A DNA stretch of 64,000 bases, from positions 18,729,501 through 18,793,500 of the forward strand of contig NC_089726.1 of NCBI RefSeq assembly GCF_035083965.1, given 5' to 3'. The notes beneath the pieces are model-generated. The model worked only from the letters and a program-made list of their open reading frames with translations. It did no database searches and was not told where the DNA came from. This document shows, piece by piece, positions 1 through 64,000 of this stretch. Position 1 is the stretch's first letter. Every line of letters begins with the position of its first letter. The DNA comes from Branchiostoma lanceolatum. Taxonomy: Eukaryota > Chordata > Leptocardii > Amphioxiformes > Branchiostomatidae. Position numbers and translations under genes: made by a program.

Positions 1-774
1 TACATATCGGAGACATACCTAAAATTTAGTTACGTAGACACATGTGCCACCTTGCTGGATTATATTTCTTCAAAACGTGAATCTTATCAACATAATGTCT
101 TTCCCTTGCCTTCGCACACAAACGTTTTACACTGTTTCTTAGCTTTCTATACAATGTGATAAGAGATTTAATTTTGGGAGTAATCTCTGTTCTTTGTCAG
201 TCTTTTGTTTAACCACAAATTGGTTGGAAAATGAAGGTCAATTCCTGTTTGGAGAGTTTGGTAGAAAATGTTAACTTTACTCTGAATGTCGTGAACACCA
301 CAAACTTCTGTCCACGAGTGGGAGGAAATCCACTGTCCGAAAGAGCGGACCTCAGAGTCTTTCAAAGGGCGACCTTGTTTTAGTATTGATAGATCTGTGA
401 TCATGGGGATGCCAAAGTATAGTATTATGATCACTCATTCCCAAAGGTTCTTCAACAAGTGGATTTTGATAATAAGATTTTAAATTTGAGATTATGAGGT
501 CAAGAACAAGACAAAATGTATGGTGGGCTCTACTGCGCAACGCAAAGACTGATACCCCCCCCCCCACCACCACCACCAACCACCAACACAGGTTGAATTA
601 TGCCTTGCAACAAACTTGAATATTATTAAGGCAATTGCAATGCAAATATGGAGCCATCGTTTAAATACTACTGGAACTGAAAACTGGTAGAAATAGCTAC
701 TTTAATGAAATATAAAGATAACATCAAAGCGTTGACAAAGCATAACATAGACATCGTATATTCGTCAAATTACC
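1..774. other. Intergenic sequence, no gene seen
   Basis: No coding region, RNA gene or complete mobile element could be recognised here. A C-rich tract followed by CCA triplets lies near 555-595. The open frames in this stretch are short, lack domain similarity and overlap on both strands, so they were not called. Confidence 0.5.
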
Positions 775-1110
775 TTTTCCATGTTAGGGATGACACAAGT
801 TATAAGAAGCTTATCTTACATACATGCACATCTATTCTGCATTCTGTGCTTCTGTATGAAAAGTGCCTTAGCTGAAAGTTGTACAGACAAGTGTTTTCAC
901 AAGACTTATATTAACTACAAGTTATACATTGATAGGAAATTACATGAATTTGAACATGAATTCCAATACTTTCAAATGGAATGGGGGAGACAAATGCCAC
1001 ATTAAGTGTAAAACACATGCCCTTCAATTTTAGATTTTCATACAATATCTTAAATGTTAAAAAAAATCAATGAACATCTCGACCATCCACTTTGCGATAC
1101 ATGCTTGTAA
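775..1110. repeat. ZNF-cluster flank block, copy 1
   Basis: This block begins near the words TTAGGGATGACACAAG and continues through ATACATGCACATCTATTCTG. It recurs near 6117-6720, 15385-15580, 39660-39850 and, more diverged, 59330-59560. It lies downstream of ZNF reading frames on the minus strand and marks one end of the segmental duplication unit. The short open frames within it are not conserved between copies, so I treat it as non-coding. Confidence 0.65.
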
Positions 1111-1340
1111 CTCCCTCTTATTCCAAGAAGGGGCCAGAAATACACATACGTGCATACAAATATATACAGAAGTTGTATACAGTAGAAAGTTATCTGTGGA
1201 ATCATCGAAACAGTATATGGTTTTAGATACAGGTCCGTTTAACAGTTCTAGGCTGCATGTATAAACATTTGCTAAGTTTTCAACCAGCATCTTTTTTGGA
1301 TAACAGATCGGATTTCTGGGATTCACAACAGTCACACAGG

Positions 1341-2519
1341 TCACACATGTGGAGTTTCTCGCCAATATAAGGTCTCAGATGTCTGCATATATGGAGCTAT
1401 GAGCTGTCCTGTAACACTCCCCACACATGTAGGTTTCTCAGCAGTGTGTTTTTCTACTCGATGCTGGTCGAAACTGTATTTCTGTGCAGCAGAATAGTCA
1501 CACGGGTCACACTTGTAGGGTTTCTCTCCAGTATGACTTTTCATGTGTTGGGACAAATTAGACTTCTGGCCTGTCCTGAACCCACTCTCACCAGTATGTG
1601 TTCTAGTGTGTCGGACCAAGTGAGACTTCTTAGTAGTTCTGTACCCACACTCCCGACACAAAAAGGGTTGCTCTCCTGTATGAGATTTCATATGGTCGGA
1701 TAAGTGAGACTTTCTAGCTGTCCTGTGAGACTTCATATGGACAGACAAGGAATACTTTTTTGCTGTCCAGTACCCACACTCCCCACACATGTAGGGTTTC
1801 TCACCAGTGTGTTTTACTCGATGGTTGTCCAAGCTGGATTTCTGGGCAGCAGAATAGTCACACTGGTCACACTTGTAGGATTTTTCTCCAGTATGAGTTT
1901 TCATATGTTGGGATAAGTGAGACTTCTGAGCTGCCCTGTACTCACACGCTCCGCACTTGTAGGGTTTCTCTCCAGTATGAGTTCTCATATGCTGGGATAA
2001 GTGAGACTTCCTAGCGGTTCTGTACCCACACTCTCCACACACGAAAGGTTTTTCTCCTGTGTGAGATTTTATGTGGTCAGATAAGTGAGACTTATGTGCT
2101 GTCCTGTACCCACACTCCCCACACATGTAGGGTTTTTCTCCTGTGTGAGATTTCATATGGTCGGATAAGTGAGACCTCTGAGCTGCCCTGTACCCACACT
2201 CCCCACACATGTAGGGTTTTTCACCAGTGTGACATTTCATATGTTCAGATAAGGCAGACTTCTGAGCTGCCCTGTATCCACACTCCCCACACATGTAGGG
2301 TTTTTCACCTGTGTGTTTTAGGACATGCCATTTCAAGTTAGATTTGATACTGGCAGAATAGTCACACTGATCACACTTGTAGGGTTTGTCTCCTGTATGC
2401 GTTCTCATGTGTTGGGATAAGTTAGACTTCCAAGGTGCCGTGTACCCACACTCCTCACACATGTAAGGTTTCTCACTGGTGTGTTCTTGCTCTTGGCATC
2501 CATATTTGGAATCGGCCAT
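1341..2519 (-). CDS. C2H2 zinc-finger protein (ZNF A), about 11 full fingers and two half fingers
   Basis: Probable nuclear DNA-binding protein built almost only of C2H2 fingers (C-x2-C-x12-H-x3/4-H) joined by TGEKP linkers; its target is unknown. The start is placed at the ATG of MADSKYGC, because the frame further upstream opens only with GTG and a good splice acceptor (CTTTCAG, minus strand, about 2536-2542) lies 15 bases before the ATG. A 5' untranslated exon therefore probably exists upstream. Eleven complete fingers are visible. Two further helices (RTARKSHLSDHMKSH and SGFRTGQKSNLSQHMKSH) lack their cysteine pairs, as expected from in-frame deletions. The last linker carries a one-base deletion that shifts the frame into a tail ending LYWRETPHV, shared with paralogues at 12345-13166 and 41829-42461. 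No KRAB, BTB or SCAN domain is seen. Family assignment is secure; whether this copy is functional is uncertain. Confidence 0.88.
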   Translation of the reverse strand: MADSKYGCQEQEHTSEKPYMCEECGYTAPWKSNLSQHMRTHTGDKPYKCDQCDYSASIKSNLKWHVLKHTGEKPYMCGECGYRAAQKSALSEHMKCHTGEKPYMCGECGYRAAQRSHLSDHMKSHTGEKPYMCGECGYRTAHKSHLSDHIKSHTGEKPFVCGECGYRTARKSHLSQHMRTHTGEKPYKCGACEYRAAQKSHLSQHMKTHTGEKSYKCDQCDYSAAQKSSLDNHRVKHTGEKPYMCGECGYWTAKKYSLSVHMKSHRTARKSHLSDHMKSHTGEQPFLCRECGYRTTKKSHLVRHTRTHTGESGFRTGQKSNLSQHMKSHTGEKPYKCDPCDYSAAQKYSFDQHRVEKHTAEKPTCVGSVTGQLIAPYMQTSETLYWRETPHV

Positions 2520-2708
2520 AGCCTTGATCACCTGTCTGAAAGATTAGCGTTTGACAAATTAGTCACAATCAGTATTTTGGGAACAGCTTACTTGTACTTA
2601 TCATATCTGCGTTATCATAATAATATATCAATATTACAAAAAAGAATAAGGCTGTGCTTTCTAGCTGTCAATATAAACAGCTCTACAGTCCACTCGCTGG
2701 GTTGAACC

Positions 2709-2810
2709 TAGCCTGAGTACCAGCCTACGTAGTGACCGCTGGCTCACAAAAATGTTAGCAAGCGATTTTGTTTAGCCAGCGGTCACTTCAGAGGATGGTA
2801 CACAGGGTAG
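2709..2810. mobile_element. 102 bp hAT-like MITE
   Basis: Short inverted ends (TAGCCTGAGTACC and the complement of GGTACACAGGGTA) enclose an inner inverted repeat around AGTGACCGCTGGCT. It is flanked by 8-base duplications GTTGAACC / GTTCAACC that differ at one base. The paralogous flank near 13346-13360 reads continuously from GGGTTGAACC into CATATATGG and so represents the empty site. The 8-base duplication and the ends suggest hAT; no coding capacity. Confidence 0.7.
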
Positions 2811-3112
2811 GTTCAACCAACATATATGGAGAAAATTTACCTTCTAGTTTCATGAGCTGCAACATCATGCTTAGTTTGAAGCTTATTGAGTATTTTGTAA
2901 AAACGTTCACAGTGCCCTACTGCAACTTAACATCTGTAAGAGACTCAGAGTGGAGGTTTGTCACACACCCTCCCCAATGACTGTCAGGCTTCAAACACAT
3001 TGCGTACAGTAACCCCGTTTTTTCAAACATGGAAGACACTGTTATCCTCCACGCGGCTATGCTGAAGTCTAGCCTACAGAGAGCAAGGTGGCTCTGTATC
3101 CAGCACAAGCAA

Positions 3113-3440
3113 CAGTATACATTGTACACACACAGAGACACAAACACACTGTACACGAACAAACACACACACATTGTACAAACATACACATTGTGCAGAT
3201 GCACACACATTGTACAGACACACACACATTGTACAAACACACACACATTGTACAAACACACACACATTGTACAAACACACACACACATTCCACAGACACA
3301 CACATTGTACAAAAACACACACATTGTACAAACACATACACATTGTACAAACACACACACATTGTACATACACATACACATGGTACACACATACACACAC
3401 ACACACACATTGTTCAAACACACACACACAATATGAAATA
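3113..3440. repeat. Minisatellite of CACACATTGTACAAA-type units
   Basis: Imperfect tandem copies of a unit of about 17-22 bases combine (CA)n with ATTGTACA. The equivalent place in the duplicated flank (about 13765-13805) has only one or two units, so this array expanded after the duplication. It opens long frames on both strands rich in C/V or T/H, which are compositional artefacts. Confidence 0.9.
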
Positions 3441-4384
3441 CACACAATCATATAATCATATGCACATATACACACTGATAGAACAAGAGATAGGCACACA
3501 AATACAATTGTATGACAGTATGTAATTACTAAAACATACATACAATATGATACATGCAAACTCACTCTAGTCTAAGTGAGAGACATCTGTTTTGAATGAG
3601 ATGTTGTAGCATATGGAGGCCAGCCACCACCCCTACTCCAAGCAATATAATCAGCCCAGAAGACCTTTCAAAGAAGGCGTGAGAAGCCGATACGCAAGAC
3701 CGATACGCAAGATTTCTTTTGGTCTTTGAAGTATTTTTATAATATGGGTTGTACTCTTAACTCAAACATATTTGATTTTCTTATTTCAGTAGGCGACCCT
3801 ACTTTAATTTTTATCGCGTGGCGCGTCATAGCCAGTCACCTTCTGGACCTGACAATAGAAATTCCCATCGTCCGAAAGCTGTGTTCTGCTATTACATTTC
3901 TGTCAACTTTTTGCCCCCCTCCCCATGAGCTAGTCAGTATAGTCACTGTGCGTCGTGAGGTCGGGCTATAGTACTGTTTAGGACGGAATCAAGCCAGAAA
4001 TTGAATTGATATGTTCTACCTTACTTTACCTCAACCTTTAAAACTCACCAAAACACGACAGGTAGATTCAATTGATGGAAAGACGTGGCCGATCTTTTTT
4101 CTCCCAGAGACGCCCAGAGTCAGTGACCCTTGTGGAGGTCAGTTGGGGTCAACATTTGGTCCCAAATTGCGCCTGATTACCCACTGAAGATAACATATGT
4201 ACGCCATGCCAATTCAGTCATGCCAGGTTTGGTCCTACTGACTTTGACGAACACACACGAATCTAAATTCGTATTTGCCTTTAAGGCACACATTCTGCAA
4301 AATCAAGCTTCCCCCTTAAATGATGTTTAGAGCTTTGACCAACGAGATTATTTTGTCGGCAAAAGCTACTATGTATATTAATAC

Positions 4385-4574
4385 GCCCATTCACGGTTGC
4401 CACTGCACAGCCACTACGCATGTGCAGTGTCAAAGGTGAAAGCCCCTGGCTCGTAAACAGTTCTCGTCTCGACATTGTCTAGATTTGCATACCAATGTCG
4501 AGACAGGTTTTGTTTACGTCTCAAGGGCCTTTACCTTTGACACTGCACATGCGTAGTGGCAACCGGGAATGGGC
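4385..4574. mobile_element. Small fold-back element, copy 1
   Basis: Arms start GCCCATTCACGGTTGCC and end with the complement, both leading into the conserved word TGCGTAGT / ACTACGCATGTGCAGTG. The centre holds a second inverted pair around CGAGACA and TGTCGAGAC. Related elements lie at 14662-14843 and, with different outer arms, at 29235-29407. A single arm remains at 39062-39110. No coding capacity. Confidence 0.75.
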
Positions 4575-4987
4575 TCATACGAATGGGCTGATTATTGCCG
4601 AAGGCAGTCCGATCAGATCTTGGGCCCAGTCAGAAACAGTCTCGATTTTGCACCGAAAGATCTGTTGAAAGATTACTGATTTTTTAAATACAAATTTCAG
4701 TACAGTCAAACCTGCCTAGGTGACCACCTTTTCAAGACGACCACATGGCCATGACGACCTCGACCGCCACGAATCGAGAGCGCAATCCCTGCACAAGACG
4801 ACCGCATCATTTTCAAGCATGTGGCGACATCGATCTATCCATAACATGTTTTAATATAAAACGTTTACAAAGATTTTTCAACTACGTACATGTATTGACA
4901 AATTTTAACATCATTGAGACACGGCCAATGTGAAGGCAAAGCGCAAAAAGTACTAAAATTAAAAACGTGCAGAAAAAGCTGCTTTAA

Positions 4988-5897
4988 CCCTCATACACCC
5001 GAACCTATTTTTGCGACCAAAATGACTGAACGGGGTCAAAGATGACCCCAAAATGTTTTGTTCAGTAAAATCTCCCTTTTCACTTTTTTCACTGATTGTT
5101 ATCCATACATTGCTTCATCAATGTAAGAGGAATGTTTTGGCATATTCACAACATCAGAAGGACCACGTCTTGAACTATTCCTATTTAGACCGGGAGGGGA
5201 TTTTTGAGGCCCATGCCAAATTTCATGTTGCATAACTAATGAACAGCTTACGCGAGAGCCACCAAACTTGATGGCTATCATAAAATGTCCTTAACAAAAA
5301 TTCAAATTGTTAAAGTGAGTTCATCGTTTTTCGTGTTGCCATAGCAACGGGTTTTTGACAGACATATTTTAAAAAATCTGCTAATTTCAGTTCAAACAAT
5401 GACGTCCCGAGGCTTTGTTGTTACGCTAAATGTATTTTCTTACATTGTTATCATCTTATGTAATCCAATGTAACTCTTATGATTCAACATTGATATTTCA
5501 TGCTGATTTGAAGACGTCATCCGTCATAATTCGATGGCGGATAGAATCCCATAAAATTACGTCATAATGACGTCATATTACGTCATATCAATTCAGATGT
5601 CATCATCCTCTGGCAATTTAGTGGTCATACAATAAGTTGTTCAGGACTTACAGAGGGCAGGTCTCAAAAACAGTACATTATTTTTGCTAGGGCAAAAAAT
5701 GACCCCAGTGGACTCATCAAAGACTTTCCTATATAACGTCAACAGTATTGTGCCCATCTCCCTAGAAAATTACGAGAGGTTAGAAAAGATGTCAACTGAC
5801 AAAGTCATGGAAGGAATTTTTTTCAGATGAAACATGTTAAAAAGCAGGCAAAATCCACGCCTGGGGTCAAAAATGACCCCACTCGAGTGTATGAGGG
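4988..5897. mobile_element. 910 bp non-autonomous piggyBac-like element
   Basis: The ends are CCCTCATACACCCGA on the left and TCGAGTGTATGAGGG on the right. A GGGGTCAAAGATGACCCC palindrome lies just inside the left end and GGGGTCAAAAATGACCCC just inside the right. The flanks are TTAA on the left and TCAA on the right, consistent with a piggyBac TTAA target with one later change. Duplicated flanks near 15283 and 39565 run from GCTGCTTT straight into the AATCCATCAAA region and show the empty site. No transposase frame is present. The interior holds several CRE-like TGACGTCA words near 5560-5595. Confidence 0.72.
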
Positions 5898-6119
5898 TCA
5901 ATAAAATCCATCAAACGATAATGAATATAGTAAAAACATAACATGTCGACCGTTGACGAAGCATAACATTCATGGTAAAATTCCTTGAATTATCCATAGG
6001 CAGTAGTAGTGGGCAACCTCAAGCCAACCGTACACACTCACGCCACATCTTCAGAAAAGACACTGGAGCCGCATATCCCTGTTTATGATTTTATTCGAGC
6101 CCACACCTTAAATTATCCA

Positions 6120-6660
6120 TGTTAGGGATGACACAAGTTATCAGAAGCTAATCTTACATACATGCACATCTATTCTGCATTCTGTGCTTCAGTATGAAAA
6201 GTGCCTTAGCTGAAATTTGTACAGAAAAGTATTTTCATAAGACTATAGTTACTAGTTATATATTGTACAGGGAATTACATAAATTTGAACACAAAACCAT
6301 ACATACATGCACATCTATTCTGCGTTCTGTGAATCAGTATGAAAAGTGCTTTAGCTGATATTTGTAGAGAGAAGTATTTTCATAAGACGTATAGTTACTA
6401 GTTAAACATTGTACAGGAAATTACATGAATTTGAACACAAAACCATACATACATGCACATATATTCTGCGTTCTGTGCTTCGGTATGAAAAGTGCCTTAG
6501 CTGACATTTGTACAGGAAAGTATTTTCATAAGACTTAAGGTTACTAGTTATACATAGATACGAAATTACATGAATTTGAACACAAAACCTTAAAGTTTGG
6601 CACAATCATTTCAAACAGAATGGGGGAGACAAATCCTGCATTAAGTGTAAAATGAAGGAC
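6120..6660. repeat. Three tandem copies of a flank segment, about 147 bp each
   Basis: The segment starting ACATACATGCACATCTATTC and continuing through a GAAAAGTGC / GCTGA word and TATTTTCATAAGACT is present three times, near 6150, 6298 and 6446. The other flank copies (near 780, 15420, 39710) have it once. It is a local tandem duplication with no convincing coding potential. Confidence 0.75.
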
Positions 6661-6839
6661 CTTCAATTCTACGTTTTTGTATAATACAATATTCTTAATG
6701 ATCTTATCCTAATCCATGGACTTCTCAACTATCCACTTTGCAATATGTCACATGCTCGTAAAGTTCTCTCGTTCCGATAGAAGAGGCTAGAAATGTATGC
6801 CTCTTCTATAGGAGTTCTCATATATCAATATAAGCCAGG

Positions 6840-7017
6840 CCTCACCGTTGTTCCATACCAACACTCCCACATATGCAGGGTATGTTATCAAAAGTGGGTG
6901 TTTTACTCGATGGAAGTCAATAGCCGATTTCTGCAGAACGGGACAGCCACACAGGTCACAACTGTTGTGTTTTTTCTCCTATGAGTTCTCTTGTGTTTGG
7001 ATAAGTCAAGCTTCTAA
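6840..7017 (-). pseudogene. Decayed C2H2 fingers, distal part of the ZNF B tail
   Basis: On the minus strand this stretch resembles finger sequence: complements of CACATATGCAGG, CTCGATGGAAGTCAA and CACACAGGTCACAAC mark the linker, helix and cysteine region. The frame is broken several times. It is colinear with 39950-40140 and 41570-41740 and is cut off at 7017 by the element starting at 7018; the remainder resumes at 12250. Confidence 0.75.
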
Positions 7018-7029
7018 CACTATGCGAAA

Positions 7030-7900
7030 GGGGCTGATTTCCGGAAAAATTCGGAGTTGATATATTCCAAGACATGCTTGATATTTGGAATGTGTCCGGA
7101 CAAGATGTCTGATATTTACCATATCCTGGAATATCCTGAGTCCGGACATGTTTTGTTGCGAATCCGGACGAATAAGACTTTCCTATATTTCAAGATACGC
7201 GCCATTGACGTTTCTTGCTTCCGAATACATGACACGCTTCATATTCTGAACATATCCAAGGTAATTATATTCCAGGAATAAATTTTGGACATATTAGGAG
7301 TTGACACGTAACATGATATGCCTCATTTCTGGACGATTTTCGGACGACATTCGATATTTACTATATCCGCAAATATCATGATTCAGAAATTGTTCCGAAG
7401 CATATCCGGACGGGTAAAAGCTTCCAGTTTTTTTCCGAATACGTGCCATTGGCGTTTCTTGTTCCGTACTCATGTTCAATTCACGACACAGATACAAGAG
7501 CTAGAGAGCTAGAGATATACCAAGAATCAGTGACAGTGTTCGGACATATTTGGAGTAACATGACATGCCACATATTCTGACCGTTTCCGGGCAAGGTTTT
7601 GGGGGTTCATTTCTGTTGCGTGTCCGGACAAATAAGACGTCTTTTTTTTCAAGATACGCGTCATTGGCGATTCTTGCTGTGATACGGTTCATATATTGTA
7701 TGTAGGTTTCATTGCAATTGATCAAGGATTATGTCGCCCTTGAGATGATATATTTTGGAAATAAATTTAGACAAATTAGGAGTTGACACGATATCATATG
7801 AAACACCTACTCCATCAAAATACTATAGATCTATACTAGTGATAGCGGTGCATTATAAGAAAGTTACATATCCGGAAATATCATGCTCAAAATTTTCTCA
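7030..7900. repeat. Left subterminal region rich in TCCGG words
   Basis: About eight TCCGGA or TCCGGAC words are scattered here (for example near 7040, 7093, 7141, 7164, 7399, 7625 and 7870) amid ATATTCC/GGAATAT-like AT-rich sequence. In CACTA elements such subterminal motifs are known transposase-binding arrays; that role is inference here. Confidence 0.6.
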
Positions 7901-8289
7901 AAATACTCCATAGACGCGTAGCAGTATGGGAAAGCTCCATATACGGACAATATCATGCTCCAAATTTACTCAGAATGCTCCATGGAAGCGTTGCAGCATG
8001 GGAAAGTCCCATTTTCGGACAAAAACAGGAGGCATTCATGGTCAGAATATGCAATATGCAGTATTACTGTTCGCCGTACAGTGGCGCTGCAACTTTATCA
8101 TGGTGGCAGCATTCTAGGCAATTTGATGATCCTGTCACCAAGTATCAGGAAGCCAAATTCAACCGAGAATAAAATGCATACAGTAAGTAGACGTAAGCCA
8201 TTATTTTTTCTTGGAAGGCCCTGTCGGCCAGTACATATACATAATATTATACAGGTGGTGCAGTTTGGGAAAGTCAGGTCGTTGGAACC

Positions 8290-8526
8290 AGATTTTTCTT
8301 AGAACGGATCGGAGCTGAGGCACATAATATATGTGTGTTGGAACATAATATCTGTGTGTTATCTTTGTGCGGATGTAAAGAGTGAGGTGTTGTTGGTGAA
8401 ACGTCAACCGTGCGACAGTCACGCGTACCACGCGTGTTTGGAGCAGTCAAAGCCCGACAAACAACCGGGTCTATACTGCGCCACCACGATGTTTGCGAAT
8501 GTGTACAACTTGCAAGGTTTGAACTG
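8290..8526 (+). other. Possible first exon inside the transposon
   Basis: An open stretch including MFANVYNLQGLNW ends at a good donor (CTG|GTAAGTA, about 8526-8533). It is a candidate 5' exon for the acidic frame at 10352-10747 or for a captured gene fragment. I do not recognise the peptide, and the upstream limit and start codon are not secure. Confidence 0.25.
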
Positions 8527-9573
8527 GTAAGTACACAATGGATTTTTTTACAACAAAAAAGCTTTTATCGCATGTAACGTTAACCTGACACCGTTAGCTC
8601 AACTGCATCTTTCATGTTGCGTCATATCTTGCATCTTTCATCCTAAAAGCGCTGACGGGAGATTCCCCCGAAACCTTACTACCTTCAAATAAATGACATG
8701 GATCATCGTTGATAATCTACTCCCATTTTAACGAATGATGTTTAGGGCTGCATGTTTGGGAGTCGTCAACACACATAAAATGCAATTAGCGGCGCGGGCA
8801 TACAAGCTGAATCAAAAGCCGGGCTCAGGTACTACTGGGCGGGGCCGGGAAACTCCCCAGAACCGCTGAGATCTATTTACACCGGCGGGCTGACTGCTTT
8901 GGGCCGCCGAATGAACTCGCCAATGGCCCGATACCAGTCTGACCAGCACAAGCCAAGACATCTTACATTATTATGTTCAAAGTTATTGTATATTAAGGGT
9001 AAGACTAGCCTGTCAATAGCCTCTGTCTTTTAGTTATGCAAAACAAGCCTAACATCTGCGTGTAGCTGACACTACAGTTGATACTTAGCAGGCAATTTGA
9101 GGCTGTAGTGTTCCCGGGAACGAGCGTTTCGCGATCTTCAGCAGGATGATCCTGTCAGCTGTAACAGATAGAATAGACGACATAATGTATCTTGTACAAA
9201 GGTTCCTCAGTAGCTAGGCAGTAAATCTGTAAATAAGCTATATTTATGACTTAGACTGGTGACCAGGCCGTATTCGGAAGCTCATCTGAATAGATTAGTG
9301 TTGACCAATAGCAAGGCTAGCTATTGACAGCAGCTAGCTCGTTAGCATAAGCCCGCCGATTTGAACTCAGAAGCTGTCCTGTGAGGCTGTGACTAAGGTT
9401 AGTGATCACACGTAGATTAGCTCTCTGTATTTAGTTCGTAAAAATACTAGATGGCTTTAGAATATCCCACATTTCCATCTGTAACTCAACCTTCCGTAAT
9501 CGTAACGCTCTAGATTATTGTGTATCCTCCTGTAGGCCTTAGTAGACTTGGCTTGTATAGTACAGCATATAAC

Positions 9574-9598
9574 CAAGGAGGTTAATTTAACCTCCTTG
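9574..9598. other. 25-base perfect palindrome
   Basis: CAAGGAGGTTAA, one central T and the complementary arm TTAACCTCCTTG form a near-perfect hairpin inside the CACTA-like element. The related word CCAAGGAGGTTTAA recurs near 50023. Function unknown. Confidence 0.5.
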
Positions 9599-10351
9599 AT
9601 ATAACACAGAATAAACGCGTGTTAGCTTGTTTTCGGCCCGTTTCTTTGCGTAGCTAGTTAACTTTTCCCGGCTGTTTTTGTGCCGTACGAGTGTTGTTGC
9701 TTTTCCTGTACTACCATATTCTTTGTCCTGCTGTTTTGCCCGCAGTTTTCTGCATGTTTTCCGTTTCCAGCTGTGGTACTAGTATAGCGTGGGGTTCGCG
9801 TCCGTTTTTTCACACCGCATAATTGATTGGACCTCGCCGACATCGCGGTCGACGATCCGTCTCCGTCCCTTTGTCCAGCTGTGCGCCTTAATTCCGGGCC
9901 ATTGTTTTTTAAAGAAGACCGCTCTCTCGGACGCCTTGACTTGCAAATTGATTTCCGTAATTTTGATAATAATAGAGGCTGCATTGTCCTTCTAGCCTCT
10001 ACCAGGCTCCGTCCTATCGTTGGGAAAATAGTAGAAATCAGCCGAGGTACTCCGCTATACAGGGTAGGTCCGCTATACAGTAAAGTTCCATTTCGATGGA
10101 ACTCTATTTCTTTCAATTAGAATGGTAAAGTAATATGTATCTCGGTTTCTTTGCACTAGAGGATCAATAGAGCAATTTTAATGACACAAACATTCCGTCA
10201 TGGGGGGGGGGGGGTAAACACAAAATTCCAGGAAATCGTGCACCTATGAAGAAATTGGTTTGTGTCGTTCAAAATCGTCAGTGTAACCCTGTCCAGGTGC
10301 CCGCCATGTTTAATAATAAGATTTTTTTCTGTACCCACTCTGCTGTTCAAG

Positions 10352-10747
10352 CCCCGAGTTCGGGTGGCAGGGGACGTCTTGGACAGAGAAGAATATGACT
10401 ACCTGAAGTCATCCGGACATCTTTACATGTCCGATGAAGTCAGCGATGAGGATGACGAGTCATCGGTGTGGGTCCAGCCACCCGCCTGGCGGGCGGACAA
10501 GTTAACGGACATAACGCGAAGGTTCCAGGCGGCCCTAGACCAGAATAGGAGAGACAGGCGCCTGCCCTTCTCCAACAAAGAGAGAAAGCAAGGGGAGGAG
10601 TTTACAGACAGATGTCCACCATCCAGCAGGGCTGCACAGGGCTGTGGCTTCCAGGAAGAGGAAGGCGCGGAGGGAGAGGAAGGCGCGGAGGGAGAGGAAG
10701 GCGCGGAGGGAGAGGAAGACACGGAGGAAGAGGAAGACAGCGACTGA
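10352..10747 (+). CDS. Acidic protein fragment with Glu-rich repeats inside the transposon
   Basis: The frame opens after a pyrimidine-rich stretch and an AG (TGCTGTTCAAG|CCCC), so it is read as a terminal exon, PRVRVAGDVLDREEYDY onward. It contains an acidic patch (YMSDEVSDEDDESS), a W/P/R segment (VWVQPPAWRADKL), a basic stretch (QNRRDRRLPFSNKERK) and a C-terminal tail of EGEEGA repeats made by an 18-base tandem repeat at about 10663-10720. The stop is TGA at 10745-10747. I do not recognise a family. The acidic YMSDE plus PxWR pattern reminds me of uncharacterised transposon-associated proteins, but that is only an impression. An exon ending at 8526 is a possible 5' partner. It may be a captured host fragment or an accessory protein of the element. 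Confidence 0.4.
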   Translation, partial: PRVRVAGDVLDREEYDYLKSSGHLYMSDEVSDEDDESSVWVQPPAWRADKLTDITRRFQAALDQNRRDRRLPFSNKERKQGEEFTDRCPPSSRAAQGCGFQEEEGAEGEEGAEGEEGAEGEEDTEEEEDSD

Positions 10748-11489
10748 AGCTAGGAGTTGTGATGATGAATGCTGACTGGTTTATACAACTTATAAAACAC
10801 ACCACATGGCAGCCCTAAGGCTGAATTGGTAGGCTTTTTGTCAACAATAAAAGAAGCACATACTTCATCATCAAAACGTCACATTCCACTATTTACTATC
10901 GCTGCTTAGCAAGTTGACCATATACTAGTACGAAGATATGACTTTTTGTATACCTCACAGTGTTGGCTTTAAAAGTTTGTTGTAGTCGGTTTTTACTATC
11001 AAAGTTTAGCAAGCTGACCCGTAGTACTAGTACGTAGATAAGACTTTTAGTATATCTCACAGTGTTGGCATTAAATGTTTGTTGTGGTCGGTTACTCGAG
11101 CGAGTCTTTCTGTCGGAGATCATCTCACGGCACAGTGGGAACCAGTCCCTGAAGGTCGGGGATCTCAGTAGAGAGTGTGCAAAGTTTCTGCATAGTTCCT
11201 CACGTCTTTGTGATAGTGGTGTTAGTGAGAGTTCTCCAATACAACTTGCATTTGATGATACTTCTGTTTTGCACTCGTGTATTTATTTGCCTATTTCTTT
11301 GGTGTGGTACTTCTGTTATACTTAGTTCGTGCAGTATATTATTCTATGTGTAAAGAGTTAGGAATTCAAAACGTATTATAATGTATGAGGATTATTTTCT
11401 CTCCCAAATAGTCCGAAAATGTAACGCCTACTAGAGTTTCTGAAAGTAGTGTTACGGTCCGATTCTTGGTTCCGAATATCCTCAGTTAT

Positions 11490-12135
11490 ATGTAAACCTT
11501 CCGGAGCGTAACAGCTTCGAACGCGCGGTCAGAAGCTATGGCATATTCCGAACGTATTTTGTCTTAAATGAGTCTGAAACTGGAAGTCCGGATATTATGA
11601 AGAATATTGTGGTCCCGTTCTTGACTACGGAAATCATCCGAAAACGTAAGGAAGTTGAGTCGTGTTTTTGTCCGGATTTATCCTAAAGCATTACCAATTC
11701 GGACGTATATGTACTTAAAAATGTCCGGAAATCACCATCTCTCGGACAGTCTCGGGAATCCAGATATGAGGAGAAGCGTTACGATCCGATTCTTCGTTCG
11801 AATATCCTTAGTATATGTAACCTTTCCGGAGCGTAACAGCTCCGAACGCGGTCCGAAAATATATCATAGTCGGAACGTGTTTTGTCTCAAATGACTAAAA
11901 AAAAATGTCCCATTACTGGAAATCCGGATATGAGAAATAGTATTATGTTCCCATTTTGGACTACGAATATTTTCAGCGTTTGCAACCTTTCCGGATGGTG
12001 GTAACTCCGAACGGGCTCCGAAAATATGACGTATTGGGAACGTGTTTTGACTCATTTGAGTCCGAAAATATTCCATTACTGGAAATCCGGATATGAGAAA
12101 TAGTATTATGTTCCCATTCTGGACTCGAATATTAT
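11490..12135. repeat. Right subterminal degenerate tandem repeats (about 165 bp units)
   Basis: Three diverged units contain the words TTCCGGAGCGTAACAGC, GAACG(C/G)G..CCGAAAATAT and GGAAATCCGGATATGAG. They begin near 11500, 11823 and 11985. The last two share GAGAAATAGTATTATGTTCC almost exactly. With further TCCGG words to 12226 they mirror the left subterminal zone of the CACTA-like element. Confidence 0.65.
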
Positions 12136-12249
12136 CAAAACACGTAAGGGCGTATCGTCCGGATATTGCCCGGATATGTCCTAAAACGTTCCCAGTCCGG
12201 ACATACACAAACGTTCAAATGTCCGGAAATAACCCCCTTTCACACAGTG

Positions 12250-12344
12250 TAAACTGTCCTGTACCCACACTCCCTACACGTGGTTTCTCACCAATATGAT
12301 TTCCTTGATGGCTGTCCAAGTCGGATTTCTGGGATTCACAACAG
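12250..12344 (-). pseudogene. Decayed C2H2 finger, proximal part of the ZNF B tail
   Basis: Minus-strand finger remnants (complements of CCTGTACCCACACTCC and GATGGCTGTCCAAGTCGG) continue from the stop codon of ZNF B to the right edge of the CACTA-like element. With 6840-7017 they make one decayed multi-finger tail colinear with those at 40073-40248 and 41570-41828. Confidence 0.75.
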
Positions 12345-13166
12345 TCACACATGTGGAGTTTCTCGCCAGTATAAGGTCTCAGATGTCTGCATATATGGAG
12401 CTATGAGCTGTCCTGTACTAACACTACCCACACATGTAGGTTTCTCACCGGTATGTTTTATTACTCGATGGTGATCCAACTGGGATTTCTGGGCAGCAGA
12501 ATAGTCACACTGGTCACACTTGTAGGGTTTCTCTCCAGTATGAGTTCTCATATGTCGGGATAAGTGAGACCTCTGAGCTGCCCTGTACTCACACGCTCCG
12601 CACTTGAAGGGTTTCTCTCTAGTATGAGTTGTCATATGCTGGGATAAGTGAGACTTCTTAGCAGCTCTATGCTCACATTCCCAACAGATGAAGGGTTTCT
12701 CTCCTGTGTGAGATTTCATGTGGTCCGATAAGTTAGACTGTTTAGCTGTCCTGTACCCACACTCCCCACACATGTAGGGTTTTTCTCCTGTGTGAGATTT
12801 CATATGGTCGGATAAGTGAAACTTATGAGCTGTCCTGTACTCACATTCCCCACACATGTATGGTTTCTCGCCAGTGTGATTTACTCGATGTTGCTCCAAA
12901 TTTGATTTCTGGGCTGCAGAATAGTCACACAGATCACACTTGTAGGGTTTTTCTCCAGTATGAGTTCTCATATGTATGGATAAAGTAGAGCTCTGAGCTG
13001 TCCTGAACCCACACTCTCCACACATGTAGGGTTTGTCACCAGTATGCGTTCTAGAGTGTCGAGCCAAGTGAGACTTCTTAGCAGTTCTGTACCCACACTT
13101 CCGACACATGAAGGGTTTCTCACTGGTGTGTTCTTGCTCTTGGCATCCATAGTTGGAGTCTGCCAT
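12345..13166 (-). CDS. C2H2 zinc-finger protein (ZNF B), 8 fingers
   Basis: A probable nuclear DNA-binding protein starting MADSNYGCQEQEHTSEKP and holding eight complete C2H2 fingers, from FMCRKCGYRTAKKSHLARH to YKCDQCDYSAAQKSQLDHH. Most linkers are TGEKP (one TGDKP, one TREKP). The start is the ATG at 13166; the frame above it opens only with GTG. A splice acceptor (CTTTCAG on the minus strand, about 13183-13189) precedes it, so a 5' exon lies further upstream. After the eighth finger the linker has lost one base and the frame runs into the tail CVGSVSTGQLIAPYMQTSET and on to RETPHV, nearly identical to the tails of ZNF A and ZNF C2. The decayed fingers beyond the stop are interrupted by the 5.2 kb transposon. 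No effector domain is visible. Confidence 0.9.
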   Translation of the reverse strand: MADSNYGCQEQEHTSEKPFMCRKCGYRTAKKSHLARHSRTHTGDKPYMCGECGFRTAQSSTLSIHMRTHTGEKPYKCDLCDYSAAQKSNLEQHRVNHTGEKPYMCGECEYRTAHKFHLSDHMKSHTGEKPYMCGECGYRTAKQSNLSDHMKSHTGEKPFICWECEHRAAKKSHLSQHMTTHTREKPFKCGACEYRAAQRSHLSRHMRTHTGEKPYKCDQCDYSAAQKSQLDHHRVIKHTGEKPTCVGSVSTGQLIAPYMQTSETLYWRETPHV

Positions 13167-13335
13167 ATCTTTGATCACTTATCTGAAAGATCAGCATTTG
13201 AAAAATTTAGTCACAATCAGTATTGTGGGAATAACTTACATGTACTTATAATACCTGTGTTATCGTAACAGTACATCAATGTTACAACATAAAGTAACAA
13301 TGTGCTAGCTAGCTGTCAGTATGAACAAAACACAT

Positions 13336-13535
13336 CTACAGTCCACCGGCTGGGTTGAACCACCATATATGGAGAAAATTTACCTCATGAGCTGCAACAT
13401 CATGCATAATTTGAAGCTTATTGAGTAGTCTACAGTCCATCGGCTGGGTTGAACCACCATATATGGAGAACATTTACCTTCTAGTTTCAAGAGCTGCAAC
13501 ATCATGCATAATTTGAAGGTGATTTGAGTATTTTG
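13336..13535. repeat. Local tandem duplication in the ZNF B flank (about 100 bp, two copies)
   Basis: The segment from CTACAGTCCACCGGCTGGG through GAGCTGCAACATCATGCATA occurs twice in a row, starting near 13336 and 13431. The ZNF A flank has a single equivalent interrupted by the 102 bp MITE. It is a post-duplication tandem copy of upstream non-coding sequence. Confidence 0.7.
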
Positions 13536-15580
13536 TGAAAATGGTCACCGTGCCCTACTGCAACTTAACATCTATAAGAGACTCAGAATGGAGGTTTGTC
13601 ACACACACACACCCTCCCCAATGACTGACAGGCTTCAAACACCTTTGTCACATTGCGTACAGTAAGCGCGCGTTTCAAACACGGAATACACTGTTATTCT
13701 CCAGCTATGCTGCAAGTCTAGCCTACAGAGAGCAATGTGGCTGTGTATCCAGCACAAGCAACAGTATACATTGTACACACACACACAGACACACTGTACA
13801 TTGTATGCAAATGCAATTACTAGTACAAGCACATACATACATGCGCAGTTTGCACACTCACTCTAAGTGTGAGACATCTGTTTTGAAGTAGATGTTGTAG
13901 TATATGGAGGCCAGCCACCACCCCTACCCCAAGCAATATGATCGCCCCAAAAGACCTTTCAAAGAGGGCGTGAGAAGCCGATACGCAGACAGATTTGTTT
14001 TGGTCTTTGGAGTTTTTTGTATAGTTATAGGTTGTACTCTAAACTCAAACTTATTGGATTTTCTTATTTCAGTAGTCCACCCTACTATAATTTTTACCGC
14101 GCCGCGTCAAAGCCAGTCACCTTTTGATCCTATCAATAGAAAATCCCATCAGCTGAAAGCTGTGTTCTGCTATTACATTTCTGTCAACATTTTGCCCCCC
14201 TCCCCATGAGCTAGTCAGTAGGCCTATAGTACTGTTTAGGACGGAATCAAGCCAGAAATCAAATTGATATGTTTTACCTTACTTTATCCCGCCCTTCAAA
14301 ACTCACCAAAACACGACAGGTAGATTAAATCGATTGAAAGACGTGGCCTGGCCGATGCTTTTTCTCCCAGAGACGCAGATAGCTCGAGTGCTCGGAATCA
14401 GTGACCCGTGTGGAGGTCAGTTGGGGTCAACAAAGGTGCCAAATTATACCTGATTATCCACTGAAGATAACATATGTTCGCCATGCCAATTCAGTCATGT
14501 CAAGTCTGGTCCTACTGTCATGACTTTGACGAACACACACGAATATAAATTTGTATTTGCCTTTCAAGCATACATTCTGCAAAATTGAGGTTCCTCCTTA
14601 AATGATATTTAGAGTTTTGACCAACAGATTATTTTGTCAGCAAAAATAGGTATATTAATAAGCCCATTCACGGTTCCGACTACGCATATGCAGTGTCAAA
14701 GGTAAAGGCCCCTGAGACGTGAACGAAACCTGTCTCGACATTGGTATGCAAATCTAGACAATGTCGACGAGACGACAACTGTTTACGAGCCAGGGGCCTT
14801 CACCTTTGACACTGCACATGCGTAGTGGCAACCGTGAATGGGCTTATATGAATGGGCTGATTATTGCCGAAGGCAGTCCCATCAGATCTTGGGCCCAGTC
14901 AGAAACAGTCTCGATTTTGCACCGGAAGACTATTGCGAGATAACTGATTTTTTTTCACAAATTTCAGTACAGTCAAACCTGCCTAGGCGACCACCTGGCC
15001 ATGGCGACCGCGACTCGAGAGCGCAATCCCTGCAAGTGACGACCGCACCATTTTCAAGCATGAGGCGACATCGGATTTTGCTGTCTATGACGGAAAAGAT
15101 CTTAAGACCTTGACGGACAAAAAATTTATTGAATGACATCGATCTATCCATAAAATGTTTTGATATAAAACGTTTAGAAAGATTTTTGTAACTACATGTA
15201 TTTACAAATGTTAACATCATTGAGGCAATGCCAGAGTGGAGGCAAAGCTTCAAAAGTACGGAAACTGAAAACCTGCAGAAACAGCTGCTTTATTCAAATC
15301 CATCAAATGATGATGAATATAATAAAAACATAACATGTCGAGCGTTGACGAAGCATAACATTCATTGTAAAATTCCTTAAATTATCCATGTTAGGGATGA
15401 CAGAAGCCAAAAGCTTATCTTACATACATTGTTGAAATTTGTACAGAAACGTATTTTCATAAGACTAATAGTTACTAGTTATACATTGTACAGGAAATAA
15501 CATGAATTTGAACAAAAACCATACATACATGCACATCTATTCTGCGTTCTGTGCTTAGGTATGAAAAGTGCTTTAGCTGT
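13536..15580. repeat. ZNF-cluster upstream flank, copy 2
   Basis: Colinear with 2880-4990 (copy 1), 48350-49320 plus 58994-59560 (interrupted copy), 39062-39860 (partial) and, weakly, 62160-62440. Shared landmarks include CCTACTGCAACTTAACATCT, AAGCAATAT(A/G)ATC, TTTGCCCCCCTCCCC, GAAAGACGTGGCC and ATGGGCTGATTATTGCCG. No conserved reading frame runs through it. Similarity stops near 15580, about 255 bp before the SLC6 start codon. Confidence 0.75.
14662..14843. mobile_element. Small fold-back element, copy 2, central part inverted relative to copy 1
   Basis: The outer arms match copy 1 at 4385-4574, starting GCCCATTCACGG and ending with its complement. The core between the arms reads in the opposite direction: GAGACGTGAACGAAACC comes first here, while in copy 1 its complement comes second. 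This suggests flipping through arm-arm recombination or independent orientation. Confidence 0.75.
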
Positions 15581-15836
15581 GAGTAACGGTAAGACTAGTT
15601 TAACTTCTCCCTGCCGCCTCACCTCATAAACAATACAAATCTGGTCGGTTACTTTAGTAGGGAGAAGGTTGCATCCCATGTTGAGGCCATGGCCGTGTTA
15701 ACCAAGTCTGGCACGTATATGAATAAGGCGCCGAAGTCGTTCTAAAGTTAGTATGATATTTGACCTTTGCCGCCGCGCTATTCTGAGCGTTCCGGGCTTG
15801 CAAGGGTGTTTGGGGACATTTTCCAGCCGCGCGGAA

Positions 15837-18800
15837 ATGACGGAAAAAGCTGAGGAAAGTAACACGGAAGGGGTCGACATGACAACAACCTTGAACGCTG
15901 CGGCGGCGACAGAGGACGAGGAGCAAGAAGAGAACACGCGGCCAACATGGGGCCACAAGGTGGATTTCATCCTGTCGTGTGTCGGCTTCGCCGTCGGTTT
16001 AGGGAACGTCTGGAGGTTTCCCTACCTTTGCTACAGGAACGGCGGAGGTAAGATGTAAACTTGACGTACACATGACGTGTAACGCGACACGGTTACGTTA
16101 AGTCGCTTCTTTCTTAAGGGGGCAGGAATGACAGAGAGAGTTAAAATCATCTTTATTGTACTTGGAACAGACATACAAATACAAGATGAATAAACACCTA
16201 GGACAGCCCCTTGTCTGGGTTAGGACACCCAGGGGGCGCAAGATAAAAAGTAAGCCGTGTGCGTCGGACTCTTCAGACACCGAAACTGCATAAAAAGAAT
16301 CTCTATACATATATGATTGATACTGTCAAACTACATAGAAACAATATTGCACTGGTTCACTATTGCACTGTTTCATCATACGTTACTGTACTATCATTAA
16401 CATGAGAACAATCCCGTGGGTTTTTCCCATCCAACCATCATCTTGGAGCAAATTCCATGTTTAAAACCAACCCTATAACAGGAGTAATGCTGACATATGA
16501 ATATTTTTTTTATGTTTCGCCAAGTAGCTATCGCCAAGGAAACATATTGTTTTTGTCGCGTTTCTTCTCCTTCTCCTCCTTCTCCTCCTCCTCCTCCTGT
16601 CAAATCTTCAAATCGCTTCTTCTCGGTCGTCCGTCGACCAAATTAGCTGAAATTTGGTATGGAGGTAGAGTACGTGTTTACCCCTAGACGCTTTTAAAAT
16701 TTTTTTGATATAGGTTTTTAAAATGATTTTATCGAGGTTTTTTGGTCATTTTCCGACAAAAGTCGCACATTATGGCCTCCAGTGCCGTGGTGTTGAAACC
16801 TAAGGACCTGAAATTTGGTTTAGTTGTGCATTGGATATTTACCCAAATGACCCCATTATTTTTTTTGGTATACACTACTTCAAAATAATTTCTTTTGCAA
16901 TTTTTTGATGGAATTTTTGGTTATTTTGTCACAACTTGGTCATCTTGTAACATAAGCCCTCCTACACTTCCCCTGTCTGGGAGTTAAAACCAAGCAGATG
17001 TCAGGGGGTACCTCTACTAATGGTATTACAGAAAGTTATATGTACCTTATGTTACATGGTACGGATGTTATATTTGAGATGTAGGTACCTATAGGAAAGG
17101 TGAATACACCTGACAATTAATGATGCTAATAAGGACCTAATTTGCATAATGTATGCATAAAGTTGTATGTCCCTTACCGTAAAAGCTGCGGATGTCATCT
17201 TTGAGATGTAGGTACCTTTAGGAAAGGCGAAGACAACTGGCCATAAATTATGCTAATGAGGACCTAATTTGCATAATCGATGCATAAAGTTGTATGTCCC
17301 TTACCGTACAAGCTGCGGATGTCATTTTTGAGATGTAGGTACCTTTAGGAAAGGCGAACACACCTGGCCATAAATTATGCTAATGAGGACCTCATTTGCA
17401 TGATTTATGCGTAAACTTGTAATTCCCTTACCGGAAAAGCTGCAGATGTCAGATTTGACATGTACGTACCGTTAGCAAAGGTGATCACACCTGGCCATGC
17501 ATTATGGTAATGAGGACCTCATTTGCATAATTCATGCATAAACTTGTATTTCCCTTACCGTGACAGTTGCGGATGTCATCTTTAAGATGTACGTACCATT
17601 AGGAAAGGTGAATGCACCTGGCCAAAATTTAAGCTAATGAGGACCTCATTTGCATAATTTATGCAGAAACTTGTATTTCCCTTACCGTACAAGCTGCAGA
17701 TGTCATATTTGAGATGTAGGTACCTTTAGGAAAGGTGCACACGCCTGGCCATGACATATGCTAATGAGGACCTCACTTGCATAATTTATGCATGATGTTG
17801 TATTCCCCTTACTGTAAAAGCTGCGGATGTCATCTTGAACATGTAGGTACATGTAGGAAAGGTGAAAGCACCTGGTCATAACTTATGCTCATGAGGACCT
17901 CATTTGCATAAATTATGCAGAAACTTGGATTTGCCCAGGACTTATTTTGGGACAGCCCACTTCTTGCATGAGGAGTATGGGCGAAACATCCTGAATTTGC
18001 TCTTAAAGCAAATGACGGCCAGTCTAGTCAATGAATGTATTCCTATGTGTCCCGTGAACCCCATGTCTTGGTGTGCTTCCAAATATGGGTGACATTGTAC
18101 TTATGTTATATATATACTTATGTTATATATGTACTTATGTTAAAATGTTATAAATGGGTTGCCATGATATCCAGCCCATTCCAAACCAGTTGCAATATGT
18201 TTATCAATACCACCAGTCTGCTTGTGATATTGGTACCAGGGGATACTATCAGCAGAAACAGCCACTCTATACAACAGAGGCATGCTATCAATGTGTTGGG
18301 AACTTGGAAATGGTCCCAGCTGACCACGTGGGGCTCAGCAAACATTTTAGACATTTCAACCACGTATTGGAATCTAAAACCTTTTGGGATTGGCTTCCAC
18401 CATCGCAAGGAAAGATAAGCAGATGGCACACAGGCTTTAGCTTGGACTCGATCGTGACGAGGACCGAACGTTTCAGAAAACGGCACCATGCACACATTGT
18501 CAGATTATTGAACCAATAATACACTGTAGCAAATTTAAGTGATGTTTTAAGACAGTAGATTTAATTAATCCTTGATGTATTGAACTTAAAATGCAAAATC
18601 TAGACATCCTTTATCTCCAAGTGACATATACCCACTGCAGATCGGTATTTATTTTGGTGACATTAGCACCCCAGCCATAGTTGTTTATAGTGCAGTATCT
18701 GACAACTTGGTTCTGAATCCTCTCAAATTTTATGCTAAAGCCTTGTCTTTCTCTGTATATAAATAAGAAAAGAATGATTAGTGCAGTGTCGTGATTAAAA

Positions 18801-21800
18801 CTGTTTCTTCTGTCATATTTTGTACCTTAGACAACTGTTTTGTACCTCACCCTCCCACATGCAGGAGCGTTCTTGATCCCGTACTTCATCTGCCTGGTGG
18901 CAGGGGGCGTTCCTGTGTTCTTCCTGGAGATCTTCCTGGGACAGTTCATGAGCCAGGGCGGCATCGGCTGCTGGAAGATATGCCCCATATTCCAAGGTAA
19001 GGTTGAAAAAGAAGAGAAAGAGATAATGAAAAAAATGTTACTTGGACTTTACATATTTCGTCCGGTTGATATTCGTAGGTTAGGTCGACCTATTTTCGTG
19101 GTTCAAATTTTGTGCCAGCCAAGGTTTTCAAAGACGTCATCTTAAATATGGCCCAGTTTTCTATAGCTACTTCTGGTGGTGTCATGAGCTTTTCTGTTAG
19201 CTTCAGCTAAACCACATGAAGAGGTACAAAAATAACAGGTAGCGCGGAGTCAACTAACGTGCCTAAGGCTAAAGCAATGATAGGTGATATTTCCTGTGTT
19301 TTCACACAAGATAACACAGACAGTAATGTTTGAGAATAAATAGAGACACTACTCCCTAAAGAGACACTTCCTTTTTCGATATTGGCGCTGTCTGTTTCAG
19401 GCATCGGGTTTGCGACCACCGTAATCTGCTTCCTGGGGAACATCTACTACATCATCATCCTGAACTGGGCAGCATACTTCTTCGGCCGCTCCTTTACTTC
19501 TCTACTGCCTTGGTCACACTGCGGTAATCCATGGAATACGGAACAGTAGGCAAAACTCTGTTAAACATTTCAATCTGAATTTGCACGACCCATGAAACAC
19601 AAAATAGTAAGGGACTGCTGTTATCCCATGGAACACAGAGGGTTAAGAAACTACATGTAGGTTTGTAACTCTTAAACATAACACTATAACCAATAGACAA
19701 AGATTGACAAGCAACTTCTGTTAATTTTTTTAACATAACCCAAGGAACACAGATCTTTTTCTTGGAACCTTTGGAAAGAGATAACTCAAGAAGGGATTAA
19801 TGACTTTTCATTATTTTTCACACATAAGTATCTTGGATTATGATTAACATAATGATATGTATGTTATTGAAATAAGGACCTATTCTACATGATTATTGGG
19901 GTAAAATTGGCCATGCTGCCGCTTTCCATACTGTTTCGTGCAACTATCACTATAATCATCAGTCAGGGTCCTGGAAATTTAAGTCAAAAGATCAACATAT
20001 GTCTAGCAGTGCTACATGTATAGTGAGCCATTACAAAACAGACCTCGGTTGGTTTCGGTTGTTTTGATATGTAGATAGCTAAAGTGATTGAAACAATAAG
20101 ATGCTAATTATACAAATCAGAAGCTGATCTGAATGATCAATTAGGAAATTTTATAAATCTGGCGCGTCCCATAAGATTTTCAAACATGTCCCTCTGGTAA
20201 ATGCCACTGAGAAAAAAATCAATAGATACCAATTATGCAAACTTTATCCGATAACGAAACCATTTCTTATGTTTTTCGGGTGTTAAGCAGTGACTAACTG
20301 GCCCCTTGTTAGCAATGTCTCCCATCTTAGGTGAGAGCAATGCCGCCATAGGAAACCAGCCGGTATGCCTGAGAGTGATCAGTCTATGTAAGCCTTCTTG
20401 CTTATTCTGCACGTACCATGCTTCGCTCACCATTTTTCAGGACACCCGTCATATGGGGTATGGTTAGGGGTGAGAAGAAGCCCCGTCAATATGACTTTAT
20501 CTCATGAATATGCAATTCCTGACGTCTTTCTGGTGTTAGGATAACATTCTCAATTGCCGTATGCTACGATTTTCTCATTATGTGAATAAGGTACTCATTT
20601 GCATAGATTACATCAATGATCTTCTCTGCCCAAATAACAGTGTTCAAAGTATGCAGGCCATATTTAACAAAGAAGGCTATTTTAGATTTATTTTCACTAA
20701 TCATGAAAACGAGGCCTTCATTTGCTTGATACATGTCTAATGATGTTAAGCCTTACTTTGTACTTCCAACTACTGATGAAATCATTCTCATGGTATAATG
20801 GCATTTTAGATTGTTCCTATTTTTTCCAAACTTTCGTTATCAATTATGCAAATTATGCGATTCGAATACTGTAAATGCATCTAATTTCGCGTGGTTTTAA
20901 TTTCGCGGTAGGGAGAAAATGAAGCGTTTGCGGTGGTTTTAAGTTCACGTTTTAGACAATAATAGACAATGAGGTAGGAGGGAAAAACATTTGCGGTGGT
21001 TTTAAGTTCGCGGCGAAAAGCTTACCGCGAAAACCTCGAACATAAAACCACCGCGAACATTTCTGCATTTACAGTAGTTAGCATCATGAATCATCAAACA
21101 GCATTTTTTGCACCTACCGCTGTGTAATAGTTTACATACATATCCATCCACCAGTTTTATCTGTATCTGTACAATTTAGTTAATGTCTTGTTTGCACTTT
21201 CCATCTAGGGGTTAATAGATCCACTGCATACTAGTATCAGACCTGGTTGTGATCAGTTGATGTCAATTGTGGTGTTTATGTTCACTACAAAAGTTCCTAA
21301 CCTAATGCTAAACAAAATCTTCAAGGCAATTTACTGAGCACTAAAAATTCATTTGTTGATTCACCAGTAGAATCCATCATCATCATCATGCTATAAGTTA
21401 GTACACCATATCAAAATACTTATTCCAAACCCTCTCCCTGAAGCATGTGTGTTTCGGCTTCAACACTTGCATGGGCGCTGTCCTTGAATTGAAGAGCGTG
21501 GGATATCCCGGTTGAAAACACAGCTGAAGTTTTCCCCTCAGCACATTTGTGTTCTGTATGGGGAAAGACAGGTACATGTTAGACGGATGCAGATTGATAC
21601 ATCTTACAATATGCACAGCAAGTAAGAATGTATCGTAAGTCCCACAATCTAGTCTGCTCAACTGAAAGACACACAGTCTCATCTCCTGACTGTCAACTGT
21701 AACTTTGTAACATGTGCAACTGTTGGGAATGTGTAGATGGACATTTTCCGTGTAGTTCTTGGTATGCAGCTCAAGTTATTCATCCCATTTTTTTTATTCC

Positions 21801-24800
21801 AAAAAAGTATTTCAATCGAAAACCGTGATAACTACTTTTAGACGTGATAACGTCTGTCACAAACGTATCCCATTATTTCACTAGTAAGACAATTTGTGAA
21901 GCCTTTACTAGTAAATAAATGGGATAGCACCCCCTTTTTCCCATTAATTTATGCAGCTCAAGCTATTCATCCCATTTTTTTATTCCAAAAAAGTATTTCA
22001 ATCGAAAACCGTGATAACTACTTTTAGACGTGATAACGTCTGTCACAAACGTATCCCATTATTTCACTAGTAAGACAATTTGTGAAGCCTTTACTAGTAA
22101 ATTAATGGGATAGCACCCCCTTTTTCCCATTAATTTACTAAAAGAGATATCTAACTCCTACTAGTGTATTGTTGATATAGCACCCTCTTATCCCATTAAT
22201 TTACTATAAGAGACATGTAAAATACCTTAATAGTGTATTGTTGGGATAGCACCCTCTTATCCCATTAATTTACTATAAGAGACATGTAAAATACCTTACT
22301 AGTGTATTGTTGGGATAGCACCCTCTTATCCCATTAATTTACTATAAGAGACATGTAAAATACCTTACTAGTGTATTGTTGGGATAGCACCCTCTTATCC
22401 AATTAATTTACTATAAGAGACATGTAAAATACCTTATTAGTGTATTGTTGGGATAGTACCCTCTTATCCCATTAATTTACTATAAGAGACATGTAAAATA
22501 CCTTACTAGTGTATTGTTGGGATAGCACCCCCTTATCCCATTAATTTACTATAAGAGATTATCTAACTGTTACTAGTGTATTGTTGAGATAGCACCCTCT
22601 TATCCCAATAATTTACTATAAGAGACATGTAAAATACCTTACTAGTGTATTGTTGGGATAGCACCCCCTTATCCCATTAATTTACTAAAAGAGATATCTA
22701 ACTCTTACTAGTGTATTGTTGAGATAGCACCCTATTATCCCAATAATTTGTTATAAGAGACATGTAAAATACCTTACTAGTGTATTGTTGGGATAGCACC
22801 CTCTTATCCCATTAATTTACTATAAGAGAAACAGGAATTATTTTAAGAGCTAAATAAATGGACTAAATAATCAAGTCTTGGTATGCATTTACACAAATGA
22901 TTAACAATGGTTATAAATAAACTTAAGGCAAAGGATGGAATAACATGGAAATCAATATGGTAATTGTGTGGCGCATTGGGCGCAGGGTGTTTGGTCAGGA
23001 AGCCAGAGGTCCTGGGTTCGAATCCCTTGACATGACCCAATGCTGTGCCCTTGGATCAGGCACTTAACATGAATTTCCAGCTTGTACTCTTCAGTACAAA
23101 TGACATTACATGTAAGGCATGTTTGAGCAAGTAAACGAGCCCACCACACTTATTGAAAGGAGTAGTTGTCCCTCTTGGTGTGAGCAGATTTAGAAAATCT
23201 GCCTGGATATGCAGCTTGAACTCTTCAGTACAAAACTGGCGTTACGCCATGAGGCATTTTACGAGGTATGCAAACAAACAAACAAACAAACAAAAGCTGC
23301 ATGTAAAGTGTGCAATGTACCTCACCATTGTTTTCCATCTCGGCAGTTGTCTCCTTTGCCTCATCACAGACCTGAAGCATTGACTCCTCCGCCATCTGAG
23401 CAACAATGGCTCTGTAAACCATCTTCTCGTACACTACAGAGCAAAAATATACTCAATTGAACTTATATCTAATTTAGAACATAACTGCAATATCAACTTT
23501 GATGCCAAGCAGCCTATTCATCTGCTTTCTGACTCATTGGTTATGTTAGGAAGCAGTACTAGCAAGCACCAGAAAAAGGTGTCTTCATAGATACTACAAG
23601 AGCAAAATTATGATCATCATCATCATTCCAGGGCATTTTCACTCCTTTGGAGGAACCCCTCCCTTGTCAGACTCCAGGTTTTCCTCTGTCGAGCGGTTCT
23701 TGGCCATGTAGGGCCCAGGTGTTTAGTTAGATGGTCACTCCATCTTATTTTGGGCCGCCCTCTTGGTCTCTTCCAGGCTCTCGGTGTCCATTCTGTTGTT
23801 CTTAGCGCCCACCTGTTGTGCTGTAGCCTTGCTACATGTCCTGCCCAGCAGTGTTTTGCTGTATTGACAGCAGTGACGATGTCTAGATCTGTAACTCCTG
23901 TCTGGAGTCGGATCCAGCAGTTTCTTTGTCTGTCACGGAGGGTTATGCCTAGCATGATCCTCTCCATCTTCCGCTGTGCAACCCTGAGCATTTCCATTTG
24001 TGTGGTGGTCAGTGCCCATGTCTCGCTGTCATAGGTCATCACAGGCAGAATGTTACTGGTTGAAAACCTTCCTCTTGAGTGTGATGCTAGCTTTCCTGCT
24101 TCTCATGATGTTGTCCACTTTACCGAAAGCTGCCCATCCCAGTGTGATGCGTCTCTTGATCTATGGTAGGAGACTTCCATCTTGTGACACTTTTCTGCCC
24201 AGGTAAATGTAGCTGTTCACCTCTTCTATTTCTTTCCCATTTACCATTACTGGGGCTTTGTCAACATGTTTGTTGTACATCACCTTGGTCTTATGATAAC
24301 TTTTGCCAAATCATCAAATTACAAAAATCATTTCTATGATCACAACCTTACGAAAATTGATATATACAGATTTTGCAAGACAGTCGTCAAAAACAATTCA
24401 TTTCATAGAAAGCATCATAGGGTCATCCTGTCAATAGTGCAGGGCTCGAAATTCAGTTCTGGAAATAGGTGCATTGGTGCACCTAACCTAACCTTAAGAT
24501 TTAGGTGCACAGAAAGAATTTTGGTTGCACGACATAAGATAAAGTAAAATGTTGGCAAAACATAATTACAAACAATTAATTATTGCCTCTCCCAAAATCT
24601 AAGTAATACATCAAGGTTATATTGCTTTTTCAGCTACTCAAATTTCAAGAATATTCTGTATACCATTGTACAATAGCACCTTTGCCCTATAGCCTACCAA
24701 AATACATAGGTGCACTAGCCCCTCCTCAAAAATTAAATGCAATTTTGGGTGCACAAAAGACCACAAGCACCCAATACTTGAGCCTTGATAGAGCAAAACG

Positions 24801-27800
24801 GTCGATAGCCACTAATCCTTTCGTCGGATAGTGCTCATTAACCGACTAAATACCGACCGAATTCCCTGCGAAGTGGCGATTTTCCGACCAATCCCAAAAT
24901 ACCCTAACTGACGTATTTCCGACCAACCGATTTCCGACCAAAACCATGTACTGTGTCAACGTTCACATGGTTCAGATGATGTATCCTTTCGCTCTGAACG
25001 AAAATTATCAAACCATGAAATCCCTTTACATTTTAGCACATCGCAACATTGTAACTTACTTTTTTCAGGTCCTGTCTTTGGCCACTGACTTGTTCAGGAA
25101 CAAACTAGAAACTTTACAGTTCTGTTCTTGGGTTCAAATCCTTGTTGGGTTGTAGTAAGCGGCCAATAAACTTGGACCGTGTTTTCTCAAAATTATCACA
25201 AAAGATACACAGAAACTTTACACAGCAATTTAGAGTAGTGATGTGCGAAGCACATGTTCAGCACTATTCCGAGGGAATGAATGTTTTCATTGAAAATTTT
25301 CTCTCAGAAATGACGAAAACACGTGTATGTGATCTCACCTCATCACATGTGCTTGGTCTTGTCGCCTGTGTCAGACTCCAAATCTGACCACAACGTTGCC
25401 AGTTCTTATCGGAAAATGTTGAATCTTGTATAAATAAAGGCCGCTTCAGTGTCCCCGTTCTGGTCACTTTGTGCTTGGTCGTTTCTTCTCTCTCTGTGAA
25501 CATTGTCCCAATACCATTCCTCAGTCCTGGTACATGTAACGTTAGCTCGGACAGTCGTTGTGGAAGGTTCAAGTCGACATAACAGTTGACAGTCCTGGTT
25601 CGCGCGGTGATCCGTCGGAAACTTCCGTGACGTAATATCAGTACAGACTCTCACACCGAAGTTAATCATGGATACGAAGTAATCCCAGATAATATGGCGA
25701 AAATGATGCTCTTTTCCCCAGTACATTCTAACTCCAGATTTTTCGGATACAACTATAGCCATTTATAATCTCTAATATTTCCAACAAAAATAATGTTCAT
25801 CGTAACTTTATTTTTGTGCCACAGGGCCGGTCTTCCGGCGAATAATTCCTGTAACCATGTATTAGTGCGCGACATTGGTAATGCGGCCTGGTCGCCTGAT
25901 TACCCAGATATTGCATTCCATGTTCGCTTGAAATTGAAATCAAGTTTCGGCGCAGCGTTTTTAACTGGTGTCGCCGGTTTGCAAAAGGCTTGGAAATGTT
26001 TCGGAAACGAATTTAAAACGTGTCTAGTAGAAGGGAATTTTCAAACAAGAATGACAATCTAAAAACATTGTCATGGCGATGGTGGCCTTTGAGTATAAGT
26101 GAAGATAAGGTCCGCATGTGCATAAATTATATTAGTTGATCATCTGCTTGTTTTAGGTATGAATAATAAATCTAAACAAAGACGCCTATCATTATGGCAT
26201 TCCTTGTCAATTTTGTAAATCAAGCCTGGACTTACATAATAGTAAATGATGGTGGCATTTACTTACTGCAGTTGTGAAATTCCCATCACTTTACAGTTCA
26301 TCTGTGTTGCTACAAGTCATTCTGAATAAAATTGCCAACACAAAATTGTCGACTGATCAGAATATGTTAAACGCTTCAAAGTAATCAATGGAAAACCAGC
26401 ATTTCTTTAGATTTAGTTAACTGCAAACGAACCGTTGACCGGTGTTATTTTATAGTATTTTCCAATGCTTGGCTTAATAATGTGGATCTGTTTCCATCTC
26501 CAGCTGTACGACCAACTTCACCAAGCCGGACTCCAGCAGTGTTATGAACATGACCAACATGACGGCCGTCAACGGGACCAACACCACCTTACAGATCTCA
26601 CCAGTGGTGGAGTTCTGGGAGTGAGTTTTGGAACAATTTTTTAGTTGAAAGGCAGCTTGTGACTCTCTGTGTAAAACAACTCTATATGTAGGCCAGATTC
26701 TTAAATCAAAACATATCCAAATATACAATATACAATATCAATATATATCAATAATTGATTGCCTGTCATTTTAAAGGGCTATTTTTTTCCTGTTCCTTCA
26801 GATAATCAAATTTTGGTGTTTTTTTTGTTGTATCCTGTGTTATTTCAGAAACAATGAACTGAATATGTTCTGTCAACCAGAAAGGGATGTTTTATACTAA
26901 TCAAATGTAAATTGGTCTGAGATTTAAGGCTTATGTTAAAAGTCACAGTTAACTTCCCGTCCCTTTAAACAATTAAGTTTTGTTGCATGGATTTCATTCG
27001 TTTGGTCGTTCAGACCATTTTCACAATCTGTTGATTTTTAGTTGTTTACCTTGCAGTGCCTAGTGGCACAGTAAATTTTATTGCTGTTTCAGTAGCAGGG
27101 TATATTTTTTACAGGGAGAGGTTGCTACCCTTTTCCCTTTAACGTGCTCGAGGTACCTCATTTTACGTCCTTTCTGAAAAACGGGTGCAACACCAACCGA
27201 GATGGCCTTCTTAGGACTAAACCGGGGGCTCCTTATAACCAACTAATCGGAACCAAGAGCTCAACTGTGAGGATGCTAACTTTACCAGTTAATAAGCTAC
27301 AGGGTCATCCCCATGGAATTCTTTAAAGACTCAAATCTTCCTGCATTCTTTTGATTGTTGTCCCTCTTCTGTATCTGCAGGAACAAAGTGTTGAACATGT
27401 CGGAAGGAGTGGAGGACCTTGGGGAGGTCCAGTGGGAGCTGGCCGTGTGTCTTCTCTGTGTCTGGGTCGTCGTCTACTTCTGCGTCTTCAAGGGGGTCAA
27501 GTCCACAGGCAAGGTAGGGTCAATGTCTGCTTCAGTGTATTTAAGGTGGTCAAGTCCACTGGCAAGGTAGGGTCAATGTCTGCTTTAATAAATGGGTGAT
27601 AAGAGAACAAATTAGGGAACGTACCTCCGAACCAGAAGGTTTGGAGTTCCAATCCCGGATGTTATGTTACTGCTCACCTGGCTTGCTTGCTCGAGCTTTT
27701 ATCTTTATCCCAATTTTTATTGCAAATGCAAAGAGGGGCACAGCCTTACTCTTTTCGAGCGTTTTCATCCACTGTCCATTTCAGGTACTGACTGCCATTT

Positions 27801-30800
27801 TGGTGTCCCTGATTTGAATTTCAATTAACCATAGCTCAGACATACACTGCGTTTTTTAAAGACATCTGTAAGTTTTAGGATTTGATTCATTAGAATTGCA
27901 ACGATACAATACATGTTTTGGGCACAGGCAGCTGTTGCTGTGTCGTGACCCACACATAACATAGCACGTATCTAAAATATACTGTATTTTGGCATTCTCT
28001 TCATTTAGCTTTAAACAGACATATGATAACGGTTTTTGGGAGGGTCAAAAGGTTTCCATATGTGCGAAAACACTCGAGGTTCGATTCACTGAAATGCAAA
28101 TAGCTAAGTAAGCCGGCGCCTCCATATTGGTGTCCCTATGACGTCACGTGAAAACACAATATCAATCAATGTGTGGAAGGTATTCGAGAATGAGCTGTCC
28201 ACATACAAATAACGTGACTCAGTTTAATGTCCCCTCCGTGTGATTAACCTTCCTTTCCCCTCCCTGTGTTCACTTCCCCAGGTGGTGTACTTCACCGCTA
28301 CCTTCCCGTATGTGATGCTGACTGTCCTGCTGATCCGGGGTGCCACACTAGATGGCGCTGCTGACGGGCTCTTCTTCTACCTGAACCCAGACTGGGAGAG
28401 ACTGAAAGACCACAAGGTGGGAAACTCACCTGTTCTCCCACCTGTACTCTCATCAGTCTCCGCACCTGTCCTCACACGTGTCTCCTCACCTGTCGCAAGA
28501 GGGGTGGCTAGGCTAGAAGAAGTAACTTTTAGCACCATCGACGGAACTATCCTATAAAAAGTAGATGTATTCTATATTTGACTTTTGAATTGATTTTAAT
28601 CATATATGTCAACTTTCAATGTCTAAAAGTTTAGATTTGAAGTTGACATTTGAATTGTTGAAGAGATTAATCAGTCATGTGTGATAACAGTAACAAGAAT
28701 ATTCATCAATCAGTGAAAAAGGTAACGAGATACGCACCTCCAAATTTTCGATGTCTACTGTTCATCTTGATCACGGAGTGACCTAGTCTTGCGAGAACAC
28801 GAGACTAGGACGAGACTTGTGATGTGATTTTAATCATATTTGTCAACTTTCAGTGTCTAAAAATTGAAATTTGAAGTGACGTTTGTGCTGTAGGTGTGGA
28901 TCGACGCAGGTACTCAGATCTTCTACTCCTTCGCCATCGGCTATGGCTGTATGACAGCTCTGGGCAGCTATAACAAGTTCCACAACGACTCCTACAAGTA
29001 GGTGGCTGCTGAAAAATATTTGTGTTGATCTCGTTGAATTGTTACTGTTGTAAGATAAAAGACTAATAAAAACAACACGGAAATTTCCTATTTGACATGT
29101 AGAATGGCTGTAACAATGCAACTCCTTTTGGTAGACAGTAATTGGGCTTGCCGGAACCAGCAACCGCCATGTTTTATATTAAACAACTTCATGACCTTTG
29201 GTTACACTTTTTATTCAGAACAGCACTTTCATAGGCTTTCGTAGATTCGAGTACGCATGTGCAGTGTCAACGTTGAAGGCCCATGAGACGTAAACAAAAC
29301 CCATCTGGGCATTGTCATGCAAATCGAGACAATGATCGAGACGACTGTTAACAAGCCATGAGCCTTCACCTTTGACACTGCACATGCGTACTCGAATCTA
29401 CGAAAGCGCTTATTGTTGTTGACTTGTTTTCCCCATCTCATATGGATAGCTTACACCAACAATGGCTCGTTGACATGAGGTTAAAGTTAAAGTTACTACT
29501 TAAGTTTTCCCCATCTGTAGACAGACCATCCTGATTGCCACAGTGAACGTCTTCACCAGTCTGTACTCGGGCCTGGTGGTCTTTTCTGTACTCGGGTTCA
29601 TGGCCAAGGAACAGGGGTTGGCTATCAAGGACGTGGCCGCATCAGGTACTGGAACTCGGTGGGATATTGCGTTAGGAGCGGTGTTTTAAGTTCACAATTG
29701 AAACAATGCAGCAGTACATTGGTACGAAATTCTACTACGCTCTACACAATATACCTTGTGGAGGCTCTGCTAAAACCGAGCTGACGTTATCACTATTGTG
29801 GGCGTGGCCTCTAACCAGCCAATCAGTGAATCGCCAATGCGATTTCTCAAGGTAAAGCCATTCTCTGATTAACTGAAAGCTGGTACGAGGCCACACCCAC
29901 AAAAGGGGAAATTTTTGCCCGGTTTAGCAGAGCCTCCCCTATGTATATTGTATAGGCCGCGGGCGAGGTTCTGTGTAGGAGAATGTGGCACGACATGTGG
30001 TGTGATGAGTTCGTATTGTGAGCTCCTCGCAAAAAAGGTAAACATAAAACCACCACGAATATTTCACATTTCGCAGTATCATTTTTGTAGTCACCAGAGT
30101 TTGTTTGTGTGGTACTGTTACCGTGACTGTAAAATATGTACGCTGATATACCTACAGTTTTTCCTGCAGTTATCTATCCCCCTCATTTCAAAATATCTGG
30201 AAAATAAGAAATGTTGTTAGTGTGGCTTAGTATAAAGCATTGTTAACGTTATCATGGCCTAGTAAAACAATCATTGTGGTGGGGTCCTGTGGTGGAACGG
30301 CATCGTGTTCGACCCAGATAAACCCAGCGGTCCCGGGTTTGAATCCCCCGAAGTCACCCTTGTGAAAAGGCACTTTACACGACTTTCCTAACTCTGCTCT
30401 GGTGTTTAAAAATGTATATGGGTATATTGTTCTCTGTACGTGTAACTGTTAAAATAAGTTATGAAAAACTTGAGTGCAGTGCCACATCATTCTTGTTTGT
30501 CCAAAAGCGAAGTAAAAACATAAATCATTACCTCCCTACAGGGCCGGGCCTGGTGTTCATCGCGTACCCACGGGCGCTGTCGCCAATGCCGCTCGCCCCG
30601 CTGTGGTCCTGTCTCTTCTTCTTCATGATCATTCTGGTCGGACTGGACAGTCAGGTAAAGGGAACTTCATTAACTCGCCAATATCTTCCCCAAGTCGGCC
30701 TTAGCGACTGTCAGTCGAGAGCATCCTTCCTTCAAGTCCTTTCTGAATACCACCTCATCGTCAAGTCTGTTTAGCCAATTCATGAAACAATGCCATGGAA

Positions 30801-33800
30801 TACGTGTATTAAAGGGTTTTATGATGTCAACATAACATTTCAGCCTAGTCTTCTTAAAATACCATGAAATATCGCAAATATTGCAGTGTGTGGGCTTGAA
30901 GGGTATGGAGGGTACCTAAGACCACACCGATTGAACGGTTGGTGCTCGGGGTAAAAGAAATAAGTGTGGCAATTAAAAACTATTGCCATAGCGAAGGTGT
31001 CTGGGTTGATCTTACTTCACTGTAAGGAAAGTACCAACGTACGTAGCACTCTTAGTTCTGCCATGATATTTGTTAGAACGCACTTAGAAATCAGAAAGGC
31101 GTCTGCCAAGCAGATGTAGAAAGGCACCATAACTTGAGGAGTTCCAAGTAGATATCGAAAGGCCTAAGCACACTCCTGGTGCACCGTCTTTTCTCTGCCG
31201 TTTGTGGATAGGTGGAGTGAGAATCTAAGCCAGAAGTTTAGAAATTCGGTTTGCTGGGGCTCCTATGATCGTTTTAGTTGTTATTCTTGCTCTGTAGGTT
31301 GTGTTTTCGAGGAGCTACTGTTGTCTTTTTGCACCCTTCCACATACAGCGTTCAGAGTAGACTGCCCAAGCGGTAACCAGGTTCTTTATCGTTCTGTTAA
31401 AAAACTTTGCCTTTTCTATATATGCTTGGATCTCTACAAGCTTTGGTGTCCGCAGCACATTCTTGTGATTATAGATCAACTGGGGTAGGTTGAAGACCCT
31501 TTTCAAGGCTAGAATACTAGATTCGGTGTCCCTTGAACTCTCTGACACACTCCCACCAGTGCGAAATCGGACACCACGTAAGTATGTCATCTGTCATTGA
31601 CCTGCGTGCTGGGATGCCAGACCGTGCTAACGAGGTATAGAGTGACAGGCGAGCGTCCACAGAGTTTGCAGGGACGGATTGCAGAAATTCCTGTGCAATT
31701 CTGGGAATTCTTGTAAATCGGGCGTAAAATTTACTATTAAGCTCGCTCCTGAAGCTTCGCTAAAAATGATGCTTGTCAAGACTAGAGTATAAACACAGAC
31801 GTTTCACTTCAAATCCTCCGGTTGAATTCAGATTTCCATACTTTTTGCAACAGTAAAGTGAAAAGCATTGATTTTGTTGTCACGTTATAACTAAACTTAT
31901 CTATGTCCTCAGAGAATCAATTTGGGCTGGTGCAGGAAAGGGGGGGGTTCTGGCCATGGATCATGTTAAGTCTGCAGTGAAAACAAAAAATCTGTATTAC
32001 GATGGTGATACATTGGAAATGCATATTCGCGGTGGTATGCTTTTGCGGTGGAGGGGCCACCGCGATTAGGCCAGGTTGATTTAATTAATTCAACGGATGA
32101 CATCCCCTCGCGAATCAAATTTTGTCCGTTTCGAAAAAAAAGAAAAATCGGCCATACTGTAAATCATACAAAGCAGTTGCAAAATGAGAAAATATTTGCT
32201 GTAAATTGTGAAAAAATATATATATTTCAGAAAACAGATACTCGTGTCGTAAAGGTCAATTCCAAAGTCAAAGAAGATGTTTTGAAAGAACAAAAATGAA
32301 GAATGAAAACCTTTCTGACCAAATAGATTTCAATATCAAGGCAACTCTTTTTTGCCGAACTTTTTTTGTCCGCACGCTCGCATCAGTTTGAGGGTATCAT
32401 CCATACAATCAAATCAACATGGCTTAACCGCAAATATAAAACCACTGTGAGCATTTAAAACTAAACAGCATTTCGAGTGTTTCAGAACATTTCCCTGCTA
32501 CGAATTCCCCCGCAGTTTGTTGGAGTGGAGGGTTTTGTGACGGCCGTGGTGGACATGATCCCGTACCTGCGCCGAGGCTACAACCGTGAACTCTTCATCG
32601 CCGGCCTCTGTGTCTTCAACTTACTGCTGGGACTCACCATGGTCACTAATGTACGTAAAGCCCCCTCTCATTGGACCCGCGGCACGCTGGCGGCGTCGCT
32701 GCGGCCAATCGAATTGACAAAGCAGTCAACGAATTTCATCGACAAAAACGAATCTTTTTAAGCTTTGTGTGTTTTGTTGTCTTTTTGGCCATACTTGTAC
32801 GTTTTGAATGGTATTCCCATTATAAAGTCAAGGGTAACAAAAATCCAGTTTAGGACGCAGCGACGCCGCTAGCTTGCCTCGGGTCCAGTGAGATGGGGGC
32901 TCAACGAAGACGCTAGTTTCCGTCTCCTTAACGGTCGTCGCCTTTTTGAGACGGTCGTTGAATTTTTACGTGTATTTATTTGTTTGTTTGAACCTTTGCT
33001 TATTCATGATAAGCTCAAATCGGCACGCAGGCCGCTTTTCATTGAGGTCATGAGGGAAGAGGTAAGGGTCAGATACAATATAACAGAGATACACAGTCAT
33101 TTGAGTCCTTATAACTGTATCAACATATACTTACTTGATATATCAACATATATCATTACATATTTATGGTACATCAATATACAATTGCTACAACATACAA
33201 CATATGTTAGGGCGCAAGCTGGTTCATAGTCCGTGTCCGTTCGTTTTGTTCATTTAAACCACTGGATTCCTTGCCCAGGGCAAGTCGTAAAGGGAGTGCT
33301 CCTACTGTGAGCTGCCCAGCAGTCTGAGGGGTGAATTGGCCCCCATAGCCACATAAATTCATAAAAGGATAAGTTCGTCTGCCAGCCAAGAACAATAGGA
33401 AAGGACAGATTACCATAATAACTGTCAGAGAATTCACAATTTTTCTGTACTGGTTTCCTAGGAATTCGAACATTATCAAACCATGCAGAATGACTTAGAT
33501 CTCCATCAAAGTGTCACATAATCCAAGGAAGTTTCAATCAGATAAGACCCCTTGGATATAATCAAGACAATACTATGTACAGCTTTCAGTTTTGGGGAAG
33601 TCAACCTTGTTCAAATTTTCAAACTTTTAAACCCTGTCAACGTTGTGTTAGAGTATCTAAATGGATCTAAATTTCCAATGTCTTCCCCATGGGCCCACGT
33701 AAGCCTTGGTAGTTGTGTGTCTAGAAATATGACTTGGGAATTTTTGGGTCTTCTTGTTGTTGTAACCAGCATAGACTGGGTCTCTGTACAACAGTACATA

Positions 33801-36800
33801 TAACTACTAGCCAATGTCTCAAACTAAATTGCAAGCCAGTGTTGTCATTACTTTATTTCTTGGCTAACTGTCCTTCAAGCTAACTTCTTTCTGTGTAGCC
33901 ATACTTCAAATTCTTAAATGTTATCTATAGATTTCAAACATGACTTGAAGAGTAACTTGTACATGGTAAACTGTCTCAGCCAGGCCTCCACTGATGTGTA
34001 CTGTACGGCTGCCAGACGCATACTGAAGCCCTTAGTTTACATTATCCCCTATTTATATAGTTTTACTGGGGTCTTTAAGTTACTTCAAGAGTCTCTTAAA
34101 GGAAGTCAGATTCGGAGCCGTACGTGTGTCTGGTGGTAGGCTGTTCCAGACATTTGGTGCGCGGTAGGCTACCGAACTAGCACGCTCCGTCACTTTTATC
34201 AACTGTTACAGGATTAAAAGGCTTTGTCCAAACCGTGAGGTTCGTGGCGTAGTTGACCAAGGATTAATGAGTAGAGATTTGGGTTTTTGACTCGGGTTCA
34301 AACCCCAGGCGGTGCACTTTTTTTCTCAATGATTTCTTTTATCATTTATCAAGATATTGTCGTACATTTGTGATTAATTGAAATGTTGCTTTATACACGT
34401 TTTTGCTTCTTGTCAACAACATTACCCCTCCCGAAAATTTGATATCAAAATTAGATTGCTTGCAATTGTTGTTCAGAACCACTGCTGAAGATTGAAGGAG
34501 GGTGCTCCAAAAGTTTCGAATCAGGGAAAATTATACAAACAGAGTGAAATTTGATATCGAGAAATCATGTACTTTTTCCTAGTATTAGTTGACCTTGTGA
34601 CTAATTAGATCCATGTGGGTTCAAAAATTTACAATTGTGTTTCTGTTGCCCAGGGGAGTATCTACGTCTTCAAAATCTTCGAAAACTACTCTGCCAGCGG
34701 CATCTCTCTTCTCTTCATGGCCTTCTTCGAGTGTGTGGCCATCGGCTGGATCTTTGGTGAGTGAAACATGGATTTTTTAAAAATGATATAAATCTTAAGT
34801 CTTGACACGGTAAAATGTACTTGCTGTGTACTTAATGTAGCAGAAGTCATATTTCATTGAAAATGAAATTGATTTTGTGAAAGCCTATTTTTGCCTATAT
34901 TGAAGCAAAATTTTTGTGAGAAGTAAACAGCCAGGGCCGATTTGATATGCAACTATCCCTGTTTCAGGAGTGAACCGTTTCTATGACAGCATCGAGATCA
35001 TGATCGGCTACAAGCCCCTGCCGTGGTTCAAAGTCTGCTGGACAGTTCTCACCCCTCTCATCACTGTGGTGAGTCTATTACACCGTAATATTTAGCGTCC
35101 ATAGCAGGCTCTCTTGGCCAGTTTTTTTGCCACGCAACCGCCATGCAGTTGCTGGCATTGTGCCGGGTCTCAGATGTCCACCCTCCATTCTGTCCACCCT
35201 TCCTTTTCGTCCGAGCTGCAGACCGGCTAATCCTCGCCAGAGGGCGCTGCAATGCCAGACTTTGCCAGACGATCATTTCGCCATTGTTATTGGATAGTTG
35301 GTAAATGTGTATGCGCAGACTGCTGATAATCAGATTGCTATTAATCTAAACGGCATCCGAGAAGTTTGATATTTACTTCGACTGATAAAATACAAAGGAC
35401 AATAGTTTGGCCATTAGCTATTATGCAGTAAAGGATAGGGCGGCAAAAATTGTGACGGTTTTCATGCAAGATATACATATGCGACGATCGATGGGGAGGA
35501 CAGGGCGTAACAAAGTCTATATCATTACCTCATTACCTCCATGAAAATGGAAGGTATAGTTTTTACGTGAGCGTGCGTGTGTGTCTGTGTGCTTGTCCGG
35601 CGCAATGACTTCTGGTCAATGTTGATTTAGGCCTCCGTGTGGCCGACCTTGGTACTGCATGCATCATAACGTCCAGTTTTCGTATCTTTGTTCCTGGACA
35701 TGCTGTGTTCTTCTTTATTGCCTTCGCCGTAGGCAGAAGGGTATTTTTGATCGGGATTTGCGGAGTGATGGTGTTGGCGATGTAACTCTTGATGCCATGG
35801 ACGGATGTTGATTTTTTTGTATCAAGTATTGCTCTCCCTGGACTCTTAATCTTCAGGGACAGCGTGGCTTTACTTAGTAATACGTTCCTGTTTTCTCCTC
35901 CAGGGCATTTTCGTGTTCATGTGCGTGACGTGGTCGCCGATGGAGTTTAAACACTTCACGGGGACGTACTACTTCCCCACGTGGGCGGAGACTATCGGCT
36001 GGGTCATGGTGGTGGTGGTCATCCTCTGTGTTCCCGTCACCGCCGTGGTCAAGATCTGCCAGGCCAAGGGGACATTCCGGGAGGTGAGGGAGCAACGATT
36101 ATTATGTTTACCTGCACAGAAGGGAAACATATTGTTTTTGCTCTGTTTCTTCCTCCCCTTCTCCCGTGCCCAACAAATCATTGAGGCCTACTTGTCACCA
36201 TGGTTGTTGGTAATCAAATGACGTGGTGTTCGATTACATAATGTAGCAAGTGGCAGGGCAGATCTGGAGGGACTGGTCGCCATATATATGAATGTGTTTG
36301 AGCAAGAATGAACAGAACAGTAGTTACTTATGCCATGCTAGAATGAAGGTGACCGTGAATGTCATACATTTGCTTGCAAATGGTACATTTCGAGTTCCTA
36401 ATTATTTGCTAATGCATGTGACAAACACAACAGATTAACAGGCGGCAGATTGAAGACATTCTTGGAACACTGTTGGATTCGTTGATTGATGATATTTAAA
36501 TGCTCCTTATGCAGGCTTACTTACCAACACTAAGTGCAGAAATGTCGTTACGCCACACAAAGGCAAGTATTACAGTCAAACCTGACTTCAGAAACCACTC
36601 AAGGCACCCTTGCGTGAAATGGTTGCTTGAGATACGTTATTGGTCTAGACAGGGTAAGGTTAAGTAATATGTAAAAATGGAGGGGACTGTCTTAATGTGG
36701 CTTGCGGCTCGAGTTGGTAACCTGACCAAGTTTAATCGTACTAGAAGATGATATACACTTCATGGCCTTTTTGACGAATTGCCAACGTCAGGTGTGGTCA

Positions 36801-37115
36801 CATGTCAAGTGATTGGCTATACATTCAATCCTGCGGTCAGCAAAACAAATTGTTGATATATTTCTGGTGTTGGAACAAAATTTAACTATGTACTGGCCCA
36901 CCGACATGTACGGTAATGTTAAGTACAGATGAATTGTTTTGATAATGATACGGTTTTGTTGGTTGCAGCGTTGGCGAGAGGTGACCACGCCACAGCTCCA
37001 CTACCACCAGTTGAGAGACAAGGACAAACTGGCGCGGGGACTCAGCATCGACTCGGACCCCTCAACCCCCCCACCACCGTACTCCAGCCTCCAGCAGTAC
37101 GACACCGCGTTGTAG
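15837..37115 (+). CDS. SLC6-family Na+/Cl--dependent transporter, 14 coding exons, 626 aa
   Basis: Plasma-membrane neurotransmitter:sodium symporter of the GABA/taurine/creatine/betaine branch. Coding exons, all GT-AG and in phase: 15837-16047, 18865-18996, 19401-19545, 26504-26620, 27381-27513, 28282-28416, 28894-28997, 29521-29645, 30542-30654, 32516-32650, 34654-34756, 34968-35068, 35904-36083, 36969-37115. The chosen ATG gives an acidic N-tail before TM1 ([16 protein letters not shown], residues 50-65). Visible family marks are [11 protein letters not shown], a long second outer loop with LPWSHC, WNTEHC and five N-glycosylation sequons, [41 protein letters not shown] and the TM10-12 region. 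Phe51 sits where GAT1 has Tyr60. The C-tail contains PPPPY, a possible WW-domain ligand. Length is normal for the family (about 600-640). An in-frame ATG at 15753 would add 28 residues. The substrate cannot be assigned from sequence alone. Confidence 0.93.
16557..16602. repeat. TTCTCC/CTCCTC pyrimidine microsatellite
   Basis: A run of TCTCC and CCT triplets in intron 1 of the transporter. It opens a spurious Ser-rich frame and is simple sequence only. Confidence 0.8.
17034..17935. repeat. 127 bp tandem repeat, about 7 copies, in SLC6 intron 1
   Basis: The landmark GCGGATGTCAT or GCAGATGTCA recurs near 17188, 17315, 17442, 17569, 17696 and 17823, exactly 127 bases apart, with a more diverged unit before. 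Each unit also carries AGATGTAGGTACCT, AGGAAAGGTGAA and TGAGGACCTCATTTGCATAA. The regular spacing points to tandem amplification; no reading frame is kept. Confidence 0.92.
17936..18864. other. Remainder of SLC6 intron 1, nothing recognised
   Basis: Two overlapping open frames of 115-127 codons on opposite strands near 18035-18519 show no domain or splice support and cannot both be real. No repeat structure was seen apart from short TATATGTACTTATGT copies near 18105-18140. Confidence 0.4.
20867..21076. mobile_element. 210 bp MITE with TACTGTAAATGCA ends
   Basis: Perfect 13-base inverted ends, TACTGTAAATGCA and TGCATTTACAGTA, surround several copies of GCGGTGGTTTTAAGTTCGCG-like sequence. If the outer TA is the target duplication it would fit a Tc1/mariner-type MITE; that class is inference. 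It lies in SLC6 intron 3. Diverged pieces of similar sequence occur near 30040-30085, 32020-32070 and 32425-32460. Confidence 0.75.
21767..22138. repeat. Tandem duplication of a 186 bp unit
   Basis: Two nearly identical copies start GCAGCTCAAG at 21767 and 21953. Each contains CGTGATAACTACTTTTAGAC and ends with GGGATAGCACCCCCTTTTTCCC and CATTAATTTA. The ends resemble the 69 bp array that follows. Confidence 0.9.
22139..22838. repeat. 69 bp tandem array, about 10 copies, each with a hairpin
   Basis: GGGATAGCACCCTCTTATCC recurs near 22243, 22312, 22381, 22450, 22519, 22657 and 22795, 69 bases apart, with variants near 22174, 22588 and 22726. Each unit has the inverted pair TGGGATA / TATCCCA around GCACCCTCT. 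The unit resembles the 3' part of the 186 bp repeat just before it. It lies in SLC6 intron 3. Confidence 0.92.
22965..23145 (+). mobile_element. tRNA-derived SINE-like element
   Basis: It has an A-box-like start (GTGTGGCGCATTGGGCGCAG) and a clear B box (GGTTCGAATCCC) about 40 bases on, followed by a non-tRNA body with CTTGGATCAGGCACTTAACA. This is the expected layout of a tRNA-derived SINE. Part of the body (AGCTTG.ACTCTTCAGTACAAA) is repeated near 23214-23235. Confidence 0.65.
23623..24300 (-). pseudogene. Non-LTR retrotransposon reverse-transcriptase C-terminal fragment
   Basis: Minus-strand translation gives pieces such as [44 protein letters not shown] and [18 protein letters not shown]. 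These match the thumb and C-terminal region of reverse transcriptases of non-LTR elements (the SETWALT and GHVAR patterns). The frame is broken by an internal stop and by shifts near 24060 and 24160, and no endonuclease or full polymerase domain is present. It is a truncated dead copy in SLC6 intron 3. The clade is not assigned. Confidence 0.8.
24430..26470. other. Rest of SLC6 intron 3, unassigned
   Basis: The stretch holds the word GCAGGGCTCGAAATTCAG near 24441, repeated TTCCGACCA words near 24880-24945 and a tRNA B-box-like GGGTTCAAATCC near 25131. A 118-codon open frame on the minus strand (25406-25762) has no recognisable domain. Nothing here can be supported as a gene. Confidence 0.35.
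27493..27588. repeat. Duplication of the exon 5 end together with its splice donor
   Basis: The sequence from GGTCAAGTCCACAGGCAAGG through TAGGGTCAATGTCTGCTT occurs at the exon 5/intron 5 boundary and again about 52 bases downstream. The second copy includes a duplicate AAG|GTAGGG donor. Use of the second donor would add codons in the wrong context, so the first is taken as real because it keeps phase with exon 6. Confidence 0.8.
28596..28888. repeat. Duplicated segment upstream of the exon 7 acceptor
   Basis: A piece starting ATGTCAACTTTCAATGTC near 28606 recurs as TTGTCAACTTTCAGTGTC near 28838. The second copy carries a decoy acceptor CTTTCAG about 40 bases before the real one (GTGCTGTAG|GTG at 28893/28894). 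Confidence 0.6.
29235..29407. mobile_element. Small fold-back element in SLC6 intron 7
   Basis: The ends GCTTTCGTAGATTCGAGTAC and its complement form long arms. The inner part (GCATGTGCAGTGTCAA, GAGACGTAAACAAAACC, CGAGACGACTG) is related to the elements at 4385-4574 and 14662-14843. The outermost arm differs, so this is a separate subfamily. Confidence 0.7.
30283..30400 (+). mobile_element. tRNA-derived SINE-like fragment in SLC6 intron 8
   Basis: GTGGTGGAACGGCATCG (A-box region) and CGGGTTTGAATCCCC (B box) are spaced as in a tRNA promoter and followed by AAAAGGCACTTTACACGAC. The body resembles the SINE at 22965 only in the GGCACTT word. Confidence 0.55.
32660..32901. mobile_element. Fold-back MITE adjoining the exon 10 splice donor
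   Basis: The left arm AGCCCCCTCTCATTGGACCC and the right arm complement AGCCCCCATCTCACTGGACC pair for more than 40 bases, including GGCGGCGTCGCTGCG / CGCAGCGACGCCGC. The left end lies nine bases after the exon 10 boundary (AAT|GTACGTAA). No clear target duplication was seen. Confidence 0.7.
34215..34312 (+). mobile_element. tRNA-like SINE remnant in SLC6 intron 10
   Basis: The sequence GTGGCGTAGTTGACCAAGG followed at tRNA-like distance by CGGGTTCAAACCCCA resembles A and B boxes. A complete cloverleaf could not be drawn, so a tRNA gene was not called. Confidence 0.4.
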
Positions 37116-37305
37116 GTTGCTCCAGTAGTACAACAACGCGCTGTAAGCTATTCCAGTACAACAACGCCTTCTATGCCACTCCAGTAGTACAACAACGCGC
37201 TGCAGGCCACTCAAGCAGTACAATAACGGCGCTGTAGGCTACTCCAGCAGTACGACACTGCGCTGTAGGCCACTTCAGCAGTACAGCAACGTACTTAAGG
37301 CTAAG
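37083..37305 (+). repeat. Minisatellite derived from the last SLC6 codons, running through the stop into the 3' UTR
   Basis: Units of about 33-36 bases with the pattern CTCCAGCAGTACGACACCG, then GCTGTAGGC, start in the coding sequence ([10 protein letters not shown] and stop) and repeat five or six times downstream. Several copies keep an in-frame-like GCGCTGTAG, so the stop codon itself was copied. Confidence 0.85.
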
Positions 37306-37369
37306 TCCAGATGCTAAGGCTAGGGCACATTAAAAAACGCAATTTATGCGATATGTATCCTCCTGGTAA

Positions 37370-37375
37370 AATAAA
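37370..37375 (+). promoter_or_regulatory. Candidate polyadenylation signal of the SLC6 gene
   Basis: AATAAA occurs about 255 bases after the stop codon, followed directly by an (AAAC)n tract to about 37405. Placement is reasonable for a 3' UTR end, but the adjacent simple repeat makes it uncertain. Confidence 0.4.
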
Positions 37376-37639
37376 TAAACAAACAAACAAACAAACAAAC
37401 AAACACTTGTACATCAGCTGGTCCCAGGCCCGCCACTATTGTCAATTTGATTAGGCTTTTGCAACACAACTGGAAAATTGGACGTACCCAAATGTGCGAC
37501 TGAACAGAATCAGGGCACCTAGTATGGCTTATTCTGAGGAAGGAACCAGCATTGATACTAGCACAGTTACGAGCAATTACAAGTCATCAGATGACCGTGG
37601 TTACTTTCGGCATTTCTTTCGCAGGGAACCTCTCATAAG

Positions 37640-37935
37640 TGGGAAAAAATGCACTTTCAAGAATTTCAAAATGGCCGATCCAAGATGACGGATCCCAAGG
37701 GATCGCTAACACATGACGTCATTCCATGACGTTATTTTGACGTCAACGAAGTAACCATTGACGTCAGATGTCTTGGCATACCTTAACATCAATAATACAC
37801 ACTATTGTGTTTAATATTTTTAGATATTACAGGAATTCCCTATCTAGCCAATAAAATCACATCGACGACGTCATAATTACGTCATATTACGTCATAACGT
37901 TACCACAATTACAGAAGTTATTAATTTTTACGTGT
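37640..37935. other. Cluster of CRE-like TGACGTCA words
   Basis: Several TGACGTCA or TTACGTCATA words occur (near 37714, 37738, 37759, 37867-37900). A similar series is found inside the piggyBac-like element near 5505-5595 (TTACGTCATA..TGACGTCATATTACG). This looks like shared transposon sequence rather than a gene regulatory region, but binding is possible. Confidence 0.45.
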
Positions 37936-37948
37936 TTATTACTCCCTG

Positions 37949-38240
37949 TAGCGTGCGTAGTCCAGTGGTTAGCGATCTTGCCTCTGGAACTAGAAGCCGC
38001 GGGTTCGATCCCGGCTGTGTCGCTCACCCGACATGCACGCTACCGTTAAAGATCGCAGTCCTTAGGACGGGACGTTAAGCCGTGGTCCACTGCTCATTGT
38101 GCTTGTCGAAAAGAGCTAGGGGAATTTCCCCGGTACAATGAACCTGTAAATACTGTACATAGCGTCTGTCTTCTCTGTCACGACCAGTGGAAGAGTAGCT
38201 CATCTGTTCATTGAGTTCATTTGAGCTAAACTGGTACGAG
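37949..38240 (+). mobile_element. tRNA-derived SINE
   Basis: The head GTGCGTAGTCCAGTGGTTAG (A box) and CGGGTTCGATCCCGGC (B box) form a good tRNA-like promoter. The body includes GACGGGACGTTAAGCCGTGG and GGGAATTTCCCCGGTACAAT. This is a typical SINE layout, not a tRNA gene, since the acceptor stem does not close properly. It lies downstream of the SLC6 gene. Confidence 0.75.
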
Positions 38241-38296
38241 ATCCCTTTCTTTCTTTCCTGCAAATTTGGTAATGATACGCCATACAGTTTGGAAGT

Positions 38297-38337
38297 TATG
38301 AGGGGGGGGGGCGAATGAGCCCCCCCCCCCCCCTCCC
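38297..38337. repeat. G-run/C-run inverted tract
   Basis: About ten G residues, a short spacer CGAATGAG and about fourteen C residues make a perfect hairpin-forming tract. Confidence 0.85.
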
Positions 38338-38339
38338 AG

Positions 38340-39061
38340 TCCCAGATATCCCCAAAAAGCCCAGTCTCGATATGGTTAACAAACTGCACCCATGCTATGC
38401 GACTGTAATTGACACAGTGTTTGAACTAGGCAAAGGCGTCCGTCCATGTGCTTGCAAGAAATCAAGACGATGAGGAATAAAGACAAAGACCATGGGTAGC
38501 AAAAGGTGGAGAATACACAAATGACCACGTATAGATGTATTTATACTTCACAAAGATCCTCCGTGGGTCACTGGGTCACAAGGCTCAGAAGCCAATTCAT
38601 GTTACGTGTCACATGAAATGGCCTTGAGGGGAGGGACCGGTTAATGGACATGTGCACAAAGTATCTTATTTTTTTGGTTATCATTTTTGAGAATTTTTTT
38701 TCTGGTGAAATCTTTGGTTAATTTTGGCCAGTTTTCAGGCAGGGAGACCAGACATGTGTTTACTTTTCAAATCCAGAAAGAAATTGTGACCTTTGGCATT
38801 TGTTGTAGTATAGAATTACATCTTTTGGGAAGGGGTTTTCCCCTACTAGACTAGAGTTTCCCAGCTGCAGGGGGTAAGATCGGTGTTTGTTTACTTTCAA
38901 ACAGTCTAGTGCGTGAAAACGCAGGAGTCGAACACCGGCTTTTTCCAAAAACGGCAACTAGACTGTTTAGCTGTCCAGTGGATCATTCGGAAGTTTTGGG
39001 GCATTGAAATACTGTTAAGTGTACTTTGAAGCCTGGTTTTGTTCCTTGTTTTGTACCTTTT
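38340..39061. other. Intergenic, nothing recognised
   Basis: No gene, SINE or terminal repeat structure was identified between the SINE region and the next ZNF-flank copy. Open frames are short and without support. Confidence 0.4.
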
Positions 39062-39860
39062 GCACCTTTGACACTGCACATGCGTAGTGGCAACCGTGAA
39101 TGGGCTTATACGAATGGGCTGATTATTGCCGAAGGCAGTGCGATCAGATCTTGGGCCTAGTCAGAAACAGTCTCGATTTGTACCGGAAGATCTTTTGGGA
39201 GATTACTGCTTTTTGTTTACAAATTCCAGTACAGTCAAACCTGCCTAGGCGACCACCTTTTCAAGACAACCCCCTGGCCATGGCGACCGCGACTGGAGAG
39301 CGCAATTCCTGCAAATGACGACCGCATCATTTTCAAACATGTGGCGACATCGGATTTGGCTGTCTATGACCGAAAAGATCTTAAGACCTTGACGGACAAA
39401 AATTTATTGAATGACATCGATCTATCCATAAAATGTTTTGATATAAAATGTTTACAAAGATTTTTTAACTACATGTATTTACAAATTCTAACAATATTGA
39501 GGCAATGCCAAAGTGGAGGCAAACTTAAAAAGTACTGAAACTGAAAACTTCCAGAAACAGCTGCTTTGATAAAATCCATCAAATATTGATGATGAATATA
39601 ATAAAAACATAACATGTCTAGCGTTGACGAAGCATAACACTCATTGTAAATTCCTCAATTTATCCATGTTAGGGATGACACAAGTTATCAGAAGCTAATC
39701 TTACCGTACATGCACATCTATTCTGCATTCTGTGCTTCGGTATGAAAAGTACCTTAGCTGAAATTTGTACAGAGAAGTATTTTCATAAGACTTATAGTTA
39801 CTAGTTATACATTGATGAAAAATTACATGAATTACGTAAAGTTCTCCCGTTCCGATAGAA
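39062..39860. repeat. ZNF-cluster flank, partial copy 3
   Basis: It begins with a single arm of the small fold-back element (ACACTGCACATGCGTAGTGG), then follows copy 2 from ATGGGCTGATTATTGCCG to the block with ATGCACATCTATTCTGCATT. The more distal flank (minisatellite and MADS-proximal part) is absent on its left. It leads into the decayed tail of ZNF C. Confidence 0.75.
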
Positions 39861-39949
39861 GAGGTCAGAAAAACAAAACAAATATATACAGAAGTTGTAT
39901 AGCAGGAGAAAAGCCCTGTATGCCTCTTCTACTTCTATATCAGTTCTAA

Positions 39950-40248
39950 TACCAACACTCCCCACACATGCAGGGTTTGTTACCAAAAGTGGGTGTTTTA
40001 CTCGATGGAAGTCAATAGCCGATTTCTGCAGAACAGAAAAGCCACACAGGTCACAACTGTTTTTTTCTTCTCCTATATAAGTTCTCTTGTGTCTGGATAA
40101 GTCAAGCTTCTTAACTGTCCTGTACCTACACTCCCCACACTTGGTTTCTCACCAGTATGATTTCCTCGATTGCTGTCCAAGTCGGATTTCTGGGTTTCAG
40201 AACAGTCACACAGGTCACACAAGTGGAGTTTCTCGCCAATATAAGGCC
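39950..40248 (-). pseudogene. Decayed C2H2 fingers downstream of ZNF C
   Basis: Minus-strand finger remnants continue past the stop of ZNF C: RPYIGEKLHLCDLCDCSETQ, NHTGEKPSVGSVGTGQLRSL and further linkers, with frame changes between them. They show that the ancestral gene had at least three or four more fingers. Colinear with 41570-41828 and with the tail split by the transposon at 7018-12249. Confidence 0.8.
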
Positions 40249-41562
40249 TCAGATGTCTGCATATATGGAGGGAGCTATGAGCTGTCCTGTACCCACACTC
40301 CCCACACATGTAGGTTTCTCACCGGTGTGTTTAACTACTCGATGGTGGTCCAACTGGGATTTCTGGGCTGCAGAATAGTCACACAGGCCACACTTGTATG
40401 GTTTTGCTTCAATATGAGTTCCCATATGTTGGGATAAAGAAGACTTCTGAGCTGTTCTGTACCCACACTCTCCACACATGAAGGGTTTCTCACCAGTATG
40501 TTTAGCTAGATGTCTTTCCAAACTGGATTTCTGGGCTGCAGAATAGTCACACTGGTCACACTTGTAGGGTTTTTCTCCTGTATGTATTCTTATGTGTTCG
40601 GATGTGTGGGATTTTTGTGTTGTCCTGTACCCACACTCCCCGCACATGTAGGGTTTCTCACCAGTATGACTTAATAGATGGCTGTCCAAGTTGGATTTCT
40701 GGGCTGCAGAATAGTCACACTGGTCACACTTGTAGGATTTCTCTCCCGTATAAGTTCTCATATGTCGGGATAAGTTACTCCTAATAGCCGACCTGTACCC
40801 ACACTCCTCACACATGTAGGGGTTTTCATCAGTATGTGATACTACTTGATGGTAGTCCAAAGTGGATTCCTGGGCAGCAGAATAGTCACACTGGTCACAC
40901 TTGTAGGGTTTCTCTCCAGTATGAGTTCTCATACGTTGGGATAAGGCAGACATATGAGCTGTTCTGTACTCACACGCTCCGCACTTGTATGGTTTCTCTC
41001 CAGTATGAATTCTCATATGCTGGGATACGTGAGACTTCTTAGCAGACCTGTACCCACACTCCCCACACGTGAAGGGTTTTTCTCCTGTGTGAGATTTCAT
41101 GTGGTCAGATAAGTGAGACTTATATGCTGTCCTGTACCCACACTCCCCACACATGTGGGGTTTCTCAACAGTGTGTTTTACAACATGCCACTTCAAGGTA
41201 GATTTTTTACTGACAGAATAGTCACACTGGTCACACTTGTAGGGTTTTTCTCCAACATGAGTTCTCAAATGTTGGGATAACTGAGACCTCTGAGCTGCCC
41301 TGTACCCACACTCCCCACACATGAAGGGTTTCTCACTTGTGTGTTCTTGCTCTTGGCATCCATAGTTGGAGTCTGGACTTCTCAACAATCCACTTTGCAA
41401 TATGTTACATGCTCGTAAAGTTCTCTCGTTCCGATAGAAAAGGCCAGGAATATAATATATATATACAAATATATACAGAAGTTGTATAGCAGGAAAATAG
41501 CCCTGTATGCCTCTTCTATATGAGTTCTCATATATATATTGAAATAAGTCTGGTTGTCCCAT
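40249..41562 (-). CDS. C2H2 zinc-finger reading frame (ZNF C), 12 fingers, ancestral start lost
   Basis: The frame contains SPDSNYGCQEQEHTSEKP where paralogues have MADSNYGCQEQEHTSEKP. The ATG and acceptor region have been replaced at about 41375 by sequence that lies downstream of other ZNF copies. The first in-frame ATG upstream is at 41562 (MGQPDLFQYIYENS), within decayed finger sequence of the neighbouring gene. Twelve finger units follow. Two have lost a zinc ligand: ALSQRMRTH has Arg for the first His, and LSRHMRTYTGEKS has Tyr for the second. The last linker has the family's one-base deletion, giving a short tail CVGSVGTGQLIAPSIYADI. If expressed it would be a nuclear DNA-binding protein, but the missing start and promoter region suggest a fusion or a dying gene. 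Confidence 0.7.
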   Translation of the reverse strand: MGQPDLFQYIYENSYRRGIQGYFPAIQLLYIFVYIYYIPGLFYRNERTLRACNILQSGLLRSPDSNYGCQEQEHTSEKPFMCGECGYRAAQRSQLSQHLRTHVGEKPYKCDQCDYSVSKKSTLKWHVVKHTVEKPHMCGECGYRTAYKSHLSDHMKSHTGEKPFTCGECGYRSAKKSHVSQHMRIHTGEKPYKCGACEYRTAHMSALSQRMRTHTGEKPYKCDQCDYSAAQESTLDYHQVVSHTDENPYMCEECGYRSAIRSNLSRHMRTYTGEKSYKCDQCDYSAAQKSNLDSHLLSHTGEKPYMCGECGYRTTQKSHTSEHIRIHTGEKPYKCDQCDYSAAQKSSLERHLAKHTGEKPFMCGECGYRTAQKSSLSQHMGTHIEAKPYKCGLCDYSAAQKSQLDHHRVVKHTGEKPTCVGSVGTGQLIAPSIYADI

Positions 41563-41569
41563 ACCAACA

Positions 41570-41828
41570 CTCCTCACACATGCAGGGTTTGTTACCAAAA
41601 GTGAGTGCTTTACTCGATGGAAGTCAATAGCCGGTCTCTGCAGAACAGAGTAGCCACACAGGTCACAACTGTTGGGGTTTTCTTCTCCTATGAGTTCTCT
41701 TGTGTTTGGATAAGTCAAGCTTCTAAACTGTCCTATTCCCACACTCCCCACACATGGTTTTCGCACCAGTATGATTTCCTTGATGGCTGTCCAAGTTGGA
41801 TTTCTGGGATTCACAACAGTCACACAGG
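41570..41828 (-). pseudogene. Decayed C2H2 fingers downstream of ZNF C2
   Basis: Finger remnants on the minus strand include CDLCGYSVLQRPAIDFHRVKH and NPACVRSVG, the latter from a frame-shifted GEKPYMCGECG. Frame shifts separate the units. The stretch GCTTCTAAACTGTCCTATTC near 41720-41740 is the empty-site match for the CACTA-like insertion. Confidence 0.8.
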
Positions 41829-42461
41829 TCACACATGTGGAGTTTCTCGCCAATATAAGGTCTCAGATGTCTGCATAAATGGGGCTATGAGCTGTCCTGT
41901 ACCCACACTGCCCACACATGTAGGTTTCTCACCGGTGTGTTTTACTACTCGATGGTGATCCAACTGGGATTTCCGGGCTGCAGAAAAGTCACACTGGTCA
42001 CACTTGTAGGTTTTTTCTCCTGTATGACTTCTCATATGTTGGGATAAGTGACACTTCTGAACTGCCCTGTACCCACACTCCCCACACATGTAAGGTTTGT
42101 CACCAGTGTGATTTGCTCGATGTTGGTCCAAAACTGATTTCTGGGCTGCAGAATAGTCACACTGGTCACACTTGTAGGGTTTTTCTCCTGTATGAGTTCT
42201 CATATGTTTGGATAAAGTAGAGCTCTGAGCTGTCCTGAACCCACACTCTCCACACATGTAGGGTTTCTCACCAGTATGCGTTCTAGTGTGTCGAGCCAAG
42301 TGAGATTTCTTAGCAGTTCTGTACCCACACTCCCGACACAAGAAAGGTTTCTCACCTGTGTGAGATTTCATATGGTTGGTTAAGTTAGACTTTCTAGTTG
42401 CCCTGAACCCACACTCCTCACACATGAAGGGTTTCTCACCAGTCACGGTGGTCAAATTCAT
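41829..42461 (-). CDS. C2H2 zinc-finger protein (ZNF C2), 6 fingers, atypical N terminus
   Basis: Six complete C2H2 fingers with TGEKP linkers, FMCEECGFRATRKSNLTNH to YKCDQCDFSAARKSQLDHH, followed by the frame-shifted family tail ending LYWRETPHV. The only in-frame ATG gives MNLTTVTGEKPFMC; the frame above it (to 42557) opens with GTG. The conserved MADSNYGC start is absent: the upstream sequence joins unrelated DNA with TTCGAA and ACGCGCGTTCG words, so the 5' end was replaced. Fingers 2-4 resemble fingers 1-3 of ZNF B in order, which supports descent from the same unit. Probable DNA-binding protein if expressed; expression from this altered 5' end is unproven. Confidence 0.78.
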   Translation of the reverse strand: MNLTTVTGEKPFMCEECGFRATRKSNLTNHMKSHTGEKPFLCRECGYRTAKKSHLARHTRTHTGEKPYMCGECGFRTAQSSTLSKHMRTHTGEKPYKCDQCDYSAAQKSVLDQHRANHTGDKPYMCGECGYRAVQKCHLSQHMRSHTGEKTYKCDQCDFSAARKSQLDHHRVVKHTGEKPTCVGSVGTGQLIAPFMQTSETLYWRETPHV

Positions 42462-42743
42462 GCTCAGAAACTCCCATGTCCAGCCGAATTCGAACACTGT
42501 TCCACGAGGTTCGAAATGACGTAATCGAATCCGAACGCGCGTTCGATTCGGGGTCACCTGCGGTCATTGAAAGTGTTTACTGTAAACCCGCGCCGCCTGG
42601 CCCCTTTCCCCGCTTCAGAAAAAAAAAACTTTTGTCACAAATATTACCTGTTTTCTGGAGAGTATATCCATGCTGGCATTTTGTTGTTTACTGGCGTAAC
42701 TTTTTTGACATTGAAAATTAGAAGGCTTGTTTACGGCGGTGTC
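42462..42743. other. GC-rich spacer upstream of ZNF C2
   Basis: Contains CGCGCGTTCGATTCGG and a short A-run but no recognisable gene. It separates the ZNF C2 frame from the inverted-repeat element at 42744 and may include a promoter of unknown origin. Confidence 0.35.
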
Positions 42744-44596
42744 AATAGACCCCTTTCCAAATACCGCGGCCATTTTGAATCTAGCGCGAGCGCGCGTGGT
42801 TCGAGCTCGGGAAAGCGCGGGAAAAGTACACACCCGGTAAGTCCGAGCCAGCGGTAATGGCGTCCTCAATAGAAAGCAGCGTTGAGTCATCTTCGGCGGC
42901 GAGATGTTCTCCTCCTCGGTGAAATCCATCGATATATTTGCATGGCACAAGTAGATGATATTGTTGTGGACACTTGGACTCGATATCGGCCAGTAAAATT
43001 GTGAATTTCTGCTACTTTTCCACAGTTCCTGCCGGGATGTTGAGCGCGCGCTACAGTGATAGAATGCTAAATTGAATATGTTAACACCGCGTGCTTGTAG
43101 TTTCCCTAGTAATGTTAGCTTAAGTCGAGAAAAATCCCACAAAACATGTATACACTTTTCGGGCTGGGATCCTTATAGCTACTTAGATAGAAATATACAG
43201 AATTTTACCGGTCGTGACCGTAATTTTGGACGATGCCAACTTCGCCTGGGAAAACGCGCGTTGAGAGGGGGTCGTGTGTTCTGTCTAGCCTTTCTATCTT
43301 TTCTGTCTAGCTTTTCCTTTCTTTCTTGTTACATCTCTCTGCATGGCGTTATTTGACATTTCCGCTGAATGCAATCCAACAAAAAAAGACGTGAAAATGT
43401 AGGCTTGACCTTAAGGTCAGTTTGGTTAGGAATATAGCAGAATTTCGGCGGCTTATTTTGACGAGTTTTCTGAAATATCAAAACCTAAAGTACGTGAGTG
43501 AAGATGGCGTGTTTTCCCTTTGCGCCGTAATATCTTAATTTCCGTCGGATGATATTACAGAAACATGAAAATATGGGCTTGAGGGCTTTGCGAGTATAGA
43601 AATTTGACGGAACTTCGGTGGCTATTTTGACTTTGACAATATTTTAGTGCCAAGATTAGCTTGATGTAGTTCGTGAGTGAAAGCAGGGGGCGTGTTTCAT
43701 TACATCACTTTTCGCGGAAATATTTTAGATTTCCACAGGATGAAACCCCACAAAAAAAGGAAAAATATCGGCATGAGGTCCTTCAGTCCTCAAGTCAATA
43801 CTATTTAACGTTTTTCGGGTTCCATCCGGGCAACAGATATCTAAAATATTTCGGCGCAAAATGATTTAAAGAAACGTCAGATACAGTGGAAAACACACCT
43901 TCACTCACGTACTTGGAGTCCTCAAGACTAAATTCGTCAAAAAGCCGCCGGAATGCTGCCAAATTTGTACCCAAAAGGACATTGAACTCAAGCCTATATT
44001 TAACGTTTTGCAGGATTTCATTTGGCGGGAATATAAGATATTGCTGAGCGAAGTCGATGTAACGCTGCACAGAAAACACGCCCCTCCCTCAAACTAACGT
44101 AATTTCAAGATGATGTTGGCATTGTCACGACAGCCAAAAGGCTCAAGAGTTATATTCATACCAAAACGTAGCTATAAGGATCCCAGCCCGAAAAGTGTAT
44201 GTTTTGTGGGATTTTTCTCGACTTAAGCTAACATTACTAGGGAAACTACAAGTAGCGGTGTAAACATATTTAACATTCTATCGCTGTAGCGCGCGCTCAA
44301 CATCCCGGCAGGAACTGTGGAAAAGTAGCAGAAATTCACAATTTTACTGGCCGATATCGAGTCCAAGTGTCCACAACAATATCATCTACTTGTGCCATGC
44401 AAATATATCGATGGATTTCACCGAGGAGGAGAACATCTCGACGCCGAAGATGACTCAACGCTGCTTTCTATTGAGGACGCCATTACCGCTGGCTCGGACT
44501 TACCGGGTGTGTACTTTTCCCGCGCTTTCCCGAGCTCGAACCACGCGCTCTCGCGCTAGATTCAAAATGACCGCGGTATTTGGAAAGGGGTCTATT
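42744..44596. mobile_element. 1.85 kb element with long inverted arms (about 430-440 bp)
   Basis: Ends read AATAGACCCCTTTCCAAATA and its complement. The arms match to about 43180 on the left and from about 44160 on the right, including CGCGGCCATTTTGAATCTAG, GGTGAAATCCATCGATATAT and GGCTGGGATCCTTATAGCTA. The interior has diverged repeats around ACGTGAGTGAAG..GCGTGTTTT and GCGCCGTAATAT. No transposase is seen. The mirrored frames MDFTEEENIS in both arms follow from the inverted repeat and may be coincidental. No convincing target duplication was found, so the class is open. Confidence 0.75.
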
Positions 44597-44833
44597 AGCC
44601 CAACCCCCTATCCGTGCGGCATGACATGCATTTAAACATCGTAAAGGATCAGCTTCATAAAGAACCCTGCTTACCTTATTAGTGGCTCAAAATGACCGCA
44701 ACGGTTTCTGGGATTTTGAAAAAATGCCCTTGATTTTGAATTATGGGTAATTGAGTGCGAAAAATGTAAAAAATTGCAATTTTTTCACAGAGTTGTCGAT
44801 GTTAACTATACTTAGAATCAGAAATAAAATTTA
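44597..44833. other. Spacer before the satellite, nothing recognised
   Basis: AT-rich sequence with GAAAAAATGCCC and AAAAATTGC words. No ZNF sequence is found on this side of the satellite, so the array did not simply insert into an intact finger gene, or the other part was lost. Confidence 0.4.
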
Positions 44834-47197
44834 AGTATGGGGTGGGGGGCGTAACTTTGGTCAGCTATTACTCCCTAACCATGAATGAGAAAGTAAAGTG
44901 ATTTCATTTCCTCAAATACCCGCCAAGTGCCCTATCGTTTGAATGTAAAGTTTGAAAATTCTGATAAAGAGATTGAATTTTAGACCGGAGCACTGAATTG
45001 GTCTATAATGCTTTATAAGTATGGGGTGGGGGGCGTAACTTTGGTCAGCTATTACTCCCTAACCATGAATGAGAAAGTAAAGTGATTTCATTTCCTCAAA
45101 TATCCGCCAAGTGCCCTATCGTTTGAATGTAAAGTTTGAACATTCTGATAAAGAGATTGAATTTTAGACCGGAGCACTGAATTTGTCTATAATGCTTTAT
45201 AAGTATGATGTGGGGGCGTAACTTTGGTCAGCTATTACTCCCTAACCATGAATGAGAAAGTAAAGTGATTTCATTTCCTCAAATACCCGCCAAGTGCCCC
45301 ATCGTTTGAATGTAAAGTTTGAACATTCTGATAAAGAAATTGAATTTTAGACCGGAGCACTGAATTGGTCTATAATGCTTTATAAGTATGGGGTGGGGGG
45401 CGTAACTTTGGTCAGCTATTACTCCCTAACCATGAATGAGAAAGTAAAGTGATTTCATTTCCTCAAATACCCGCCAAGTGCCCTATCGTTTGAATGTTAA
45501 GTTTGAACATTCTGATAAAGAAATTGAATTTTAGACCGGAGCACTGAATTGGTCTATAATGCTTTATAAGTATGGGGTGGGGGCGTAACTTTGGTCAGCT
45601 ATTACTCCCTAACCATGAATGAGAAAGTAAAGTGATTTCATTTCCTCAAATACCCGCCAAGTGCCCTATCGTTTGAATGTAAAGTTTGAACATTCTGATA
45701 AAGAGATTGAATTTTAGACCGGAGCACTGAATTGGTCTATAATGCTTTATAAGTATGGGGTGGGGGGCGTAACTTTGGTCAGCTATTACTCCCTAACCAT
45801 GAATGAGAAAGTAAAGTGATTTCATTTCCTCAAATACCCGCCAAGTGCCCTATCGTTTGAATGTTAAGTTTGAACATTCTGATAAAGAAATTGAATTTTA
45901 GACCGGAGCACTGAATTGGTCTATAATGCTTTATAAGTATGGGGTGGGGGCGTAACTTTGGTCAGCTATTACTCCCTAACCATGAATGAGAAAGTAAAGT
46001 GATTTCATTTCCTCAAATACCCGCCAAGTGCCCTATCGTTTGAATGTAAAGTTTGAACATTCTGATAAAGAGATTGAATTTTAGACCGGAGCACTGAATT
46101 GGTCTATAATGCTTTATAAGTATGGGGTGGGGGCGTAACTTTGGTCAGCTATTACTCCCTAACCATGAATGAGAAAGTAACGTGATTTCATTTCCTCAAA
46201 TATCCGCCAAGTGCCCTATCGTTTGAATGTAAAGTTTGAACATTCTGATAAAGAGATTGAATTTTAGACCGGAGCACTGAATTGGTCTATAATGCTTTAT
46301 AAGTATGGGGTGGGGCGTAACTTTGGTCAGCTATTACTCCCTAACCATGAATGAGAAAGTAAAGTGATTTCATTTCCTCAAATACCCGCCAAGTGCCCTA
46401 TCGTTTGAATGTAAAGTTTGAACATTCTGATAAAGAAATTGAATTTTAGACCGGAGCACTGGATTGGTCTATAATGCTTTATAAGTATGGGGTGGGGCGT
46501 AACTTTGGTCAGCTATTACTCCCTAACCATGAATGAGAAAGTAAAGTGATTTCATTTCCTCAAATACCCGCCAAGTGCCCTATCGTTTGAATGTAAAGTT
46601 TGAACATTCTGATAAAGAGATTGAATTTTAGACCGGAGCACTGAATTGGTCTATAATGCTTTATAAGTATGGGGTGGGGCGTAACTTTGGTCAGCTATTA
46701 CTCCCTAACCATGAATGAGAAAGTAAAGTGATTTCATTTCCTCAAATACCCGCCAGGTGCCCTATCGTTTGAATGTAAAGTTTGAACATTCTGATAAAGA
46801 AATTGAATTTTAGACCGGAGCACTGAATTGGTCTATAATGCTTTATAAGTATGGGGTGGGAGCGTAACTTTGGTCAGCTATTACTCCCTAACCATGAATG
46901 AGAAAGTAAAGTGATTTCATTTCCTCAAATACCCGCCAAGTGCCCTATCGTTTGAATGTAAAGTTTGAACATTCTGACAAAGAGATTGAATTTTAGACCG
47001 GAGCACTGAATTGGTCTATAATGCTTTATAAGTATGGGGTGGGGGCGTAACTTTGGTCAGCTATTACTCCCTAACCATGAATGAGAAAGTAAAGTGATTT
47101 CATTTCCTCAAATACCCGCCAAGTGCCCTATCGTTTGAATGTAAAGTTTGAACATTCTGATAAAGAGATTGAATTTTAGACCGGAGCACTGAATTGG
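44834..47197. repeat. 183 bp satellite, 13 tandem copies
   Basis: CGTAACTTTGGTCAGCTATT recurs near 44850, 45034, 45217, 45401, 45584, 45768, 45951, 46134, 46316, 46498, 46680, 46863 and 47046, 182-184 bases apart. Copies are nearly identical; most length change is in the G run after AGTATGGGGTGGG. Copies 4-5 and 6-7 share a two-unit pattern (GTTAAG..AAATTG then GTAAAG..GAGATTG). The array ends abruptly in finger-coding sequence at about 47197. Confidence 0.95.
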
Positions 47198-47661
47198 CTA
47201 TTGTGTTTCAATCGATGGTTGTCCAAACTAGATCTGTCGCCTGCAGCATAGTCACACTGGTCACACTTGTAGGGTTTCTCTCCAGTATGAGTCCTCATGT
47301 GTATCGATAAGGCAGACCTGTGAGCTGTCCTGTACTCACACACTCCACACATGTAGGGTTTCTCGCCAGTATGAGTTCTCATGTGTCGGGATAATTGATA
47401 CCTCTGAGCTGCCCTGTACCCACACTCCTCACATATGTATGGTTTTTCACCCGTGTGTTTTAGGACATGCTTGTTCAAAGCAGATTTGTTACTGGCCGAA
47501 TAGTCACACTGATCACACTTGTAGGGTTTGTCTCCTGTATGATTTCTCATATGTTGGAATAAGTGGCCGCTATTAGCTGCCCTGTACCCACACTCCTCAC
47601 ACATGTAGGGTTTCTCACTGGTATGTTCTTGTTCATGGCATCCATTGTTGGAATCAGCCAT
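47176..47661 (-). CDS. C2H2 zinc-finger reading frame (ZNF D), 5 fingers, cut by the satellite
   Basis: It starts MADSNNGCHEQEHTSEKP (ATG at 47661; an in-frame ATG nine bases earlier gives MTAMADS) just after a conserved splice acceptor (CTTTCAG, minus strand, about 47673-47679). Five complete fingers follow: YMCEECGYRAANSGHLFQH to YKCDQCDYAAGDRSSLDNHRLKH. Where the next TGEKP linker should be, the frame enters the satellite and ends NSQFSAPV and stop. The last residues are therefore satellite-encoded. Paralogues have 6-14 fingers, so several are missing. The 5' end and acceptor are intact, so a truncated protein could still be made. Confidence 0.85.
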   Translation of the reverse strand: MADSNNGCHEQEHTSEKPYMCEECGYRAANSGHLFQHMRNHTGDKPYKCDQCDYSASNKSALNKHVLKHTGEKPYICEECGYRAAQRYQLSRHMRTHTGEKPYMCGVCEYRTAHRSALSIHMRTHTGEKPYKCDQCDYAAGDRSSLDNHRLKHNSQFSAPV

Positions 47662-47869
47662 AGCTGTCATGTCTGAAAGATTAGCATTTGATAAATTAGC
47701 CACGATCAGTATTATGGGAATCACTTAATTGTTTTTATCACACCTGTATTATCGTAATACAACAATGTTACAACAGAGAATAACAATGTGCTTGCTCGCT
47801 GTCAGTATGGCATGAATTTACCTTCTAGTTTCATGATAAACTGCAACAATTGAAGGTACATAATTTGAA

Positions 47870-48325
47870 GGTACAACTGAAGGGTGGCTGAGGAGTTTTG
47901 GGATGTTATTGAAAAAACCCTTTATAAACCTTCAGGTAGTTCTTTATAGCAAGGTTATAATTTATGCAAATTGGTATGACGTCATGATAACGTCATTAAG
48001 AGTTATAAGGCAACGCCCATTTTTAGAAAAAAGTCTCTCCTTGGCTTGTACTTCGATGTTTATCAATATTACTTTGCAGGAATGTACATGATAGTAATAC
48101 ATCAAGGATTTAGCGTGCCTATGTTTACATTTTGAAATGACGATTTTTAGCGAAATTTTATTTATTTATCAAAAATAAAAATTAAAAACCGCCAAAAATT
48201 ATCATTTCAAAATATATACATAGGCACGCATAATCCTTGATGTATAACTACCATGTACATTCCTGCAAAGTTGAAAAATGTTTATAAAGGGTTTTTTCAA
48301 TAACATGCCACCCTTCAGTTGTACC
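47870..48325. mobile_element. 456 bp fold-back MITE in the ZNF D flank
   Basis: The ends GGTACAACTGAAGGGTGGC and the complement pair. Inside, AAAAAACCCTTTATAAAC and GGAATGTACATGATAGTAAT also pair with complements near 48275 and 48255. TGAA on both sides may be the target duplication. The copies at 2860 and 13500 continue without it. No coding capacity. Confidence 0.72.
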
Positions 48326-48349
48326 TGAAGACAGTTAGTGTCTTATGCA

Positions 48350-49328
48350 ACGCGATGTCTTGAAGACAGTGGAGGTTTGTCACACACACAAATACATTGT
48401 ATACAATTACAAGCACATACATACATGCACACTCTCTCAGACAACTTAGGCCACGCCAATTCAATTTGTTGCTTCTCGGAATAGCCTGTCCTGTTTTTCT
48501 CATTTGAAAAAAAAAAAAAATGGGGCACTATTCCCATTCACAAATTTTAATATTTATTCTATTATAAAACTCAATAGCCACCAAAATGGATTATAAAGGC
48601 CTGCACATATCTCAAAAGTGTGGTCATATTGACCATAAGTCATACTTATTTACTTATCAAAACTATCTCTTAATGTCAATCCATATATTACATGACAAAA
48701 GGTTATTTTGTTACTGAAATTATAGTACTAGATCAAAGAAAGGGGTGCTTTGCATAAAATGTGCCATACAAAGCTGAAATTGGAATAATACTCTTATGTT
48801 ATGTAAACCCTTATCTTCACCCGACTACTTGCAAAAAATTGTACCCTTTTTTTCCCTGTCGCTCCGATTTTTTTCTGAAAAAAAATCCGAGAAGCAACAA
48901 ATTTTCCGGAAAGCCTTTCAAAGAGGGCGTGAAAAGCCGATACGCAGATTCTTTTGGCCTTTGAATCATTTATAGGTTGTATCCTATATATAACTCTCTA
49001 TCCAAACAGATTCGATTTTCTTATTTCAGTAGTCCACCCTACTATACTTTTCATCGCGCGGCGTCAAATCCAGTCACCTTTTGACCCTAACGCAATAGAA
49101 AATCCCATTGGCCGAATGCTGTGTTCTGCTAACATTTCTGTGTTACATTTTTTGGGGGTCAACATTTTGCCCCCCTCCCCACGAGCTAGTCAGTAGTGAG
49201 TAGGGCTCCTGAGGTCGGGCTATAGTACTGTTTAGGACGGAATCAAGTCAGACATTAAAGTAATATGTTCTACCTTACTTTTCTCCGTCTTTCGTACTCG
49301 TCAAAACACGACAAGTGCTGGAAAGACG
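48350..49328. repeat. ZNF-cluster upstream flank, copy 4 (left part)
   Basis: Follows copies 1 and 2 from GTGGAGGTTTGTCACACAC through AAGCCGATACGCAGATTC and TTTTGCCCCCCTCCCC to GGAAAGACG, where the hAT-like element begins. The matching right part resumes after the giant fold-back element at 58985. Confidence 0.75.
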
Positions 49329-50331
49329 TAGCCTGGTCCCAGTCTCTAGGGTCGGCTTAGTGGTGTTTTACCGGGCCAGTCAGTTTCTGATGGCCTTTCT
49401 ACCTCTGGCTGCCATCCTACTTCCGCTACACCCCACTTCTGCTGCCTTCCTACTTTTCCGCCGCCCCTAGAGACTGGCAGGGTGTCAATACGGGCCTGAT
49501 TCAAGGCGCATGAGATTGATGCGCCCAATGGGAACAGAGCAGACTGATCTAATTATTCCACTGAGCTCTGATTGGCGCGCCAGGTTGGCGCGCGTTTTCA
49601 GCTGTTCGGTCCCTCTGCTCATTACCATATCTAACATGGCCGCCATCTAAGACGAGCGACGCACGCGCGCACCACAAGGCTGCAGAAAACATTGTTTCTA
49701 AGGCTCTCTTGTTGCTAAACTAGCTTAAAATCTGAGCTATACTGGGTCCCCAATGCCCCTCTGATCTCATGGCTGTCACTCTGGAAATTAGCGTGAAAGG
49801 ACAGCTGTTTACAGTCATCGTCAACATGTCGCTATCAGAACAACAATACCCGTGAGATTTTCGGGCGGCCGAGCAAGATCTTGATTATCACGATATTTCA
49901 GTTTGTATGGATTGGAGAATTGGGAACAACAACCTTTGGTATTTAGTTGTGCTTCTAAACAAGGTATAGATTGATCCCTGGTGAACACAAAAGAGCACAT
50001 TGCTACTGAGTACGTGATGCAACCAAGGAGGTTTAATCAACTGACATGTTCCGCTAGCCAATTATCCTACACAAACAGATCCTGATTCGCCGCTGTGGGC
50101 AGCGCCTATGTCCAATCGCGCTGTCAGACCGCGAGACACCCGGCGCTGGGAGGGCCATAAATCGAGAGGATTTTCTATTATATCCGACCATACCGTCGGT
50201 GCCGAACTAATTAATCCAAGGCCGTAAACAACACCCCGAGCGGGCTAAGCTGTCTGGGCGGGTGAGGGTCACTCACATGTACAGTGCCGTAGAGATATCG
50301 GGGAGGCACCGAGGGTATGGATTCCAGGCTA
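49329..50331. mobile_element. 1003 bp hAT-like non-autonomous element
   Basis: Short inverted ends TAGCCTGG / CCAGGCTA are flanked by perfect 8-base duplications GAAAGACG (49321-49328 and 50332-50339). In the duplicated flanks near 4078 and 14336 GAAAGACGTGGCC is single, so those are empty sites. The interior has a small inverted pair (AGTCTCTAGGG / CCCTAGAGACT) and no transposase. The 8-base duplication suggests hAT. Confidence 0.75.
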
Positions 50332-50782
50332 GAAAGACGTGGCCGCTCCTATCCACCGACCTGAAGTTAGCAGCCCTTTCGGCAGCCGATTCCAGCAGCC
50401 GATTCAACAGCCCATTCCAGCAGCCGATTCAGCTATAGGAAAGCTAGCAGCTGATTCGGATGCACCGATACTCACTATATTTGAGTATTTATTTGATTCA
50501 TCGGGTTTTTCGCCGTGAATGTGGACAAAATAGATAAAAGATCTCTTCCGTGAAGACTCGGGTCTATACTTTGAAAGTCAGGTTATTTTAAATGGAAAAA
50601 AACACAGAAAAACAACAACAAATAACCATCAGAGCGACACCTACTGGAAAATGTGTGAATTGCAGTTAAACTTAAACGCCTGGTAGTTGTGACTACCACC
50701 TTTAAGAGAAACACAAGTGAACGTGTCCAAATTTACCTGCGGGATTTAATTCCCTCAAGAATTATTTAATTTACCTCCCACA

Positions 50783-53310
50783 GGGACACTAATTGACTAC
50801 AAGAGACTACGATATCAAGATTTCCGTTTTATAGCTACTGTACTGAACAGATGGCTTTTAGGTTATAAACTAAATTAGGCAGGTGAACTTGGAAGGCATA
50901 ATATGATAGCTAACAATCTAGTGCATCTTCTTAAAGTTTCAAAATTTACCTGCCAGATTTAATTTACCTCCCACAGGGACACTAATTGACTACAAGAGAC
51001 TACGATATCAAGATTTCCGTTTTATAGCTACTGTACTAAACAGATGGCTTTAAGCTAATAAACAAAATTAGGCAGGTAAACTTGAAAGGCATAATATGAT
51101 AGCTAACAATCTAGTGCATCTTCTAAAAGTTTCAAAATTTACCTGCCAGATTTAATTAACCTCCCACAGGGACACTAATTGACTACAAGAGACTACGATA
51201 TCAAGATTTCCGTTTTATAGCTACTGTACTGAACAGATGGCTTTTAGGTTATAAACTAAATTAGGCAGGTGAACTTGGAAGGCATAATATGATAGCTAAT
51301 AATCTAGTGCATCTTCTTAAAGTTTCAAAATTTACCTGCAAGATTTAATTAACCTCCCCCAGGGACACTAATTGTCTACAAGAGACTACGATCTCAACAT
51401 TTCCGCTTTATAGCTAATGTACTGAACAGATGGCTTTAAGCTAATAAACGAAATTAGGCAGGTAAACTTGGAAGGCATGATATGATAGCTCACAATCTAG
51501 TGCATCTTCTAAAAGTTTCAAAATGTACTTGCCGGATTTAATTAACCTCCCACAGGGACACTAATTGACTGCAAGAGACTACGATCTCAAGATTTCCGCT
51601 TTATAGCTAATGTACTGAACAGATGGCTTTAAGCTAATAAACGAAATTAGGCAGGTAAACTTGGAAGGCATGATATGATAGCTCACAATCTAGTGCATCT
51701 TCTAAAAGTTTCAAAATGTACTTGCCGTATTTAATTAACCTCCCACAGGGACACTAATTGACTGCAAGAGACTACGATCTCAAGATTTCCGCTTTATAGC
51801 TACTGTACTAAACAGATGGTTTTTAGTTAATAAACAAAATTAGGCAGGTGAACTTGGAAGGCATAATGTGATAGTTATCATTCTAGTGCATCTTCTAAAA
51901 GTTTCAAACTTTACCTGCCACATTTAATTAACCTCCCACAGGGACACTAATTGACTACAAAACACCGCGATCTCAACATTTCCGTCTTATAACTACTGTA
52001 CTAAACAGATGGCTTTAAGCTAATAAACGAAATTAGGCAGGTGAACTTGGAAGGCATAATGTGATAGCTTACAATCTAGTGCATCTTCTTAAAGTTTCAA
52101 AATTTACCTGCCAGATTTAATTTACGTCCCATAGGGACACTAATTGAGTACAAGAGACTATAATCTCAAGATTTCCGCTTTATAACTGCTGTACTGAACG
52201 GATGGCTTTTAGCTAATAAACGAAATTAGGCAGGTGATCTTGGAAGGCATAATATGATAGCTGGCAATCTAGTGCATCTTCTAAAAGTTTCGAAGTTTAC
52301 CTGCCAGATTTAATTAGCATCCTACAGGGACACTAATTGAGTACAAAACACCACGATCACAAGATTTCCGCTATAAAGCTACTGTACTAAACAGATGGCT
52401 TTAAGCTAATAAACAAAATTAGGCAGGTAAACTTGAAAGGCATAATATGATAGCTAACAATCTAGTGCATCTTCTAAAAGTTTCAAAATGTACTTGCCGT
52501 ATTTAATTAACCTCCCACAGGGACACTAATTGACTGCAAGAGACTACGATCTCAAGATTTCCGCTTTATAGCTACTGTACTAAACAGATGGCTTTTAGTT
52601 AATAAACGAAATTAGGCAGGTGAACTTGGAAGGCATAATGTGATAGTTATCATTCTAGTGCATCTTCTAAAAGTTTTAAACTTTACCTGCCACATTTAAT
52701 TAACCTCCCACAGGGACACTAATTGACTACAAAACACCGCGATCTCAACATTTCCGTCTTATAACTACTGTACTAAACAGATGGCTTTAAGCTAATAAAC
52801 GAAATTAGGCAGGTGAACTTGGAAGGCATAATGTGATAGCTTACAATCTAGTGCATCTTTTAAAAGTTTCAAACTTTACCTGCCAGATTTCATTAACCTC
52901 CCACAGGGACACAAATTGTCTACCAGAGACGATGATCTCAAGATTTCCGCTTTATAGCTAATGCACTGAACAGATGGCTTTAAGCTAATAAACGAAATTA
53001 GGCAGGTAAACTTGGAAGGCATGATATGATAGCTCACAATCTAGTGCATCTTCTAAAAGTTTCAAAATGTACTTGCCGTATTTAATTAACCTCCCACAGG
53101 GACACTAATTGACTGCAAGAGACTACGATCTCAAGATTTCCGCTTTATAGCTACTGTACTAAACAGATGGTTTTTAGTTAATAAACAAAATTAGGCAAGT
53201 GAACTTGGAAGGCATAATATGATAGATAACAATCTAGTGCATCATGTAAAAGTATCAAAATTTACCTGCCGTATCTAATTTACCTCCCGCAGGGACAATA
53301 ATTGAATACA
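50783..53310. repeat. Left array: 14 units of exactly 193 bp
   Basis: GGGACACTAATTGA-type words start at 50783, 50976, 51169, 51362, 51555, 51748, 51941, 52134, 52327, 52520, 52713, 52906, 53099 and 53292, all 193 bases apart. Each unit holds AACAGATGGCTTT, AATTAGGCAGGTGAACTT, AATCTAGTGCATCTTCT and ACCTGCCAGATTTAATT. Confidence 0.95.
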
Positions 53311-54910
53311 AAACAATTCAGGTGGGAAGTTTAAAATCCTACACTCTCTTGCTTCATTGGTTTCTCCATTGGGGCAATCAAGAACCAGCAGGTAAGATTT
53401 GAAACGTTTAAAAGACAGTTTAGGTCGTTTGCAATCAAAGTATACCTTTCAAGTTTATCTGTCTAATTTAGTTTAGTAACAGTACACCCACTTTACATTT
53501 TCAATTTAGGTGGGAAGTTTAAAATGCTACCCTCTCCTACTTCATTAGTGTCCCCATTGGGTGCAAATTAGATCCGGCAAGTAAGATTTGAAGTGTTTAA
53601 AAGACAGTTTAGGCTGTTATCAATCAAAGTAAACCTTTCAAGTTTGTCTGCCTAATTTAGTTTAGTAACAGTATACCCGCTATACATTTTCAATTTAGGC
53701 GGGAAGTTAAAAATCCTCTTAAACACTCTCTTAATCTTACTTCATTAGTGTCCCCATGGGGGGCTATTAAGATCCGGCAGGTACGTTAGATTTGAAACGT
53801 TTTAAAGTCACTTTAGGCTGTTGGTAATCAAAGTATACCTTTAGAATTAACCTGTCTAATTTAGTTTAGTAACAATATACCCGCTTTACATTTTCAACTG
53901 AGGCGGGAAGTTTAAAATCCTGCCCTCTCATATTTAATTAGTGTCCTCATGGGGGGCAAATTAAATCCGGCAGGCAAGATTTGAAACGTTTAAAAGACAG
54001 TTTATGCTGTTATGAATCAAAGTATACCTTTCATGTTTACCTGCCTAATGTAGTTAAGTAACATTATACCCGTTTTACATATCCAACTGAGGCGGGAAGT
54101 TTAAAATCCTACCCTCTCTTGCTTCATTAGTGTCGCCATTGGGGGAAATTGGATCCGGCAGGTAAGATTTGAAACGTTTCAAAGACAGTTCAGCTTGTTG
54201 GCAATTAAAGTATACCTTTCAAGTTTACCTGCCTAATTCAGTTTAGTAACAGTATACCCGATTTACATTTTCAATTGAGGCGGGAAGTTTAAAATCCTAC
54301 CCTCTCCTACTTCAATAGTGTCACCATGGGGGGTGGGGCAATTTAGATCCGGTAGGCAAATTTTAAACATTTAAAAGAGTTAATGTTTAGGTTGTTGGCA
54401 ATCAAAGTGTACTTTTAGAATTAACCTGCCTAATTTGCTTTAGTAACAGTATGCCCGCATTACATTTTCAAATGAGGCGGTAAGTTTACAATCCTACACT
54501 CTTCTACTTCATTAGTGTCGCCATGGGGGGAAATTAGATCCGGCAGGAAAGATTTGAAACTTTTCAAAGACAGTTTAGGCTGTTATCAATCAAAGTTTAC
54601 CTTTCACGTTTACCTAACTAATTTAGTTTAGTAACAGCATACCCGTTTTACATATTCAACTGAGGCGGGAAGTTTCAAATCATACACTCTCTTACTTCAC
54701 TACTGTCCCCATGTTGGGCAAATTAGATCCGGCAGGTAAGGTTTGAAACGTTTAAAAGACAGCTTAGCTTGTTGGCAATCAAATTATACCGTTGAAGTTT
54801 ACCTGCCTAATTTAGTTTAGTAACAGTATACCCGCTTTACATTTTGAATTGAGGCGGGAAGTTTAAAATTCTACCCACTCCTACTTCATTAGTGTCTCCA
54901 TGGGGGGAAA
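53311..54910. repeat. Central array: about 9 diverged units of 188-204 bp
   Basis: GGGAAGTTTAAAATCCTACC recurs near 53324, 53512, 53701, 53905, 54094, 54282, 54479, 54667 and 54856. Units align to the 193 bp family through CATTAGTGTCCCCATGGGG, CCGGCAGGTAAGATTTGAAA and GTTTACCTGCCTAATTTAG, and read in the same direction as the right array. One further unit of this family (about 54911-55075) is inverted. Confidence 0.85.
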
Positions 54911-55079
54911 TTAAATACTCAACTGAGGCAACTTTGATTGATAACAGCCTAAACTGTGTTTTAAACGTTTCAGATCTTACCTGCCGGATCTTAATAGCCC
55001 CCCATGGGGACACTAATGAAGTAAGAGAGTGTAGGATTTTAAACTTCCCGCCTAAATCTTGATATTGTAGTCAGTTGTA

Positions 55080-58000
55080 CCCAATTAGTGTCCCTGTTGG
55101 AGGTAAATTAAATGTGGCAGGTTAACTTTGAAACTTTTAGAAGATGCACTAGATTGTTAGCTATTATATTATGCCTTCCAAGTTCACCTGCCTAATTTAG
55201 TTTATTAGCTAAAAGCCATCTGTTCAGTACAGTAGCTATAAAGCGGAAATCATGAAATCGCAGTGTTTTGTATTCAATAAGTGTCCCTGTGGGAGGTAAA
55301 TCAAATCCGGCAGGTAACTTTTGAAACTTTTAGAAGATGCACTACATTGTTAGCTATCATATTATGCCTTCCAAGTTCACCTGCCTAATTTCGTTTATTA
55401 CCTAAAAGCCATCTGTTCAGTACAGTAGCTATATAGCGGAAATCTTGAGATCGTGGTGTTTTGTAGTCAATTATTGTCCCTGTGGGAGGTTAATTAGATC
55501 TGGCAGGTAAATTTTGAAACTTTCAGAAGATGCACTAGATTGTAAGCTATCACATTTTGCCTTCCAAGTTCACCTCCCTAATTTCGTTTATTAGCTAAAA
55601 GCCATCTGTTCAGTACATTAGCGATAAAGCGGAAATCTTGAGATCGTAGTCTCTTGTAGTCAATTAGTGTCCCTGTGGGAGGTAAATTAAATCTGGCAGG
55701 TAAACTTTGAAACTTATTGAAGATGCACTAGATTGTTTGCTTTTACATTATGCCTTCCAAGTTTACCTGCCTAATTTCGTTTATTAGCTAAAAGCCATCC
55801 GTTCAGTACAGTAGCTATAAGACGGAAATCTTGAGATGGTGGTCTCTTCTATTCAATTAGTGTCACTGTGGGAGGTAAATTAAATCTGGCAGGTAACTTT
55901 TGTAACTTTTACAAGATGCACTAGATTGTTAGCAATCTTATTATGCCTTCCAAGTTTACCTGCCTAATTTAGTTTATTAGCTAAAAGTCATCTGTTCAGT
56001 ACAGTAGCTATAAAATGGAAATCTTGAGTTCGTAGTCTCTGGTAGTGAATAAGTGTCCCTGTGGGAGCTTAATTAAATCCGGCAGGTAAATTTTAAGACT
56101 TTTAGAAGATGCACTAGATTGTTAGCTATCATATTATGCCTTCCAAGTTCACCTGCCTAATTTCGTTTATTAGCTTACGCCATCTGTTCAGTACAGTAGG
56201 TATAACACGGAAATCTTGAGTTCGTAGTCTCTTGTAGTCAATTAGTGTCCCTGTGGGAGGTTGATTAAATATGGCAGGTAAAGTTTGAAACTTTTAGAAG
56301 ATGCACTAGATTATTAGCTATCACATTATGCCTTTCCAAGTTCACCTGCCTAGTTTCGTTTATTAGCTCAAAGCGATCTGTTCAGTACATTAGCGATAAA
56401 GCGGAAATCTTTACATCGTAGTCTCTTGTAGTCAATTAGTGTCCCTGTGGGAGGTAAATTAAATGTGGCAGGTAAAGTTTGAAACTTTTAGAAGATGCAC
56501 TAGATTGTTAGCTATTATATTATGCCTTCAAAGTTCACCTGCCTAATATTGTTTATTAGCTAAAAGCCATCTGTTCATTACAGTAGCTTTAAAGCGGAAA
56601 TGTTGAGATCATGGTCTCTTGTAGTCAATTAGTATCCCTGTGGGAGGTTAATTAAATCTGACAGGTAAATTTTAAGACTTTAAGAAGATGCACTAGATTG
56701 TTAGCTATCACCTTATGCCTTCCAAGTTCACCTGCCTAATTTCGTTTATTAGCTAAAAGCCATCTGTTCAGTACAGTAGCTATAAGACGGAAATCGTGAG
56801 ATCGTGGTCTCTTCTAGTCAATTAGTGTCCCTGTGGGAGGAAAATTAAATCTGGCAGGTAAATTTTGAAACTTTTACAAGATGCACTAGATTGTTAGCTA
56901 TCATATTATGCCTTCCAAGTTCACCTGCCTAATTTCGTTTATTACCTGAAAGCCATCCATTCAGTACCGTAGTTATTAAGCGGAAATCTTGAGATCGTGG
57001 TCTCTTGTACTCAATTAGTGTCCCTGTGGGAGGTAAATTAAATCTGGCAGGTAACTTTTGAAACTATTACAAGATGTACTAGATTGTTAGCTATCATATT
57101 ATGCCTTCCAAGTTCACCTGCCTAATTTCGTTTATTAGCTAAAGCCATCTGTTAAGTACAGTAGTTATACTACGGAAATCTTGAGTTCGTAGTCTCTTGT
57201 AGTCAATTAGCGTCCCTGTGATAGGTTAATTAAATCTGGCAGGTAAATTTTGAAACTCTTAGAAGATGCACTAGATTGTTAGCTATCATATTATGCCTTC
57301 CAAATTTACCTGCCTAATTTTTTTATTAGCTTAAAGCCATCTGTCTAGTACAGTAGTTATTAAGCGGAAATCTTGAGATTATAGTCTCTTGTACTCAATT
57401 AGTGTCCCTGTGGGAGGTAAATTAAATCTGGCAGGTAACTTTTGAAACTCTTACAAGATGCACTAGATTGTTATCTATTATATTATGCCTTCCAAGTTTA
57501 CCTGCCTAATTTAGTTTATTAGCTAAAAGCCATCTGTTCAGTACAGTAGCTATAAAATGGAAATCTTGAGTTCGTAGTCTCTTTTAGTCAATAAGTGTCC
57601 CTGTGGGAGGTAAATTAAATCCGGCAGGTAACTTTTGAAACTTTTAGAAGATGCACTAGATTGTTAGCTATCATATTATGCCTTCCAAGATCACCTGCCT
57701 CATTTCGTTTATTACCTAAAAGCCATCTGTTCAGTACAGTAGCTATAAAGCGGAAATCTTGAGATCATGGTCTCTTGTAGTGAATTAGTGTCCCTGTGGG
57801 AGGTAAATTAAATCCGGCAGGTAAAGTTTGAAACTTTTAGAAGATGCACTAGATTGTTAGCTATCATAATATGCCTTCCAAGTTCACCTGCCTATTTTTG
57901 TTTATTAGCTAAAAGCAATCTGTTCAGTGCAGTAGTTATAAAGCGGAAATCTTGAGATCGCGGTCTCTTGTAGTCAATTAGCGTCCCTGTGGGAGGTAAA

Positions 58001-58570
58001 TTAAATCCGGCAGTAAAATTCTGAAACTTTTAGAAGATGCACTAGAATGTTAGCTATTATATTATGCCTTTCAAGTTTGCCTGCCTAAATTCGTTTATTG
58101 GCTTAAAGCCATCTGTTCAGTACAGTAGCTATAAGACGGAAATGTTGAGATCGTGGTGTTTTGTATTCAATTAGTGTCCCTTTGGGAGGTAAATTAAATC
58201 CGGCAAGTAAATTTTGAAACTTTTAAAAGATGCACTAGAATGTTAGCTATCATATTATGCCTTCTAAGTTCATTTGCCTAATTTCGTTTATTAGCTAAAG
58301 CCATCTGTTCAGTACAGTAGGTATCAGACCGAAATGTTGAAATCGTGGGTTTTTTTTATTCAATTAGTTTCCGTGTTACAGGTAAATTAAATCCGGCAGG
58401 TAAATTTTGAAACTTTTAGAAGATGCAATAGAATCACATTATGCCTTTCAAGTTCACCTGCCAAATTTCGTTTATTAGTTAAAAGCCATCCGTTCAGTGC
58501 AGTAGCTATAAAACGGAAGTCTTGATATCGTAGTCTCTTGTAGTCAATTAGTGTCCCTGTGGGAGGTTCA
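55080..58570. repeat. Right array: about 19 inverted units of about 193 bp
   Basis: The complement of the left-array unit repeats with the landmark AATTAGTGTCCCTGTGGGAG from about 55083 to 58563, mean spacing about 192 bases. It has five more units than the left array, so the arms are not equal in length. Confidence 0.92.
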
Positions 58571-58993
58571 TTAAATAATGTTTGAGGGAATTAAATCCCG
58601 CAGGCAAATTTGGACACGTTCACTTGTGTTTCTCTTAAAGGTGGTAGCCACAATTACCAGGCGTTTAAGTTTAACTGCAATTCACACATTTTCCAGTAGG
58701 TGTTGTCTTATGGTCATTTGTTGTTGTTTTTCTTTGTTTTTGCCCATTTAAAGTAACCTGACTTTCAAAGTATAGACCCGAGTCTTCACGGAAGAGATCT
58801 TATATCTATTTTGTCCACATTCACGGCGAAAAACCCGATGAATCAAATAAATAATCAAATATAGTGAGTATCGGTGCATCCGAATCAGATGCTAGCTTTC
58901 CTATAGCTGAATCGGCTGCTGGAATGGGCTGTTGAATGGGCTGCTGGAATCGGCTGCCGAAAGGGCTGCTAACTTCAGGTCGGTCTCCTATCC

Positions 58994-59560
58994 TCCCTCC
59001 CAGAGACGCAGACAGCTCAGTCAGTGACCCGTGTGAAGGTCATTTGGGGTCAAATTCCGCCTGATTACCCAATGCAGATAAGATATGTTCGCCGTGCCAA
59101 TTCAGTCATGTCAGGTCTGGTCTTACTTACTGACTGACTAAACACAGGCAAATCTATTTGCCTTTTAAGCATACTTTATGAAAAATCAAGCTTTCTCCTT
59201 AAAATATGATGTTTAGAACTTTGACCAATGAGATTAAAGCAGCAAAAGCTGGTATATTAATACAAAGGTTTAATTAATGAAACGTTAACAAGTGTTGACA
59301 AACACACATCGGAATATTCCATTATCCATGTTAAGGAAGACATAATTTCTCTTCACAAGCTAATCCTACAAACCGGTACATGAACAGCTACTAAGTATGT
59401 CGTGTTCAGTGCTTTGGTATATACATATAAAGAGTGCCTTAGTTGAAATTTGGCAAGGGAAGTATCTTATACAGTAGTACACTAGTAGATCAGACATGTA
59501 CATGTATGTGAATTTGAGGACAAAGCTATAATATAAAGATTAGGGCAATAGTTCTAAACA
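58994..59560. repeat. ZNF-cluster upstream flank, copy 4 (right part)
   Basis: Continues the flank broken by the hAT-like and giant fold-back elements: CTCCCAGAGACGCAGACAGC, AGTGACCCGTGTG, GAAGGTCATTTGGGGTC, then CCAATTCAGTCATGTCAGGT. It ends in the block with the complement of ZNF-tail flank words near 59330-59480. Confidence 0.7.
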
Positions 59561-60116
59561 AAATGGAGAGTTAGAAATTAAAGGGAGGGACATATAATGT
59601 ATTATGTGTTAATGTGGGCATTCAATCTAACTTTTTGTAGTACATTAGTCAAACTAGTCACATGTGTAAGGATTTACATACACATTGCAGAAACAAGTGA
59701 GGCCGACTTGAACATCAACTTAAACGTGAAATATACTACAAATGTATATCAAAATCCCATTTATAGTTTCCTTCTAGAGCCCAGAAATCTATATATGCAA
59801 ATGTATGAAGTATACAGAATACAGTAGGACCTGTTTTCTGTCGAATTGTCCAAACATTATGACACAAAAACTATAAAGTTGGTGTTTTTAGATACAGGTC
59901 CAACCAAGCTTTAGTCAACAAAAATGATCTCTTTTGCAAAAATCACATTAGTCCAGTTTCCCTATAAGTGTCTTTTCTGTATGACGTTGATCCAAAGCTA
60001 ATATCTCTAAGGCTGTCAGGCAGTCATAATTGTTGGCATTGTACCTTCACAAATAATACCTTAGAGAAACATGATAGACTAACTTGTCCTGACCACCCTC
60101 ACACAAGCTGATTAGT
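59561..60116. other. AT-rich spacer downstream of ZNF E
   Basis: No gene was recognised. A 76-codon plus-strand frame at 59597-59827 has no domain and no splice support. Confidence 0.4.
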
Positions 60117-60216
60117 CACACTTGTATAATTTCTCTCCTGTATGCATTGTCATCAGTTGGAGTTCAAAACCCAGTACTGTGCAGCAGAATAGTCGTGCTG
60201 GTCACACTTGTAGGGT
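60117..60216 (-). pseudogene. Decayed finger beyond the ZNF E stop
   Basis: Minus-strand remnants of a linker and CDQ-type cysteine region (complement of GTCACACTTGTATAATTTCT and of AGTCGTGCTGGTCACACTTG) lie after the stop codon, out of frame. The ancestral gene was longer by about one or two fingers. Confidence 0.65.
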
Positions 60217-61470
60217 TCATTTTATCACCCGACCAGCGTGCTTTGCTTGATGGAAGTCCATTAACCATTTTTGTGTAGTAGAATAGTCGCATATGTCACA
60301 ATTGTAGGTTATTCTTCTCCTTGGATTGGGGTTATCGGTGTGATTCTTTTGATGACTCTTCAAACTGGATTTCTGGACTGCAGAATAGTCACACTGGTCA
60401 CACTTGTAGGGTTTCTCTCCGGTATGCGTTCTCATATGTTGGGTTAGGTGAGACTTCCTAGCACTTTGGTAACCACACTCCAAGCATGTGTAGGGTTTCA
60501 CACCGGTATGAGTCACCATATGTTGGGATAAAGCAGACTTCTGAGCTGCCCTATACCCACACTCCCCACACATGTAGGATTTCTCACCAGTGTGAGTTAC
60601 TCGATGGTTGTCCAAAGTAGATTTCAGTGCTGCAGAATAGTCACACTGGTCACACTTGTAGGGTTTCTCTCCAGTATGAGATCTCATATGTTGGGTTAAA
60701 GTAGACCTATGAGCTGTTCTGAACCCGCACTCCCCACACGCGAAGGGCTTCTCTTCACTATGAGTTGTCATATGTTTGGATAAGCTACATTTCAGTGCTG
60801 TAGAATAGTCACACTGATCACACTTGTAGGGTTTCTCTCCAGTATGCGTTCTCATATGTCTTGATAAAGCGGACCTCTGAGATGCCCTGTACCCACACTC
60901 TCCACACATGAAGGGTTTCTCACCAGTGTGAGTTACTCGATGGTTGTTCAAAGTAGATTTCAATGCTGCAGAATAGTCACACTGGTCACACTTGTAGGGT
61001 TTCTCTCCAGTATGAGATCTCGTATGTTGGGATAAGGTAAAACTATGAGCTGTTCTGTACCCACACTCCCCACACATGAAGGGTTTCTCACCAGTATGTT
61101 TAGTTAGATGTCTTTCCAAACTGGATTTCTGGGCTGCAGAATAGTCACACTGATCACACTTGAAGGTTTTTTCTCCTGTATGTATTCTCATGTGTTCGGA
61201 TAAGTGAGATTTTTGTGTTGTCCTGTACCCACACTCCCCGCACATGTAGGGCTTTTCACCAGTGTGTATTACACGATGGTTGTCCAAGTTGGATTTCTGG
61301 GCTGCAGAATAACCACACTGGTCGCACTTGTAGGGTTTTTCTCCGGTATGAGTTCTCATATGTTGGGACAATGTTGACCTTTGAGCTGCCCTGTACCCAC
61401 ACTCCCCACACATGTAGGGTTTCTCGGCAGTGTGTTTTGTCAGATGATTTCCACAGCTGGAATCGGCCAT
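60217..61470 (-). CDS. C2H2 zinc-finger protein (ZNF E), 14 fingers, best preserved copy
   Basis: Probable nuclear DNA-binding protein of 417 residues starting MADSSCGNHLTKHTAEKP. A splice acceptor (TTGTTTCAG on the minus strand, about 61492-61500) precedes the ATG, as in ZNF A, B and D, and the in-frame codons above give only a short leader. Fourteen fingers follow, all with intact C2H2 ligands. Fingers 1-10 alternate strictly between a CGECGYR type and a CDQCxYSxA type, as expected if the gene grew by two-finger steps. Finger 12 is YTCLECGYQSARKSHLTQH. Before the last finger the TGEKP linker is replaced by TDNPNPRRRIT, and finger 14 (YNCDICDYSTTQKWLMDFH) differs from the rest. It lacks the frame-shifted tail of the other copies. 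Target sites and partners are unknown; no effector domain is visible. Confidence 0.93.
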   Translation of the reverse strand: MADSSCGNHLTKHTAEKPYMCGECGYRAAQRSTLSQHMRTHTGEKPYKCDQCGYSAAQKSNLDNHRVIHTGEKPYMCGECGYRTTQKSHLSEHMRIHTGEKTFKCDQCDYSAAQKSSLERHLTKHTGEKPFMCGECGYRTAHSFTLSQHTRSHTGEKPYKCDQCDYSAALKSTLNNHRVTHTGEKPFMCGECGYRASQRSALSRHMRTHTGEKPYKCDQCDYSTALKCSLSKHMTTHSEEKPFACGECGFRTAHRSTLTQHMRSHTGEKPYKCDQCDYSAALKSTLDNHRVTHTGEKSYMCGECGYRAAQKSALSQHMVTHTGVKPYTCLECGYQSARKSHLTQHMRTHTGEKPYKCDQCDYSAVQKSSLKSHQKNHTDNPNPRRRITYNCDICDYSTTQKWLMDFHQAKHAGRVIK

Positions 61471-61559
61471 GTCTGGACTTTGTCCACTCTGAAACAAATT
61501 GAAAGTGAAGGAAATTTAGGAACCCATCATGGTCCTGTTTTCTCATCTTTACTTATTAC

Positions 61560-62159
61560 ACATATATCTATTTATTTATTTGTTTGTTTGACTGTGTACA
61601 CGGTACACCAGCCAAGGTTGCCTGACTAGTAGTAGCTATTGTAAGGGGTAACCTTGCTGCACAATACATTATGGAATAAAATAGTTACATTAGTTAACAA
61701 GATAAAATCATACAGGTATACAATCAAGCTCTCACAATTAATATACATGTTCATTCCTTAAGTAACATGCTATAGAATTTAAAGGGCATATTACACTTGC
61801 CTGAACCTTGTCGGAAATGCTTTAAAAGGCTTCTTCTGATTAAACCTCATTGGTTGGCATAAATTATAGGTAGATCTAGAGAAGGTAAAGATCTAGCATG
61901 ATGAAATCAAAAACTCGGACGATAAAACTTACTTTTATCGTCTGAGGTTTTAATTCCTGAGATGAATTTAACAAGTACCTTTCGTCAACAATTCCATACT
62001 CCTTAGTACTAGTATTATACGTACTACTAACTAGTTTCGTACCCCCTCCCCCTCCATATTACAAGCCGATACAGTTTCGTCCCCACTCCCATATTACGAT
62101 CCGACGTCATGCCCCCCTCCCCCAATCATGGCCTGGTCACAAACGTTGCACACGGTTGC
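61560..62159. other. Intergenic, short hairpin only
   Basis: Contains TTATTTATTTGTTTGTTTG simple sequence near 61570 and a hairpin around CGGACGATAAAACTTA / TTTTATCGTCTGA near 61916-61945. No gene recognised. Confidence 0.45.
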
Positions 62160-62440
62160 AGCCACAGCTGTGCTCTTGGGGCTCCGATGATTGCCAGGTT
62201 CAGGGCGGATCAAAGTCATACAACAACTATCCCAAACGACTTAACTACTCACCAAAGACAAGCGGGTCAAATCGCTGGAAAGACGTGACGCTTCTACGGG
62301 GCTTCTTAGCTTGGCAAATTCCTGACGCCGCTAGGGGTCGTGGTTCTGGGTTCTTCCGTTCAGAGGTCAGTTGGGGTCAATCAAGGTCACAAATTCTACC
62401 TGATTACCCACAGGGTTTGGTTTGTCGATGTTAGGAATCT
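62160..62440. repeat. ZNF-cluster flank, diverged copy 5
   Basis: Weaker but colinear matches to the flank: CTGGAAAGACGTGACG, GAGGTCAGTTGGGGTCAA and CTACCTGATTACCCAC. Its place upstream of ZNF E mirrors the position of the flank in copies 1, 2 and 4, so it was probably part of the same ancestral unit. Confidence 0.5.
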
Positions 62441-64000
62441 GGATATTCTGGTCTACGTGGATGATTTGATAAAAGAAAATCAATGAAGGATAACGTGTAC
62501 ATCGGATTGAAATATTTCATTTTTCAAACTTTAAAAAAGTTGAAGTCAAAGCATACCTGATTTTGAAAATCAAAAAGCTTTGCTCACTTAAAAACTTGTC
62601 CTGACACAAAAAGTCTGAAATATACTGTCTGTTAAAATGCATGTAGTGATTTCCTCAGAACTGAAGTAGACTTAACAACTTTCCATTTTAGAACTAGAAA
62701 ATACTTGCAATTGCGAGTAACTTGAGTTACTCATCACATTTTCAACAATAGAACATGTTACACCTTTTAAACTTACAGTTCCGCGACCTCATACATCTAT
62801 GAAATATTTAAGACCTTTGCATATTTAATGTAAATTTATATAATCTATCATCACTTTAGATACCTTACACGTTACAAGTATGAAATTCCCATCATTTAAC
62901 ACTTGGCATTCTCGTATTATGCATATAAAGCCCTTTTTTGCATATTTGGCATCTAAATATGTTTATGTTCCACCTGTCATCAATCATATGTGTTAAACGT
63001 ATTTTAGTCCTATGATGTAAACATTGTAATAATAGAAATTCCTCTTTAATTATGCAAATTAGGTCCTTAATTGCACATACTTGCATATCTTCATCTAAGC
63101 TTCCTGCACGCCCAAAATGGTGGAAATCCATCTATCCTTTCTTACGTTATCCTCTTTGGAAGATTGAAACAAAAACGCCCCTGTAGTTCCAAAACCAAAT
63201 GTTAGGGGGCTAAAATCTATACCACTTTGTCCTTAAGTCAAGAGCTATCATCTTGTGAGATTTTAACAAAAAACGCCTCTGCCCAAACTTTGGCCACTTC
63301 TTCCCGAGCATAGTATACGAGCTATCTACCACCCAGAATCATGACCATAGCTTGTTCAGAACACGAGATATAAAAAACGGAAGTTCTGCAGTACCATAAC
63401 AAACTGCTTGGAGGCCCCCATATCTTTAATCATTTTGAGGTTTCCTCAAGACCTATCAACGTACCAAATGTCAAGACAATCCAACTAGGCCTCGTGTTCA
63501 TACACACACACACAGACACGGATTCGAACGCTCCAGCCTAAAATATAACGTTCACTTTCATGCAGGTAGTGAGGCATACACGTACTATAAAATTTAGACC
63601 TTGGACTCGATATGGGATTTTTCAGTACATTGTACTTCAAACACTTACATAAATACAAGATGGCTGTGAAAATTTATGACACACAAGACACATCATCTAC
63701 ATTACAGTTAAAGACAATGGGTTTATTGGACTTGAAGAATCTTGAGCCATTCACAGTGATAGACAAAACAGGAGAAAAAGCTGTGACACCTTAGCCACCA
63801 CCACTACTATCCTCAGGTTATCATTTCACAAAGAATTTCCACAAAAACATTTATAAACACAGTATCTGTACAGTCATGTCACACATAGCCAACCAAAAAT
63901 ACCAAGGATTTCAAGTTCAGATCTTTAAGTTCTCGTAGTCTCAGATCTTCGGCCATGACTTCCTTTCTTCACTACAAGTAAGGCAAAACATAAAAAGACT
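62441..64000. other. Intergenic, nothing recognised
   Basis: AT-rich sequence with a short (CA)n tract near 63503-63517. A 60-codon plus-strand frame at 63612-63794 (MAVKIYDTQDTSSTLQ) has no recognised domain and no clear splice signals; it could be an exon but cannot be supported. Confidence 0.4.

Follow-up and report, generated by a model that had tools for sequence, protein, structure and literature searches.

An element of 8,630 bp, at positions 50355-58984 of the window (the whole 64-kb stretch of DNA that was analysed, in which all positions are given), is best read as a single inserted non-autonomous fold-back (long-TIR) DNA transposon, together with turnover of its tandem arrays. We put the probability of this reading at roughly 0.8; it leaves the enzyme open. 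The identification as a fold-back DNA transposon, already made in a preliminary description of this DNA, is very well founded in the inverted tips, the target-site duplication, the long arms and the internal tandem repeats.

Ends, arms and axis of the element

The tips, ACCGACCTGAAGTTAGCAGC, are 20 bases long and are exact inverted copies of each other (50355-50374 on the plus strand, 58965-58984 on the minus strand). When up to three mismatches were allowed, the tip sequence matched the whole window twice, at the two ends of the element, against 0.01 matches expected from shuffles. Both copies of the 9-bp duplication, CTCCTATCC, stop exactly where the tips begin, and the sequence beyond them differs between left and right. 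Among 55,330 window spans of 8,630 bp, one is flanked by identical 9-mers, namely the element itself; from base composition, such a match is expected by chance with a probability of 5e-6. The preliminary description had reported exact inverted tips and perfect 9-base duplications, and both were confirmed. The features of the element are as follows.

50346-50354, plus strand: left target-site duplication CTCCTATCC, same letters as 58985-58993, adjoining the tip
50355-50763, plus strand: left outer (flanking) domain, which carries the 20-base tip and, around 50382-50430, subterminal repeats of 12-13 bp
50720-50751, minus strand: 32-bp unit-like stretch at the inner edge of the left outer domain; local score 19.5 against a maximum of 14.0 in 300 shuffles; blastn 81% over 32 bp
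50764-53313, minus strand: left array, 13 full 193-bp units (50788-53296) and fragments at both ends
53314-54909, plus strand: left inner array, 8.4 units of about 189 bp, reversed relative to the left 193-bp array
54910-54930, no strand: axis of the inverted structure, an asymmetric junction without a unique middle domain
54931-55057, minus strand: right inner array, a stub equal to some 0.7 of one 189-bp unit that matches, in minus orientation, the first inner unit at 86%
55058-58576, plus strand: right array of eighteen 193-bp units (55090-58552, the final one being 184 bp long) and fragments
58577-58984, minus strand: right outer (flanking) domain, which carries the 20-base tip and, around 58909-58970, subterminal repeats
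58985-58993, plus strand: right target-site duplication CTCCTATCC, identical to the left one, adjoining the tip

Read inward from each end, the element begins with some 410 bp of outer domain, continues as a 193-bp array and then passes into related, roughly 189-bp units in reversed orientation. The left half measures about 4.55 kb and the right about 4.05 kb, and the two meet without a unique middle. Both halves share one arm plan, since their 193/189 junctions can be aligned, short gaps aside. The outer domains, previously put at about 420 bp, agree in 401 of 420 aligned columns; the count of differences varies slightly with the aligner (19 in 420 columns, or 16 mismatches in 415 aligned bases). 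Of the differing columns, 5 fall in the outer 240 and 14 in the 180 that follow (Fisher p 0.008), which is a lead only, as the test on arm identity falling inward from the tip was chosen after the blocks had been seen.

Tandem units make up about 89% of the element. This agrees with the earlier picture of a body built almost entirely of 193-bp units, except that part of it consists of the 189-bp inner units. Tandem Repeats Finder (TRF) gave 13.2 copies of the 193-bp unit on the left and 18.3 on the right, numbers that depend on the assembly. The arrays are opposed, as had been described, with 13 and 18 full units plus fragments in place of the 14 and about 19 counted before. The place given to the diverged central array in the preliminary description needed correction: with 8.4 units on the plus strand against a minus-strand stub of 0.7, and the axis near 54910-54930, the inner array is mainly part of the left half, and the orientation of its units rules out a neutral central array. 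The best ungapped pair of arm segments spans 1,124 nt at 90% complementarity, so the sequence permits the very long hairpins proposed earlier, which may form in the cell.

The element has two hallmarks of the fold-back class: its termini are long inverted arms that contain tandem repeats, and a target-site duplication lies at its exact ends. Its G+C content is 37%, against 41% for the window. No second copy was found in the 64-kb window, either by the tips (at most three mismatches) or by pieces of the element (E 1e-3). Exact scans of viral and of prokaryote contigs returned 0 tip matches each, both being weak tests in the wrong organisms, and Rfam gave 0 matches over the window at gathering scores.

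Coding content and the proposed mobilizing enzyme

The earlier statement that the element has no coding frame stands. Its longest stop-to-stop frame has 77 codons, below the average of 106 in 100 mononucleotide shuffles (maximum 155). No transposase remnant was recognised in a Pfam scan of 11 of the 18 frames of at least 50 aa that overlap the element: the best E value among 10 of these frames was 0.053, with all hits below the family cut-offs, and the remaining frame matched 0 families at E 0.01. Movement would be supplied in trans. A transposase from another element would bind the tips and the outer domain, perhaps through the short subterminal repeats, and cut-and-paste would carry everything between the tips to a new site, leaving the 9-bp duplications. 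That enzyme would most likely be of Mutator (MULE) type, an assignment suggested by the 9-bp duplication and the compound ends and one that we favour with some reserve.

Several published properties of these elements are in line with this proposal. In the parts of the sources covered, MULE target-site duplications are given as 8-11 bp (PMC6446971), and most fold-back elements seem to be members of the Mutator superfamily (PMC4079207). The 9-bp duplication falls within that range, which is not specific to MULEs, and the long TIRs expected of MULEs, which in many animal families carry short subterminal tandem repeats, are also present. The covered part of a study of Aedes aegypti reports subterminal repeats of 9-15 bp in 10 of 12 long-TIR MULE families and duplications of 8-9 bp in all 14 MULE families (PMC5225508); the present element resembles these long-TIR families in having, at each end, subterminal repeats of 12-13 bp. 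The earlier Mutator-like label is therefore consistent with the duplication, the long arms and the short subterminal tandem repeats, as a matter of fit only.

Individual families extend the comparison, again as far as the covered passages describe them. Tm1 of root-knot nematodes makes 9-bp duplications, as here (PMC3169594), and Muta1 of Aedes aegypti makes duplications of 8-9 bp (PMC5225508). In both, the TIRs are compound and contain tandem repeats some 12-15 bp long, comparable to the 12-13 bp repeats found here, and both have many non-autonomous copies (PMC3169594, PMC5225508). Unlike the present element, their TIR repeats are short, without arrays of units of about 190 bp in the parts covered, and each family has a MULE transposase, whereas none was recognised in the present copy (PMC3169594, PMC5225508). 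The tip repeats and Motif C of Tm1 both contain CGATTCAG, a resemblance noted by eye only. Rehavkus, as partly covered, shares the 9-bp duplication and has TIRs of 26-400 bp with a minisatellite before the 3' TIR; it encodes a transposase with a PHD finger, whereas this copy holds no such frame, and it is listed from insects and annelids only (PMC6446971).

The same architecture may instead have been moved by a non-Mutator enzyme, such as a P/Galileo-like one or that of another long-TIR family, which we regard as rather unlikely. According to the covered part of PMC3169594, fold-back elements probably arose on more than one occasion, with a P-type transposase in Galileo and a MULE one in Arabidopsis FARE; against this stands the 9-bp duplication, which fits the 8-11 bp of MULEs (PMC6446971, in the part covered). 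The 7-mers at the tips are unequal, and the match is one of 9 bp. Galileo, of the P superfamily, makes duplications of 7 bp, so its pattern is not the one found here. Drosophila FB-NOF bears comparison as well: FB elements have 9-bp duplications, and NOF is MULE-like.

Among the matches listed, Tetris of Drosophila virilis appears to be the nearest published architecture, a likeness of architecture alone. In the covered part of its description (PMC4079207), the arms of Tetris consist of an outer flanking domain followed by tandem units of about 220 bp, as the outer domain is followed here by 193-bp units. Tetris likewise lacks a conserved open frame (the longest here has 77 codons), makes duplications of 8-10 bp (here 9 bp) and varies in unit number, as the present element does. 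A stretch of 37 bp is common to its flanking domain and its unit, against 32 bp here, and units inside complete Tetris elements are 87% alike, against means of 88-90% here. In contrast, Tetris TIRs reach at most 1,735 bp, whereas the arms here extend over about 4-4.5 kb, and the present element lacks a unique middle domain and has a second, inverted array of related units (PMC4079207). These differences appear to be ones of degree and detail, and the element would belong to a known kind of fold-back, as described in flies.

Probable origin and turnover of the tandem units

The 189-bp and 193-bp units are homologous, their dimers aligning with a score of 98.5 against a maximum of 12 in 60 shuffles. 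Mean identity between 193-bp units is 0.901 within the left array, 0.884 within the right and 0.888 between left and right; the eight full inner units have a mean identity of 0.832. The left array contains near-copies, including L01/L03, L04/L05 and L06/L10 at 98% and L07/L11, L04/L12 and L05/L12 at 96%, and these pairs (96-98%) sit 1, 2, 4, 7 and 8 units apart. In the right array, unit pairs above 95% identity were absent.

On a tree of all 31 units, a single clade of the 13 left units, set apart from the 18 right ones, was rejected (p-AU 0.0009), and a separate origin of the two 193-bp arrays was rejected with it; one starred clade unites L07, L11, R16 and R17. Unit exchange between the left and right arms is possible. 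It is not established, because the left and right labels stay clustered on the tree, with 5 changes against a shuffled mean of about 10 and 0 of 500 shuffles as low. No pairing of units colinear from the tips stood out between the arms: mean identity is 0.887 at offset 0 and ranges from 0.871 to 0.904 across offsets -6 to 12. With no colinear signal in unit order, we rejected the idea that one arm, once complete, was duplicated cleanly and colinearly in inverted orientation. The right inner stub is closest to inner unit 3, with which it agrees in 118 of 127 aligned bases (15 gap letters), compared with 109 of 126 for inner unit 1, which adjoins the junction. We read the arms as having a common ancestry followed by turnover within each, as the unit sequences suggest.

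The 32-bp stretch common to the unit and the inner edge of the outer domain suggests how the arrays may have started, namely as a duplication at that edge. An origin at the stretch shared by flanking domain and unit has likewise been proposed for the Tetris array (PMC4079207, in the part covered). Unequal exchange would then have expanded and contracted the arrays, leaving the arms unlike in copy number. The unit itself offered no case for a structured sequence, since the 193-bp consensus, folded as a single strand, does not stand out from shuffles (z -1.15, with 23 of 200 shuffles folding as well). The internal dyad around GGCAGGT/ACCTGCC scored 11.5 in the 193-bp unit, within the range of shuffles (maximum of 300, 13.0), and was marginal in the 189-bp unit (13.5 against 12.5).

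The abundance of tandem units, at about 89% of the body, and the recent-looking near-copies in the left array would also be expected of a satellite array formed and inverted at this very site, its tips and 9-bp repeats being products of chance or by-products of repair. This explanation is very improbable: identical 9-mers lie directly at exact 20-base inverted tips, in the one span of 55,330 that has such flanks; no piece of the element is similar to the rest of the 64-kb window at E 1e-3; and the best match between the unit and the outer domain is a single 32-bp stretch. Tandem arrays assemble poorly and the copy numbers may be wrong, yet an assembly artefact, in which a contig joined to its own complement made the inverted structure, is scarcely credible given arms that are unlike at 19 of 420 outer columns, in unit number (13 against 18) and in the inner array (8.4 against 0.7 units), and given the differing sequence outside the two duplications.

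Genomic setting and significance

Zinc-finger frames of C2H2 type, at 47176-47724 and 60217-61515, lie on either side of the element, and both match Pfam zinc-finger families. These flanking zinc fingers presumably resemble those of Branchiostoma. Like three further frames with C2H2 zinc-finger arrays, at 1341-2543, 12345-13178 and 40249-42563, they are on the minus strand, and pieces of a sodium:neurotransmitter symporter occur in four frames between 15.7 and 36.2 kb (Pfam).

Other repeats are found in the window as well. Thirteen 183-bp units with 98% matches, more homogeneous than the arrays of the element, occupy 44832-47201 and end beside a zinc-finger frame, and further tandem arrays at 17062-17932 and 21763-22829 have units of 127, 186 and 69 bp. 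An inverted repeat at 42744-44596 encloses roughly 1 kb between arms of some 430 bp, which align with 422 identities, 7 mismatches and 10 gap letters, and a small nested one at 47899-48310, MITE-like in shape, has arm pairs of 93 nt and 34 nt. No duplication of 6-12 bp was found beside either of these, nor one flanking the inverted repeat at 48071-48271 with matching tips. A dispersed repeat some 200 bp long is represented by pieces at 4381-4578, 14658-14847, 29252-29390 and 39064-39109, which form three inverted pairs that are 86-93% alike (minus-strand matches only).

A 2019 survey, in the part covered, found limited evidence of MULEs in chordates and did not confirm an earlier report from the Florida lancelet (PMC6446971). 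The words "Mutator" and "MuDR" are absent from the covered passages of a paper on amphioxus transposable elements (PMC5802833). Among the matches listed in the open-licence literature, there was no amphioxus fold-back element with such arrays, though the family may have been published elsewhere. The broadest interpretation, that of a MULE-type fold-back family in a lancelet-like chordate whose whole body is a two-tier satellite and which spreads that satellite genome-wide by transposition, seems to us unlikely. Tetris units also grew into separate satellite arrays, and it is for Tetris, not for the present element, that satellite seeding has been published (PMC4079207, in the part covered). 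The ability to seed or spread tandem arrays that the preliminary description ascribed to the present element is thus a putative one.

Delimited by exact tips and a target duplication, the element is a clear case of mobile DNA consisting almost wholly of satellite-like units. Beyond Drosophila, it bears on whether satellites regularly originate from fold-back transposons. Should the host be a lancelet, the element's compound ends and its 9-bp duplication would also point the way to Mutator-type elements in a chordate.
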